Below are positions 1-64,000 of a stretch of 64,000 bases of DNA, piece after piece (position 1 is the stretch's first letter; each line of letters opens with the position of its first letter). The notes beneath the pieces were generated by a model. The model did no database searches. It had not been told where the DNA came from and saw only the letters and a program-made list of their open reading frames with translations. The translations under genes were made by a program, and so were the position numbers. The stretch comes from Macrocystis pyrifera. Taxonomy: Eukaryota; Sar; Phaeophyceae; Laminariales; Laminariaceae. Where the stretch lies: positions 5,476,336-5,540,335 of the forward strand of contig JASSKH010000019.1 of the NCBI GenBank assembly GCA_031763025.1, in the 5' to 3' direction.

Positions 1-1550
1 ATGACCCATCTGTGGTTGGCGTTTTAAAAGGTTGTTGTGGTGGTTAATGTTTAAGTTATATCAAACCGGGGACGCCGGGAGGACTCTGTTTAAAGCGATT
101 CGTGAACACTGGGAAGGGTTCGTGGTTACGTCATTGTGCCGTCCTTGATTGGCATTAGTTGAGTACGTTCCTTCTTCTACAGTAGGTAGCGGCTAGGCTA
201 ATCGTGTTTTTGTCCAAGCAAGTTATGGACGCCGGGAGGGCGTTAAAGACTTCCCTCTGGCAGTTTTGTTGCGGTCGACGATTGCGTCGTTGTCAACGAT
301 GAAACAACGATCGTTGGGGGTTGCGGGCAGGAGGAGCAGAGGAATTGTTTCGATGCATTTCGTACATGCTGTAGCTTTCATTGTCGTTTTTGGTTTCTGG
401 TGATGACGTTGTTCTAGTTTGCCGTAACACAGGTAAGCCGTGGACGCTGGGTGGGGGTGGTGTGTAGTCTTTCAAATGCCGTACCTTGGACGATTATTTT
501 GCCGTCTGTGGTGGAGTGGTGACTACATAGGGCATAGGGTGGTGGGGGGAGGGCGGATATGTGCGTTGCTGCGCCTTTACAACATAATCCAGGTATTTGC
601 GAATTGAACCGTTTTCGTTGTTGGCATTGAGGGGGTATGATGTGCTTGCCTCAAAGCCGTATACTTGCCTAGCGTTTTTCTCTCCTGGGGCGAGCGGCAC
701 GTGTGTCGTGGCGACACGGGGGGTCTAAGGGATGTTGGTGCCCCAACCTCCATCGACACGTATTGCTGCCTTAAATCGCGATTGTTAGCGTTTGTTCGTT
801 TCGCGTGCTTGGGGGCAGGGGACGCCTGGGAGAGGTTGTCCTGTTTGTGGTCGACGCCTACACGCCGAAGAGTGAGACCGTGTTTTAATCGGTTGTTGCG
901 GTTGGCACTTGCGTGATGTTTGTTAACGCTGTGGTGTGTGTTTGGTGGTGGGGGGGGTAGAGCGGCAGATGTTGTTGTGTTCTGATCTCCATGCCGTAGG
1001 ATTGACTGATATTTTGTTCTGTTGCTGCCGTGGGTATCTATTTGGACCCGCGCAAAATCTTCGTGGGCGCTGGGAAGAGGTGATATCCCATATCGTTTTC
1101 ATCCCTCCATGCCTTACCCTGTACACTGCCGTGTTCTACTAGTGTTCTTGGGATGGGATATACTAGGACGGGACGATGTTAGTAATTGTGTACCTGCCGT
1201 TGCCCTGACTTTCTTGTCCCCTTGTTGCGGTCGGCACTTGCGTGCTGCTGCTGACGGTTTGCCCCAAAGAGGGTGTCCTTAGGTTGGGCGATCAACCCTA
1301 TGGGAACGAGCATCTTTATGCGTGTTGGATAATTCCTGATTTTGCGTGGTTTACGGGCAGGGAACGACTTGCAGACCGTAACATAGCCGTCACATTCGAG
1401 CGGAAAATCGCGAGGTGCTTTCGGGGGGAGCGGAGGGGGGATTGTACCGTCAATTGGCGTGATACTTTAGCAACCTCAACTTCCTTCCCTTTGTCGTCTA
1501 CGGAGCAGTAGTGCCGAACGGAAAGGTTTCGGGGGCGTACGCCGACAGGG
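1..1550. repeat. Degenerate tandem-like repeat region, no gene seen
   Basis: A G/T-rich stretch in which a core like GGACGCCGGGAGG recurs near 67, 225, 441, 824 and 1061 with changes. A second shared block, GTTGCGGTYGGCACTTGCGTG, occurs near 893 and 1222, about 330 bp apart. The pattern suggests an old tandem repeat with a unit of a few hundred bases that has diverged strongly. The open frames here are short, overlap on both strands and show no recognisable domain. Confidence 0.45.
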
Positions 1551-1567
1551 AATTTGGGATTTAACTA

Positions 1568-1752
1568 AACCCAAAATCGTCTTTTGCCGATCTTGTTTCG
1601 AAAATGACGTTTTTTTGGATACTTGGGCCATGGGACTATGTATCGAGATGCAATTTGATTTTTGAAGTCAATTTTTCGGGTGAGGAATGGAGCTCCTCAA
1701 GGGAGCAGCCTCAGAAAAATTAGGATGAACTCTATCGTAGAACGCCTCTTGT
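1568..1752. repeat. Dispersed direct repeat, copy 1 (partner near 45.73 kb)
   Basis: About 185 bp that realign by eye with 45728-45918 in the same orientation. Shared landmarks include CCCAAAATCG, CGAAAAATGACGTTTTTT, GGCCATGG, GGAGCTCCT and a final block around GTAGAA(T/C)GCCTC. Divergence is roughly 20-25 percent. It is a dispersed repeat of unknown class with no coding potential that I recognise. Confidence 0.65.
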
Positions 1753-1934
1753 TCGCAGAACATTGCCAAACAACCGAGAGTATCGATCTTGGGTTGTCCT
1801 TTAGAAAGTCCGTGAGTCAGACACGAAAATGGCCATAGCATTCTTCCAGGGTAGTGTGCATCTGAGCTACAGTACGTAAAAAAAACACGCATATATACAC
1901 TGGAATCTTATAGGCCAGTAGTGGAAGCAAATAC

Positions 1935-2700
1935 AGAATATTGGAGGCTTCATGAAATTGGAAGAAGCTGGAACCAAAGGGCAGGTCATGGAAGCCCGTG
2001 GAAGTGAACGCGTCTGCTTGGAAGCTTCCGGGGAACCGCTACTGGAAGCTCGCACCGAAGACTCCACAGGAAGCATCTGCGGAAGTTTCCAATCTGATCG
2101 GAAATGGAATCTTTCCACCGAGCTACCATCACTTCCATGGAAGTGTTGGAACCTAAAATGGAAGTTGTGGAAGCTAACAGGGAAGTGTTGGAAGCTTCCA
2201 TGGAAGTTAGTGGTGGAAAATGCAGTGAAAGTGCCACAAACGTGGCAGTGGAGCTTCATGGAAGCGCCCATGTACTTTCGCGGAAGCGGCCTGCATGGAA
2301 GCTTCCAGGAACAGCCTGACATTTTTGGAAGTACTCTATAATTGATGGAAGTGCGCAGAAGCCCATGGAAGTACATGATGTTCCTCGAAGCTTCCACGGA
2401 AACTTCCACTGCCACTTTCATGGCAATTCAACGGAAGCTTCCACTACTCTTTCATGGAACGTCCAGCTTGCATGGAAGTGGAAGCTTCCGCGGAAGCGGT
2501 AGAAGCTTCCATGGAAGTCGCTGAAGCTTCCGCCACTTACCTAGAAGCTTCCACCACTTCCATGGAAGCTTTTACAATTGTTTGTAAACTTCCATATGGA
2601 AATAGTTTGTAAACTTCCATATTAGTGGAAGGCTTCTATGGAAGTTGTGGGAGGTTCCATGGAGGTTGTGGGTCCATCTTCCACCTACTTCCATGAAAAA
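1935..2700. repeat. Array of TTCCATGGAAG palindromes, copy 1
   Basis: This 0.75-kb stretch is built almost entirely from variants of GGAAGCTTCC and ACTTCCATGGAAGT in both orientations. A related array lies at 8.56-9.22 kb. Long open frames on both strands, up to 184 codons, only translate the repeat (Met-Glu-Val, Ser-Phe-His-Gly runs) and are not genes. The dense short palindromes at both edges of a sub-kilobase unit suggest a non-autonomous element with clustered binding sites, but I could not define terminal repeats or a target duplication. Confidence 0.7.
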
Positions 2701-2726
2701 ACCAATAATGCACCAGACCCCATGCC

Positions 2727-2905
2727 GAAACAATTGAAAAATAGACATGAATTAGTCGAAGAAGAAACAATTATATACCTTGAAAATACTGCCGTGGGCG
2801 ATTTTCCCAGAAGGAAGAAGTAGTATCCTGATTACCCACCGCCAGGTCCATACCGTCGAGGAAGCCCGGAGAAGTACACCCAATGTCCCCTGACCACCGC
2901 ACCCC
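2727..2905 (+). repeat. Local direct duplication, first copy
   Basis: This block realigns with 3445-3617. Both contain AATAGACATG, TAGTCGAAG, then GAAGAAGTAGT, AGCCCGG-like, CCCAATGTCC and CTGACYACC. Identity is only moderate, so the duplication is old. No domain was recognised in the open frames crossing it. Confidence 0.55.
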
Positions 2906-3263
2906 CCCCCCGATAGCAAACCCACAACCCCAAAGCGACATGGGGAAACGTACCGGAACAAAGAAGACAAGAACAGATGGAGACCATCCACAGCGCAAGT
3001 CGGAGGAGAAAGGAACCACAGAACACCACCTGGGTGGACACACGTCCCGCCACATGGCTATGGCACAAGATGCTTACCACCTATGTTACTGTAGTTTGAT
3101 CGACCCGCAAGGAAAAACAGCAGCATTTGGACAAATAAAACATAAAGTTTCACATGAAGAACTACACAATCGTATTCAAAAACGTCTTCCCATCTATTCT
3201 TGCTTATCATTGCACTCATTTTCAGACAGACCCGCCAGGAAATACTAGTTATATCACGCACGC

Positions 3264-3295
3264 ACATACATACATACATACATACATACATACAC
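3264..3295. repeat. (ACAT)n microsatellite
   Basis: About seven uninterrupted ACAT units ending in ACACAC. Confidence 0.95.
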
Positions 3296-3444
3296 ACGGA
3301 AAATAAACTCGACGACCTCGATTTTTCTCGAGTGTCGACTCTCCCCTTTTGCGAATTCCGCAGTTATGGGGAGGAGCCAGATGGCCACGATTATTCTAGG
3401 GCCAGCATCGCTGAAGCACCTGAGGAAGATCAACAACCTCGCCG

Positions 3445-3617
3445 ACACAAAACAAAATATAGACATGTACCAGTCGAAGTATCAAGTAGAAGTTGGAAGG
3501 GCTGGTGAGGGCCATGTCCCCAGCAGCAAGAAGTAGTGTCCGCCATGTCTACCGCGGGAACCATATATACGTAGGAAACCCGGGGATGAACTCCCAATGT
3601 CCTCTGACTACCACACA
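3445..3617 (+). repeat. Local direct duplication, second copy
   Basis: Second copy of the block at 2727-2905. The region from here to 4290 holds only short overlapping open frames without recognisable domains. Confidence 0.55.
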
Positions 3618-4294
3618 TCGGTTAAATCGTGCGTTTCACCTGTCCTCTGGGGCAACCGACCTATTAATAGTCTTCTAACATGAAAAAAATATGGTTTCGT
3701 GAAACCCGGCGAGAAAGCGTCTAGCGTGCTTCGGTGATATCCGGCATATAAATCGTCCTCTCCTCCGGCAGGTGTTTTCCCGAAGGAGCTAAACGTGGGT
3801 CGAAACGGGGGGGCGAGACCGGGTGGCGATAGAGGATGAGAGGTTTCAGCAGGGTCTAGGAGCGCGCTTGCTTGACGAGATATTTTATGCGTATGCCCAG
3901 TGACGTCGCGACCGTGTTGCGTTCGTCGAGTCATAGCGAAACATGAAATATATTGTTTTACGTGCATGTTCCTGAGATACTCTTCCGATCCAGAGTTGTT
4001 GGAGCCAGCCTGTTCTGTGACAACGGACTAGATCGTAACATTGCGAGGGGTAAATGTGAGAACAACAACAGCGATAACATTGAACTGCAAGGTCTGCCAA
4101 GCCTAACTTGGCTTTGATCGACCCCAATATGTTGCTGCCGCTGGTGATAGCGCACCTGGTGCTAGCGTCGGCGACACAAAACAAGCGCGGACCACGTGTC
4201 CTCAACGGTTAGCCTTCCGAAACGCTCCCGCATTGCTTAACAATCGTGAATAGACCTTGTGCCTGACTCACGCTTGACTGATGCATGACCACGC

Positions 4295-4418
4295 CTAGTC
4301 GTACATCTGGAGCCCTTCGACGTATTCATTCATGGTGAAGCTGTCAATGTTGAACCCACCGAACTCTACGCACAGCCAAATGAAGGTAGGTCCTTTGGGG
4401 AGGCCATTATGCGAGACG
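4295..4418 (-). CDS. CBM6 gene, terminal exon with stop codon
   Basis: Acceptor CACAACCAG is followed by a frame reading GPTFIWLCVEFGGFNIDSF, the closing strands of a CBM6, then a short tail and TAG. No further domain follows, so the module is C-terminal in the protein. Confidence 0.85.
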
Positions 4419-7400
4419 CTGGTTGTGCGAGGTTCGCGAAAAAGGCAACAATAACAGCAACGACGACAAACGCATTGATTATGGTGATGTGAGGCGGTTC
4501 AGGTTCCGTTTGTTCGATGTCCACAGAAATAGACTTCTCGGTGTCAAGTCACCTACAAAACAAGGGGGGGGGGGGGGGGGGGGGGGGAGTTTTCAAGCAA
4601 TGGTCTTCAAATAGTTGTTCACGTCCTTGGTGAATGTTTATCTAATCGTGATGGAGGCCTCCGACAAAGGGCCGCCGCTTCCTAATTTTCCCTACAACGT
4701 TTTGCTTGGCAAGATAACGCAGAAAAGTAACAAAAAAAAAAACATGTGAAACGCGCAGACTCTCGTGGCCTTTTTGGCCGGTGGTGCCCTTGCGAAAACC
4801 AAAGGCTTAGGATTGCGCCGGCTAAACGTTGGTGTCGTCAGCCTGTGAACCCTCACCCTGCCTTAATTACTTGGCAGAAGAAACCAAAAAATAGTCAATA
4901 GGTTAACGATGGAACAGTTTTCTTCGCATCGTGCGCTGCGTTCACCCACGCCCTTCCTAAACCCAACTTCCTCGAGATAGCTACGGCACGATCGCAATGC
5001 ACACGCCTTGAAGCGGCAGATAGCAAACTCACGCTGTCACTTCCTCGTAGTCATCGTAGTGTTCTCCGGTAGGCCAGACATCTACCCGGCCGGTGTGGTC
5101 CGTCGTGTAGTCTTCGCAATCGGTGCCGCCGGAGACGACGCGGAACGCGCCGCTCGAACCGGTTGGGGCCGCAACGAGGAATCTAGACACGAAGCCCCTG
5201 ACTGGTAAGGATGGGACAGAGTATGGCGTGGTTTCAGTGAGTCAAGCACGATTCATAAACCCGATCCTTAGCGAAGGTTTACCCCCTACACGGAGCTTAG
5301 CGCATGTAGCGTGAGGGAAGAAGTGAGAGTAATGACGAGAGTCAGAAGTCATGTCGGGACGACCCGGCTGCTTCGTTCTTACGTTGTCGCAAGGAACGCC
5401 GCTGCTGACATGTCGCGGTGGTGAAGTGAGTCATTGTGCACTACACGTCCGTGCTGCTGCTGTCGTTGTATTCATCGAAAGAGTCTCGCCCGACCCTGGT
5501 TGGTCGCACGACAAGACCAAGGAGATTCGCGGGACCATCGCTTTCGACAACAATATCATGCGATAACGGTCTTATGTCCATTCTCGTTGACATTATATAA
5601 CAGGTTGGGAAGCTGTATTCCAGGTATAAAGGTAATTGGCAGGCAGTGATAGGCCCAGGAGAGACGGATTGACAGCATTTATCTGGTACCAAATCAGAGA
5701 AGTGGTCACGATTCAGCAGTGCTGCCCAACCTATTATCACTTAGAACCTCGGGATAGAAGGCTATTGCTGAATACGTCGATTTTATGTCTTCCCTACAAC
5801 ATGCACCGCTTCAAAAAATTGCCGGCAGGAAAAAAGCCGAGCGAGTCCAGGCCGTCGTTGTCCAAAGAAAAATATGGAAACGCAACGTTTGCATCCCTGC
5901 AGAGTAATAGATTCGGGCACATTCTTTCCCGCAAAAGAAAAACGCCAAGTGTGTAGGGGTAAGGGAATTATTCGAGTCGAACAAAATATCACGCCATTAG
6001 AAATACACCGTAATCACTGAGCAAACAGTCAGCGCTGACTGTTTGCTCAGTGATTACGGTGTATCTGTTAAAATCAGCACACTGGCTGTCAAAAATCGGG
6101 ACCTCAGATCTACTTAAGGTTGCAACCCGTTTAGTCGGTACTGCCCCAAAGAGGAGGGATTATACCGCGTCTTCTTGCCTGCAAGTATTCGCATGCGTTT
6201 GAGGTGTATAGTTCCGTAATATCCACCAAACAAGAATTTGACGAAAAGGACGTCGGAATGATTTAAGCCCCTTCTGCGTTTGTATAAGATATACACCACA
6301 ACCACTAGGACTGGGCGCTGGCAGAGTATGTGCTTGCAGTAGCGATCTTCGGTTTGATTCGGTCAGCACATTTACCAGTAGGTTTATCTCACGTACGTCC
6401 AAGAACCACGCCATAATTTAGTGCGGACACGCAACAATTGCGTTTCGGGGGGAGAAAATAAGATCGTTACACCATCTTCACACGTTGCATTAATTGTTCT
6501 TGAAAAAATTGTCTTGTTTTTCTCTGTCGATGACCGCAATCACCCCCGGCCAATGCAATTTTCCGAGCCCCGCCTATATCGGGAAATTCATCGAAGCGAA
6601 ACTCGTACCTGGTACGAACAGTTTTTGTCACCCTACCGCGCCTCCAGCGGGCCCCCCTCACCAGCCGGGGGGGGGGGGGGGATTACCTGAACGTGGCCAG
6701 TGTACTGTCGAAATCCAGTAGCCTGATCGATTTGGACCACAACATACGTCAGGCCCAGCCCTTAACAAACACGAAGGTAAGGGTCGGCGCTGACTATTAG
6801 CTCGGCGGGTAGGGTGTAACTCATAATACACGCAAGTAGACTAGCTCGTGCGGATGCCGTTTCTATACCTTCTTGGGGAACGTCCACGGTGTACCGCAGA
6901 TATTCGCCGGCGCGGATCCATCCAACCACCCAATCACCACTGAAGAGCTTTTTTTCGGTTATGTCAACGTCCTCGTCCATGCGCTCACCCTGCTTGCCGT
7001 TTCGAATCAAACGAATCAGCGAGAGTGCACAAACGACAATTTGAGGTGCCAAGCCTATAACCCGGCGGCATGGACGTAACGTTTGCTTTTAGCTCCGGTG
7101 TGCCGGACGATAAAACGTTCCATAGCCAACGGAATATCGCGTTGTGTGGGGGCGATGGAAGGTTGTTTACATCCGTTGAAAAATCTAGCGTTAACTAAAC
7201 TGAGACGCTTCACCTCCGTAGTTTAGTTTTGTGTTCGACAGATAGAGCAATGCAGAGCAGGCGAACGGCCTGCTGTACAATGGAACCCTGAACAGGAGGG
7301 AGGGGGGGCTTTGTTTTGGTCATTAGATGAACTGCGGGCAACGACGTGTATCTTAAAACAGTGTGTCTGCCGTTTACCCCCCCCCCCGTACAGTCAACGA

Positions 7401-7752
7401 ACACCTTCCACCCCCCCCCCCCCGTCCAATCAACGAACACGTTCGACTCCCACCGTACAATCAACGAACACCATCCACAAAACGGGGGACAGCGCACGCC
7501 ACAATTCCTCGACGGAGCCCACTAGCTAGAGATCGTTTCAGACCATTTCAGACTCTAGCTACCAGGTCACACTACTTACCCATTCGTTGAGGTCGCTTCC
7601 GTGCTGGATTGGTTTAGTTCCGCAGTTGCCGTTGGTGGAATCTGAGTATCCAACGCCTTCTCCGCCGTAATCGAATTCTTCTGCCTGGATCGTGCCAGGA
7701 ATCTTGTGTCCACCGCGGTTATTGTATGGCGAGCCAGCCAGACAGGCATCAC
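4295..7752 (-). CDS. CBM6 carbohydrate-binding protein gene, last four exons (5' end unresolved)
   Basis: I assembled this minus-strand gene from exons at 7580-7752, 6869-6989, 5033-5201 and 4295-4418. All junctions keep phase. The donors are GTAAGT, GTATAG and GTGAGT, and every acceptor ends in CAG. The protein reads as one family 6 carbohydrate-binding module: KIPGTIQAEEFDYGGEGVGY in the first exon, then DEDVDI and GWIRAGEYLRYTVDVP, then FLVAAPTGSSGAFRVVSGG and HTGRVDVWPTG, then TFIWLCVEFGGFNIDSFTM and stop TAG. CBM6 modules are beta-sandwiches that bind polysaccharides, usually on secreted enzymes or wall proteins. Introns are 590, 1667 and 614 bp. The first recognised exon starts in phase 1 (GT, then GAT GCC TGT), so at least one upstream exon is missing. 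A frame at about 9890-9960 ending at GTGAGT would fit that phase but shows no domain. Whether a catalytic domain precedes the module is unknown. I am confident of the module and less sure of the exact 5.2-kb acceptor. Confidence 0.8.
4564..4587 (+). repeat. Poly-G tract (about 24 G) in an intron
   Basis: An uninterrupted G run within the last intron of the CBM6 gene. Similar G or C runs of about 15-27 bases occur near 6666, 7427, 7990, 16526, 27405, 27790, 32281, 48427, 50847 and 53063. Confidence 0.95.
5033..5201 (-). CDS. CBM6 gene, exon encoding the middle strands
   Basis: Acceptor CCTTACCAG and donor GTGAGT enclose a frame reading FLVAAPTGSSGAFRVVSGG, then HTGRVDVWPTG and YEEVTA. This matches the inner strands of a CBM6. 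Entry phase 1 agrees with the previous exon; the exon ends with two bases (GC) that complete an Ala codon in the final exon. Confidence 0.8.
6003..6064. repeat. Perfect 62-bp palindrome without spacer
   Basis: Two 31-base arms are exact reverse complements around the centre AGC|GCT, with no loop. The left arm begins ATACACCGTAATCACTGAGC. It lies inside the 1.67-kb intron of the CBM6 gene. The rest of that intron holds nothing I recognise. Confidence 0.97.
6869..6989 (-). CDS. CBM6 gene, exon encoding the GWIxAGEYLxYTVDVP core
   Basis: Acceptor GGCAAGCAG and donor GAAG|GTATAG enclose 121 bases that read ERMDEDVDI, then GWIRAGEYLRYTVDVP. This is the most diagnostic CBM6 segment, with the aromatic and acidic positions expected near the ligand site. 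It starts in phase 0 and ends in phase 1. Confidence 0.85.
7580..7752 (-). CDS. CBM6 gene, exon encoding the module's N-terminal strand
   Basis: The exon lies between an acceptor ending TGGTACAG and the donor GTAAGT. It encodes a Cys-containing lead-in (DACLAGSPYNN) and then IPGTIQAEEFDYGGEGVGY, the typical opening of a CBM6, followed by a TNGNCGTKPIQHGSDLNEW segment. It ends in phase 0. Confidence 0.8.
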
Positions 7753-8555
7753 CTGTACCAGGGCACAACTGTTTTGTTCGTTACGCGCGCCGGGGGGAAG
7801 AGGCGAAACAATTGAGCTATGCGATCAGGTCGGTGTCGCCCTCGATAACCGAATGAGTATAACGTGTGTTCGTAGTGTGATATGTGCAGGTGAAAACGAG
7901 TGTGCCAAGATTACAATGATACGTCATGGTACTTATTTCCGCATTACGCAGTCGGTACGACACTGAAACTTCAGACCTTTCTGTTGCTGCCCCCCCCCCC
8001 CCCCCGCCCTCCCCCTCCCCCTCCCCCGTCTGCCCCCCGACCTCGAGCTACATGAGATGTGACTGCCATAACTCACAGCCCTGGACGAATGCGCTGACAT
8101 TTTCCTACACAGTTGGTACTCCGCTACGAGTACAACCAAAACCAGACCGGGCTGTACATCCGAGCAAAATTCTGGTTGGAGGTTTATGGAGATCGCCTGC
8201 GAGCGAGCCCGCTTTTTATTGATTTAACGCCGACTATGGGCGTCGCTTCCGGTGTGCATTTCGCAGGTTTAATATACGAAAATCAACCGGGCACGTCTAC
8301 GACAGAGTCATATATTGTGTTCATTGTCGCTACCGTCTGTTGACCGTGAGCTGTCCATAACTTGGGAGTACATTATGACAGCTTTCTAAATGCAACGGTG
8401 TTAGACTTCGGCTCTTGGGGTTGCTCGCTTCCATCAAGTGCCAGCCACAGAACAAATGTAATGTAGCTATAACTACTGCTATTCACGTTGCGACAGCCAC
8501 GTTGCATATCTTCCACAATATATGTCTTTTGCTTTTACTCTCCGAATTTACTTCC
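7753..8555. other. Upstream intron or intergenic stretch, no supported gene
   Basis: The stretch contains a C-rich run near 7990-8030 and a plus-strand frame of 76 codons (8113-8343) without recognisable features. No further CBM6 exon was found. Confidence 0.4.
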
Positions 8556-8559
8556 ATGG

Positions 8560-9225
8560 GGGTCAAACATCAATTTGATGGCCGTAAAAAAATAATTTCC
8601 ATGACATTAAAGAAAAATATACTTCCATGGAAGTAAACCAATTCCATGGAAGTTGGATTTACTTCCAACTAGAGCAAAATCCAGCCGTATCCTGATCCCA
8701 CCCGGATATGATCCCATTGGGTGCGCTGCTCCCACCTACACGGTGCAAGAATGAAAATAGCCTTCCACAGGATCCACCGGAGGTCCACCAGCTACCCTGA
8801 TCTCATCCACAGCGGCCCAACCGGACCACCTTGATCCATCGTAGGCAAGTAAACACATTGACTTCCGTGCAAGTACACAATTTTCCGATTGATGTAATAC
8901 AACTTCCATGTATGTAAAATATTTTCTCCGCTTTTATTTGCATGGAGTCAATGAAGCGTCTGTAGTTGGTGGAAGTAGTGGAAGCCGGTGGACTCTTGTG
9001 GATGTCCATGGCAGATTCCACCATATGTGGTCGTAGAAGCTTCAGTAGGTGGAAATTGGTGGAGGCTTCCACTTCCACCAACAGAAGAAGTTTCCAAGTA
9101 CTTTCATGGAAGTAAAGTTGACTTCCATGGAAGTAAAACAAATTCCATGGAAAGCAAATCTACTTCCATGCACTTCAGTGGAAGTGTTTTCACTTCTGTG
9201 GATGTGAAGTTTACTCATGTCGCGG
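8560..9225. repeat. Array of TTCCATGGAAGT palindromes, copy 2
   Basis: ACTTCCATGGAAGT and degraded versions recur at both edges (about 8550-8670 and 8860-9210) around a less repetitive centre. The motif is the same as at 1.9-2.7 kb, but spacing and flanks differ. The edge arrays with a distinct centre resemble a small transposon with subterminal repeats. No target duplication could be confirmed. Confidence 0.6.
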
Positions 9226-9370
9226 ACACCATCGGGGGTAGTGGTCCGCTGTTGTCGGTGAGACCACGCTCACCTCTCCTCGAGCGCTTGAGCAAAGCAC
9301 CATGAGGCCTAAACCCACAGCGCACGCCTTGGCCGCATTCATCGTTGCTCAAATCGCAGATGGTACTTAC

Positions 9371-9480
9371 TTCAGTGCCCTGCAAACGATACATGCAAGC
9401 GTTGCAACGTGGAACACAGTCAGTTGGGAATAGGCTACATGCGCATCCCCGCACTCCATTGCTCCTTGCGGTATAGACTA
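9371..9480 (-). CDS. Possible Cys-rich exon
   Basis: A minus-strand frame reads GCACSLFPTDCVPRCNACMY and ends at a strong donor (GAA|GTAAGT). The upper boundary is unclear. Its phase does not join directly to the first recognised CBM6 exon, so it may be spurious or belong to an alternative exon chain. No family was recognised. Confidence 0.25.
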
Positions 9481-10731
9481 GTTGGTGCAGGTAGATCGAG
9501 TTTGTCGATGCTGCTACCGGAAATCGTGCATACGTACTACGAACGGCGGCGGAGGTTTCATCTATTTCCATGTTTCTTTTTCGTTCTAGTTGTACATTCA
9601 TTTTCATATATTGATGATAGCTACTTTGCTGCTGGTGGCGCATAGCCTAACGCAGCAAGGACTTCGCTGTCAGTGACATACTTAACGTCACGTGATATGC
9701 ATAGCTCGTAGGACACAGTAGCCGCATCACGTATTGGCATGTACTGGGAACTGGTATATATACGAGTACGTCGTAGTGTGGGATTCGTTCCCCGTAAAGG
9801 ATACGAACTACTTCGGCATATGATGAAAGAAGCCGCTGGTTCTACGGTAGGGGGGGGGGGTATGATGCCATTATTTTCACTACTACCTTTCTTTGGGCTG
9901 CTCGGGCGAGTGGCACTGAAACTCACTCCAAATTGGACGTGAACGCGCCTCGTTGGTGCTGCAGCGTAACCGTTCAATCCCATGGCGATGCGTATCGGGA
10001 AACCAAAAGGGTATAACAGCTCGAGACCACATAGAAGCAGAGTGATCACTTTGCCGAGATATACTGAGCGGCGGAATAGAAAAGGACCTGAACGTGACAC
10101 CCTTACCGCTGCACCGGTCCAGCACAAGGCACTATATAACGCGATACCAATTCTACGGGTTTTATTATGGTGTGTACGTACGTATCATGCACATTAAGCA
10201 AGTACCAGAGAGTCATATTGTATCTGCCTCAAGTAGATCAGATATTATTGTACATGTGCGCTGCAACTCCCAGAATAGTGTTCTCGAGCTATCATGCGTA
10301 GGTTATCACGCGGCCTGATTGTTTAATTTTGGGGTGATCGTATGTATGTGTTCTGTTTTTTTGTTGTCGTTGCCGTACAAATAGGGTATGTTTAGTTCGT
10401 TCGATACACGACAAACGTGCTGACGTAGCTCCACCGTGTCACAATCCAACATCACCAACCTTCTCTCATCGTCGCCTCTTCAAGACCGCCGGTAATCAGC
10501 ACACAACTGCCCTCGGGGGTTCACTCTTTCATCAGCTCTTCAGAGCTGGTACTCGATTGTGACAGCAGATTAACCATCTGCTGAGTGTTCGCCTCTCGTG
10601 CGAACTCTGGCGTACCTCAGAGAAACCAACCGCACACAGCTACACGGGAGATACCCCGCCATGATTATACGTGCAATCTGATCTTGTTTACGTGCTGCAA
10701 AGTGTTGTATTGAAAAACCAAGACAAATCTT

Positions 10732-11661
10732 CAGGGTTTTTCACGGGTCGGGTCAAACCTCATGGGCCAGGTCGGGTCCGGTGCCCAACCCGGTCCGCGA
10801 AAAGTTCCAGGTGTGTTGACTTGACCCGACCTAACCCGCGAGATTTAAAAAACTGCTGACTCGATTCGACCCGTGAGATTCGAAAATCTTCTGACCCGAC
10901 CGGACCCGACCCGCCAGATATCAAACCCCCCTGACCCAACCCAACCCGCCACCGTCCGATTGACCCGTGAGACACGGGTTTCATTCGGGTCTAGTCACTT
11001 TGACCCGCAAGACAATTGATCATGACCCGCAGGTTCAACCTGCGGATCCGGCCCGTGGGTCGACACTTTAAAAACAATGTAATCTTCATTTTTGTGCCTT
11101 GCAGAGATATGTGGCCTGGCTGTAGTGGGTATTACTGGATGCGGGCATGCGCATATCGATTTGGCAGTGTTATAATGTTTGAATATGATACCAAAGGAGT
11201 ATTTTTGGGGATTGGTACGAGAGAAGGCTCTGAGTAAGAGAGCGGGAAGTGTTTCAAGTGTCGGATCCGCGAGCCGGATTCGCAGGCCCGACTCGCGGGT
11301 CAGCAGAATACAATTCGCGGTGTCATGCTGGCCCGACCCGCGAGTGACCTGTTTCTCGCGGGTCATGACCTGACCCGACCCATGAGCTTTTTATCCATTC
11401 TTGACCCGATCTGACCCGACCCATGAGATTTGAAAATTTCTTGACTCGACTCGACTCGACCCGTAAGATTTGAAAAACTCTTGACTGGGCCTGACTCGAG
11501 CTGACTCGACCTAGCCCGACCCGCGAGATTTGAAATCCTCTTGACCCGACCCGACCCGTGAGATTTGAACACTTCCTGACCTGACCCGTCCCGACCCGTG
11601 ACATTTTGAACACCCCGTGACACTACCCACGGGTCAGGTCATTACCCGCTAAAAGGCTTAG
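10732..11661 (+). mobile_element. hAT-like non-autonomous element with GACCCG arrays, copy 1
   Basis: The left end CAGGGTTTTTCACGGGTC matches one end of the better preserved copy at 61904-62977, which lies in opposite orientation. Both flanks are arrays of about 30-bp units like TGACCCGACCCGTGAGATT, followed by TTTGAAAA-like spacers. The shared centre contains a block around ATGCGGGCATGCGC and a block around ATACCAAAGGAGTAT. The right end (near ACCCGCTAAAAGGCTTAG) is decayed and no target duplication can be read. No transposase is encoded, so it would have needed one supplied in trans. Confidence 0.7.
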
Positions 11662-12250
11662 AAAATTCAGCGCCCGTTTTTTTTTCCAACGATGATCTCT
11701 GAGTGAAAAAAAAATAATATTTGCTCCCCCGCGATAAAAATTAAAACATGCTTCGAATTGTCGCTTTAGTCACCGCTATAGTGCATATATATATGGAACT
11801 GCTTGGCACAGACGGGATTCACCTGCTGTGTGATGGTGCGCGGAGCAAATAGTGCCGGTTGGTTGCCGCCATAGTGCCAGTAATCTTGGCTGGCGCATAT
11901 CGGGTCTATAGAGAGACCATTACTACTGTTCTGTGTTGAACACGCTAGCAATAACCCGCCCCCTCGGACAAAGGCCTATCTGTCTTAATGTTCTCGACAA
12001 CGGCGAAGGTTCGAATACCAAGCGATGGGTCTATGGCGAGATCTCGCGGACATCTTTCCAAAGCAGCGTTTTCGTTGTGTGCGTGACCCTTGTGGTGGGT
12101 TTGGAGAAAATCTACCCCGACATTCGTCTCAGGGGTGTGGGTGTTATCTAGCGCGTTGCCAGCATATCGTAGATTCTTCGCCGAGGGGCTTCGTTTTGGC
12201 TTCGTAAACGTACCCAAGCAGCACCGGGTCTGTTAATAGTGTTGGTCCGC
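11662..12250. other. No supported gene
   Basis: AT-rich sequence followed by overlapping open frames on both strands (for example minus 11945-12217). No recognisable motif and no consistent splice chain were found. Confidence 0.3.
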
Positions 12251-12253
12251 AGG

Positions 12254-12469
12254 ATGATTGGTGCTGGGTTCACATCAGACCTGCTGCGGACCCGATTGGA
12301 GTCGAATCAACTGGCTACTAAGTTCGCCCTTGGGGAGTACAAAAACCTCACAACTGCAATAGACTTTGACGAGTGGTCAAACATTTGTGTGAATGTCCGA
12401 CGCGTGTTTGCCTTTGCAGGGGTAGCGCCCAATATCTATGGGGTTGTTCCTGACTTGAACATAGTATAG
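12254..12469 (+). CDS. Candidate terminal exon, unknown product
   Basis: A plus-strand frame starts just after an acceptor-like GTTGGTCCGCAG and runs 70 or so codons to TAG. It reads like ordinary protein (for example ALGEYKNLTTAIDFDEWS). No domain was recognised and no upstream exon could be joined, so this is only a candidate. Confidence 0.25.
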   Translation: MIGAGFTSDLLRTRLESNQLATKFALGEYKNLTTAIDFDEWSNICVNVRRVFAFAGVAPNIYGVVPDLNIV

Positions 12470-12735
12470 GGGCTCTATACCCCATAAAAAAAAACGATTT
12501 TGATACGAAACTACAAGTGCAACCGATGAACAATCCCAACGCCTAATATACTACTATTAATAGGTATATCACGAAATATGTTGAAACACACCACTACTAC
12601 TAGTGCAACGATATAGGGTTAAGCGGTCCGGTCAGTGAGGAATGTTTTGCCCAAAAAATGCTACCAGGTATACAATATCCCTATCATAGCACGCCTCTTT
12701 CCTCCAATCCTCAAGTTTAGGGTCATAGCTCAACG

Positions 12736-12741
12736 CTGCTG

Positions 12742-12775
<34 letters not shown>
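12736..12775 (+). repeat. (CTG)n microsatellite
   Basis: A run of about thirteen CTG units with one interruption at the start. Frames on the opposite strand translate it as poly-Ala or poly-Ser and are not taken as genes. Confidence 0.95.
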
Positions 12776-13295
12776 ACTGCTGTAATATATATTTGTAACC
12801 CGACTCGCGAAGCAGGAACGAGGGGCGGAGGGATGGAGTGAAGGAGCGAGGAAGGCAGCGACGGAGGGGGCGGCCCCGAGGGAGAGAGGGGTGCAGAACG
12901 AGGAGGCACAAGTGGCCAACCCTCGCCGTAGAGCTTGATCGTTTGTCCGCGATCGCGGAGGGCCTCTTGAGTTGCTTTTGGGACTGACTGGTGCTGCAGT
13001 AGCGGGGTCGGTTTTTGGTCAACTGTTCACAGCCGCTCAGAGCCGCTCGACCGAGTGACTACCCTATACCTTTGATGTCTGTTCATTGTTTTTTTCAATA
13101 TTTCAAATTTTCAAAAAATTCAAAATTTTCCAATTTTTCCAAACTTTCGTTCTTGTTTATTCTGTTTTCACCAGCAGCCCTTGGCACTAAATTTGGAGAT
13201 TTGGAACTTTGGGGGGAACAAAAAACAGTGAACAGGGCCATTTAGGGTTGTTCTTCACGAAACTTTCAAATTTCTTTTGTATGTTTTTTTTTCAG

Positions 13296-13387
13296 CATTC
13301 CAGGACGATTTGTCCGGAAAACAACTCAAAGCTTATATCGCTGAAAACACGCTCCTCAAGTTCTTTGGGACAAGCTGTAACTGTAAG
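13296..13387 (+). CDS. Candidate internal exon, unknown product
   Basis: A strong polypyrimidine acceptor (TTTTTTTTCAG) precedes a frame reading FQDDLSGKQLKAYIAEN and then FFGTSCNCK, with a possible donor GTGATG or GTAAGG at its end. The composition is protein-like, but no neighbouring exon or domain was recognised. Confidence 0.35.
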
Positions 13388-13619
13388 GTGATGGAGGATC
13401 GGGCAGGCGCACCGCAGGCGCACCGCCTGAGCCGTGCCGCGGCTCAGGAGCCCAGACTAAGCAGGGTCATTTCCAAGGGCATTAACGGGCCGTGGCCGAT
13501 CGCAGCAAGCACCGTTGGTGTCTGGGCTCTCTTCTTCGAGTCCACAGAGCCGACGTGCCGACGTTTCCGAGCAACTCACTGATCAGCCCTGATTGATCAG
13601 CCTGCTGAGCTGCATGCAC

Positions 13620-16380
13620 TAAATCAAAAACTGACAATCGACGAGTGTCCGTTTGGGCGCTATCACGCGAAGGGTTGCTGATAGATTCACAACACGAGCC
13701 ACGGATACCTGCTTACTAGCCACGCCGACTCCAGCTGGCTCACCATGTGCATGATTTCCGCGAGCGTGACTGCTGTGGTGACGGTTCTGTGTCGAGTGGG
13801 CGATGCTTTCAACGAAAGCAAGCCTCTCTGTGCCTTCTCCCGCGCATACAAAAACACTCCTCTTTCTGCTTTTCAGAAAAATCCAGGATTTCAGAAAAAT
13901 AGAAAATGACGTTAACAGCGACCCTTAAGCGTTGTTGTACCACCGTGTGTAATTGATTCTTACTCTGCGCCAACAAAATGTGTTCAGATCCGATTATGAG
14001 TGAGTTACAGAGCCACTCGCCCCGGTGGCCTTAACGCGGTGGTGAACATTGGGGTAGCTTTCCTATCGTACCACCCCAGTTAATATCTTGTTGGCGTGTG
14101 AACGATGATGCTTCGACATTTTGTATACCAGGTACATACTAAATCTAGAGGGACACCTGTCTAAAGGCGTGCTCGGTGAGGGGGGATGGATACAGAATAC
14201 ATTCACGCAGGCGGCACAGGAACAACCTTGGCACAAAGGTGTGAGTGTGTTGTTCTTCGCACTAAACCGTATGGTACTGCTTGCGCTGTAAATGCACATA
14301 AATGCGACCCTATGTATATTTCCACGTGTTTAGTCCTCATAATGGGACTGACTGCAGTCAGTAGGAGACGAGTTGAAGCGTTTTTTTTCTGCCCCGTGAC
14401 ATTCAGTAAGCTCAGTGTCCGCTCTATGTTTTCATCCTCCAGAGATGCAAGCTGTGTGTTCGCAAACGTCGTGACATATAAATGCTACGACGTATGTATG
14501 TTGTACTTCAGTAAGGAGAATACGCAATGCAATGCCCAATGCCATCGTACAGGATACGACAACAGTACAACGTACACACGCCAGAAAACTCAGATACATT
14601 AAAAAGATTTACGTACGAAAAAACAAAGATAGGAGGAATACAAGAAGAAGAAACCTAACGAAAGACATGATACTACAAAAGATAAAAATCAAAGGAAAAG
14701 AAGAGCGAAAAAAAGACACCCCACGCCTCACTCAAGATGGATATACACAAAGAGTTGAAGTTGAGGGGCGTAACATAGAAAGAGAAAAACCTGAGGAAAA
14801 CTAAACGTAAACAAGATCAAACAAGAAAAACAAACTGACCAAAACAAACAGAAAGCATGGCAGACAGACTCGATACCAAAGCCGACGCTTACATGTGTTC
14901 GGACTGCATCTGGAAGCATTGCCACGCGGTCTGTCATCTCCTTAAAGCACGGCATATTCATATTCGGGTGCTATCGGCGTTCAACACCGCTATCGTTGCG
15001 ACGACACCCTATACCCCCAGGGACCGGACGAAGTACGCACGAAACACAAAAAACTTGTTGCCTCGTCTGCCGTTCTCTTCTGGCCATCGTCAACCGCGGA
15101 TGCCCTACAACCGTTGCCCCCCCCCCCACTCCTCACTCCCTAGGACGCCATCGATAGCAGATAGACATGTATATGTGTCTCATATGTGGCGTTTCCTACT
15201 CAATTTCGCCTCGTCTTTGTACCAAGCATGAAAGACAAAACAAAGAAACCAAAGAGACAATAGGAAATTATCTGGTAGTATGTAACTAAGAAACGGGGGG
15301 AAAATGCACAAGGACGGAACAAACTAGTGGAGTCCTCCGGAGGAAACAAACTAGTTTTTGGTGTACTCGTATTCGTGTACCTACAGTATACTGTATTAAT
15401 AGTAGGCATTTTGTGTTTCCCGGAATACTGCTGGCTGAACCCATAGAGTTTGTCTCCCCAAGCCCTGTGTCCGAGCTTCGATGTCTGCTGTAGCCGAGCA
15501 ACACAAGACTATAAAAAGGCTTAGACCGAATGGAAATCGAGGAGCAGACGGAACACTCTGTCAAGCCTAAGCCTATACATGCTTGATAAAACATACCAGG
15601 TATATGGTAGTCTGTAGTATTAACTATAGTATATGCCTGGCAGTCTACCTGTCAAGTGGGGGAAACGTGGGCACCTGTGTACATATCACATGGGCAGAAG
15701 GTTATTTCGGGCGCAACGTTTTTCCGAGCTACCAGGTATATCGTACTCGTAGGTTGTACCGGTAATATCAGATTGAGAGTACTTCCACCGACACTCGAGG
15801 TGTACGAACGAAGAATAATGTACCTCGTAGAACACCCGGATCCTCCCCGTTTCCAGGAAAGTTTGGTGCAGAATAACTCTCCGCCTTCGGTGATAATTCG
15901 ACGGCAGGACAGCAGTCTCGCGGTTCCTTCTATGGGGTATGCGGTGGCGCAAGAGTTCAAAGGGAAAGTGCTGTTGCATCACTGATCAACGAAGTAGTGC
16001 GTATATTCTGAGGCAGAGAAATAAAGTAAACCAGCTATTAATAGCACAAGTCGGGGCTCGTGTACAACAGCAGTTGCAGCAAACATCGCCCTGAAATATA
16101 GAGCCATCAATAAGAATTAACATCGTGCTGGTATATGCAAAAATAATAAAAGGCAAATCTCGCACTACCCAGGGAAAAGACAGAGCAAAATGAGCTGTTG
16201 AGTCCTGGGTGGCTATCCCTACCTCTTGGTCGAACCTAAAGGAGGTCGACTAAAGAGGTCCGGCAAGTTCATGACATGAACACTGGTGGAGTGTCATGTT
16301 AAATCTGTGTTCTACAGATGGACAAGAACCGGTACACAAATAAGAAAGTGTGTTGGGCGTAAGCTTTTTTTACCCAGATC
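13620..16380. other. No supported gene in this stretch
   Basis: I see short overlapping frames, A-rich sequence at 14590-14860 and scattered TACCAGGTA motifs (near 14126, 15594 and 15730). None of the frames shows a recognisable domain or splice chain. Confidence 0.4.
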
Positions 16381-16385
16381 TCCAA

Positions 16386-16540
16386 GGAGGATAAAAAAAA
16401 AAAAAATAATAATAATAATAATAATAATAACCATGATGATGATGAATATTGATAATAATCGCGATGATAATAATAAATAAGAAGAAGAAGAATATTAATA
16501 ATAATAATAAAATGCTCAAGTTTGGGGGGGGGGGGGGGGG
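16386..16540. repeat. Compound AAT/GAT microsatellite with poly-A and poly-G ends
   Basis: A poly-A run leads into (AAT)n, (GAT)n-like and AAG/AAT stretches and ends beside a G run of about 16 bases. Confidence 0.9.
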
Positions 16541-17122
16541 TCAACAAATACATGTGCTCAGCGGCGAGCGCCACGCTACCCTACCGCATAGAATAGCCTA
16601 CGCTCAAGCATGTTCACGGGTTATTATGTCACACAATCAGTGAGTCAGATGGCAATAAAATGAACAATACATTACCTAATACTTCTAGTAATTATTCAAG
16701 GTGTTTCTTCTCGGTGAGCCCACCCTATACACAGCAGGATACAGTTAGCGCAGTATTATATACCATCATTTTTTGCCTACCGGACACAAAGTGAATAGAC
16801 CCCCAGATTTACCTGTCAGGCGAGTTTTCAACGAGGTGTACAGGCTCGGCTCAGAGGATACTGTACTACCGTGGCACAGGACAGGACACCCACGGTACAG
16901 CAACAAGAAAAAAAACGAACAACAAGAAAGGCAGCCTGTTATTTACAGGGGAATACCGGGTAAACTAATAAATTAAGGAGTCGTCAATACTAATACTGAA
17001 GTTAATGTTAATATTAATACTGAAGTTATAGTTAATGTAGAGAACGAACGCATTCGCAAATTATAAGAGAAATTCACTCTGGAGCAGTAGGGCAGGTCTC
17101 CTGTTTCTGCTTGCAGTATTAA

Positions 17123-17237
17123 TATTACGGGGGACAATAGTAAATAGGACCAAATATTGTTAGTAAAAATAGGTGAATATATACCGGTAGGTTTTTGTGC
17201 TTGCCGTAGGTCCTGTTAACTATGGTCCCCCGTAATA
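17123..17237. mobile_element. MITE family A, copy 1
   Basis: A near-perfect inverted repeat with ends TATTACGGGGGACAATAG and CCCCCGTAATA. The AT-rich centre contains AAATATTGTTAGTAAAAATA. The usual length of the family here is about 109 bp; this copy has a small insertion (CCGGTA). Its left arm is of the GTAAATAGG type and its right arm of the GTTAACTATGG type. Confidence 0.9.
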
Positions 17238-17250
17238 ATAGTAGGTGTAG

Positions 17251-17353
17251 CCCCTTTTAACCTGGTTTGGACTGCAGTAGTCCTGTTTTGGGGACAAACT
17301 ACTTATAATTTGACTGATTAATCCCAAAAATGGGACTGCGGTCCTAAAAGGGT
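17251..17353. mobile_element. MITE family B, copy 1
   Basis: An inverted repeat whose arms read CCCCTTTTAACC...GGACTGCAGTAGTCC and its complement GGGACTGCGGTCCTAAAAGGG, with GTTTTGGGGACAAACTA in the middle. Related blocks recur at 18.7, 18.86-19.0, 19.18 and 21.5-21.6 kb. Confidence 0.65.
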
Positions 17354-17500
17354 CAAGGGATTCTACTAGTAGTGTGTTCGGGATAATAACTAACTCCCTC
17401 GTACACCAACAAACGCCCCTTATTAGTTAGGGTTGGTGCCGCCCCCCTACAGCAGTCAGCAGTGGGCAAAAATGGCGGGCAGGGCATTTGATATCCCTTA

Positions 17501-17609
17501 TACTACGGGGGTCCACAGTTAATATGATCTATGGTATACATAAAAACCTATATATTTGCCTATTTTTACTAACAATATTTGGTCCTATTTACTATGGTCC
17601 CCCGTAATA
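17501..17609. mobile_element. MITE family A, copy 2
   Basis: About 109 bp with ends TACTACGGGGGTCCACAG and CTATGGTCCCCCGTAATA. The two arms belong to different subtypes (GGGGGTCC on the left, GGTCCCCC-matching on the right). Confidence 0.9.
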
Positions 17610-18521
17610 TACCGCTTCCCCTTGTCAGAAGTTCCTTTGGAAGGGGCTATGTACCTACTACTGCTGTACCGTATCATGCAGAGTAGTAGGCGCCCCGTAC
17701 TACTGCTGCTTGTTGCATGCCGAATCATGGGGGGATGGAAGCAGCAGTACCTGGTACGCGACAGCACCTTCTTCGTTGTTAATAATACTTCTTAGGCGCC
17801 AGTTTTAGACGAAAACAATCCTACGCTCGTGGGTGTTCTTGACATGAAACCATTGTTTTCTTTCTGCCCGTTGACATCCAGCATTACACAGCACACAGCA
17901 CACAGCAAACAGCAAAGAGCACACAGCTCACGGCACACAACAAAACAGTAGTTTCCGCGCCGGATATTCATCCTTTCTGTGGAGGTAAATCTCTCTGATA
18001 AAATGAACGCGCGACAGAGAGATACCAAATTGAGTTGTGCATTAAGGAGGGTAGATAATGCAACATGGGCCCATTTGTACCGTATCACACTGGGTGATAA
18101 TAACACACACCCTGGGACGAATTTCAGAACTGGTTTCCTCCAAAACATGCCTTAAGGGGGCACACACAACGAAAATGGTAACTTTGGAACTATTTCGTCG
18201 AGAAGGTTGTATAGACGCATCGCTCGGCGTGGACGCCCTCCCCGTTCTCCTGAAACCCAGCTCTGAAAATTGCCGAGGGGGTGCGGTGTCTCATCACCCA
18301 CAGTGTGATACGGTAAACAGGAGGTATCCCCTTGTAAGCTTTTAAGGGAGCCCTTATGAGGGACAACGGTACACCAGTGTAAGGCACCTCAAATGTCTCC
18401 TGACCATTTTTGCCCACACTACATCAGCAGTGCGCGCCTCGTGTTCAAGAAACTTCAATTTGGTGTCCAGGCTCAATGCCTTGTTTTTTCCAACCTTGAT
18501 CAATAATACTCGTAGTAACTC

Positions 18522-18631
18522 TATTACGGGGGAACACAGTAAATATGACCAAATATTGTTAGTAAGAAAAGGTAAATATATAAATTTTTGTGTGTACCGT
18601 AGGTCCTATTTACTATGTCCCCCCCGAAATA
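18522..18631. mobile_element. MITE family A, copy 3
   Basis: Ends TATTACGGGGGAACACAG and CTATGTCCCCCCCGAAATA surround the shared AT-rich core. The right terminus is mutated. Confidence 0.88.
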
Positions 18632-18749
18632 GCATTGTATACCAGTACCAGGTAGGATTTAGAGTAAATCCCACTGACTGATGTTGAGCATACCCTTACA
18701 GGAGCGCAATCCCGTTTTAGGGACAAAGCACTCAAGTTCTATTAGTGAG

Positions 18750-18859
18750 TATTACGAGGGGCCATAGTTAATAGGACCTATGGTATACATAAAAAACCTA
18801 TATGTTTCACTATTTTTACTAACAATATTTGGTCCTATTTACTGTGGTCCCCCGTAATA
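18750..18859. mobile_element. MITE family A, copy 4
   Basis: Ends TATTACGAGGGGCCATAG and CTGTGGTCCCCCGTAATA. It directly abuts family B copy 2 on its right side. Confidence 0.9.
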
Positions 18860-18997
18860 GTTTGTTCCCAAAACGGGACTACTGTCTGTGGTTTTTCTTC
18901 CGTGTTCGTGCCGAACTGAGCTTACTTTTCGTACCAAAATCTCTGTTACGATTAATAGTAGCCCTTTCAGGACCGCAGTCCCATTTTGGAGACAAAC
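18860..18997. mobile_element. MITE family B, copy 2, between two family A copies
   Basis: Inverted ends AGTTTGTTCCCAAAACGGGAC and GTCCCATTTTGGAGACAAACT, with an internal block CCCTTTCAGGACCGCAGTCC. The element fills exactly the gap between family A copies 4 and 5. Confidence 0.75.
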
Positions 18998-19106
18998 TAT
19001 TACGGGGGACCATAGTTAATAGGACCTACGGTGCAAACAAAAACCTATATATTCCCCTATTTTTACCAACAATATTTGGTCCTATTTACTTTGGTCCCCC
19101 GTAATA
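18998..19106. mobile_element. MITE family A, copy 5
   Basis: Ends TATTACGGGGGACCATAG and CTTTGGTCCCCCGTAATA surround the conserved core. Confidence 0.92.
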
Positions 19107-19169
19107 ATAGGGAAATATGTAGGTTTGTGCCTGTAACGTACGTCCCATTTACTATACCCCCCTCTAATA
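19104..19169. mobile_element. MITE family A, half copy
   Basis: Only the core and right arm are present (GGGAAATATGTAGG ... CCCCCCTCTAATA), fused to the end of the preceding copy. This looks like a duplication followed by deletion, or an insertion of one copy into another. Confidence 0.75.
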
Positions 19170-19180
19170 GTCAATTTCCA

Positions 19181-19221
19181 AGCGGTTTGTCCCCCAAACG
19201 GGATTGCAGTCCTGAAAGGAT
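19181..19221. mobile_element. MITE family B, terminal fragment
   Basis: The block GGTTTGTCCCCCAAACGGGA, followed by TTGCAGTCCTGAAAGG, matches one family B end. The other end is missing. Confidence 0.6.
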
Positions 19222-19983
19222 GCACTGCGGGCGCTAACTGCTGTGTACTGACCGTAAGGGGCCGGTACCAACTCTGATAGGCGATGCTGGTGCAGGAGGG
19301 GGGCCTCCAATCCCGAACCCACTCTAGGTAGGGTCCATTGAAAGGGGTTATCTACTGAAATTATAGAGTAGGAAACACCCTGCGCCACACATTAGTTCGA
19401 GCCTGTATTAGAAACACCAAAATCAGGCATGCATAATATATATACCGCTACTCTGTCACTGCAGTATTCGAGGTGAGTGGAGGGTGGAACTACAACTAAG
19501 TTAGTGTATGGATCATATAGGGATAGACCCAAGCGCAGGCACTATAAAACGATAGGTCGAAGCCACCACGAGGAGCGTCGGAAACCTTTCTACAACGCCC
19601 GGGGGGGCAAGAATAAAAAGGGGTACACCCTGCACGTATCGGTGGTTGGTATCTGGAGACACCCCGGCCGGGGGATGGTTATTATTCGCCGTGATAGACA
19701 GCCAGACAGCAGCAGCATTGGAGCCCCCGTACCACAAGAGCATGTACGTGCGTATACTGGTGTGTATATATAATACCAGGTAGACGCAAATATTGGCCCA
19801 TCACAAATCAAGTCAATCTACAAAAAATGCTGTACGTAGAACAGAAAATAAAAAGTCGACTTTGTTTTCTGTTTGGCGATGTATATAGATAGATAGTTAT
19901 GTGATCATGCCATGATAGGAGTATCATCGCCATGATAGGAGTATCATCGTGCCCTTCGAAAATGTTTTGGACGAAAGGGCCAA

Positions 19984-20139
19984 CTGCTGCTGCTGCTGCT
20001 GCTGCTAATACTGACTTGTTGTGGCTGTTCTCACCAGACATCATCGCCACAGAATGCGGTCTGTGGTCACAGGAGAGGCTCCGATATCTCTAGAGTGGAG
20101 AATGTGGCCACCTATGTAACACTGCTTCTGCATCTACTG

Positions 20140-20181
<42 letters not shown>
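19984..20181. repeat. Two (CTG)n microsatellites
   Basis: CTG runs lie at 19984-20006 and about 20142-20181, separated by non-repetitive sequence. Confidence 0.95.
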
Positions 20182-20183
<2 letters not shown>

Positions 20184-20433
20184 ACGCTACAACACTAGTG
20201 CGACAGCAGTATACATACGTACCTGGTATATCTAGTGTAAATGATACAGCAGCAGCTCGTACTCTAGTTCAAGCAAACACAGGTTTTGCAAAATCTAGCC
20301 TGAAAAAAAAACACAAGGAACAAAAAAAAAAAAACTGTGAGCAAGAGAACCTTGCCACTGGTGCATAAGGTATGCTTCAATGATATATTTATACACAAAC
20401 GTTTCTTATTTTTAAGTACATCTTACTATACTA

Positions 20434-20456
20434 GTACCAGGTACCAGGTACCAGGT
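20434..20456. repeat. Triple TACCAGGTA motif
   Basis: Three overlapping TACCAGGTA units in a row. The same 9-mer or its complement occurs about twenty times across the window. Confidence 0.95.
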
Positions 20457-21390
20457 ATGTATTTTTATTCGAGCCTCGTACCTACTGGTTGACTACAGGA
20501 AATTGTACTATTAATAATAGCGTTCCTCGCTCCACGAGAGTAAGGACGCAAGCCTGGCCTATGATCTCAGCTTTTGTAGGAAGGGGTCGAGACTGTGTAC
20601 TAATGTATGACATGTTGGGTGACTCACCACGTGCACTTGGACCAGGTAGGTGTTGGTTTGCTCGCCCGGCAATGCGGCGAGAAAATGTCATTTTCACGAG
20701 GGGCGATAACGCCTGCTAGGTACATCGAGGGGGGTTGGGGACACAACACCCGATGAATTGCGTGGACCACCTATCAATGCACTTCGTTGTCATGTGTCAA
20801 CAAAGGCGCTGGACCTGTCTTGTTGTTAGGATCCTAGTAGTAGTAACTTCTTGGTTGGCCCGAGCCACTCAATGGCACCGGTTACGTAGGGTTAATCTAG
20901 GCTCAAACCGAATTCCACTCGCTGATTGTGCCTCCCTCTCTGGTACCTGTACCTGGTGGTAGATTTGTACAGCACCCGCTGTTTTACGTGACACGTGTAC
21001 GATTAGAAATATATACGTATTAATAGTGCGAAATCCAGATGTATAGGAGACGGGACATGTTTTACCGAATCGAGTGCATCGGGACAGAGGGATGGGATGG
21101 ATGAAATTCATTAACTAATTAATCGATCTATTAATATAATAATTGTGAGTGTTAATAATATCGATGAATTGACATCGACAGAAGAACACGAGTACGACGT
21201 GCGAATATACCCCGAATATACGCTTATTTTGTTCATACCGCAAGTAGTTGTTGGATTTACTTATTTACGGTTGGATGGTGATGCCGTGTTTCATTACTAC
21301 TATAAATATTAATATAAAATGTTGATAATGAATACCTGGTACTATTAATATCAATACTACGAGTAGTGTTGATGAGTGAATAAGGAGTAG

Positions 21391-21499
21391 TATCACGACG
21401 GGCCATAGTAAATAGGACCTACCGTACAGACAAAAACCTATATATTTACCTATTTTTACCAAAAATATTGGGTCCTATTTACTATGGTCCCCCGTAATA
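21391..21499. mobile_element. MITE family A, copy 6
   Basis: Ends TATCACGACGGGCCATAG and CTATGGTCCCCCGTAATA. A family B-like inverted pair (AGCTGTCCCCCTG ... CAGTTTGGGGGACAAAG, about 21503-21612) follows directly. Confidence 0.9.
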
Positions 21500-21502
21500 G
21501 TA

Positions 21503-21612
21503 CGAGCTGTCCCCCTGTAAGGAACCATTTTGTGGAACAGGGTCTATTAACCAAAGAGAAAGCGACGTCCCTCAACCTTTCTAGGACAACAGTAGTCCAG
21601 TTTGGGGGACAA
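21503..21612. mobile_element. Probable MITE family B, copy 3
   Basis: Left end AGCTGTCCCCCTGTAAGG and right end CAACAGTAGTCC followed by AGTTTGGGGGACAAAG are roughly complementary and share family B words. Confidence 0.45.
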
Positions 21613-21654
21613 AGTACTTGAAATTAGGAGGTATGTACATTATTGTCTTTTTTC

Positions 21655-22035
21655 GCGACATGCCGTGGAATGCCGTGGCACCTCCTGCGGCAAAACCTTC
21701 CACGGCATCTTCCACGGCATACCACGGAACCTTCCACGGACCCCCACGGCATACCATGGGACCCTAACCCTAACCCTAACCCTAACCCTAACCCCAACCC
21801 CAACCCTAACCTAGGTGCCGTGGACATTGGGGTGCCATAGGGGTTGCTATGACATGCCGTGGGGTTGCCATGGAGTGCCGTGGCGGTAGCCGCGGGGGTT
21901 ACCCATGGCATGTCATGGCAACCCCCACGGCGTACCATGGAATCCTATGCCACGCCTTGGGATGCCGTGGTGACGCCATATGGTATGACATGGGCAATAC
22001 CGTGGCAACGCCACGGCATACCCACGACAAGGTCA
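21655..22035. repeat. ATGCCGTGG array flanking a telomere-type core
   Basis: Variants of ATGCCGTGG and CCACGGCAT alternate on both sides of a (CCCTAA)n stretch, with outer words CGACATGCCGTGG and CCACGGCATACCCACG. The organisation, short-motif arrays around a distinct core, is the same as in the GACCCG and TTCCATGGAAG elements nearby. No coding potential was seen. Confidence 0.75.
21761..21812 (+). repeat. Interstitial telomere-like (CCCTAA)n
   Basis: About eight CCCTAA units, two of them changed to CCCCAA. This is the common eukaryotic telomere repeat. It sits in the middle of a repeat element with complex sequence on both sides, so it does not mark a chromosome end here. Confidence 0.9.
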
Positions 22036-22099
22036 AATAGTGTAGAACCCTGGAAATAGCTCATGTCTACCGACGGCACTACCCTGGGGTTTCGGCACG

Positions 22100-22782
22100 A
22101 TGAAGGGAAATCTTGTTTGTTTTTCCGGTTTCGGGTTCCCACAAGATTCAAGCTTGCGATCACTGCCCAAACATGAAAACCTGTGCTTTGAACACACAGC
22201 ACCCGCCGCCGCCGATTTCTCGCCTCACAGGGCACGAGATTTAGTCAAACCTTCGAAGCCGTATGCCCCACTGCTCTCAGAGTGCTCGCTACGTACCAAA
22301 TTTGAGGGTCGTTGATGCTGCGTGGCCGGGGTTCTCGCTCGAGACATCGCAGCCTGACCCATCTCTGGTTGTTTTTTCAGACGAAACTGGCGGCCAGTTC
22401 GAAATTTCGTCGAAACGAACCCGGCCAGAAATGGGCCAGGCTCCGACGCCAATTTCGTCTAAACAAAAACAGCCAGTAATGGGTCAGGCTCTAACGTCTC
22501 GAGCGAGAACTCCGGCCACACAGCATCAACGACCCTCAAACTTGGTAGCGAGCACTCTCAGAGCAGTGCAGCACACTATAGCATCGAAGGTTTGGCGTCT
22601 CTCGTGCCCTGTGACACGCGAAATCATCGGCGGTGGTACAGTAGGTTTTGTGTGTTGAAAGCGCAGCTTTTTGCCTGCTACGGTATACTAAATAATATCT
22701 CCCATCGACCGTGTGGGTTTCAACACCACAAAGGGGAAATCCTGTTCTGTTTTCCGATTTCGGCTCCCGTAAGAGTCAGCCT
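22100..22782. mobile_element. Foldback element with flanking direct repeats
   Basis: Two long arms, about 22175-22395 and 22430-22670, are inverted copies of each other. Shared words are GAGTGCTCGCTAC, GAGGGTCGTTGATGCTG, TTCTCGCTCGAGAC and CACAGGGCACGAGA. Outside the arms is a direct repeat of about 50 bp, 22100-22152 and 22731-22782, with GGGAAATC, TTTTCCG and TTTCGG. A plus-strand frame of 131 codons across the arms is explained by the palindrome. Confidence 0.75.
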
Positions 22783-22849
22783 CACTTAGAGCGCTTCTTT
22801 TTATAGAATAAGCGCTTGCGCGTGCGTCCCTTGATACACTCTGGACAAT

Positions 22850-23345
22850 GGACACAGCAATAGTCTATTGCTTCGACAATGGACGAGGGGGGGAATCTAT
22901 CGATCGATGTATATTATCTGCGACAAAAATGTGGAAGGTATCTATCGATAGATATTGTCGGCGACAATAGGCTGGGGATATTGTCGATCGATAGAAATTG
23001 TCGAACGCAATAGATGGTGAACTTCGTTCATCGATGGTCATTGCAGGCCACAATAGAATGCGCGAGACGTCGATCGATGGTCATTGCCGGCCACGATAGA
23101 TTGTGCGAGATGTCTATCGATAGCCGTAATGGTGGCCACAATAGACTGTTGAGCGAGAGGCCTATCGATGGCCATTGCCGGCCACAATAGATTGTGCGAG
23201 AGGTCTAACGACGGCCATTGCCGACCACAATAGATTTTGCGATATGCCTATCGATGGCCATTGTCGGCTACAGTAGATTGTACGAGATGTCTATCGATGG
23301 CCATTGCTGGTCATAATAGATTGTACAATCTATCCATCGATAGCC
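22850..23345 (+). repeat. ATCGATAG / GCCACAATAG tandem array, left block
   Basis: A unit of about 56 bp recurs roughly eight times: CTATCGATGGCCATTGCCGG, then CCACAATAGATTGTGCGAGA. Units have diverged. Confidence 0.85.
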
Positions 23346-23879
23346 CTCTCGAGGGTATTTTGCGCTCATCCCACGATATACGAGGTATGTCATGTTCTGT
23401 ATGTATGTGGTAATGTGAACCGACGTCATCATGACATGTTGCTGAGACCATACGCTCTCACACTCATTTGAAGAAGACATTATATCTATAGATGTCGCTA
23501 TTGATAGAAACTCGAGCACCAAGACATTGGTAACTTGTGTGCGCCGGTAGTTTCGGAAATTGATTCGATTCAATATCCTTACTTTGTCCTACAGCACTTT
23601 GAATAAAACGTGGATCATTAAAACCACCTTACATACTATGCTGAAAATTCTAAGCAATCCGTTTCTCATCTAGAGTTTGTTTTTCCCATACTAAAACCAA
23701 GTAAGTTAGAGTTATTTTTCGGATGCTGGTCATCTTTATTTTTTGTTTTGTTTCGGAAATAATTTCGATACAATACCCTTACATCGTCTTCTATTAATTG
23801 CACTTCAAACAATAATCTGGATACTAAAAATAAAACCACCTTGACAAGAAAATATCAGCATACCGTTTCTTAACTCGAG

Positions 23880-24195
23880 GTTGTTGTCCCGTACAGAAAT
23901 GAAGCAAGTCAGATTCATGCATTTCGGAGGCCGGCCAACAATCTATTGTGGGTGGCGATGGCTACTGTTGGACACAATCGCGCACGTACCTATTGTTGGC
24001 GGTAATAGAAGCTTCGGCGGTCGTCAAGAATGGCCATCGACATGCATCATTCCATGGTATACAATAGGTTTAGGCAACATGGTCTATTGCGAAAACACGC
24101 CCGGCAGTTTATTGTGGGTGACGATGGCTATATTATTGATGGATACAATTGCGCGTATATTGTTGGCGGCAATAGCCATCGATAGGTGAACGTTT
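23880..24195 (+). repeat. Middle block of the ATCGATAG repeat region
   Basis: Related words (CTATTGTGGGTGGCGATGGC, TTGTTGGCGGTAATAG, ATAGCCATCGATAG) recur at longer spacing between the two tandem blocks. A unique AT-rich stretch with no gene lies at 23345-23880. Confidence 0.6.
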
Positions 24196-24339
24196 TTAGT
24201 CCATCCTTCAAACGATATATATCACGGTTGCTTTCCCAACATACGAGTATCTATCTATCTATTATTCAGAACTTACGGACAACCTTGTGACTCCATTGTT
24301 AAGGCAAGGGCATATTGTCTCCATTGCCGAAAATATGTT

Positions 24340-24500
24340 GTTCCTTGACAACATCTGTCGCAAGACAGCGTTGCCAGTCTATTGTCGTTAACAACATCTA
24401 TCGATAGACAGCGTTGCCAGTCCATTGTGGTTAACAGTGTCTATCGATAGACAGTGTTGCCAGTCTATTGTGGTTCACAATGTATGCCGTTGGCCACAGG
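24340..24500 (+). repeat. ATCGATAGACAG tandem array, right block
   Basis: Three to four units of about 50 bp containing CTATCGATAGACAGCGTTGC followed by CAGTCTATTGTGGTTAAC. Confidence 0.85.
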
Positions 24501-24774
24501 TCTGTTGTCATTAACAATATCCATTGACACACCATTGACACACTTTTTCGGGGCTACTGCTTGTAGCGGCAATGTTCTATTTCCTTTCTGTTGTCCAGGG
24601 TATATGCGCATCTTACCTCAACTATTTATCCGTATAGCTCACTCAGTGGGTAATACCTTCGCAATACGTACGTTGTCACTATTTATTGTGCCAACACCAC
24701 TTACTACGCACCAAGAACCAGTACAAATCACACACGCCAAGAGCCTAGCGGTTGGCCAGCCTCACCTGGTTGTT

Positions 24775-24875
24775 GTTGTTGTCTTCACATTAAATAGTTA
24801 TTTCTACCCGGCTTCATCAGTACACCCGGTGTTCGTCCTGGTTCTTTATCCTACAGAGATACTGATTCTGTAGTC
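24775..24875 (+). repeat. Fragment of the 28.1-29.5 kb foldback arm
   Basis: The block TTCTACCCGGCTTCATCAGT and ACACCCGGTGTTCGTCCTGG matches the complement of about 28130-28200 and, more weakly, 29395-29450. Confidence 0.6.
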
Positions 24876-25410
24876 AGACTTCTTCTGAGAGAGAGGAAGA
24901 CCAATAACAAAAACAAAGTAATATCAAATTCAAGGGTCAAGCTAGTGCCAGCATACCAGGGTACGGGAACCCAACAACACAAGCAAGACTAGAAAATAAG
25001 AACCAAAATACCATAAAAGAGTAAATTCTGTAATGAAAGATAGTACATTATATGTACCTGGTATGACGCAAGGAGATCATAAAGGCGGCTATTAATAATA
25101 ATCGTAATATGAATTGATGGAAAGCATACGTAGTACTACTAAAAGCATACATGTGCTACGTATTATACCTGGTTTTTTTGGTTGAAGCTGGCCACGGGTA
25201 CATCTGGATGTATTTGTCTATTTTGGCTATTTTGTCTAATTAGATACCAAGTAGGTTTCAAGTGTTGTTTCTGCCTGATTTTCAGCCAATCAGAGGCCAT
25301 GCATGCACTGTTTTTCTCCGTTGGGTACTGCTGTATGCGGTTTCCGGTCCCTCGGTTGTAATTTTTGTGTCTGAACATCTAAACTCTGTACGTAGGTATC
25401 TACTCCCGGG

Positions 25411-25475
25411 TGGCTTGGTAGGTGGTCCGCGTGCCAGTCAAGATCAATTTCGTGGGTTCAAGTCTCACCGAGTGC
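25411..25475 (+). other. tRNA-derived-looking sequence (possible SINE head)
   Basis: TGGCTTGGTAGG resembles an A box. GTGGGTTCAAGTCTCAC forms a T-arm with a B box at the spacing expected in a tRNA. The D, anticodon and acceptor stems do not pair, so it is not a functional tRNA. The stretches around it (24.9-27.4 kb) hold no gene that I can support. Confidence 0.3.
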
Positions 25476-27440
25476 ATGCTCATAGGGACTTTTTCTTGCA
25501 TAAAAAATTGATAAGCCGAAAGCGCGAAAGCGTGAGTTGGCTACATTCGATGAAAATCGACGAGCAGTGGGAATGCTGAACCCTATGCGCGACAAAAAAT
25601 AAAAGGCACGTACCGGGGGGAGAAGGGACGACACCTGTGACCACGGCTTGTCCAGAAGATCGTCGAGGGTAAAACCTCCTACGAGTGGGCTGGAAAGTAA
25701 AAGTGATGAAGAAGAAAAAACAAATAAAAAAAAATAAAAAAAATATGCATACGCACGTACGCTGATTTATTTGTTTCTTCTTTGGGGTGTACTTCATGTG
25801 TTGCACTTTCTTGTTGCATGTTCTACAGCATCATCGTAGCTCGTAGCAACGCGTGGACACAGACGGCCGTCCGTCTGCCTCACCCCTCGTCGAGGTGGCC
25901 TCAGATTCGGTACAGCGAATAGCTTGCCGCCGAGTAGGGGGGGGGAACGAATCTTCTCGGTGCGCCCCCGCCGTGGCGAAACGAACGAACGCCTGGTGAC
26001 CCTCTCTGCAGGTCTAAGTGGAGTCTGGTGTGGTGTGGCGTGGTGCCTACCAATTATACCCCAAAGAGAACAAAACATTTCGGATGTCGGAGGCCACACG
26101 CTCAATGTTCAAGCGCGAAAAACAAATATTACTGTGATTTCTCATGTGTCCACAGAAACACCGCTCCTCGTGGCGTGATGTTTGCACATATATTATATTT
26201 ATACGTAGCATGTAACTGTTTCTGGTTTAAAGGGAAGAGGTGGGCCTGATTAGGGCAAAAACCCTACTTCGAAGGGTTCGAGTATATTAATATAAATAAA
26301 CGTAACCTGCTGCTATATTTTGCAAAAATACGAAATATACCTGTCTGTTCGGATTAGAGACGGTGTTATGGGGACGCTGATGGCAAGCTCAGGAATGCGT
26401 CGTCAAGTACCCGCGCGTAGGCGTTTCGGCAACATATTCATTCGGACGACTTGGAATTAGAGCTATTAATAGGGATTCGCAATCAAAATCCGTATTTCGT
26501 GGTTGGAGAATGGTTGACGCAAATAGACGAAATCCTGAGCTTTTTGGGACATTTTTGCACCTTTTGGGGCCCAATAACTTACTGCTGTTAATACCCATGC
26601 ATGGCATCTTGGGAACGTAGTTTTGGGCCAAGAAGCATCTTCGACGACGACTCCCTAAGAGATATATCATTCGCCTGGAGAACAGCAATCTTCTACGCAC
26701 TGAAGACCATTATGATTTCTCCATCGATGATGTAGCCATTGTGCTATGCTCCTTTGCGTGAAACGAAACATTTCAGCGTTTTTTCGAGCTTTTTGTGCTA
26801 CTCTCTCTCAAGTTCGTACTCACATCTTGAGTCGGTTTTCGCTGCCTACGACTGACTGCCGTCTGGCGCACCCGACGCCCTTACATACCCGATATGAGCA
26901 TCCCTCAATTTCGCGGGCTGTAGTTTCCTGTGAAGAGTTGTAGCTGTCTGCAAGTGAAGTGCAAACAAACGTTGAGTTGGGGGTGGTTTTTTGTCTCATT
27001 TTGTGCGCCCCAAATTTCGACCACTAGAGCACCTCTTCTTAGTCGAGGTGTAGGCCTCTGCTGAAAACCTGCGGGGGATCACTCTCGAGAGAAAACACAA
27101 CACAAGCAGCTGTGATGAACCTCTGCCAAGTCACCGTCGCTTTCCGGTGAGCACGAACCAACCGAAGTTCTAAACGCAGCGAGGTTTTTCCCATTCCGAT
27201 AACGTAGAGATTAGAGTAACCAGAAACTGGGGACACTTGGGTGCCAGCGTCCCCTTATGGCTGACGGCGGCTTAAAAGAGCGGGTAGTGGTAGTTTGGGG
27301 TTGTTGAAGCGGCGGACTGACTCATGGCGACATGGCACAAGAACAAGGCGCAGAGAAGCGGGCTGCGCCCCGCAGCTGAGGATACCACGAGCGGCGACAG
27401 GGAGGGGGGGGGGGGGGCAGCCGTGCGTAGTGATACTCAC

Positions 27441-27600
27441 ACACAGCTGTCGAGGAAAGAATGCAGAAACGAAATCATATATTTGGTTGGCTCGGTATCG
27501 GCTCGACTGGTCCTTGAATGCTAGCATTTTGTTGTTTGCTTCTTTATTGAGCTGTTCAATGGGGATGGCGTGACAGCGGCAGTACGGACACTTGACATCG
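27441..27600 (-). CDS. Candidate internal exon with a CxxC motif
   Basis: On the minus strand, a pyrimidine-rich acceptor (CTCTCGTCAATAG) is followed by 160 bases and a consensus donor GTGAGT. The frame reads DVKCPYCRCHAIPIEQLNKE and goes on through KMLAFKDQSSRY. The CPYCRC cluster could be half of a zinc-binding site. Neighbouring exons could not be joined and no family was recognised. Confidence 0.45.
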
Positions 27601-27788
27601 CTATTGACGAGAGTAGGAAGAAGGCGGTAGATAAGGGTGTGCCTGTGTGCACATTCCCGAATCGGTTTTCTAGCACAGACGGGCACCCATCTTACCTTCA
27701 CCGCCTAGAGTACACGATTTTCTCATTTTTTTTCTCCCTTATCTCATCCTCCTTGTTTTTTGCCTGGCCTCTCCCTTTCTTTGGTTCA

Positions 27789-27811
27789 TCCCCCCCCCCC
27801 CCCCCCCCCCC
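27789..27811 (+). repeat. Poly-C tract
   Basis: About 22 consecutive C in a pyrimidine-rich stretch. Confidence 0.95.
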
Positions 27812-28108
27812 GTCGTCCTTATGCCCGTATCTTTATCTCCTTCATATTGCTTCGTCTGTGCAGCAGCTATCTGTCCTGTTTGAATACATAATATGTTCTT
27901 CTATATTATTATTCGTAGTAGCAGCCTGTCTCATCTCCTTGCATCATTTTTTTCGTAATCTAGTTCATTTCTGATCTTCATGTGTTTTTAGTTCCTATTT
28001 AATAGTCTTGCTTGTGTTCTCGTACCCGGTAGGATGGGGTTTCACTTACTTACCCATTAATTTGCGATTGTGTTTCTATTATTTCTCTGCCTTACAGTCT
28101 GTGTGACC

Positions 28109-29481
28109 TGTGGCCACAAAATTATGCTCCGAGGATAAGGAATCAGAACGGACACTGGGTGTACTGATGAAGCTGGGTAGAATGGACGATTAAACGTGAA
28201 GACAACACAGTGTGTGTTCTTCACACTAAACCACCGTTTTGCTACTCGTCGACATCCTGTGGGATGAAATATATCTACGTAGTACACTTGGCTGTCCCAC
28301 TTCTGAATGGAGCTAAATACGTTTTCATGCTGAAAAGGAGTAAAAACCCACGGCACGAACGGTGTTTCTGGCCATAAGAAATCACAAACATTTTTTTCGT
28401 GCTTAAACGTCGAGCATGTATGTGGCCCCAAAATCGGAGTTATTTTGCTTTCTATATTAGTATGGCTATTCATTACGCAATCGGAAACGTGCATTGAAGA
28501 AGCCGGTTTCCGATCGGTTATTTTTCCGACTGGATTGTGAATCGCTACCCTTTTTATCGCCCGTCGGATCGAATATACAGTTTTTGTGTTCTGTCTGGAG
28601 CCGTTTGATGTAAGGTAATGTACAGCAGTAGCTTGACTACTGCTGTAGCTCAATGTACAGCAGTAGCTTGACTACTGCTGTAGCTCCAAGAAAAAAGGGT
28701 GGGGTAGGTAGGCGGAAGTCGGTTCGATACTGCTTCGCCGTAATGCTCGTGGGGTCAGAGAGGTCTTCATCTTCCAGCAGCTGCGCCCAACCACACATAC
28801 ATACACGCTCATCATATGTCTCGCTTCTTCGAGCAGCGTTTGAGGTTCACACACCGGGCGTTCTCGTCCATCTCGTCCTCGAGGCCATCGCGGCGCCGGA
28901 CTTCTTCGAGAGCCGCCAAAGCTACAACCAGCGCAGCAGTTGGCAAACGGTCATCGATACCGCGCGCTGCGGCCATCGGGTGCTGACACGTGCTGCTGAC
29001 GGGCGTAGATAAGGATGTATCACGCTGACTCGCGGCGAGCAGCAGCAGAAGCGGCAGCAGTCAAGCCAGCGTCGCCGATGTTGTGGTGTTGGGTCGTGTG
29101 TCGTACGTCATGTTGTTGTGGCGTGGGTGGGTGATACTCGTATGTGGCGGGAATTTCTAACTTTTCCGAGGCATGAATCCGACTTGCGTGCTGGATCGAA
29201 AAACTCAGTTTTTCGACTGTCTGGTCCAGTTGAAAAAAAAATAATAAAAAAACCTTGGATTGAAAAGTCTCTTTTTCAACTGCATAAGAAAGCCAATTGT
29301 TGTCTCCGATCGGAAACCGCCTTTTCCAATCCACGTTTCCGACTGCGTAAGAACTAAAGGGTATGTCCGTGTGTGTTATTCATATCAACCGTTCTCTCTA
29401 CCCGTCGGCATCGAGAATTACCAGTGTTCGTGCCGATTCTTAAATCCTAGAGAGATTCCAGGTACAAGTCATGTGGCCACA
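28109..29481. mobile_element. Foldback element about 1.37 kb long
   Basis: Both ends read TGTGGCCACA. Internal arm blocks are inverted copies: GCAATCGGAAACGTG...GGTTTCCGATCGG near 28475-28515 and its complement near 29305-29350. The outer blocks near 28130-28200 and 29395-29450 also match in inverse. A minus-strand frame of 198 codons (28057-28653) lies mostly in the left arm and is probably not a gene. The middle carries a plus-strand frame (28736-29012) with protein-like composition but no domain. No target duplication was identified. Confidence 0.65.
28617..28686. repeat. 35-bp tandem duplication, each unit palindromic
   Basis: Two identical 35-base units each contain ACAGCAGTAG, a five-base loop and CTACTGCTGT, so each can fold as a hairpin. 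A related palindrome (TACTACTGCTGT / ACAGCAGTAGTA) lies near 63095-63120. Confidence 0.95.
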
Positions 29482-30240
29482 GAGATACTATACTGTAGCA
29501 TTGTAACAGTTATTTATGCAAAAGGCAGAGCAGACAACGTAAGGCCATATCATACTCGAGTAGTGTTTGGGGAAGGGGGGAAAGGGTTACTTGGGAGGGC
29601 AAGAGCAGGACTGGATGGGTTGTCTTGAACGCGACCTGTCGTTCGTAGTGTAACTTGCCCATCGAACAGAAACAATGGACGCTGAGAGCGAAGAAATCGG
29701 GCAAGTAAGTGGTTCAGACGTGTTGAAGAAGCGGCAGAGCAATACATGAAAGGAGAATGTATGTAGACAAACGACGAGGGCTTGAGGTAAAACATGCATA
29801 GCGACTTGCCGTATGAAACGAAAGAAAGCGCACCCCACGTCCCCTCACATAAGCACACCCGCCGATATATATTTAACATCGTTTTTCACCGTCACTTTAT
29901 CACCGGGGGTACGTTAGATAACACCCCCCCTTACGTATGTATGCCTGAAAACAGCGTCAAACTGCACAAATATCACACCACCTGGTGGATGGATACCATT
30001 CACAATGCACAGTCAACCCGCACCGGTATGGACGCCAGCATGCAGGCAACTGCTGCGCCTCCTCGCACGGGTGTGGTCGCGGAGGGCCAGGAGGACCGCG
30101 ATGTTGAAGAAGTGGGATGGGGCGGGGGATCGGGAGGGGGGGGGTGGATCCAACGAGGATGCTAGCGAGGGGGCTGACGAGCCATCTGCTGTTAACTTGA
30201 ACTGACGTTGCTGCTGCATCTGAGTTCATGTGGGCGTGTT
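29482..30240. other. No supported gene
   Basis: Overlapping frames lie on both strands around a G-rich patch at 30110-30150. None has a recognisable motif. Confidence 0.35.
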
Positions 30241-30775
30241 GTTCTTTGCTCGGTGGTAGTGCTTGTAACGCCTGATTCAGTCAACTGTCGCGATCCGAAA
30301 CGACTCGGTGCACGTACCGGTAGCCCAGTACGCGTTACAGGAAAGGTGTGTATGGTAAGCGTGGGTATAAGGGAGTGTTTTATTTGTCTGGTGATGTGCT
30401 TGTAGCGCCTGGTTGGGTCAAGTGTTACCATCCATAACGACATGGTACATGTACCCCAGTACGCAGTACAGATGCGGTATATATGAAATGCTTGCGTGTG
30501 TGCGTGTTTAATTATCCGGCGGTAGTGCTTGTAACGTCTGGTTGGGTCAACTGCTGCTGCCTTCCATGACGACATGGTGCACGTAACTCAGTACCTGGAA
30601 CGCGTTACCGGCGGTACGAGATGTATGGTATGGGTACGTGTGGGCGCGTTTAATATCCGGAGATACTGCTTGTAACGCCTGATGGGATCAACTGTTGTGG
30701 TTCATATCGGTATGGTGCACGTAACCCAGCTCCCATTATACCGGCGGCACGGTACACTAGCTGGGTCGGTCGAGC
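30240..30775 (+). repeat. Tandem repeat of about 135 bp, four units
   Basis: The anchor GCTTGTAACGCCTG recurs at about 30261, 30398, 30537 and 30668 (spacing 137, 139 and 131 bp). It is followed in each unit by GGTCAACTG-like and GCACGTA...CCCAGT-like blocks. Confidence 0.85.
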
Positions 30776-31538
30776 GTCAACAAGAATTTTGATATGAACA
30801 ATAATTTCGATTTGTGCAGTCGCTAATGAAATCAACAGATTACCGTAGGTAACATACGGTATTCGGCAAATCTCTGCAGATATTGTGAATGAGTACCGGT
30901 AGGCTGGAAAAGTAAGAAAGTCAACGTGTGATGCCGATACCGGTACCTTTATGATGACATGTATCGGTACGGTAACATGCAGTGTACCGTACCGGTAATA
31001 CCGGTAACCTTCTTGTTTGCGTTCCGTTCTTTTCCTCGTTCATTGTCGCTGTATTCCCCCTCGTTTTCACTTGTTTGTTTGTTTTCTCCTTTAAGTTATT
31101 CAATCGGTTGGTTTGAGGTGTGGGCAGGAGGGGGTGGGCACGCGGAGTCCTCCCACGACGCTCCCCTCCGCGTCCCCAATCGATGCGAGACACCGCGCCA
31201 CGCCTGCCACTGCCGGAATTCCTACGGATCTCGCCAATCTCGTGTGCGACACGACAACAGCGGCCAACAGCGGCATCCACTCCCTCACCGGCTTCATTTC
31301 CCCCCCAGGGCCATCGACCCTGACTCGTCTACGTCCTCTGACCAACGATGTCATCGGCATACGTCAACCAGCGTCCGTCGACCCCCGACCGCACAAAATT
31401 CTATCTCCGTTGGTCCCACGGGTTCTCACGGACTCGTAGCTGCCCGCCCCGAGCTGACCACACCACTGTCCCTGGGCCCAAGGGACAGTTTTCCCGCGGA
31501 CTCATCAGCGGAAGACTCGACCACACGTCACCAAGATT

Positions 31539-31829
31539 ATGCCAGGAGCCACCTGTACCGGCACCCACACCCCGGTCACGGACTACTACAGGTACCGCAT
31601 GTTCTCCCGAGCTTTCCCTCCTTCGCATACATTGAATGCCGGTAGGATGGACTCCCTGGGTGCTTCGTCACGAGCGTCACACCGCCACGTATATCCTCGC
31701 GGGGCCTTGACACGATCGACCTTCCCCCGCACGTTCTCGGGGACCGAAGCCGTCTTACCCACGCCTTCCCCGACAACCTCCGACACCACTTTCCCCTCCC
31801 CACTCCCCTCAACACTGAGCCTCTCCTAA
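31539..31829 (+). pseudogene. Element 1 N-terminal (gag-position) reading frame, broken
   Basis: A Ser/Thr/Pro-rich frame of about 96 codons ends in TAA immediately before the ATG that opens the NADAR region. Other frames from 31113 onward also look coding-like in composition, so the gag region is probably split by frameshifts. No zinc knuckle or other gag motif is visible. Confidence 0.35.
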
Positions 31830-32278
31830 ATGTTCTTTTGGGGATCATTCCTCGGTCTTCTCCCAGTGGTACCCTTCGACATTCACCTTCCATAACGAGC
31901 ACTACAACTGCGCGGAACAGTACATGATGTCGGAGAAGGCCAAGCTTTTCGCCGACACAGCAGCTCGCCGGTAGATCATGTCCTCTCCGAATCCCGCTCA
32001 ACCAAAACAAATAGGCCGCTCTGTCTCCAAGTTTAATCAAGCGCTTTGGGTACAGCATCGGTACGATATCGTCTTCAAAGGTAACCTCGCCAAATTCTCG
32101 GCTCTCTCCCTTGCTCCAACAACTCGTAGACACCGGCGACAAGCTCCTCGCCGAATCTAGCCCTCACGATCTCGTCTGGGGCATCGGCTTCAGGTCTGAT
32201 GATGTGCGAGCCTTACAACCTCCACACTGGCCGGGACTCCGCCTGTTAGGCGACATCCTCGTGAAGATCCGCCACTAG
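31830..32278 (+). pseudogene. NADAR (YbiA-like) domain in Ty3/gypsy element 1
   Basis: The translation shows the whole NADAR fold signature in order: FFWG, then SVFSQWYPSTFTF, HYNCAEQYMMSEKAKLF, a GRSVSKFNQALW segment, RYDIVFKGNLAKFS, then TGDKLLAESSPHDLVWGIGF and a closing WPGLRLLGDILVKIRH before TAG. NADAR proteins are N-glycosidases linked to ADP-ribose and riboflavin-pathway intermediates; bacterial members can remove ADP-ribose from DNA guanine. The Glu of the EQYMM motif and the WGIG motif, both hallmarks, are kept. One frameshift near 31840, a TAG at 31972-31974 and a frameshift near 32110 break the frame. It lies between the gag-position sequence and the protease, in the same strand and the same place as in element 2. 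The family call is firm; any role in the element is inference. Confidence 0.88.
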
Positions 32279-32280
32279 CT

Positions 32281-32307
32281 TCCCCCCCCCCCCCCCCCCC
32301 CCCCCCC
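32281..32307 (+). repeat. Poly-C tract after the NADAR stop
   Basis: About 26 C followed by CCTCC repeats, directly downstream of the NADAR stop codon. It could have expanded by slippage after the element died. Confidence 0.95.
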
Positions 32308-32574
32308 TCCTCCTCCGCCCCCCCTGGGCGCCTCTCGCGTCTCACCCTGCAAAAATGGGATTCACGAAATCAGTGCAACCGTTTCCGCTCCTACCGCACC
32401 CTCCACACTGGACCACCTACTGCCCCCCTTCCTCGCCGAAACAACTCCTCCGCATGCATTGGCTTCTGCCATTTCGTCCGGAGCTGTTCTTCCCCCTGCA
32501 CTTTCCTCCGTCATTGCCGAACATGGACCGGGCCTCTCGAGCGGTATCGCTGCCGTCGACGACGCCTCCTTCAC

Positions 32575-32910
32575 GACCAGGATCAAAGTACACGATGGAC
32601 CCTCCGTATCCAACCTCTATGGCCTAGTAGATCTCCTGGATACCTGCTCCCCCCAGACCTTCATCTCCGCCGAACCTTGGGCTCGCATGAAGCACAGCAA
32701 CGCCGCGTCGGAAGTCTGTGAACGACACGCTTGCCCTCGTTCTTTCGGTGGTTTCGGTAAATCCGCTCCCCTCCCAACTTCGATTTATGTACGACTCAGC
32801 ACCTAGTTCTTGCACGACAACAATCTCTCCGCCGAACTCGTCATATGGGCATGCATCGTGCCTCATGGGACTATGCAGCACCTCGTTCTGCTGGGACGCG
32901 ACAGCTAGAT
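32575..32910 (+). pseudogene. Element 1 aspartic protease region
   Basis: A frame reads LVDLLDTCSPQTFIS, resembling the retropepsin D-T/S-G-A active-site loop but with Cys in place of Gly. It continues into CERHACPRSFGGFGKSAPLP, and the frame then shifts near 32800. The same arrangement (LLDTDS, then CERHSPPRSRGGIGKCPPL) is seen in element 2, which supports the call. The family's usual glycine is lost in both. Confidence 0.65.
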
Positions 32911-33629
32911 GCAGTTCGAACATCGCACGTACACCACCCTGCTCCGCTTCCCCTTGTGACCGCCTTTTAGCGAGCTCTCGCTCACCACCCCTTACAAGGA
33001 TGGTTCCTCCACTTTCATCCACGGCAACCGCCTTTCTCCTGACACCCTACACCTCGAGTTCGCCGGCGTTCACGCAGTCTCACTTTCGTCTACGCCGCCG
33101 TCCCTCGTCCCGGTTACTTTGGTGCGTTCCTCCGGCATTCCGGCGCTCACTAGCCATTACCTCGTTGACATTCTCCCAGCGACGGTATTTCGTCCGAAAT
33201 CGAAATCTCCGTTGCCAACGGCTACCAAAATATTCCGCTCTCGGGATACACGGATCTTGAACCGGGCGACCTTCTGGGGACTTCCTCTTCTCCCCTCATA
33301 CAAATTCCGGTCTCAGCACTGCAAAGTCTCCCCACAGCATCACTTCCAGTCCCAGCTGTTACCGACGTCCACGCCCTGCACGACAACACCCCCGTACACG
33401 ACGACGGTACACCCGCACCTGATCCCCCCAAGAGCCCTTGCCCCAAACTCCTGGAATGCCTGACTGCCGACCAACGGACAAGCTTCCTCCGACTCTGAGA
33501 CCGGCTTATGCTACACCCTCGCGACGTCTCCTTCGAGCTCCGCGATTCTGGTTGGACCCCTTCGGTCATCACAGCCCTGGGCGAAGTTCTTTGCGAATTC
33601 CCCGATGTTTTCTCCACGTCCAAAACCGA

Positions 33630-34555
33630 CTTTGGCTCGTGCTCCCTTATTCCGTTCAAGATTTCAATTCCCCCGCATAGCGCCCCAGTCTGTTCCCGCC
33701 CTTACCGCATTAACCCTATCCTCGCCAAGCAGACCGATGCTGTCGTCGACCAAAACCTGGCTGCCGGCCTAATCCAGCACTCCACGTCTCCATACGCCAG
33801 CCCTATGGTCACCATTCCAACGAAAGACGGCAACGTTCGGATAACCGTAAACTACAAAACTTTTCGCCTTCAACTCCCAGAGCCAACGGCCCATCCCCCG
33901 TATCCACGAGGTGCTCAACTCCCTCGGAAAAGGCTGCATCTTCTTAACGTTCGATCTCGTGCCTTCGTTCCACCAAATCACCATCGACAAGGACACTGTA
34001 CCCTTGGCTGCCTTCTGCACGCCCGCTCGACTCTTCGAGTGGCTCGCCATGCCTCAAGGCAGCAGCGCCGCGCCTGGCTGGTTCGTCAAGGTCATCAACG
34101 AGGTCGTCATAGACCTTGACCGCGTAGCGGCCTACCTCGACGACGTCATAGTTTTTGACCCCGACCCCGCGGCCCACGTCGCCAATATCCACTCCCTTTT
34201 CAAACGACTTCGAAAACACAACCTTAAACTCTCCCCTTCCAAAACCAAGCTTGTCGCTACCAGCGCCGAATTTTTGGGACACACCATTTCCTCCTCCGGC
34301 GTTAGCCCAAACGCCGACAAGGTTGCCGCCCTACCCCAGATGCTCATGCCTACGAACACCAAGCAAGTGCGCTCACTTGTCGGAGGGATTGGATACTACC
34401 GTAAGTTCCTAAAGAATCTCTCCACTCGGCTCCGACCCATTAACGCCCTGCTCAAACAAGGCGTTAAGTTCATTTCCACCTCGGAAATGGAAAACATCGT
34501 CCGCCAGATCCTCCACGAACTCGCTACCCCTCCGGTCTTGGTACACCCGGACTGA
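33630..34555 (+). pseudogene. Element 1 reverse transcriptase
   Basis: The frame starts with YRINPILAKQTDAVVDQNLA and SPYASPMVTIPTKDG. It then shifts near 33910 into a second frame containing FLTFDLVPSFHQI, AMPQGSSAAPGWF and the catalytic AAYLDDVIVF. It goes on through SKTKLVATSAEFLGH and VRSLVGGIGYYRKFL before TGA at 34553. These are the Ty3/gypsy RT blocks with all catalytic Asp residues present. One frameshift and the terminal stop separate it from RNase H. Confidence 0.9.
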
Positions 34556-34556
34556 G

Positions 34557-34960
34557 ATGCCGTCGCCGACAACTCCCGCCCTTTTCGCCTCTACTGCGAC
34601 GCTAGCATCGACGGGTTTGGCACGACTCTCGAACAAGAACAACCCGACGGTTCCGTCCGCCCCGTCGTCTTTATTAGCCGCACCACTCTCGACAACGAGC
34701 GATCCTGGACCCCCCTCGACCTCGAAGCCGGTAGCATCGTTTGAGCCATAAAACGCCCTCGCGGTCACCTCTGCTTCACCAAGTTCTACATCTACTCTGA
34801 CCACAAGGCGCTCGAGAGTATCACTACGGTCGGCGAACGCAACGTTCGCGTCCAACGCTGGCTGTAGCGCCTCTCTGCCTACTCCTACACCGTGGATAAC
34901 CGGAAAGGCTCCGCTAGTGGCAATGCCGACTTTCTTTCTCGACTCTCACAAGCAGCCACC
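34557..34960 (+). pseudogene. Element 1 RNase H
   Basis: Directly after the RT stop the same frame reads FRLYCDASIDGFGTTLEQEQ, PVVFISRTTL and a YSDHKALE block. The last part is interrupted by TGA (in place of the Trp of a VWA motif) and TAG, followed by GNADFLSRL. This is the gypsy RNase H with its first catalytic Asp and the SDH block. Confidence 0.85.
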
Positions 34961-35289
34961 GGCCTCGACCGCACCGAACCCAACCGCCTCACCATCCTGA
35001 CATCGTCGGCATCTACCTTATCCAATCGTGTGGTTTCACTCCGATTGACCCTTTCCCCCCGTGCATCGGTTTGGGTGGATTCGTCCCACCCTCACCCGTT
35101 CACTGCGACACGATCCCACCACTCCCCTGCACCGATAGCGATTTTGGCGACTTCCGCCGCCACAGACCACGTATGGACAACTCGGTCTAGGTTCACAACC
35201 CCTGACCTATTGTGGCGTCTGCCGCCGTCCAATATATCACCACAATATCGTCTAGCATCCTTCCCACCAACCCCCTCTTGGTTGAAGAC

Positions 35290-35556
35290 CAAGACACCGC
35301 CGCTGGATCGTCTCGTAGCCTTCCCGCCGGTCCCCCTTTGCCCAGGATACCGCCGCTGGATCGTCTCGCAGCCTTCTCGCCGGCCCCCCCTTTGCTCAAG
35401 ATACCGCCGCTTCATCGTCTCACAGCCTTCCCGCCGGCCGCCGCTTTGCTCCAGGTACCGCCGCTGGATCGTCTCGCAGCCTTCCCGCCGGCCCCCGCTT
35501 TGCTCCAGATACCGCCGCTGGATTGTTTCGCAGCATTCCCTCCGGCCCCCGTTTAG
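35290..35556 (+). repeat. 54-bp tandem repeat in the RNase H-integrase spacer
   Basis: Five units spaced 53-54 bp (anchors near 35303, 35356, 35410, 35464 and 35518) encode an 18-residue motif, IPPLDRLAAFPPAPALLQ, in one open frame. It lies in a Pro-rich spacer of about 1.4 kb between RNase H and integrase. Confidence 0.9.
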
Positions 35557-36419
35557 CTCAAGATCTCGCCATCCAACCGCCCCGCATCTGTTTTGCCGAC
35601 TCACGCAATGTTCAAGACCCCACCACCGGCCCACTTCTGTGCTCGATCCCGTCGCCGAATCTCCTCCCAGCTCCGAGAAAGCCGACGTGGCTGCTGACGC
35701 TCCTGTTGGTGTGTAATCCAGGTCACCCCTCGTATCTCCATCTTGCCTACCTTGGGCGTCTCACTTTCGGCCACTCCTCGTTAATCGTCGGGCCTAATTT
35801 ATTCTCGGACCCGTCGCCGCTCCGCCACTGCCGCTGAAACTCCCCGTACTCCTTCGGACTATGGATGTGATCTTCAAAGTTCAGCTACGGCAGCCTCAAG
35901 ACCGTCACCAACTTACCGCCGTCCGCCTGCCGTTACGCCCAGGCCACTTCTCCGGCGACCGGATGCAGCTCGCCGCAGCGCCGCTCAAGACTCGCCCTCG
36001 TCAGCGACCCCAGCCAGCGCTACTCCACCAGTGTCCCTGCCTCCACCGCAGTCCACCACCGGGGCGTTCTACCCCGCCCTCCCCTACTCAATCACCCCAA
36101 CTGCCTGAACCCGTCGTCCGGCCTGATGACGACCCACACCTTAGCTCCTGCGTTGAGCGTTACACCTACACCGACTGGCGCGCGAATAATGCACCGAACC
36201 TCTTGGCTCAGCTACCCGACGATATATTTCCATGGGCTCACCTTCACCATCACCGGGCGACCTCTTGGACTACATCTCTTCGACCCGTCGCCCTCTTCTC
36301 TCGGAGGTCCTCGCCCTCGCCGCGAAAGTTCAGCGCCATACAACCGACGAAGACACAGTCCTCCTCGTTCACCGATCACACATGGCTTCCCTGGGCCAAG
36401 CCCGCACGACTACACCTCA

Positions 36420-37273
36420 GCCCCTCACATCACCGCCTCGCATTTACGCCCCAATGTTGATGCGACCGTGGGTCCTACATACATGCCACTCCACCACCTC
36501 TTGCCTCTTGGGTGTTGCTCGAACACTCAGCATGCTTATGCACTTCTACTGGTGGATTGGCATGGACGTTGCCACCCGCTGGTGGCTCTGCTGTTGCCTC
36601 AAGTGCCAGGCGCGTAAGTCTTCGCGCCAAACAACTCATTGGCCCACCCTCTCCCTGCCGCTACGAAGTAACCCCGGTATTCTCATCAGCGTCGGTTATC
36701 TCGTGCCCTTACCCATCACGCCTCGGGGAAACGCTTACATCCTCCTTTTCACCGGCCGTTTCAGCCACGGCGCCGACATGTACGCCACGGGTTCGCCGCA
36801 TCCGGCACGGCTGACATCCTCGTCGATCGTTACATCCCTCTCTGGGAATACCCCGTTACTCTCCATTCCGACTGTGGTCGATAATTCTGCGCCAAACTCT
36901 CTCACGCCCTCTATGAGCGCCTCAGCACTCGACATCAACAATATCTTCACGAGTTCCTACCACCCCTGCAGCAACGGCGACGCCGAACGCGTCAAACCTC
37001 ACCACGGCCTTGATGCTCGCCGTAGTTGGAAACGAACTACCAAATGATTGGGATTTGCATCCCCCCCACGTCGAAAGCGCCTGCAACAACTCCGTCAGCG
37101 CCGCCACCGGCCTGGCCCCCAACGAACTACACATGGGCCGACTGCCTCGCCTCCCCCTCACTGTGCTCAACTCTCCTTGCATTGGCAGACATCAAAGCCT
37201 CAACCGGGACCAGCTCGGATACAACGAACTCGCCGCTGCTCACCAGCAACGCGCCTACCGCGCCGTCCGGTAA
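36420..37273 (+). pseudogene. Element 1 integrase (zinc-binding and catalytic core)
   Basis: The frame contains a His-His-Cys-Cys pattern (HTCHSTTSC..., then WWLCCCLKCQARK) and then the core beginning VPLPITPRGNAYILLFTGRF. A second frame carries the SDCGRQFCAKL block, and a third SACNNSVSAATGLAPNELHM. The first catalytic Asp appears as Gly. At least two frameshifts lie in the core. Confidence 0.8.
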
Positions 37274-37321
37274 CTCCACGCTGTCTACGTCTCGCGCCTC
37301 GACCGGCGCAATGCCCCCGTC

Positions 37322-37753
37322 ATGGGTGCCCTCCGCCTTTCCCCCCCTTTCTCTGTCGAAGGTTTGGCATGGATTTACAACACCACTGCCACTATTCGCC
37401 AACGCGCCAACAAAGGCACCGACGCCACCGTTCTCAGGACCAAGCTCTCCTTCAACTGGATCGGCCCGTTCAAGATCCTTGCCATGGGCCCAGCACCGGC
37501 TTCAGCCGTTCCGGATGAATGGCCCATTCACGACAAGCTCCTGCATTTCGACCTTCCCTCGGACATGCCGGGACGTGACTCCAAACATTGCGTCTCCGTT
37601 CTCCGTTGCAAGCCCTGCCAGAACACCGAAGACATCGACGATCTCCCCAAACACCTACGGGCCGACCTGACCAAGTACGTTCTCAGCCAAGTCCCCGCCC
37701 TTCCACGTCACCTTCGACGACATCTCTCCACCACCCGAACGCCTCGAGGTTGA
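37322..37753 (+). pseudogene. Element 1 integrase C-terminal domain
   Basis: An open frame of about 140 codons contains GLAWIYNTTATIRQRAN, LSFNWIGPFKILAMGP and HCVSVLRCKPC. This matches the GPF-containing C-terminal domain of gypsy integrases (W.GPF.I). It leads towards the chromodomain after a frame change. Confidence 0.75.
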
Positions 37754-37905
37754 CCAGATCTCGGAACACCAACTCGTTCGTGGCCCGGGAGTGATGTACG
37801 AAACACACTGGGCCGGAATCCTTGGCCCTTCTTGGGAACACGAGCGAGACCTACAGCTCCACCGACTCCACATCCTCCGCTATTGGTTGGGCACCCCTTC
37901 ACATC
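37751..37905 (+). pseudogene. Element 1 chromodomain
   Basis: One frame reads VDQISEHQLVRGPG, then MYETHWAGILGPSWEHERDL and HILRYW. The aromatic positions and the SWE block match a chromodomain. In chromoviruses this domain directs integration towards chromatin carrying particular histone marks. The target preference of this copy cannot be read from sequence. Confidence 0.75.
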
Positions 37906-38281
37906 ACCGCCAGACCAACCGATCATACCGCCAGATGCGCATCGAGGCCGCTCACCGCGAACTATCATGGTCCCGGGGTGAAATCGTCCTCGCTCCCGGG
38001 TACAGCCTTGTCCCACTCACCCTCTGGCTTCACCGCTTCAGCTCTTCACCTCTCCCCGCCGGGGCACACCTCTGGTACAAGGCCCGCGATGGTCTCTGGT
38101 GGTTGGGCAAAGCTGCCCCCCGCGCCTCGACCGACGCCTCCTCCGCTGACTCCTACATCGTCCGCTTCCTCCACGACCAGGGCCCGATCAAGATTACACT
38201 CCTACCGTCCCTCTACACCACTTCACGGAGCGCGACCCAAGGATCCTGGTGCCTCCAGCGTCATCAGGCCGGAATACTAGC
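37906..38281 (+). pseudogene. Element 1 C-terminal module after the chromodomain
   Basis: The same frame as the chromodomain stays open for another 120 codons to TAG at about 38280. It contains a compact aromatic stretch, HLWYKARDGLWWLGK, followed by SYIVRFLHDQGPIKI. The spacing of aromatics resembles an SH3- or Tudor-like barrel, but this is only an impression. Ty3/gypsy proteins often end soon after the chromodomain, so the extra module is unusual. Confidence 0.5.
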
Positions 38282-38740
38282 ACGCAGTGTACAACGCAAT
38301 GTCAATGTACCCCCCCACCACTCGTCCGTTCGACCAGTTAACAGTAGCTGATGGTCGGCGGGTGCGTTAGATTGTCGTATCCTAGTTTTGCGACCCGTAT
38401 ATTCTGTGCGTCCGTTGTCTTTGACACGCGTTCACTTTGGGTGTTGATTCCACCTAGCACCTAATGTTTCGTTTTTTTCGCTAGGACGCAATTCTCAACA
38501 AAATGTGTTGTTGTACCTCCTATTGCCTTTTCTTCGGGGCGGTCTTTCGGTCTTTCGTTATTTTTTTCCTTTCTTGCATGCTCTCTGTCCTTTCTTTTAT
38601 GTTATTTTTCTTCGTGTTTCGGACTACAAACGAGTAGGGACTTTATTGCGTCCTTCCCGCCCTAGCTTCATATAGACGTTTGTATTGGGACACACTACAC
38701 CAAGTCCCTTGCCGACCTTCTCATTGGCTTCCTTGTTTGC

Positions 38741-38863
38741 GTCAAGTTTTTTTTTCTTGGCCTTTCGCGCTTTTGTCCAGCTTCCGCTACGAATAGTCAC
38801 GACTTGCTATTTCGGGTCCACCGTTGTCGACCCCTCCTTGGTGTTTCTAGTTCTGTAATGTAC
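38741..38863 (+). repeat. Repeat copy A, interrupted by the copia insertion
   Basis: This sequence (CACGACTTGCTATT, CCGTTGTCGACCCCTCC, GTTTCTAGTT) recurs at 45395-45530. If the copia element and one target copy are removed, the sequence runs on through ATGTACCATG, which aligns with ATATACCATG at the second copy. The copia element therefore inserted into copy A. It may be the 3' non-coding part or an LTR piece of gypsy element 1. Confidence 0.75.
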
Positions 38864-39139
38864 TGTTGATTGTGCTCAGAAACACGACGGAGACGTTACA
38901 TCCAATATTAGGGAGTTCCATATATTGATATGGGATTATAGGAGAGGGATATTTAGACGGATATTCGGGGGGATAAACGAGAGGTTATTCCCGCGTCCTG
39001 TTGGATATAACCTGCATACGATGCGTGAGCTGTCACTCGACAGCTCGGATATAATATAAGAGGAGTTCCGTGTTACTGTCTGGAGTCAACCACGCGTTCC
39101 CGTGCCAGCTGCGCCTATACCTTTAGAGATAAATCAACA
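38864..39139 (+). repeat. Copia 5' LTR
   Basis: Starts TGTTGATT and ends AATCAACA, an exact inverted pair. It contains a stretch GAGCTGTCACTCGACAGCTC that is itself an inverted repeat, just upstream of an ATATAATATAA box, which could be the promoter. It holds about 32 bases near its 3' end (CGCGTTCCCGTGCCAGCTGC region) that are absent from the 3' LTR. Confidence 0.95.
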
Positions 39140-39197
39140 TACTAGTGAAGTCCGGTGATTTTCTATTGGCAAGCGTAGCCAAGGCCAACCTAGAGAG

Positions 39198-40266
39198 GTG
39201 GGAACCTGCTTCGGCATCCCTAGTTTCGAGGATGTGCTCAGTCAAGAAGCCAGCGTAGAGAGTGAAAAGATTATAGAAGAGATGAGGAAGAAAATAGAGG
39301 TCCTGGAAAGGACGATGGAGGAGCAGAGACTGCGCGCCGAGAGGGACGCGCAGGGAGCAGGAACGGAAGAGGGGCCGGTGGAGGGACGAGAGGAGAAGGA
39401 ACTGCTAGAAGACAACAAGCAGCGTCGCCTGTGCCGACACCTGGGCTGGAGGCCCAATCAGGCATGTCATTACCTTCTTTGTACCGCCCGAGTTTGTCGA
39501 GACCCCCGAAGTTCGATAACGTAGAGGCCCACTTTAGCATGTGGCGTAGCAAGTTTTTGGCATACCTATCATCGCTTGGGTGCTTGCATGTACTCAGTAG
39601 CACAGCAAACCCAGTTATGGTGGGTGACATGAGGGTTTCGCCGGAGGAATTAGCCTCCAGACATTCCCCCCAGGAGATTAGGGACGCGCGATTGGTGTAG
39701 GGATTGATGATGGAGGCCATGACAGGATACGATATGGCAGAGTTTAGGATGCAGAAGGCACTGCCTCCGAGTGCTTGGAAGGGGTTGGAGGACTATTACA
39801 TGCCTAAGACGATAGCAGCAACACATAGATTAAGGAGGGAGTTTGATACCATCCGAATGGCTGAGGACGAGAACCCCTTGCTGTTCCTAGGAAGGGTGGA
39901 CAAGGCAGCAGATGAGCTGGCGATGTTGGGATGTGGTAAGAGTGCAGAGGAAGTGAACCGTCACATAGTTACCAACTTCTCATCTTTGTATACTATTCAA
40001 AGCAAGTCAATTCGTTCACGCCCTTCCATCCCCCGTTCCGAGATCGATGAGAGCATCCGTGGCGCGTATGCAAACGACAAGGTAGAGAAGGAGATGGTTC
40101 TAGGGCATTGGGCGTGCAGGGAGTGGTAGATCAGCATGCCTTCTACGCCGGAGGTGCGCAGCCTGCCGGTGGCGGAGGTGCGGGTCCAAGAGCGGAAAGG
40201 AGGAACAGGAGAGGCGGGAAGTTCAAGGATGGGCAGCAGCAGCAGCAGCAGCTCCAGCGACAGTAT

Positions 40267-40298
<32 letters not shown>

Positions 40299-40426
40299 TC
40301 AGCAGCGGCAGCCCCAGCAGCAGCAGCAGCATCAACGGCAGCAGCAGCAGCCCCAGCAACAGCAGCAGCAGCACCGTCCCCATCAGCAACGTGGCGACCG
40401 GGGAGGAGCTTCGTCGGGGGGGATAA
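39198..40426 (+). pseudogene. Copia gag region (UBN2-like), broken
   Basis: The first frame encodes a charged coiled-coil (EKIIEEMRKKIEVLERTMEE) with no clear ATG. A shift near 39430-39520 leads to a frame with KFDNVEAHFSMWRSKFLAYL. After TAG at 39698-39700 it continues with PSAWKGLEDYYMPKTIAAT, HRLRREFDTIRM and FLGRVDKAADELAMLGCGK, a recognisable copia-type gag core. The tail holds a CAG-rich tract (about 40233-40370) read as poly-Gln in one frame and poly-Ser in another. No CCHC zinc knuckle is seen. Confidence 0.8.
40233..40370 (+). repeat. CAG-rich tract in copia gag
   Basis: Interrupted CAG repeats. The frame that follows the upstream GGAGPRAERRNRRGGKF segment reads them as poly-Gln. 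Confidence 0.95.
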
Positions 40427-40447
40427 CCGGCCCCAGATGGCGTTTGG

Positions 40448-42238
40448 ATGCCTTGGCCTGCAGGTACCGTTGGGATGACTCAGGCTCAGACCCCCTGCGG
40501 TACGGGTGGAGTAGTCCCCCCCATGGGTTGGGTACCTACCGACCCACTACCAGAGACGTTGCCGCCGATGCCCCCGCCGCCCGTAGCGACTCCGGCAGGC
40601 TGGGGTCCCCCACCGAACAACACGACATGGAGGCGCAAGGGGCCACCACGCCGCGGAAAGCCAGGTAGCTCCCGCGCAAATGAACGTCGTTATCCCGGGT
40701 GCCGCTTCTCCTCAACCCGCCCAACAACCATACTACGGAGGTGGCTGGCTGGCTGCGGGAGACGCCCTACGGCAGTGGTAATGTATACCTCGGCCGGAGC
40801 TTCCCCGCCACAACAACCCTCCTTCAGCACTTCCTCCTCCCCTGGCCCAGCGAACAAGTGCAACCCTACGCCTACGTTCGATCCGCACCTCCTCACCGCG
40901 CAGTTTGCGCACCAAGGCAAGGCGACTGATGATTTGTTTTGGGTTAATGGGAGAGAAGAGTGGGTAGCAGATTCGGGAGCAACCTTTCATGTGACTGGTA
41001 ACCCTTTTGGTATGGTAGACTGTACTCCGCCTTCCCCCAGTAAGAGCAAGAGCCGTTTGGTGGTCGGTGACATGAGGTCACTGAAGATAGAGTACTTCGG
41101 CCAGATTCCAATTGTGATGCACAGCTCTCAGGGTGGCGTTCAAGTTAGGCTGACGGACGTAGCATACGTACCCGGTGTTCGCTTCAACCTTTTTTCGCTG
41201 CATGCAGTAATGTTGAAATGCCCGGTGACACTTGATGCTCAGGGAGCTCACACGTTGAAGGGGCAGCTGTCCTTCGTGCGTAGGGACGCGGGTTCATACG
41301 TTGACGCCACGCGGATTGTAGAGACCCCGATTGCTGCCGCTGTTTTGGTTCCTGGAAAAATATGGAGAATTGATATTAACGACCTTCACGTTTCCCTTGC
41401 CCACTCCCATGCTGACACTCTCCGTGAGACGGCACGCCAGATGGGCATTAAGGTTTTTGGGGAGTTGGTTCCGTGTGCTGGGTGGTCTGAGGCGAAAGGG
41501 AGGAGGATGGCGGTACCGTGGACGACCGAGTGCCGTTCTACCAGGCCTCTGGAGCGTCTGTTCGTGGATCTGTCGGGACAACAGCCTACGTCTGTTGGCG
41601 GTGCGCAGTACTTGATGATGATCGTCGACGACTACTCGCGACTGGGGTGGCCGTATTTCTTGAAGCGGAAGTCCGACGTCCCGAAGGTCTTCGGTGGTTT
41701 CCTGGCCGACATCAACGCAAAGGGTGTGCCGTCCATCGTGGAGTGCCTTCGCTCGGACAACGGCACCGAGTTCACCAAGGCGGAGTTCGTGGAGTTGCTC
41801 AACCACCACGGCATCCGCCGCGAGTACACGTCCGTCGATTCTGCGAAGCATGACTGGATGGTCGAGCGACGGATCGCCATGACGCTGGAGCTTGCAATGA
41901 CGTCCCGCCTGGAGGCCACCCGCCTGTTCGGCGATGCAAGGATGCCGGCGACGCAGCCCCTCTGGGCTGAGTCATGCGTGTACGCGAGCGATGTGATCAA
42001 CATGACGGCGAGGGTAAGGGACAAGCCGGAAATGCACTCGCCGTACCGCAAATTCTACGGGAGACCGCCGTTTGCGCGGCTGCTCCCGTTTCTGAAGCCG
42101 GGCTTCCACCACGTCAGGAGGGCCCTCACTTGGGAACACCCGAGGAAACCGTTTGTGGGGTTACTGCCTTCGGAGGAGGAGAGCTCCCGCCGCCGCCGTC
42201 GCCATCGCCACCGCTGCCGGGTGCGCCGGAGCCTCTGA
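40448..42238 (+). CDS. Copia pol, protease and integrase
   Basis: One open frame of 596 codons. After a Pro-rich lead, the protease loop WVADSGATFHVTG is intact near residue 178, followed by VVGDMRSLKIEYFG and VAYVPGVRFNLFSL. A weak GAG-pre-integrase zinc region follows. The integrase core then shows LFVDLSGQQP, MIVDDYSRLGWPYFLKR, CLRSDNGTEFTKAEF and MVERRIAMTLELAM, giving the three catalytic acidic residues. Where most copia integrases read P-Q-Q-N-G before the last Glu, this one reads SAKHDW. The frame ends in an Arg-rich tail soon after the KPFVGLLP block. It needs the gag frame upstream for expression. Confidence 0.9.
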   Translation: MPWPAGTVGMTQAQTPCGTGGVVPPMGWVPTDPLPETLPPMPPPPVATPAGWGPPPNNTTWRRKGPPRRGKPGSSRANERRYPGCRFSSTRPTTILRRWLAGCGRRPTAVVMYTSAGASPPQQPSFSTSSSPGPANKCNPTPTFDPHLLTAQFAHQGKATDDLFWVNGREEWVADSGATFHVTGNPFGMVDCTPPSPSKSKSRLVVGDMRSLKIEYFGQIPIVMHSSQGGVQVRLTDVAYVPGVRFNLFSLHAVMLKCPVTLDAQGAHTLKGQLSFVRRDAGSYVDATRIVETPIAAAVLVPGKIWRIDINDLHVSLAHSHADTLRETARQMGIKVFGELVPCAGWSEAKGRRMAVPWTTECRSTRPLERLFVDLSGQQPTSVGGAQYLMMIVDDYSRLGWPYFLKRKSDVPKVFGGFLADINAKGVPSIVECLRSDNGTEFTKAEFVELLNHHGIRREYTSVDSAKHDWMVERRIAMTLELAMTSRLEATRLFGDARMPATQPLWAESCVYASDVINMTARVRDKPEMHSPYRKFYGRPPFARLLPFLKPGFHHVRRALTWEHPRKPFVGLLPSEEESSRRRRRHRHRCRVRRSL

Positions 42239-42535
42239 GGGGCCCCGACGTATGGCCCGATCCACCGTCCCCATCTCCACTGCTGCCGCCGCAACCGCCG
42301 TCATCACCGCCGCTACCGCCGACGCCGCCACCGCCGTCACCGTCGCCGTCCGCCGTCATCGTCACCGCCGCCGCTACAGCCACCGTCACCGCCGCCGCCG
42401 TCGCCACCACCGCCGCCGCCGTTATCATCGCCGCCGTTATCATCGCCGTCGCCGCCGCAGCAGTCACCGCAGCCACAGTTTTCGCAGCGTCCTGCCCGGG
42501 TACTGGGTTCTTATATCCCGGACCCGGAGGATAGC
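42190..42535 (+). repeat. CCG-rich low-complexity linker in copia pol
   Basis: Imperfect CCGCCG repeats between integrase and RT, read as Pro-rich in one frame and as Ala/Val/Thr runs in others. This is low-complexity sequence, not a separate gene. Confidence 0.85.
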
Positions 42536-42538
42536 AAT

Positions 42539-42988
42539 GTGCTGAGGGGGCGGACAAGGGGGGAGACTGCACGACACCAGGAGAGCGATGGCGCTGTGCA
42601 GAGATGTCGGGCTAGGGGGGAGACCGCACGACACCAGGAGGGTGGTGGCGGTGTGCAGGGTGATCGGGCCAGGGGGGAAGCTGGGCGATACCTGGAAGGT
42701 GGAGATGTGCTGAGGGGGCGGACAAGAGGGGAGACTGCGCGGAACCGCGAGGCTATGGGGCATGGGCTGCTGTCGTTGATGGCAGCGCGGGAAGGTATAG
42801 GCCATGTACTATTCCACCAAGCTCCACCGCGCGAGAGCCCTCCCCTTCCTACACGCCCGGCGAGCGAGCTTTCGACGCCGAACTCGTATGCTGAAGCGTG
42901 TGCGGACGAGTATTCGGCCATCTGGAGACAGGCGATGGACAAGGAGTACCATGGGCTGGCGGACGCGGGGACGTTTGGAGCGACGTAG
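42539..42988 (+). pseudogene. Copia pol, linker repeats and start of reverse transcriptase
   Basis: The first part encodes about four units of a 16-20 residue repeat (GRTRGETARHQE, RARGETARHQE, RARGEAGRYLE). Then the copia RT start appears: SYAEACADEYSAIWRQAMDK and EYHGLADAGTFGA. A TAG at 42986-42988 interrupts it; the same frame then reads GLNVISAKWVFAWKSNE and KARLVARGFKQR until a shift near 43110. Confidence 0.8.
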
Positions 42989-43109
42989 CGACCAGAGGGG
43001 CTCAACGTCATCTCGGCGAAGTGGGTGTTCGCCTGGAAGTCCAACGAGCAAAGTGACGTGGTGCGGGCGAAAGCAAGGTTGGTGGCACGAGGTTTCAAAC
43101 AGCGTGTGA

Positions 43110-44291
43110 GGGTATTGATTCTTTGAGACTTTTGCTCCGACGCCTGCAGCGTCTTGTTTCCGTTTGTTGGGTGCTATTGCGTGCGAGTTGGGTTTGGATC
43201 TGTGTCATTTTGATGCTGAGCAGGCGTTTGTGCAGTCGAGTTTGGATGAGGATGTATTCATGCGACTACCCCCTGGCTGCGGCGAAATGTCTGGTAGGGT
43301 AGCCAGATTGAATTGCAGTCTCTACGGCTTGAAGCAAGCGTCGAGGTCGTGGCACAACCACCTTCTCACTCATATGCAGAGTCTAGGATTTGAGCAGGGC
43401 CCCGCTGGCGCGAGTGTCATGAGGTTGTTCGAATCGGGCTCTGTCTCCATTGTAACGGTAGTTCATGTGGATGATATTTTTGCTGTAGAGCTCAAGGCTA
43501 GATGCGATCAGTTCTGTGAAGATCTGAACAACCTTGTGCCGATCAACAATCTGGGCGAGTTGCGGTGGTATGCTGGTTGTTGTTTCTCGAGGGATTGGGA
43601 TGCTGGTACTTTAACGATTTCGCAGCAGGCGTTCGCTGAAAATACCGCGGCGAGGTTTGGTGTTAGTTCTGGGAGGAATATCCCGCTTTCGACTGGTGTG
43701 AAGCTCGAGGAGTTTGACGAGGATGAACCCGTGGGTGATTCGCCTTTCCGCGAGTTAGTGGGGTGCTTGATATGGCTTGCGAACCAAACACGACCGGATA
43801 TTGCGAACGCGGTGAGGGTGATAGCGAGGTACACGAATAGGCCGAGGGAAGTACACTGGAGGACAGCAGTCGGTATTTTAGAGTATGTATTTTCTACGAG
43901 TGATTTCGGCGTTACGTTCCAGAAGGGTAGCGGGCTTGAGCTGGTAGCGTTTGCAGATGCAGACTATGCCAAGAAAGCCACTGACAGGAGGTCAGTTTCC
44001 GGCAGGGCTATCATATGTGCTGGGGCGTGTGTGTGCTGGTTTTCTAGGACGCAGAAATGCGTCACACTCTCAACCACTGAGGCCGAATATGTAGCACTGG
44101 CAGACACTATCAAGGAGGCAATGTTCATGCGCTATGTATGGTGTTGTATTTTTCCGGGGTTTGGGGAGAGATGCATTACGGTTTTCGAGGATAACGAGGG
44201 GGCAAGGAAACTGGCACAAAATCCAGTGTTTCACGTCGAATTCGAAGCACATCGACGCACGACACCACTTTTTGCGCGAGCTTTTTTTTAA
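43110..44291 (+). CDS. Copia reverse transcriptase and RNase H
   Basis: A 375-codon open frame from 43164, extendable upstream to the 43110 shift, encodes GLDLCHFDAEQAFVQSSLDE and CSLYGLKQASRSWHNHL. The catalytic motif is VHVDDIF, the His form of copia's YVDD. RPDIANAVRVIARYTN follows, then RNase H with VAFADADYAKKATDRRSVSG and TLSTTEAEYVAL. These are the diagnostic copia blocks with catalytic Asp and Glu residues present. A shift near 44240 moves the last part (KHIDARHHFLRELFFKGE, HADFLTKPL) into another frame, and a TAG at 44329-44331 separates the final block. Confidence 0.93.
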
Positions 44292-44404
44292 GGGAGAGTT
44301 TGTTATTACCCATGTAGAGTGGGAGAAATAGCATGCAGACTTCTTGACAAAGCCGCTCAATAACACGATGCTTCGTTACCACCGGGATTTTCTGATGAAT
44401 GTTT

Positions 44405-45059
44405 GACGCGGTTTTTCCGAGATAGAAGGTTTTATGTTATTTTAGAGTGAAGGATTTGTCTGAACTACGTATAAATCCGAAGATGCTGCCGTTTTTCCTT
44501 GGCTAATTCCGAGGATGATACCACTTTGTTCCTGGTGATGTATTTCGAGAGTTTTTAGTGTTTTCGAGTAGTCCCAACGTCAAATATAATTCAAGTGAAG
44601 GAATGTATGCTAACTCGCATTACCGTCGCGATCTGTGTATCTATGGCGGGAGTAGGGGACAAGGGGAGACTCTTATCCGGTGAAACGGGGTTCCTTGCGA
44701 TCTCTGGCATTTATTTTCTTGGCCTAATTTTTATTTTCATGAGTATGACTACTGTGATATTTTATATAATTTGCATTAATTCCTCATGAAATAGAGGGAG
44801 AGGTTTTGGATGAGGTTGAAGAGAGACTATGAAGCGCCTGGGGGCGTATGCGGTCCATAGTAAATGTTTTCTGAGTTGGAGGGTTTGGATAGTATTTTGG
44901 AAATTGAGAGTTTGATTTTTGGTTCTGGGTGAAATTATGTTTCTGAATTTTTATGAGTTGGTCATAATGTTGAGATGTTTCCACCCAGCGGAATCGTACA
45001 TTGTAGTGTACAGAGCTTGGGGGATATTAAAGTATGGTCGTGTACAATGAGCAGGGGGA
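44405..45059 (+). other. Copia 3' untranslated region
   Basis: AT-rich sequence between the pol end and the polypurine tract. Short frames here have no recognisable domain. Confidence 0.7.
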
Positions 45060-45304
45060 CATTGATTTCGCTCAGAAACACGACGGAGACGTTACATCTA
45101 ATATTAGGGAGTTCCATCTATTGATATGGGATTATAGGAGAGGGATATTTAGACGGATATTCGGGGGGATAAACGGGAGGGGTATTCCCGCGCCCTGTTG
45201 GATAATAACCTGCATACGATGCATGAGCTGTCACTCGACAGCTCGGATATAATATAAGACGAGTTCCGTGTTACTGTCTGGAGTCAACTAGAGATCAATC
45301 AACA
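45060..45304 (+). repeat. Copia 3' LTR
   Basis: It matches the 5' LTR but starts CATTGATT instead of TGTTGATT, so the canonical TG terminus is lost at its inner edge. It lacks about 32 bases found near the end of the 5' LTR. The outer end AATCAACA is kept and is followed by the target copy TGTAC. Confidence 0.95.
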
Positions 45305-45394
45305 TGTACCATGTCGACCCACTGTTTCGGACGTAACGACAATACGCCTATCGGCATCGGAATTCAGTGCGCCCTCTTTTCCTCGACTTCTTTG

Positions 45395-45530
45395 ACCATT
45401 CCTTAGTGCTTGAAATTTCTCGCTTTTCTCGTCAGTGTGCGCCGCGATTAGTTACGACTCGCTCATTGTGGTCAACCGTTGTCGACCCCCTCCTCGATGT
45501 TTCCAGTTTGATAATATACCATGTTGGACG
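45395..45530 (+). repeat. Repeat copy B, partner of 38741-38863
   Basis: Shares TACGACTCGCT, CCGTTGTCGACCCC, GATGTTTCCAGTTT and ATATACCATG with copy A on the other side of the copia element. Before the insertion the two copies were within about 200 bp of each other, as a local direct repeat. Confidence 0.75.
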
Positions 45531-45727
45531 ATTTGCACGTTCTTGACTCCCATCTGCGTTCTGTTTTCTAAGGCATCAGTACACCCTCCCATAGCATTTC
45601 CTTAGCAGTAAGTCGTAATGCTTCACTATTACCAGAGACGTCTTAGCCTCATTTACAAGGTGGGGGACGCGTTCTGCGATAGAGGTAGCACACCTACGGT
45701 ATTTTTTTCTGAACGACGGGGCTCCTC

Positions 45728-45918
45728 ACCCCAAAATCGCCAGAATGTCAATCTTGCTTCGAAAAATGACGTTTTTTATAATTAGGCCATGGTATTATTC
45801 ATCGGGATACAATTTAATTTTTGCTGATCTCAGTTTTCGGATGAGGTATGGAGCTCCTTAAGGTCAAGTGAGGAACCTCAGAAACGTTAGCGTGAACTTC
45901 TACGGTAGAATGCCTCGT
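45728..45918. repeat. Dispersed direct repeat, copy 2
   Basis: Partner of 1568-1752 in the same orientation. The following stretch to 46890 holds only short frames with no supported gene. Confidence 0.65.
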
Positions 45919-46889
45919 GGGTTGATCTATAGTCTCATTGGGCTGCCGTTGTTTTGAATAGTAGTACCTTCGATCCCCTTTACGATGTATTGATGTATTT
46001 TGTAGCCATCCCTATATCGTCGTGTGATCTGCATCTTCGACCATTCAGGGTGGGCTAATGTGATGGTGCGTCAGATTTATGATCTATAGAACAACCGTAT
46101 CTATACTTGGATACGATATTGTCACAACAGATCGTGTCTTCCTGTGTACGTAGTGTCTGTATTATAACGGATGGTCGTATCTGAATGCAGAGTAGAACAC
46201 CTGTGATCTGATTGGACCTGAGTCGTAGTGCGTACCACGGTAGAAAAAACCTGCATTGAAACTGAGACACGTCATTACAGGCGGGGTATTATAATGGGAG
46301 GTTGAGGTGGCTTATCCTGTACTTGCCAGTACATGAGAGCCGATCATGCTAGGATCATGCTAGAGAGCATGACCTTCTTCCCACCCCCCTCCCTTCCCAC
46401 CCTCTCAGCTTGACCCTTCAAGCTCTCCCGCAATTGATATGAGAACATCTGTTTTCATTAGACGCGTCCTGAATACGATCAAGCACTAGATCAACCTGTT
46501 TGTCTTCAGTGGATTACCACCGATGGTGTTCCACATAATGCCGGTTTGACGTCGTATAGCGTATGTCTAAAACAAACCAGCGCGCACTGTCGTTGCGATA
46601 CTAACGGTATATTGCCGGTATTGTTGTGCTGGGTGTGCGCTAGAAATAAAGGTTTCATTCCAAGATGGCATGCAGTCAGCTTTTCGCCGGGACAAGGCCT
46701 GTGAGGTGCGCCCTCGGGGTTTCATCATTGAGTGCCGGTATGGTACCGGTGCCGGTAACCGTTTTCCGGTATCGTAGCAAGGCGGGAATTTTGCTGTTAT
46801 CCCTGGGTTTCAAGCGTGTGCCTTACCATCACCGGCAATACGTGAAAGTGGGACAACAAACTGGTATTAGACCAAAGCCTCTCATGTGT

Positions 46890-47430
46890 TAGCACACCCC
46901 TTGCTGACACACCCCCTTGTTGTCGCACCCCCTGCATTCTGGCCGCGGTCTGTTCACACTCACTCTATAGCAACCATTGATATACCGGTATATCACCCTC
47001 TTATTTCCTCACCCCCTGAATCTGACCGGGGTCTGTTAACTCTCCTTATCAACCAATAAAGCCGATAGCATACCCCCTCGTTGTCACACCCCCTCGTCGG
47101 GCTTGCCGGTGATAGTCTGGCCTTAGCACACACACACCCCACCCGCCCTTATCCTCCCCCCTCTCAGTATGTAACTCTCGCGTGGATCGGGGCTTTTAGC
47201 GATGGCCTGGACTCACCATCACCAATCCCTCCCCGTCTTTCTCCTGTATATAGCTCCCTCTCGGATCAGGCTTATCGTCGATGGCCTGGGCTGACCACCA
47301 CCTCCCTCGGTATACAACTCCCACGAGGATCGGGGTTACCGGTGATGGCCTGACCATAATACCCGCACCCACTCCCGCCGTCCTCTGGCATACAATTACC
47401 TCGTGAATCAGACTTACCGATGGTGGTTCC
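46890..47430 (+). repeat. Two adjoining degenerate tandem repeats
   Basis: Up to about 47095 the words CACACCCCCTYGTTGTC and CTGACCGGGGTCTGTT recur. From there to 47430 the block GGATCGGGGTTACCGGTGATGGCCTG recurs in five diverged units at about 70-90 bp spacing. Confidence 0.8.
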
Positions 47431-47725
47431 AGGTTAGGGACGAGTCGACTGCTCACCTCAAAAACCCTGCTGAGGAGGGTAAGCAAGAGGCACTCCCGTA
47501 CTATCCCACATTTGGCGAGAAGCCGGCATCTGGCCTTGAGGGAGTCGACGTGCGTAAGTCCAGGGCTACGGTATATGTCTTATACATGCCGTACCCAATA
47601 AGGCGTGCCTTATCCTATTTGTGCTGCTCATTACTTTTCGATAGCACCTAATCTAATGCTATCGTTCGTCGGGTTAAACCTTCATACCGAAGTATTTTCT
47701 GAAACGTCAGTTTAGGTAAACTTAC

Positions 47726-47833
47726 TATTACGTGGGACCGTAGTAAATAGGACCAAATATTGTTAGCAAAAATAGGGAAATATATAGGTTTTGTGTGTTC
47801 CGTAGGTTCTATTTACTATGGTCTCCCGAAATA
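47726..47833. mobile_element. MITE family A, copy 7
   Basis: Ends TATTACGTGGGACCGTAG and CTATGGTCTCCCGAAATA surround the conserved core. Confidence 0.9.
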
Positions 47834-48426
47834 ATAGTATTAGGAGCCCCGGAAAAAAGAGAGGTGGTGCCGCTACTACTGCTGTAACAAGCGGCCTTCG
47901 TTCTTACCGTTAAGAACTATTATATATAGTGATCGAAAATTGAGCTGGACACAGCAGTGTCGGGGGGAATGTAAACAGTAATTTGCCATATAAAGCCAAC
48001 CAGTACACCACGCTGTTGACTGTGTGTTTCGTATGCTTGCCGCGGCCCTTGGTCGGGTTTCTGCTGCTTGTTGTTGCATTTTGCAGGAGAGAAAGCGCGA
48101 AACGGCCGCAACTGCCTCCGTGACGGGCGGAGGACCTTCGGTGGCGGCTCCGTATATCAGTCTCATGATTCGGGTGTAATCATGCCGCAAAGCGAAATCG
48201 TCCAGACCAATGGTTTGCGCGAACAGAACACGAGGTTGTTTTCCGTGGTGATGAGCTGTTATTCAGAAGTTGTAGCTATAACGACAGCCCGTATTACTGT
48301 AGATATATGCATACGCTAATGCGCGTTATGTAGTCCCCCTCAAGAGTCGGGAACATGTTTCGCTACTGCTTCTTGCATATCGCCAATGACGGGTAAACAG
48401 CCCCCGCCTCACCTGCCCAGTCTCCC

Positions 48427-48442
48427 CCCCCCCCCCCCCCCC
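48427..48442 (+). repeat. Poly-C and CCCCCG-rich tract
   Basis: A C run of about 16 bases followed by C-rich sequence to 48530. The plus-strand frame across it is Pro-rich and not taken as a gene. Confidence 0.9.
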
Positions 48443-48576
48443 GTCTCCAGCCTCTCCCCCCCCCCGCCCCCCTACGCACCCCCCAACCCTATTCCATTCC
48501 CAAACCCACCCCCGTCTCCCCCCCGCATTTTTCCTACCTGGTTATTGAGTGCCTCTCATGATCTACTTGGAATTAT

Positions 48577-48685
48577 TATTACGGGGGTCCATAGTTAATG
48601 GGACCAAATTTTAGTAGTAAAAATACGTGAATATATTGGTTTTTATCTATACCATAGGTCCTATTAACTATGGACCCCCGTAATA
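48577..48685. mobile_element. MITE family A, copy 8 (TCC/GGA subtype)
   Basis: Ends TATTACGGGGGTCCATAGTT and AACTATGGACCCCCGTAATA are exactly complementary but differ from the main subtype at matching positions in both arms. Confidence 0.95.
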
Positions 48686-48689
48686 ATCC

Positions 48690-50680
48690 AGCTATAAACA
48701 GTGATGTATACAATCAATACGGTATCTAAATAAGGGATTTCGCTGCATACAGCGAGCGTTCACGGTCGGGCGTCCCCGTATCCATCTTCTTCATCGGGGT
48801 TGCGCCCCAAGCTTGGTGGTGTCTCTGACCGGCGCGCATTGGTTCAGACTCACTGGTTTAGTCTTACTGAAACTTGGTAGACTCGTTGGTTTAATCTCTT
48901 CGGTTTTTTGTACATTTATCGGACCCGATGATTTTAGCGCATTGTATTGTACCCTATTTTATTGTAGAGCGATTTGGTACGTCTTGGTCATCGGCAGCTC
49001 CACAAAAAGGGGAGCCAAGGATACACGCACGGTTTAGGTGCATCGTTTCGCATAGTATAGTATACGCTACTGTGTACCTGATGCTAAGGAGATTTTGCAG
49101 GATAGTCTTTTGTCAAAACGGTTCTTCATACCAGTATGTTTCGGGACAGAGTGGTGTGCGTTTTAAAGTTTTTGAGCACGGGAAAAAAACTACCAAGAAA
49201 CAAATGATTGGTGGTTGATTGGCTGATTGGTGATCGGTGATTTTGATGAGTGATTACGGGTTGGGGCACACAAAGCAATACTGCCTGATTGATGACGGGT
49301 GATAACTGCAGTGCCCGATGTAGAACTGCACGCGCACAACGTAGCACCTGGCACTACAGCACTGGAGTGTATTCCTTGTGGCGTGTTTAGGCCAGCATGT
49401 TGCTGACTGAATGGGCTTCTTGACTGAGTCGTCAATAGTATGCCCAGCATCGTTTATTTTTACGATAACTTTCGTTACAACTCTAGGCCGTGGGGTCTTG
49501 CTTGAGTCGGGTCAAGCGTGAAGTCGTTTTTGTGTGAGGTGCTGCAGTAACAGTAATACTAGTAGTAGTGATACTAATAGTAGTACTAATGGTACCAATA
49601 GTTCCAATGGCAATACTAGTATCATTGGAGCTCTTCGAGCGATGCGTCTATACCGTAAGCATAAGGATGCCATAAGGATGTCATAAAGGTAACATAAAGG
49701 TAACATAACGCTGCAGTTCATGATGATTTTGTTATCGTGCTCTGGTGCCACAGAGGTTTGTTGAAGCCACGCATCAATCTTTGGGTGTTTTGTTACCGAG
49801 GAGTAGAGTAAACGAGGCTTTGCAAAGGGAGGGAGGGACATGCAAGGAAGAGCGTTGAAGAAGGGAGAGGGTGGCATGTTTGTTCGTTCAGAGTGACGGA
49901 AGAGAGGCTACTACTACTGTATAGTAGTGCGGTGTTACAAGACATTCGGTTCAGATAGTGGCCGCTAGGGTTTCAACTGTCTTTCCACTTTGTGACTATG
50001 TCATCGACGGTCACGCTGCAAAAACAGTGCCAGATAGCAAAAAACGGACACGCATTGCATATAGTACTTACTTGTGTACCTGGTATATATCTTTTTTCAA
50101 TAATACGAACAAGATTATGCTGTGATGTCTGCTGTGGATTGCTAAATAGAGTACCTGGTACAACATATACGAGCCAGGGCAGATCTATACTTACAATATG
50201 GGTGAATAAAGTACGTTTTGATGATTAGTGTTCAAGTGATCTGACTGTTTTTTCTCATGTCGGGATTAGAGCGAGGGTTTCAACACGACATGTCCGGGGG
50301 GGGGAGCACATTGCACACCTCAATTCACGAATTCCAACTTAATTAATGACTTAGACATTTCAGGACAGATATTGGCTCCCGATCTGCGCGGTGTAGGGCA
50401 TGTCTCCTGGATTGGATCTGTACAGATCCTGCACAACATCTCATAACGGCAGCTTAGGATATATCTGTAGATGATCTAGATCATGATCAATCTGTAGATG
50501 ATATATCTGTAGATGATATATCTGTCCAACGTGTGGAATGTTTTAAGGTCTAACCTGGATTGCGTGAATGGTGCGACTTGTACCTCGTCCGGTAGCTCGC
50601 ACCTGAACTAACCAACAACGGGGTCCCAGCTACCATCAGGTATAAATAGAAAAGGAAAATATGCATGAGTGCTGCTGCTT
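48690..50680. other. No supported gene
   Basis: Short frames only, with TACCTGGTA motifs near 50077 and 50152. A degenerate AGATGATATATCTGT repeat (about 50460-50535) lies near the end. Confidence 0.4.
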
Positions 50681-50682
50681 CT

Positions 50683-50791
50683 TATTACGAGGGACCATAG
50701 TAAATAACACCTGCGGTGCGCACAAAAACCTATATATTGCCCTATTTTTACCAACAAAATTTGGTCCCATTTATTATGGTCCTCCGTATTA
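50683..50791. mobile_element. MITE family A, copy 9
   Basis: Ends TATTACGAGGGACCATAG and TTATGGTCCTCCGTATTA. The left-arm GAGGG is matched by CCTCC on the right, again a paired change. Confidence 0.9.
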
Positions 50792-51669
50792 GTATTATTT
50801 ACTACGGAAGGTTTGTGGAGGGCGTCAAACATACGTAGCATTCGTGGGGGGGGGGGGGGGGGTTGTGCTGCTTTCCTGGGGTTTCGTATTTCGTTTCAAT
50901 TTTTGAGCAGATACGCGGCTAACATGCCGGCATACACCTGGAAGACAAAAGAGGAGCGGGTTTCGTCGCCTTCCGATATGCTCCCCGCTTCTATTGCTAT
51001 AGTAATATTCCGTCTGACATCTGAAAATGTGTCACGTATGTTCCAGCCATACCACACACATACATAAAAGGGAATCCAACTGCTCCAGACATGGAAGATG
51101 CTATCAATCAAACCTGAATACTTGATGAAAACATACCAACAATATAGTCCTCCTTATGAATGGCCGTACTGGCTCCCACGCGACGTTTTACCAATCGAAT
51201 CTGAAGGGGCGACGTTATGCTTCGTATTATGCTCAAATATTGTTGTAGTGGTCCAAGTGACGGAAACTGGAAAGGCCCTGGGCAAGAGTGAGATCATCCA
51301 ATTTTGGGGGGCCGATTTTTCGAGCTCCTCTGTGATAGAAACGAGTATCTCCTCACGTCAGAATCAGATCAGAGATCACTGCATGGACGGGTCACGCATC
51401 AGATCAGTGTCACGGATTTGTATTTATCTGCACAATTTTCCACGGGGTTGATCTACAGAATCTGAGCGGTCTGTACGCGTTTTCGAGTAGTGACAGCATT
51501 CTACAACGCATGCTCCTGTCATCATGTATTCTCGCGTTGTTTATAAGCGCATGTTCTCTGATCTCGTACCATTCGTGCGGCTAGTTACACTTTTCCACGT
51601 TACGCATATTAATGCATATGCATGAGCTATACTGGTACATAGACCGGTATATGTATATATTCCAAGCCA

Positions 51670-52010
51670 CTGAGCTGTGCGATCTGGGTCAGGATCATGA
51701 TCTGTGCGGCCTACGTCAGGCAGATCGTGACATGTGCGATATAAGTCAGGCAGATCATGATATGTACGATGTAGGTCAGGTAGGTCATGGTCTGTGCGGC
51801 CTACGTCAGGAAGATCGTGACATGTGCGGTATAGGTCAGGAAAGTCATGAGATGTACGATGTAGGTCAGGTAGGTCATTATATGTGCGATATAATGTAGG
51901 TCAGGAAGATCGTGATATGTGCTACCTAGGCCAGGCAGATTGTGATGTGTGCGGCATGGGTCCGGCAGATCATGATCTGTGCGACAATAGGTCAGGCATA
52001 TCATGAAAAC
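51670..52010 (+). repeat. 30-bp minisatellite, about ten units
   Basis: The unit is like GATCATGATMTGTGCGRYST followed by AGGTCAGGYA. Because the unit is a multiple of three, one plus-strand frame (51612-51899) reads a ten-residue motif such as MCDISQADHD and MYDVGQVGHG seven times. Later units lose this phase. No promoter or other evidence shows that it is translated. Confidence 0.9.
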
Positions 52011-52439
52011 GAAGGACCAAAAAAACTGACCCCCCTGCCGTACGAGCAGCCGTGCTCGCATCAAGGACCGTTGCTGTGGGTCGGTCAGTATAATGGTCTG
52101 TATGGTACAATTAGCTGTAAACCGCGCAGGTTGCCGAGTTCATCGAGGATGGTTTACATCCACAACCAAAAGCGCAAAGGAACATTGCGGTAGATCGATC
52201 AGTTCAATGGTCCGTAGTGTTGTAGCCTTGAAGCGTGCCAGGCATATAATGCCGAGTATAACGCCCACTACGTCCATTTCTACCTTCACCTTCGTCTTCT
52301 TCCGCCTTACGTCCCAGATTTGTCACCTTTCAGCCTACTGCAGTTGTTTTGAGCGAATATCATAGACCAGCTTAACAGCGGCTGGCGGCAAGGCTCTGGA
52401 TTAGCACGTCCACACCACACTGACGCCGAGGGTTGTCGC

Positions 52440-53430
52440 TTGGTTGCGGCACTCTGGTGGCGTTTGTCTGTGGAGTCCTCCCCTCTCGATAGTTTTGCCC
52501 GTGCCGAGGTCCCTGTCAGCGACGAAGGGTGCTCCGTTTCTACTTTTGAGGGCGGATGGAAAGGCTTGGAGGTGCTGGGGCAGCGCGTGGACCAGCGGGT
52601 GATGCAAATTTACCTGCACGCCTGCTCGGTTGAATAAGCGTGCTTGACGTGCATGATGCATGCCAACATAAGTCGCACCACAGCGTGAACGTGGACCGGA
52701 CCCCCCGCTTTTGAAATTATAATATAATGTGAGCAGAAGACGGCGTTCTGTTACTGTAAGCACATTTTGGGAGGTAAAAAAAACTCGAAAAGAGGACGAA
52801 CTCATCCACGTCCCTCCTGAGGGCTCTGCGTCCTTTCGTATGTTCCAAAAGGTACGGAGAGCTTTTTCGTCCGGAATTTCCAGAATTTCCACGCTTTTGT
52901 TTAACGGTTTTGTTTTTTCTCCTCCAGATTTTCCGTCTTTGCTTTCTAAAAAATTTGGAATGCTGCGTGAGCGTTCCTGATAGTTTGCCCTCTTTTAATT
53001 TTATCAAATTGTCACAGAACGCCTCCGTATCTTGATCAAAATTTCACTGATGTGGAAAGTCTGGGGGGGGGGGGAGATTCTCGCCGATTAGAGCGGTCCT
53101 TCGAAGGTTTCTCGGTTGGAATGGCCTATACACTCTGTGTTCTTTTGCGTGTTTCGTGACGTTCCAATTGGTCCTTGGGACGGCTGTCGTTTTGGTCACC
53201 CTTTAGTACGATGTCAAACCGGGAAGGCTCCCGCCGTTTCATGTAGGGAGGGGCTCTTCCATACCCAGGGTGCGACGTCACGAGGACACGAGTTTTACAA
53301 GGCCGGCATGATTTGGGACCAGTCCACGGGTCTCACCCTCAAAAGCGGGCGACATAATTCGGTCCCGATAGGCTCCCGTGTCGTGATTTGCCGAGACCTC
53401 TACGGTGTCAATCTCCCCGCGAACACGTAG
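52440..53430 (+). other. Two protein-like frames of unknown status
   Basis: Plus-strand frames at 52440-52637 (FARAEVPVSDEGCSVSTFEG) and 53116-53430 (HEFYKAGMIWDQSTGLTLKS) have protein-like composition but no domain, no joined neighbours and no clear splice signals. They lie just outside the truncated end of gypsy element 2. Confidence 0.2.
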
Positions 53431-53559
53431 TTCGCGCTCGACGGGCGTGTTGACGCAGGTAGCTCGTATAATTAATAAGAGTGTCGAGGATCTATGTTCA
53501 TGGCACGAGGTAAATACACCAAGTGTCTGTGAAGATCACTTGTGATAAATAGAGAAACA

Positions 53560-54264
53560 CATATTGGAAGAAAAGGCGCTTAGGTGTGGCCAAATTGTGG
53601 AAACGGAGTCCATTTCAGTAGGAGCTGGTCCAGAGAAGCAACACGTACCGTCCAAGCCATGCCCAATGTACCTGCTGCCCCTGAAGTAGAAGCTTGTACA
53701 CGGCAAGTGACAGCTTGGAGCAGAATTGCGGCCCATTGTCGAAAAGGAGGTTGGCCGGACACCCCCAAAACAGGTACCAGGTATGTAGTTGTCGACACGA
53801 TATTAGCTGTGCCTCCAGGCGTGAGTCCGCAGCAGAGACAGAGACGGCGTACATGTTTGCGCGTCGGCTGAAATATTCATGACGAGTAGAATGCAGGTGT
53901 TTCCCCGAAGTGTAACGGGGAGGGAGACCGAAGTTATCGACACCCAACGCGGCACCAGGGCCGGACGGCAAGGGGGAGAGAGAAGATATACCAGCGCACC
54001 GTCTGTCTGGAAGACGTTTGCGCCTGGCACTGTAGACAACGACGAAACCACGGCCGCGTACAGATGTTGATATCGGTCCACCACCGTTCGAGCACCCAGA
54101 GAGCGTGCGAGCGACACCGAGATGGCAGGTGAAGTTAGCATGACACGCTTGCCTAGTCCACGGATGCATGAGCAGCGGGACGTAGATTCGTGGTCTAAGA
54201 GGCGGGCCGCACGCCCGCCAGGCTTATCAGGATAAACCGGAGCGTATGGTGTTAACTTCCGCAC
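53560..54264 (-). pseudogene. Element 2 integrase, truncated
   Basis: Frames contain TSVSLPVTLRGNTCILLVMN, matching VPLPITPRGNAYILLFTG in element 1, and then LLFDNGPQFCSKLSLAVYKL with the second catalytic Asp. The next block is broken at WTSSY, and homology ends near 53560. A zinc-binding segment should lie near 54.2-54.3 kb but is degraded. Confidence 0.75.
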
Positions 54265-54436
54265 GAGTTGGAAAATGCCGTCGTCGTGTGTGTAGAGATG
54301 CTCTTTATCTGCAAAAGAGCGTATTTTCGGCTACGGGGGGCGTTGGTAGGAAGCCTGGTGAAAGAGGAAATCGTCGTGGACGACCGACACCTCCGCGAAG
54401 AACATGGCGGCGCCGCAAACCGGTTCGGCACGTCGT

Positions 54437-55348
54437 TCACACGCCCGATCGATGTGCGAGTATCTCTTGACAGACTTGATGAACACGACTTCTGCCGGTG
54501 ATTGCATCCCGGGAAGAGCGGCTGGGGTGATGACACGCTGAGGTGCGTCTGGAAGGAGTGCACGAAGTAAAATGAGGAGCAGGTGTGATGGCATCGGTGT
54601 CATGTTGGATCGGCACAGTAGGCACTGGGTCGATGAAAGGCCCGGGCAAAACCTGAGAGGGCAGGTCGTTCCGAGGAAGGTCCGTGTTTCGGGCGATGTA
54701 GTCCGGTCGTGAAACGGTTAGTGGAGTAAGATCCCAACGATCGAAACCATAGCCCACGGCGGCCTGAGGCTTGCCAGCAGCAGCAGCTCGGCGACGGCGG
54801 ATTCGAGACGAACTGAGCCCCGACGTAAGAAGGAACGGCAGGGCCACATGAGGAGGCGATGGCGGTAGACGCGGAGCCACGAGTATGACCGGAGATTGCG
54901 CACGGTTGGTCCCGGCATAACACGAGGCTGAATGAACCACAGCAAAAAGCACCTGAGGATGTAGGCCCATAGATAACTCGACTGAACCTTTGCGGACAGG
55001 TAGGGCAGAGGGGAAACACACAACGCTGTTTTTTTCGACGACAACTACCGTGACTGAGGCAGGGACCGCTACCGACCTAGGGCGCGGTGCGTTTTCGTCA
55101 TGTAGTGGAGGGGACGACGCGGAGTAAACGGCATAGTGGCCGAGGTCCGTGTCACCAGCTGAAGCTAGCAAAGGTGTAACAGGGACTGCAAACATGGAGG
55201 CGGCGAGGGAATCACTAGCACATGTGTTGACAAGGGAAATCCAGCGGGGACTTCGCGAGGCCACATAACGGGGAGCACTGGCAAGAACTTCTCCAGATGG
55301 AGCATCGAGGCCTTTAACCTTCTTTCGGGGCCCGTATTGGCGAAACAA
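54437..55348 (-). pseudogene. Element 2 spacer between RNase H and integrase
   Basis: A 303-codon open frame without recognisable domain occupies the position of the Pro-rich spacer of element 1. It is rich in Ser, Ala, Pro and Val. A spacer above 1 kb here in both copies appears to be a property of this lineage. Confidence 0.45.
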
Positions 55349-55499
55349 CTAGCGGAAATCGTTCGGAAGATGGACGGGAGTCCACCCATGCCAGATCTGG
55401 GGTCAGAGAGCGCCAGCCCACCCAGCCGACACGCACGACGGAGGGTTCACCAAGGATTAGGCCGTTAGAGCGGATGGGGAAGACGCGTTCTTCGACGGA

Positions 55500-56010
55500 C
55501 GGGGTCAAACTGCTGCAGTCACTGCGGTCGAGCTCCGTCGAAGGCAAAGGCAGTCGGGAGAGGAGTTGGTGTTCCCGTTGACACTGCCTTTGCGATATTC
55601 CAGAGTGTAGCTGTACGATGTCAAGAATTCTACCCACCTTTGTACTCCCGGGTTGTGTTCTGTAATATTGCCGAATATTTCGAACGTCTTTTGGTCCGAC
55701 AGCATTCGAAAATTGGTAGGTAAACGCAAGGCCGTAAGATGCCCCAGACAAGGCTGCTCGCTTCTGGATTGAGCGGGGACAGTTGAGGTGCAGACTCGAT
55801 GGTAGCGCGGGCGATGAGCACGATGGGGCCAATCGTGTGGTGGTCTTGCTCTTGCTCGAGAGTGGCACCCAAACCGTCCACACTGTCATCGCAGTACAGG
55901 AGGAAAGGGCCGGAGTTGCCGGTGACGGGGTCCCAGTGGGGGCAGACGAAGATCGGAGGCGTGGACAGTACGCACGATTGTCGTGTAGGTTCGTCCGGTG
56001 CAGGTTGCAC
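55500..56010 (-). pseudogene. Element 2 RNase H
   Basis: A frame reads FLLYCDDSVDGLGATLEQEQ, IVLIARATIESAPQLSPLNP and VWGILRPCVYLPIF. A shift then leads to FGNITEHNPGVQRWVEFL and YTLEYRKGSVNGNTN. This matches the gypsy RNase H of element 1 block by block. Confidence 0.85.
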
Positions 56011-56099
56011 CAAGAGTGCTTGTCTGCAAGGAAATGCAGTTTCCTCGTCAAGTTCATACACGCAAAGCCTTGTTGATATATGGCGCTGGTGATGATGAT

Positions 56100-57020
56100 A
56101 GTCCATGCAGCCCCAACAATTAGAAGATCAGCATCGACCCGACGATATCGACATGGACATCTCGGCGAGACGCTTGCGCAATGGCTTCCATGGCATGAGT
56201 AAAGTCGAAGTTGGCGCCTTGATGGAGGGAGGAGAGGTGTGTACCGTATGCGAATCACCAATCCTCGAAGGAAGTTCCTGGGCCCACCCAAAAGGGAGTG
56301 TGCCTGCTTTGGCCTCCCGGTCTGGGCATTTCATCGGCGCTTTCACCTTTTGTGCGTTCAGATTGATGCGGGAGGGAAAGGCAGTGTGATGGAGGAAATC
56401 CGCTTCCGTGGCGCCGAGGGAAGCCTTTGAAAGGGAAAGCTTGATATCATGTTTTCGCATGCGCAGGAGCAATTCCTTCATATTAGTGACGTGAAGAGCG
56501 GGTTCAGCGTCGAAGACGATGACGCCGTCGCGGTAGGCACCGACGCCATCGAGGCCTTTGATGACTTCGTCGGCGACCTTGGCGAACCACCCTGGAGCAG
56601 TGTTGTTTCCTAGTGGTATAAGCAGCCACTTAAAGAGACGCGTGGGTGTTCAGAAAGAAGTGGGCGGTGTCGTGCTCTTGTGCACTGTTATTTGATGAAA
56701 AGGAGAGACGAGGCCAAATACCAAGAATATTCGACCGGTGCCGAGTTTGTCGAGGACCTCATCGAGGCGACGGATGGGGAGCTGACCACGGATGCGGAGT
56801 TTGTTCTCTCTCTTGTAGTTGACAGTGATGTAAATGCCACCAAATGTCTCGGAGATGACACCCACTGGGCTCGCCCACGGCGGCGTGGAGGTTTGATTGA
56901 GGACCGCTGCGAGGAATGTGTCTAAACGTCCGTCCGCATGCGGCGATCACAGGATTGATGAGGTAGGGCCAAAACGTGACGGGAGAGCTGTTCGGAGAAA
57001 CTGGAATGATAAAGGAACGC
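56100..57020 (-). pseudogene. Element 2 reverse transcriptase
   Basis: The N-terminal part reads GIYITVNYKREN and IFLVFGLVSPFHQITV, where the first catalytic Asp (FDL in element 1) is Gly. The catalytic box is AYRDGVIVF where element 1 has AYLDDVIVF, so the second Asp is also lost. The later part reads MRKHDIKLSLSKASLGATEA. These changes and several frameshifts show long decay. Confidence 0.85.
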
Positions 57021-57491
57021 AAAAGGTAGGCGCAAAAGTCGGTTGAGGACGTCGAGAAAACGTCCGGGAACTCAGCCAGGGCATTGCCCAGCTGGGTGAT
57101 GACGGCAAACTAAACGCGATTTGGCGAATGTACGATGGCAAGAGGTTCCGTGTTTGTAGAAAGTTCGTGTGCTGATCGGCTCTCGACCGTTCGAGCAGGT
57201 TAGATGAAGGGGAGCAGTCGATAGGCGGAGCCCAAGACCCCGCGGATTCGTCGCATGTCGAAACTGTTTAGTCGTGCAGGCGGCGAATAAAGGAATCCAG
57301 GCACTGTAGTGGTAGTAGCAGCTGGTCCGCGTCCATCGAATGAGCGGTGTACGCCAGCGTCTTAAGAAGGTGTAGCAGAAGCTGGAGTGGAGGACAGGAC
57401 AGCCTCAAGAGGCACACGTAGCCACGGGCTAGAGGAGGTGCCGAGCAAGACGCGTGGTTCCAAATCCGTCACGACGACTCGTGACCAGTTG

Positions 57492-58019
57492 TCATGATGT
57501 GTGATTTCGTTGGAAAATCGGTGGCCCCGTGCAGCATACCCACGAGGTAGCAACAGGCAAGGGCCGGGGCACCGTTACCGCTGACCAACTCGACGTCGAC
57601 CCGTCGATAGTCCCGAGGAAGCGCGATAACGGTGTCACCCGCATAGAGCCGGCAGAGACCTTCAGGGGCAGCCGAGAAATCAGGAACAAAATCTGTAGCG
57701 CCATGTAGTCCCGGGAGTCACAGAGTGAGCTATCCGAAAACTCGATGAATACCCGGGCGGAGAACCAGCGTACGGTGGGAGCAGTCATGGAACCGCTTCC
57801 AGCTATCGAGCCCGAGTAGCACGTCGTGTTGCATAGTTTCGGACGCGACGACGTTGCCCACACGGCGATTGATACGTTTGGTTGGTCGTCGTGGAAGAAC
57901 TGCACGCTAAAGCGCACGGCAGAGAAGATATATAGAGGCGGGCACTTTCCAATTCCCCCCCTCGACCTGGGTGGAGAGTGACGTTCGCAGATGGCGGAGG
58001 CAGTATCTGCACGTTTCAT
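57492..58019 (-). pseudogene. Element 2 protease region
   Basis: Just upstream of the frame lies SLLDTDS, equivalent to LLDTCS in element 1. The 175-codon frame itself begins with AICERHSPPRSRGGIGKCPP, which aligns with VCERHACPRSFGGFGKSAPL in element 1. The rest resembles the body of the protease region. Confidence 0.6.
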
Positions 58020-58429
58020 AATCTCCAGCTAGTCAGTGTTGATAAAAGTGTATGTGTGAGTCCGTATCCAAGAGTGAGACACAGTCGATCTGCGCGTCAA
58101 CGGAACCGCCGTGGATCATGATGATTTTGGTGGTGGAGGGAGAGTTGTCCATCGTTATCACACCAGCAGCAAAACAGGGCCCTTGCTCAGCGAGCAGGGG
58201 GGGGTGCTAGCCGGGGCGAACGATGGACATCACAGCAAGGACATCGCCGCCATGGCCCGATGGCACGTTTGCTGGAGGGTTGGGATAGCCCGATCAAGAG
58301 GCGGCTGCTGGCGTGTCGCTTGGTCACAGTCGCTGCGGCGTAGAAGGGTCAACTTCGAAGATGCAGTCTCTACTGGACGTGACGAGACAAGAGTTGGTGG
58401 GGCGTCGGTGGTGGCGCGCGATCGAGGAA

Positions 58430-58870
58430 TATATTTTGTCGCACGGTTTGTCTTGTCCAGAAAATTAAAAGCGCGCCAGATGGGGGCCTGGCGTACAAAG
58501 AGGTCGTCAGCCTGAATCCGACACCCCATGTGAGATTGTGAGGACTAGCGTCGGCGAGAAGCCTGTTGCTCGTGTTCAAGAGATGGAATCGCGTGGCATT
58601 AGTTTGGGCGAACTTGGCGTAAGCGCTGACAAGGGTGATACTTTTACGATCGCGTTCTCTCGCAGCAGTACGGAAGCTACGGTCCTATCGTCCGTGTGTT
58701 GTCGGCGTGGGTCGGACACGCGTATGATGTTGTAGAGTCTGATGGTCCCTGAAGCGGCGACTCGTTTCCGCAGCGAAAGACTGTTCGCCTCAGGATGAAG
58801 CGATGCTTTCAACCGTGAAACGGAAAGGCGAAAGGCAAGAGGGGAGATGCTAGAAGCACACCATGTCGCG
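58430..58870 (-). pseudogene. NADAR (YbiA-like) domain in Ty3/gypsy element 2
   Basis: One minus-strand frame reads LPSCLSPFRFTVES, then GEQSFAAETSRRFRDH, AYAKFAQTNATRFHLLNTS and LLADASPHNLTWGVGF. A one-base shift then gives ADDLFVRQAPIWRAFNFLDK. This follows the NADAR pattern from the N-terminal LSxFxPxxF-like segment through EQ, KF and WGxG to the C-terminal helix. Two in-frame stops interrupt it. It lies upstream of the protease, as in element 1, with very different surrounding sequence, so the domain was part of the ancestral element. NADAR enzymes cleave N-glycosidic bonds in ADP-ribose-related substrates; the role here is unknown. Confidence 0.85.
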
Positions 58871-58996
58871 CAAGCAGTATGCTTGGGTGACGTCGAACGC
58901 GGTTGTATCCATCGTCGCATGAGCAAAGGCAAGAGGAGTGCCATACACATACCCAGAAAATATGTTGGGGACCTCGCTCTCTCTGGGAGACTGATC

Positions 58997-59530
58997 CTAG
59001 CCTGCTTCTAGTCTCACCGGACCCTCATCGGGACCGGGGCTGGAGACGCATTCGCATGGACCGGTCGCGTCTGCGGTTCCCGGTACATTTCGGGAAGGGG
59101 CAGGAGGCTCCTGACCGGTCCACCTTAACTGGGGAGGCGAAACATCCGCCATATAGGTAGAGATAATTTTAAACGCATCCACAGAAAATGGTGCTGTCAG
59201 CACTGCCCGGGTGGCGCGCGGGTTCTGTTGTTTCAGATCACTCGTCTCGACTCGTCTGAATAAGGGGGTGCATATTTCCGTGCCGAAGGCGTAGCGTCGG
59301 TTGAGCCCTGCGGGAAACACCCACTCCACCGGCTCATCGGCCGGCGGCGAGACGCTGGGGGCCGTACCAGAATATCTCGCGTTGCTCTGGTCAAGATTAT
59401 AGTCGGAGCCGGCAACTTTCCGACTTTCTTTGTTGATTGTGCGCAGTGGGAGATTCCGACCGGTCTTACGTGGAAACTCGAGGAGAGCACCCGTGGTGAT
59501 CTCGAGGGTTCGGTGTTCCGGTACCCGCAC
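58997..59530 (-). pseudogene. Element 2 N-terminal frame, possible gag
   Basis: A 177-codon open frame upstream of NADAR contains RRYAFGTEICTPLFRRVETS, LTAPFSVDAFKIISTYMADV and SPPQLRWTGQEPPAPS. Its position fits gag, but no gag motif is visible and it does not clearly align with element 1. A plus-strand frame over the same bases also looks protein-like, so the strand is not certain. Confidence 0.4.
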
Positions 59531-59689
59531 CCCAACGTGACCCTCACATCTCGGAAGTCACGCTTGGACGTGGTGGGTGTGCTTCAAAAGATGAGGTCGT
59601 GGCATGGGAGATGCACGCGAGAGGTTGCAACTCCAGTAGTGTCGTCGAAGCGGGGACCGAGAACGTTTTGCATACCTTGAATTCGCGAT

Positions 59690-59950
59690 GGAGAGGCTAT
59701 GGTTGCAACTATGCGACCGTCTGCCCGGGGACCAGGAGCAGTAAAAAACATTACTGTAGTTCCGGCAGTGAAGAGCCTAGGGTTGCAAAAGAATGACCCA
59801 GAAGCGATACGTATACATGGCTATCGCGGTGAAGAGTGTACGGTGGCGGCAATGCGATCGTCCTCGCGGGGACCGGGGGTCGACTCTCGAATTAAAGAGC
59901 ATACATACGGTGGCGGCGATGCGACCGTCTTCGTGAGGACCATCAGCCAC
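59690..59950 (+). repeat. Three diverged copies of a GTGGCGGCGATGCGACCGTC block
   Basis: The words TGCGACCGTCTGCCCGGGGACC, TGCGATCGTCCTCGCGGGGACC and TGCGACCGTCTTCGTGAGGACC (each shown here in part) recur near 59708, 59850 and 59918. The region from 60.0 to 61.3 kb contains no gene that I can support. Confidence 0.6.
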
Positions 59951-61325
59951 CAGGAGCGATACGTGCGCCCGGATCAGGTGGTAAAACGTATACCACCGTG
60001 TGGCCGTATATCGGTAGGTCCACGTTCGGCCGTATACGGTATCATCATGATAGTTACGTCCCAAAGATCCCGCCGTTCAGAGGGGGGGAGAATGTTTTAA
60101 GGCTTACCCTGGGCTGGGTAGGCGATCAATGTTTTACCCCTATAGTATAACTGCCACCGTATCGGCATACAACCTGCCACTGCCACAAAAAAATATACAC
60201 TGCTCGTTCAGACATGCACACCGAAGCCTATCTATCTGCGAGTTTCCGGGCATCGATTTAATCTCAGGTGAAGAATTCGGCCCTCGAACGGCTGACATGC
60301 ACTTTCGGGTTCAAAATAAATCGCGAGGCGTTTGGGGGCGATAGGGGATGGATATTAATTATTATGTTGATATTGGTGTGGCTGATCCCCCCTTCTCCCC
60401 CCGAGGACACTAACTACTAGGATTAACAGATGAATCCTGGTGAATGTGATATTAAGAGGAAGCTATTAATAGTATATTCAGGGAGAAGTATGGGAAGGGA
60501 ACGTGAAGTTTGCAAAACAGCTGGAAACAGTGCTGCAGATGGCAGCAGCTAAAATATCGCTAAGACGCTCAAGTACGACGAGAACAGGGAATGTGCTGTG
60601 TGCCCACACCTAAGACAAATAGAGACGTGAGGGACTGAAGTTGAAATGGCCATATAATGTAAGGAACATGCAGAAAAAGAGGTTGTCAGCCATACGGCTA
60701 CTTGATAGAGCTGTATGGGAAAAAGTAACGAAAGGGCGAGAGCTGGAACAAGATGGGACAACGTAGTCGAGGAAGTACGGGAGGATAGAACAGGAAACCC
60801 AAGAAGAAAGAAATGATAATGATGATAACGATGTCCGTAGAGAAGTTTGGCAGGTATATATAATACAAGACAGAAGAACTAGATGAACAAATAGAAAGAA
60901 GGGAAACACTAACTAACGCTAGGAAATAAGGTGATGTCGAAGAAGCATCTATAGAGATATACTGGAGTTAAGCGAATAAGGGGAAAATAAATGCAATTGC
61001 ACGGCCCAATGGACTTCGCGAAAACGCTGAAATTGCGATTTCGTGGAGGCGACCTGGAGGACCCGCCAAAAAGAAGAACGAGGTACGTATAATACCAGTA
61101 CGTAGTAGCCGGGGGAGGAGTAGTAGGAAGTAGATAAGATGCACAGGTAGATCACAGCTGTGCCTGCTTAGCAAAGCAACAGAGAAGAGTATATTATTAG
61201 TAGTACAACATGAAATGTTCAAGGAGGAGCGGGATGCGTTACAAGAGGAGACGAGGGAAATATAGGCGAATAATATGACATGGAGGAGGTTGGTACACCA
61301 GATAGCGGGAAAACGACCGCTATCC

Positions 61326-61437
61326 TACTACGGGGGGCCATAGTAAATAGGATCAAATATTTTTATTAAAAATAAGTAAATATATAGGTTTTTGTGTATA
61401 CCTTAGGTCCTGTTTACTGTGTTTGTCCCCCGTACTA
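61326..61437. mobile_element. MITE family A, copy 10
   Basis: Ends TACTACGGGGGGCCATAG and TTTGTCCCCCGTACTA. The terminal TACTAC is matched by GTACTA at the other end, a paired change from TATTAC/GTAATA. Confidence 0.9.
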
Positions 61438-61504
61438 GGAAATAGATAGATTGTATGGCCACAGGCGGCGAAACAAGAACGAAGGGGATAATGTGTTCCA
61501 CTAT

Positions 61505-61613
61505 TATTACGGGGGTCCATAGTTAACGGGACCAAATTTTGTTAGTAAAAATAGGCAAATATATAGGTTTTTATGAACACCATAGGTCCTGTTAACTATG
61601 GACCCCCGTAATA
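61505..61613. mobile_element. MITE family A, copy 11 (TCC/GGA subtype)
   Basis: Ends TATTACGGGGGTCCATAGTT and AACTATGGACCCCCGTAATA, the same paired subtype as the copy at 48577. Confidence 0.95.
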
Positions 61614-61903
61614 GTTCGTAGTAGTAGCAAAAAACAAAAAAAGGTCTCCGTATTAGATATAATACCTGGTACATGTAAACGACGTAGGAACGGTGCTGCT
61701 CCGGCTCGAAAGGGATGCGTGGTCAATGGTCAAATGACGAAGTCAAGCAACAAATAACTGAGTACGCCCCCCCGCCCCCCCTGTCCCCCTCCCCCGAAGG
61801 GCCGAAAATGCAAAAGAATACCTCGTCGTGTTGGTTGTGTTACTTTTTTTCCGAGACTCCCTTGTGCTGATACTATAATATTAATAGTTGGATAGTTTAT
61901 TTC

Positions 61904-62977
61904 CAGGGCATTTCGCGGGTCACGGGGTGTTCAAAATGTCACGGGTCGGGTCGGGTCAGGAAGTAAGTGTTTAAAATCTCACGGGTCGGGTCGGGTCGGG
62001 TCTAGAGGTTCTCAAAAATCAATCCCGGGTCGGGTCTGGTCGGGTCAGGATTTTTTCAAATCTCACGGGTCGGGTCGGGTCGGGCGAAGAACTTTTCAAA
62101 TCTCACGGGTCGGATCGGGTCGGGTCAAGAGGTGAGGAAAAGCTCGCGGGTCGGGTCAGGTCATGACCCGCCAGAAACGGGTCACTCGCAGGTCGGGCCA
62201 GCGTGTAGTTAATTATTTTCTTCTGACCCGCGGGTCGGACCCGCACATTTATTTGGCTCGCGGATCCGACACTTTAAACAAACTTACTTCCCGCTCACCG
62301 AAAGGCTTCTTCTTTCGTACACTCAATTAGTATATATACTCCTTTGGTATATTATTCAAACATTAAAACACTGCCAAACCCACCCATAATATGCGCATGC
62401 ATGCCCGCATCCATCCATACCCACTACAGCCAGGCCGTATATCGCTGCTGGGCACAAAAAAAGAATACCAGGTATTACTATTTTTTTTTTTATAAATTTT
62501 GAATTACGTTAGCTGTGAGTTCGACTGATTAATTTAAATAGTTGATACTCAACTTTGCAAGCTGCGTAATACCTGGTACGCCTCGTCTATATTCCATTTT
62601 TACCTAATTTTACAAGTACGTATATTGTGATAAATTATAATTTTTAAAGTGTTGACCCACAGGCTAGATCCGCAGGTCGAACCTCCGGGTCAACATAATA
62701 ATTGGTATGGCGGGTCAATGTGACCCGACCCGCATGAAACCCGTGTCTCACGGGTCAATGAATCGGAAGGTGGCGGGTCGGGTCGGGTCGAGTCGGGTCA
62801 GGAGGTTTTGAAATCTCGCGGGTCGGGTCGGGTCGGGTCGGGTGAAGAGGCTTTCAAAATCTCGCGGGTCGGGTCGGGTCAAGTCAACACACCTCAAAAA
62901 ATTCGCGGGTTGGGTAGGGTCAGCTGACCCGACCCGACCCGACCCGTGAGGTTTGACCTGACCCGCGAAAAGCCCTG
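61904..62977 (-). mobile_element. hAT-like non-autonomous element with GACCCG arrays, copy 2
   Basis: Terminal inverted repeats are CAGGGCATTTCGCGGGTCA on the left and its near complement (from CAGGGCTTTTCGCGGGTCA) on the right. Flanking 8-bp duplications are TTTATTTC and TTTACTTC, one mismatch. CAGGG termini and an 8-bp target duplication are typical of hAT transposons. Both subterminal regions are arrays of about 30 bp (ACGGGTCGGGTCGGGTC plus a short AAAATCTC spacer). The centre matches copy 1 at 10732-11661 in reverse orientation. No transposase is encoded. Confidence 0.88.
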
Positions 62978-63089
62978 TTTACTTCCGGATCGCAAAGAAA
63001 GGCATCATCGCGGTACTATCATGACACCATATTATGCAACTCCTCCATAATATACTATTAATACAAGAAGAGACCAGGAAGATGGCACG

Positions 63090-63122
63090 TCTGCTACTAC
63101 TGCTGTAACAGCAGTAGTAACT
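63090..63122. repeat. Short palindrome, TACTACTGCTGT type
   Basis: CTACTACTGCTGTAACAGC followed by AGTAGTAA forms a hairpin and resembles the palindromic unit at 28617-28686. Confidence 0.85.
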
Positions 63123-63418
63123 ATTTAATACTACTCCTGACTGCTGTATGTACGCGAGTATCCGTACCACAGCTTCGGTGGTACCAGGTATACCAGTTAC
63201 CGATTATTAGTGTTAGATATCAACCGAGAATCGAGTTCGATACGATATCATATCGATGGTCGATACGACTTCGATGTTTGATGCATCGAAGCCCCCCTCA
63301 GTATATAAACATATATATGCAGGCAGGTACGCGAGGGGGTGGAGGCCAAAATGAAGACATTCCGATATATCCGTAAGGCTCGATATTTCGAAGCCTTCGA
63401 TACGATATCCAACACTAC

Positions 63419-63526
63419 TATTACGGGGGACCAGGGTAAATAGGACCAAATATTGTTAGTAAAAATAGTGAAATGTATGGGTTTTTGTCTGGATCGTAGG
63501 TCCTATTTACTATGGTCCGCCGTAAA
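63419..63526. mobile_element. MITE family A, copy 12
   Basis: Left end TATTACGGGGGACCAGGG and right end CTATGGTCCGCCGTAAAC, slightly decayed. The last 470 bases of the window hold no supported gene. Confidence 0.88.
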
Positions 63527-64000
63527 CTTAACTACCACAGGATACCTGGTGCAACATTGTTTGCGCTTTGGTGTGTGTCGTGAAGCGCCGTAGAGATGAC
63601 ACAAAATTGTTTATCGACGTACTAATACGAGCAAGTACGAGTTCGTAAGTCAAACACAAGTCAGGTCAGTTTCAACCACCACATGATGAGCGGGAAGAGC
63701 AGAGTGACAGGAGACACAACACTTCCTTCGAAACCTGAGGCAAACCCAGCCCAAGTAAAAACCAAAACAAGGGGAAAAATTCAAACCTACCGAAATAATA
63801 ATAGCTAAAAATTGACAGAAACATGGAAAGACGGCGCGAAAAATACATCTTGAGAACACACCGACACACGAAACGGCTCGATTCGCCGAAATCGTGAGAA
63901 ATACTGCAAAAAACGTATGATACCGTGGGCATATACCGTGAAAACGGTATAACACATTTTACCGCGAAAAAATCGATTGGCGCTGCCTCGCGAGCGATCG

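What the first reader, a model, noticed from the sequence alone, without database searches (positions are those of the whole stretch)
31830..32278. NADAR domain inside a Ty3/gypsy retrotransposon (element 1)
A full NADAR signature (CAEQYMMSEKAKLF, KFS, then SPHDLVWGIGF and the LLG...R end) lies between the N-terminal region and the protease of a chromodomain gypsy element. NADAR proteins are known as N-glycosidases of ADP-ribose-linked substrates, and bacterial members reverse DNA ADP-ribosylation as antitoxins. A retroelement carrying one could be countering host ADP-ribosylation of its nucleic acid or proteins; that role is inference. I do not know of a description of this arrangement but could not search.
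Basis: partly seen in the sequence, partly recalled or inferred. Interest (0 to 1): 0.88.

Follow-up and report, generated by a model that had tools for sequence, protein, structure and literature searches.

The report
Decayed retrotransposons carrying a NADAR enzyme
Two worn-out LTR-type retrotransposon copies, probably from a brown alga, each carry a NADAR domain, an enzyme module that elsewhere strips ADP-ribose from nucleic acids; such elements were described in the brown alga Ectocarpus in 2025, and what the enzyme does for them is still untested.

Summary
A complete NADAR domain (PF08719) lies at 31837-32281 (+), upstream of the protease region and reverse transcriptase of a decayed Ty3/Gypsy element, broken by one stop and one frameshift. 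A second, more decayed Gypsy element on the minus strand has a NADAR at the same place (58903-58502). Element 1 keeps 9 of 11 side chains that contact ADP-ribose in a crystallised NADAR, including the key E43, K50 and E125; element 2 keeps 4 of 11. Six database proteins join this NADAR to sequence matching the element's flanks. Element 1 and related copies form one clade (100/100); the donor is unresolved, and element 2 could not be placed. [quoted passage not shown] So this is a new member of a known kind. No chromodomain, LTR pair or intact copy was confirmed here. Likeliest role (inferred, about 35%): an N-glycosidase acting on ADP-ribosylated element RNA or cDNA. I found no demonstration of function in the papers examined.

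The parts
31454..31825 (+). Element 1: region upstream of NADAR (gag or N-terminal Pol side); no Pfam domain
   Evidence: Matches the upstream flanks of database proteins P0028, P0016 and P0017, which continue into NADAR; no Pfam hit in window 30932-31642
31837..32103 (+). Element 1 NADAR, N-terminal part, one internal stop; residues equivalent to E43, K50, K75, R79, W89, R93 kept, Y84 is F and D86 is Q
   Evidence: PF08719 in two pieces, 124 bits, 8bau_A E 4.4e-9, residues
32108..32281 (+). Element 1 NADAR, C-terminal part in the next frame; residues equivalent to E125, D130, W133 kept
   Evidence: PF08719 E 7.9e-12, 64 bits, residues
32282..32324 (+). C-rich run (proline-rich linker after NADAR)
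   Evidence: Tandem Repeats Finder, period 1; P0019 has a proline-rich stretch at the same place
32510..32908 (+). Element 1 protease region, by motif only (LLDTCSPQTF ... LLGRD)
   Evidence: Read; collinear with element 2; no Pfam hit
33499..34552 (+). Element 1 reverse transcriptase, in two overlapping frames
   Evidence: RVT_1 2.8e-25 in 33851-34552 and Ty3-G 7.4e-32; 33499-34116 gave no RT hit and is assigned by its match to element 2
34556..34741 (+). Element 1 RNase H
   Evidence: RT_RNaseH_2 2.1e-13
35290..35564 (+). 54-bp tandem repeat, 5.1 copies, between RNase H and integrase
36457..36624 (+). Element 1 integrase zinc-binding domain
   Evidence: Integrase_H2C2 9.5e-9
37671..38348 (+). 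Element 1 C-terminal open frame; chromodomain-like and Tudor-like only by eye, not confirmed
   Evidence: Read; no supporting hit
58502..58903 (-). Element 2 NADAR in one frame with stops; 4 of 11 contact residues kept
   Evidence: PF08719 3.2e-11, 58 bits, residues
57906..58197 (-). Element 2 region matching the element 1 protease region
   Evidence: 38% over 45 and 48% over 48 aa
56338..57106 (-). Element 2 reverse transcriptase, decayed
   Evidence: 55% to element 1 over 151 aa and 34% over 191; RVT_1 8.8e-6 for one piece, below the Pfam cut-off
55747..55932 (-). Element 2 RNase H
   Evidence: 50% to element 1 over 62 aa
53843..54193 (-). Element 2 integrase region
   Evidence: 36% over 121 and 50% over 42 aa to element 1

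Best explanation
These are two decayed members of a Ty3/Gypsy lineage that carries a YbiA-type NADAR domain upstream of the protease (about 95% sure; shown by sequence). Element 1 and its sequenced relatives go back to one capture of the domain, after which it was inherited with the element (supported for that set; for element 2 inferred from its position). In intact relatives the domain most likely works as an N-glycosidase that enters the particle as part of Gag-Pol, is released by the protease, and removes ADP-ribose or a related ribosyl adduct from guanines of the element's RNA or cDNA, protecting reverse transcription from host modification (inferred; about 35%). Read with the standard code, neither copy in this window can make an intact NADAR.
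For: NADAR at the same place in two elements whose RTs are 55% identical over 151 aa. Six of nine testable database flanks match the element's non-NADAR flanks. Element 1 and 12 related proteins form one clade, 100/100. Element 1 keeps 9 of 11 ADP-ribose-contacting side chains: E43, K50, K75, R79, W89, R93, E125, D130, W133 (residues from PMC11543638 section 12; alignment to 8bau_A). In 24 related copies these 11 columns have a mean majority share of 0.88 against 0.77 over 145 columns; 79 of 10,000 random column sets were as high. NADARs including an oomycete one remove ADP-ribose from guanine (PMC11543638, PMC11125620; passages). Positive-strand RNA viruses carry NADAR in polyproteins with the polymerase (PMC9503650, passages).
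Against: No call and none of the five papers whose passages I read shows activity, expression or ADP-ribosylation of retroelement nucleic acid. Known NADARs also act on riboflavin intermediates (PMC11543638). Element 2 keeps 4 of 11 contacts; E125 is kept in 19 of 23 related copies; the K75, Y84 and D86 columns are no more conserved than average (0.75 each). The relatives were collected by shared 5-residue words, which pushes conservation up, and shared descent adds to it. No dN/dS was possible. Element 2's NADAR has a long branch (2.38) outside the retroelement clade and matches the algal host NADARs (best 3.3e-18) better than the retroelement ones (best 3.3e-10).
Confidence: 0.4

Rival explanations
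1. The NADAR is used to process, bind or tether the RNA intermediate, not to undo host ADP-ribosylation. This is close to the published suggestion.
For: PMC12477816 suggests processing of RNA intermediates (section 5, part 1 of 2). Nematode SNA-3, with three NADAR domains, is needed for SL1 trans-splicing and contacts the CBC-ARS2 complex (PMC9303266, passages).
Against: Mutating putative catalytic residues in SNA-3 impairs it, so that case is not clearly non-catalytic (the authors allow for misfolding). Element 1 keeps the key pocket residues.
Confidence: 0.25
2. The NADAR hydrolyses small molecules (soluble ADP-ribose signals or reactive riboflavin intermediates) in the host cell.
For: PMC9503650 argues that phage NADARs mainly target low-molecular-weight derivatives (passages). 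Bacterial and plant NADARs act on riboflavin intermediates (PMC11543638, passages).
Against: Fusion upstream of the protease would put the domain in the particle (inference). PMC9503650 argues that NADARs of eukaryotic RNA viruses mainly target macromolecules.
Confidence: 0.15
3. The NADAR is no longer selected and is passive cargo.
For: Both window copies are broken, and many related ORFs are truncated.
Against: RT and other parts of the same copies decay as well. Contact columns are somewhat more conserved than the rest, and the Ectocarpus paper calls the domain highly conserved.
Confidence: 0.12
4. A host or bacterial NADAR gene lies in a Gypsy element by chance and is not part of it.
For: Bacterial relatives are 36-51% identical to element 1's N-terminal piece (22 loci), and brown algae have stand-alone NADAR proteins.
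Against: Same position in element 2; matching flanks in six database proteins; retroelement-type and algal stand-alone NADARs are separate clades, 100/100 each.
Confidence: 0.02

Closest known systems
NADAR-bearing Gypsy lineage of Ectocarpus sp. 7, e.g. Gypsy-12_Ec32 (PMC12477816)
   Same: [quoted passage not shown] NADAR relatives outside algae mostly bacterial
   Different: The window copies are decayed, with no LTR pair found and no chromodomain confirmed.
Phytophthora nicotianae NADAR (PMC11543638; PDB 8bau by inference)
   Same: Sequence match E 4.4e-9 to element 1; 9 of 11 contact side chains shared with element 1
   Different: Free-standing protein; element 1 has F and Q at Y84 and D86
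Brown algal stand-alone NADAR proteins (P0024, P0026, P0044, P0046)
   Same: NADAR; 49-57% identical to element 1's N-terminal part and among the best matches of element 2's NADAR
   Different: Cys/His-rich N-terminus, own clade, no match to the element's flanks below E 0.5
Bacterial and phage YbiA proteins
   Same: Up to 51% (bacterial) and 53% (phage) identical to element 1's N-terminal piece
   Different: Stand-alone genes
NADAR-like ORF1 of oyster Tx1 LINEs (PMC12477816)
   Same: NADAR carried by a retrotransposon
   Different: Non-LTR element, ORF1, divergent; not examined here

Membership tests
NADAR superfamily, YbiA type | Profile match over the whole domain | tested here: met
   Three pieces cover profile 9-159 of 163; two places in the window, no hit in 20 shuffles
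NADAR superfamily, YbiA type | ADP-ribose contact residues, including the YbiA-type glutamate E125 | tested here: met
   Element 1: 9 of 11 including E43, K50, E125. Element 2: 4 of 11, with D at E125 and T at K50
NADAR superfamily, YbiA type | Hydrolase activity | not testable with these tools
   Needs protein of an intact copy
Ty3/Gypsy | Order protease, RT, RNase H, integrase | tested here: met
   RVT_1, RNase H and H2C2 in this order, Ty3-G in the PDB; protease and integrase core by motif only
Ty3/Gypsy | Flanking LTRs | tested here: inconclusive
   No pair longer than 27 bp in the regions compared; the copies are decayed and the regions were limited
[quoted passage not shown]
   Both window elements
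NADAR-bearing Ectocarpus Gypsy lineage | RT placement with the published families | not tested
   Published sequences are in supplements that were not available
Chromodomain Gypsy elements | Chromodomain after integrase | tested here: inconclusive
   No Pfam hit; PDB search gave only plastocyanin at E 0.5; resemblance by eye in a decayed copy
DarT1-associated NADAR antitoxins | Aspartate in place of E125 | tested here: not met
   Glutamate in element 1 and in 19 of 23 related copies; element 2 has aspartate but is heavily decayed. A neighbouring DarT was not searched for.

The most novel reading that the evidence does not exclude
The NADAR of this lineage is a retroelement counter-defence enzyme: it removes ADP-ribose that a brown algal transferase places on guanines of element RNA or single-stranded cDNA, which would imply an undiscovered nucleic-acid ADP-ribosylation defence against transposons in a eukaryote.
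Probability: 0.2. Interest if true: 0.85.

Novelty: new member of a known kind. Interest (0 to 1): 0.4.

Why it matters
NADAR domains undo ADP-ribosylation of guanine in toxin-antitoxin systems, and their role in eukaryotes is open (PMC11125620, passages). A retrotransposon lineage that keeps the key pocket residues is a testable case: if the enzyme is needed for transposition, the algal cell probably modifies retroelement nucleic acid or signals with ADP-ribose derivatives. The arrangement is already in print. Added here: a second element with the domain, retention of pocket residues, matching flanks in six other proteins, and the result that the brown algal host gene is as open a donor as bacteria or phages.

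Tried and rejected
Chance insertion of a gene beside the element: set aside. Polyprotein-sized relatives in the 5.8-billion protein set: 65 candidates, none at E 0.01, so no intact NADAR-bearing Pol was seen. RT relatives in viral contigs: 5 stretches matched a pattern, none confirmed. NADAR relatives in viral contigs: one and three loci, whose context was not examined. LTR pairs: none in the regions compared. Rfam (gathering threshold) and tRNA scans: nothing. Donor: holding retroelement and algal host NADARs together is not rejected (p-AU 0.278), and neither is joining the retroelement clade to an arbitrary pair of unnamed proteins (p-AU 0.335), so the test has little power. The residue table had shifted columns and was discarded. 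In one search I first tested eight chosen columns (mean 0.93, 5 of 10,000 random sets as high); one search adds the three left out and gives the weaker 79 of 10,000, which I use. Fold prediction and the search of the window's own genome did not complete.

Rows dropped: the 120-row tree left out seven of 25 retroelement-type proteins (P0010, P0012, P0014, P0015, P0028, P0056, P0062); one search used 12 of the 25, 37 of 95 other proteins, and left out element 2 because of its long branch. The label retroelement-type for the 25 is mine, by sequence; flank evidence exists for six, and P0017 and P0028 are near-identical where they overlap, so perhaps five loci. Of nine flanks, P0010 and P0012 matched only NADAR DNA in another frame, and P0056 matched nothing.

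Full report
Observation. The window is 64 kb, without tRNA or Rfam hits, and has many internal repeats. Its organism is not given and was not identified; a brown alga is inferred from the relatives below. At 31.8-32.3 kb the quoted NADAR motifs are present. PF08719 is hit by three separate pieces, E 2.6e-9, 3.2e-8 and 7.9e-12, covering profile positions 9-57, 61-103 and 107-159 of 163. A NADAR profile from 20 relatives, run over overlapping six-frame segments, marks two places, 31837-32281 (+) and 58903-58502 (-), and has no hit in 20 dinucleotide shuffles. In element 1 the domain is broken by one stop and one frameshift.

Surroundings. Downstream on the same strand come a C-rich run, a protease region by motif, RVT_1 2.8e-25, RNase H 2.1e-13 and the integrase zinc finger 9.5e-9. 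The RT piece matches Ty3-G Gag-Pol in the PDB at 7.4e-32. Protease, integrase core and the proposed chromodomain gave no family hit, so the chromodomain of this copy is unconfirmed. No LTR pair was found in the regions compared. A Ty1/Copia element with a 95% identical LTR pair (38866-39090 and 45062-45288) lies just 3'.

Second element. The minus-strand Gypsy element at about 53.8-58.9 kb is collinear with element 1: NADAR C-terminal part 46% over 35 aa, protease side 48% over 48, RT 55% over 151, RNase H 50% over 62. Its NADAR reads in one frame with stops and reaches E 3.2e-11. Similar divergence of NADAR and Pol fits joint inheritance, but the alignments are few and short. Against a simple picture, element 2's NADAR matches the algal stand-alone NADARs (3.3e-18 for P0052) better than the retroelement ones (3.3e-10 for P0025), and in the 120-row tree it sits on a branch of 2.38 outside the retroelement clade. 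That it shares the capture with element 1 is inferred from position.

Relatives. With element 1's N-terminal piece, 15 of 16 candidates pass E 0.001; the top three are 60-85% identical over 52-79% of the query. A profile search gave 2502 proteins at E 1e-6 among 8000 scored, 120 listed. The listed ones include named proteins of Ectocarpus fasciculatus, Ectocarpus sp., Pylaiella littoralis and Scytosiphon promiscuus, which have a Cys/His-rich N-terminus and look like host genes. Bacterial loci reach 51% (22 loci) and phages 53% (540 records). One close relative, P0013, is named Paracoccaceae MAG; that it is misbinned algal DNA is my inference. Of nine flanks of 25-30 residues or more outside the domain in 25 retroelement-type proteins, six match the window's non-NADAR flanks: upstream in P0016, P0017 and P0028, downstream in P0019, P0020 and P0034. 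No intact copy was seen.

Origin. In the 55-row tree element 1 and 12 retroelement-type NADARs form one clade (100/100) and five algal stand-alone NADARs another (100/100), the latter among mostly unnamed proteins; the bootstrap had not settled. Holding the two groups together is not rejected (p-AU 0.278), nor is joining the retroelement clade to an arbitrary pair of unnamed proteins (p-AU 0.335). One capture is likely for this set, and the donor is open. The published suggestion of transfer from bacteria is neither confirmed nor refuted.

Active site. PMC11543638 (passages and section 12) gives the side chains E43, K50, K75, R79, Y84, D86, W89, R93, E125, D130 and W133 around ADP-ribose in the Phytophthora nicotianae NADAR. 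That PDB 8bau_A is this protein, with numbering shifted by two, is my inference from the alignments. Element 1 keeps nine of these eleven (Y84 is F, D86 is Q); element 2 keeps four (E43, R79, R93, W133). In 24 related copies: E43 5 of 5, K50 22 of 22, K75 18 of 24, R79 22 of 24, W89 21 of 24, R93 22 of 24, E125 19 of 23, D130 21 of 22, W133 20 of 21. The eleven columns average 0.88 majority share against 0.77 over 145 columns, with 79 of 10,000 random sets as high, or 145 of 10,000 if only columns with 12 or more rows count. The search method favours conserved words and descent is shared, so this is suggestive only.

Known or new. Searches for NADAR with retrotransposon (104 papers, 20 listed), NADAR domain (15 papers), NADAR with Gypsy and LTR (1), DUF1768 with retrotransposon (0) and YbiA with transposable element (2), in a library of openly licensed papers only, gave one relevant paper, PMC12477816. 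[quoted passage not shown] They suggest processing of RNA intermediates. The present finding is a new member of a known kind.

Mechanism. Shown: the domain's identity and place, its recurrence with the same flanks, and residue retention in element 1. From the literature, as seen in passages: NADARs hydrolyse guanine-ADP-ribose (PMC11543638, PMC11125620), positive-strand RNA viruses carry NADAR in polyproteins (PMC9503650), and a nematode NADAR protein works in RNA metabolism with putative catalytic residues needed (PMC9303266). Inferred: packaging, release by the protease, and the substrate. I put 35% on nucleic-acid de-ADP-ribosylation, 25% on RNA handling, 15% on small molecules, 12% on passive cargo, and the rest on something else.

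Noticed in passing
window 38866-45288: Ty1/Copia element (rve, RVT_2) with LTRs 95% identical, just 3' of Gypsy element 1.
   Followed up: partly
window 17120-17237, 17501-17609, 18521-18622, 18750-18860, 18998-19109, 21391-21502, 47723-47831, 48574-48685, 50683-50794, 61325-61437, 61502-61613, 63416-63525: Twelve copies of a repeat of about 110 bp in both orientations, about 73-90% alike; MITE- or SINE-like.
   Followed up: no
window 35290-35564: 54-bp tandem repeat in an open frame between RNase H and integrase of element 1.
   Followed up: no
proteins P0024, P0026, P0044, P0046, P0052: Stand-alone NADAR proteins, four from named brown algae with a conserved Cys/His-rich N-terminus (possible zinc finger; P0052 lacks it), forming their own clade.
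   Followed up: partly
window 58930-58421 (-): Element 2's NADAR resembles the algal stand-alone NADARs more than the retroelement ones, also just upstream of the domain (AFDVTQAY against GFDGTREY), a possible hint of host origin.
   Followed up: partly
window 37671-38348: C-terminal frame of element 1 resembles, by eye, a chromodomain followed by a Tudor-like stretch; no database support. The Ectocarpus paper reports Tudor in a different Gypsy lineage.
   Followed up: partly
protein P0013: Database protein named Paracoccaceae MAG NADAR is 79-82% identical to element 1 and may be algal retroelement DNA in a bacterial bin.
   Followed up: no
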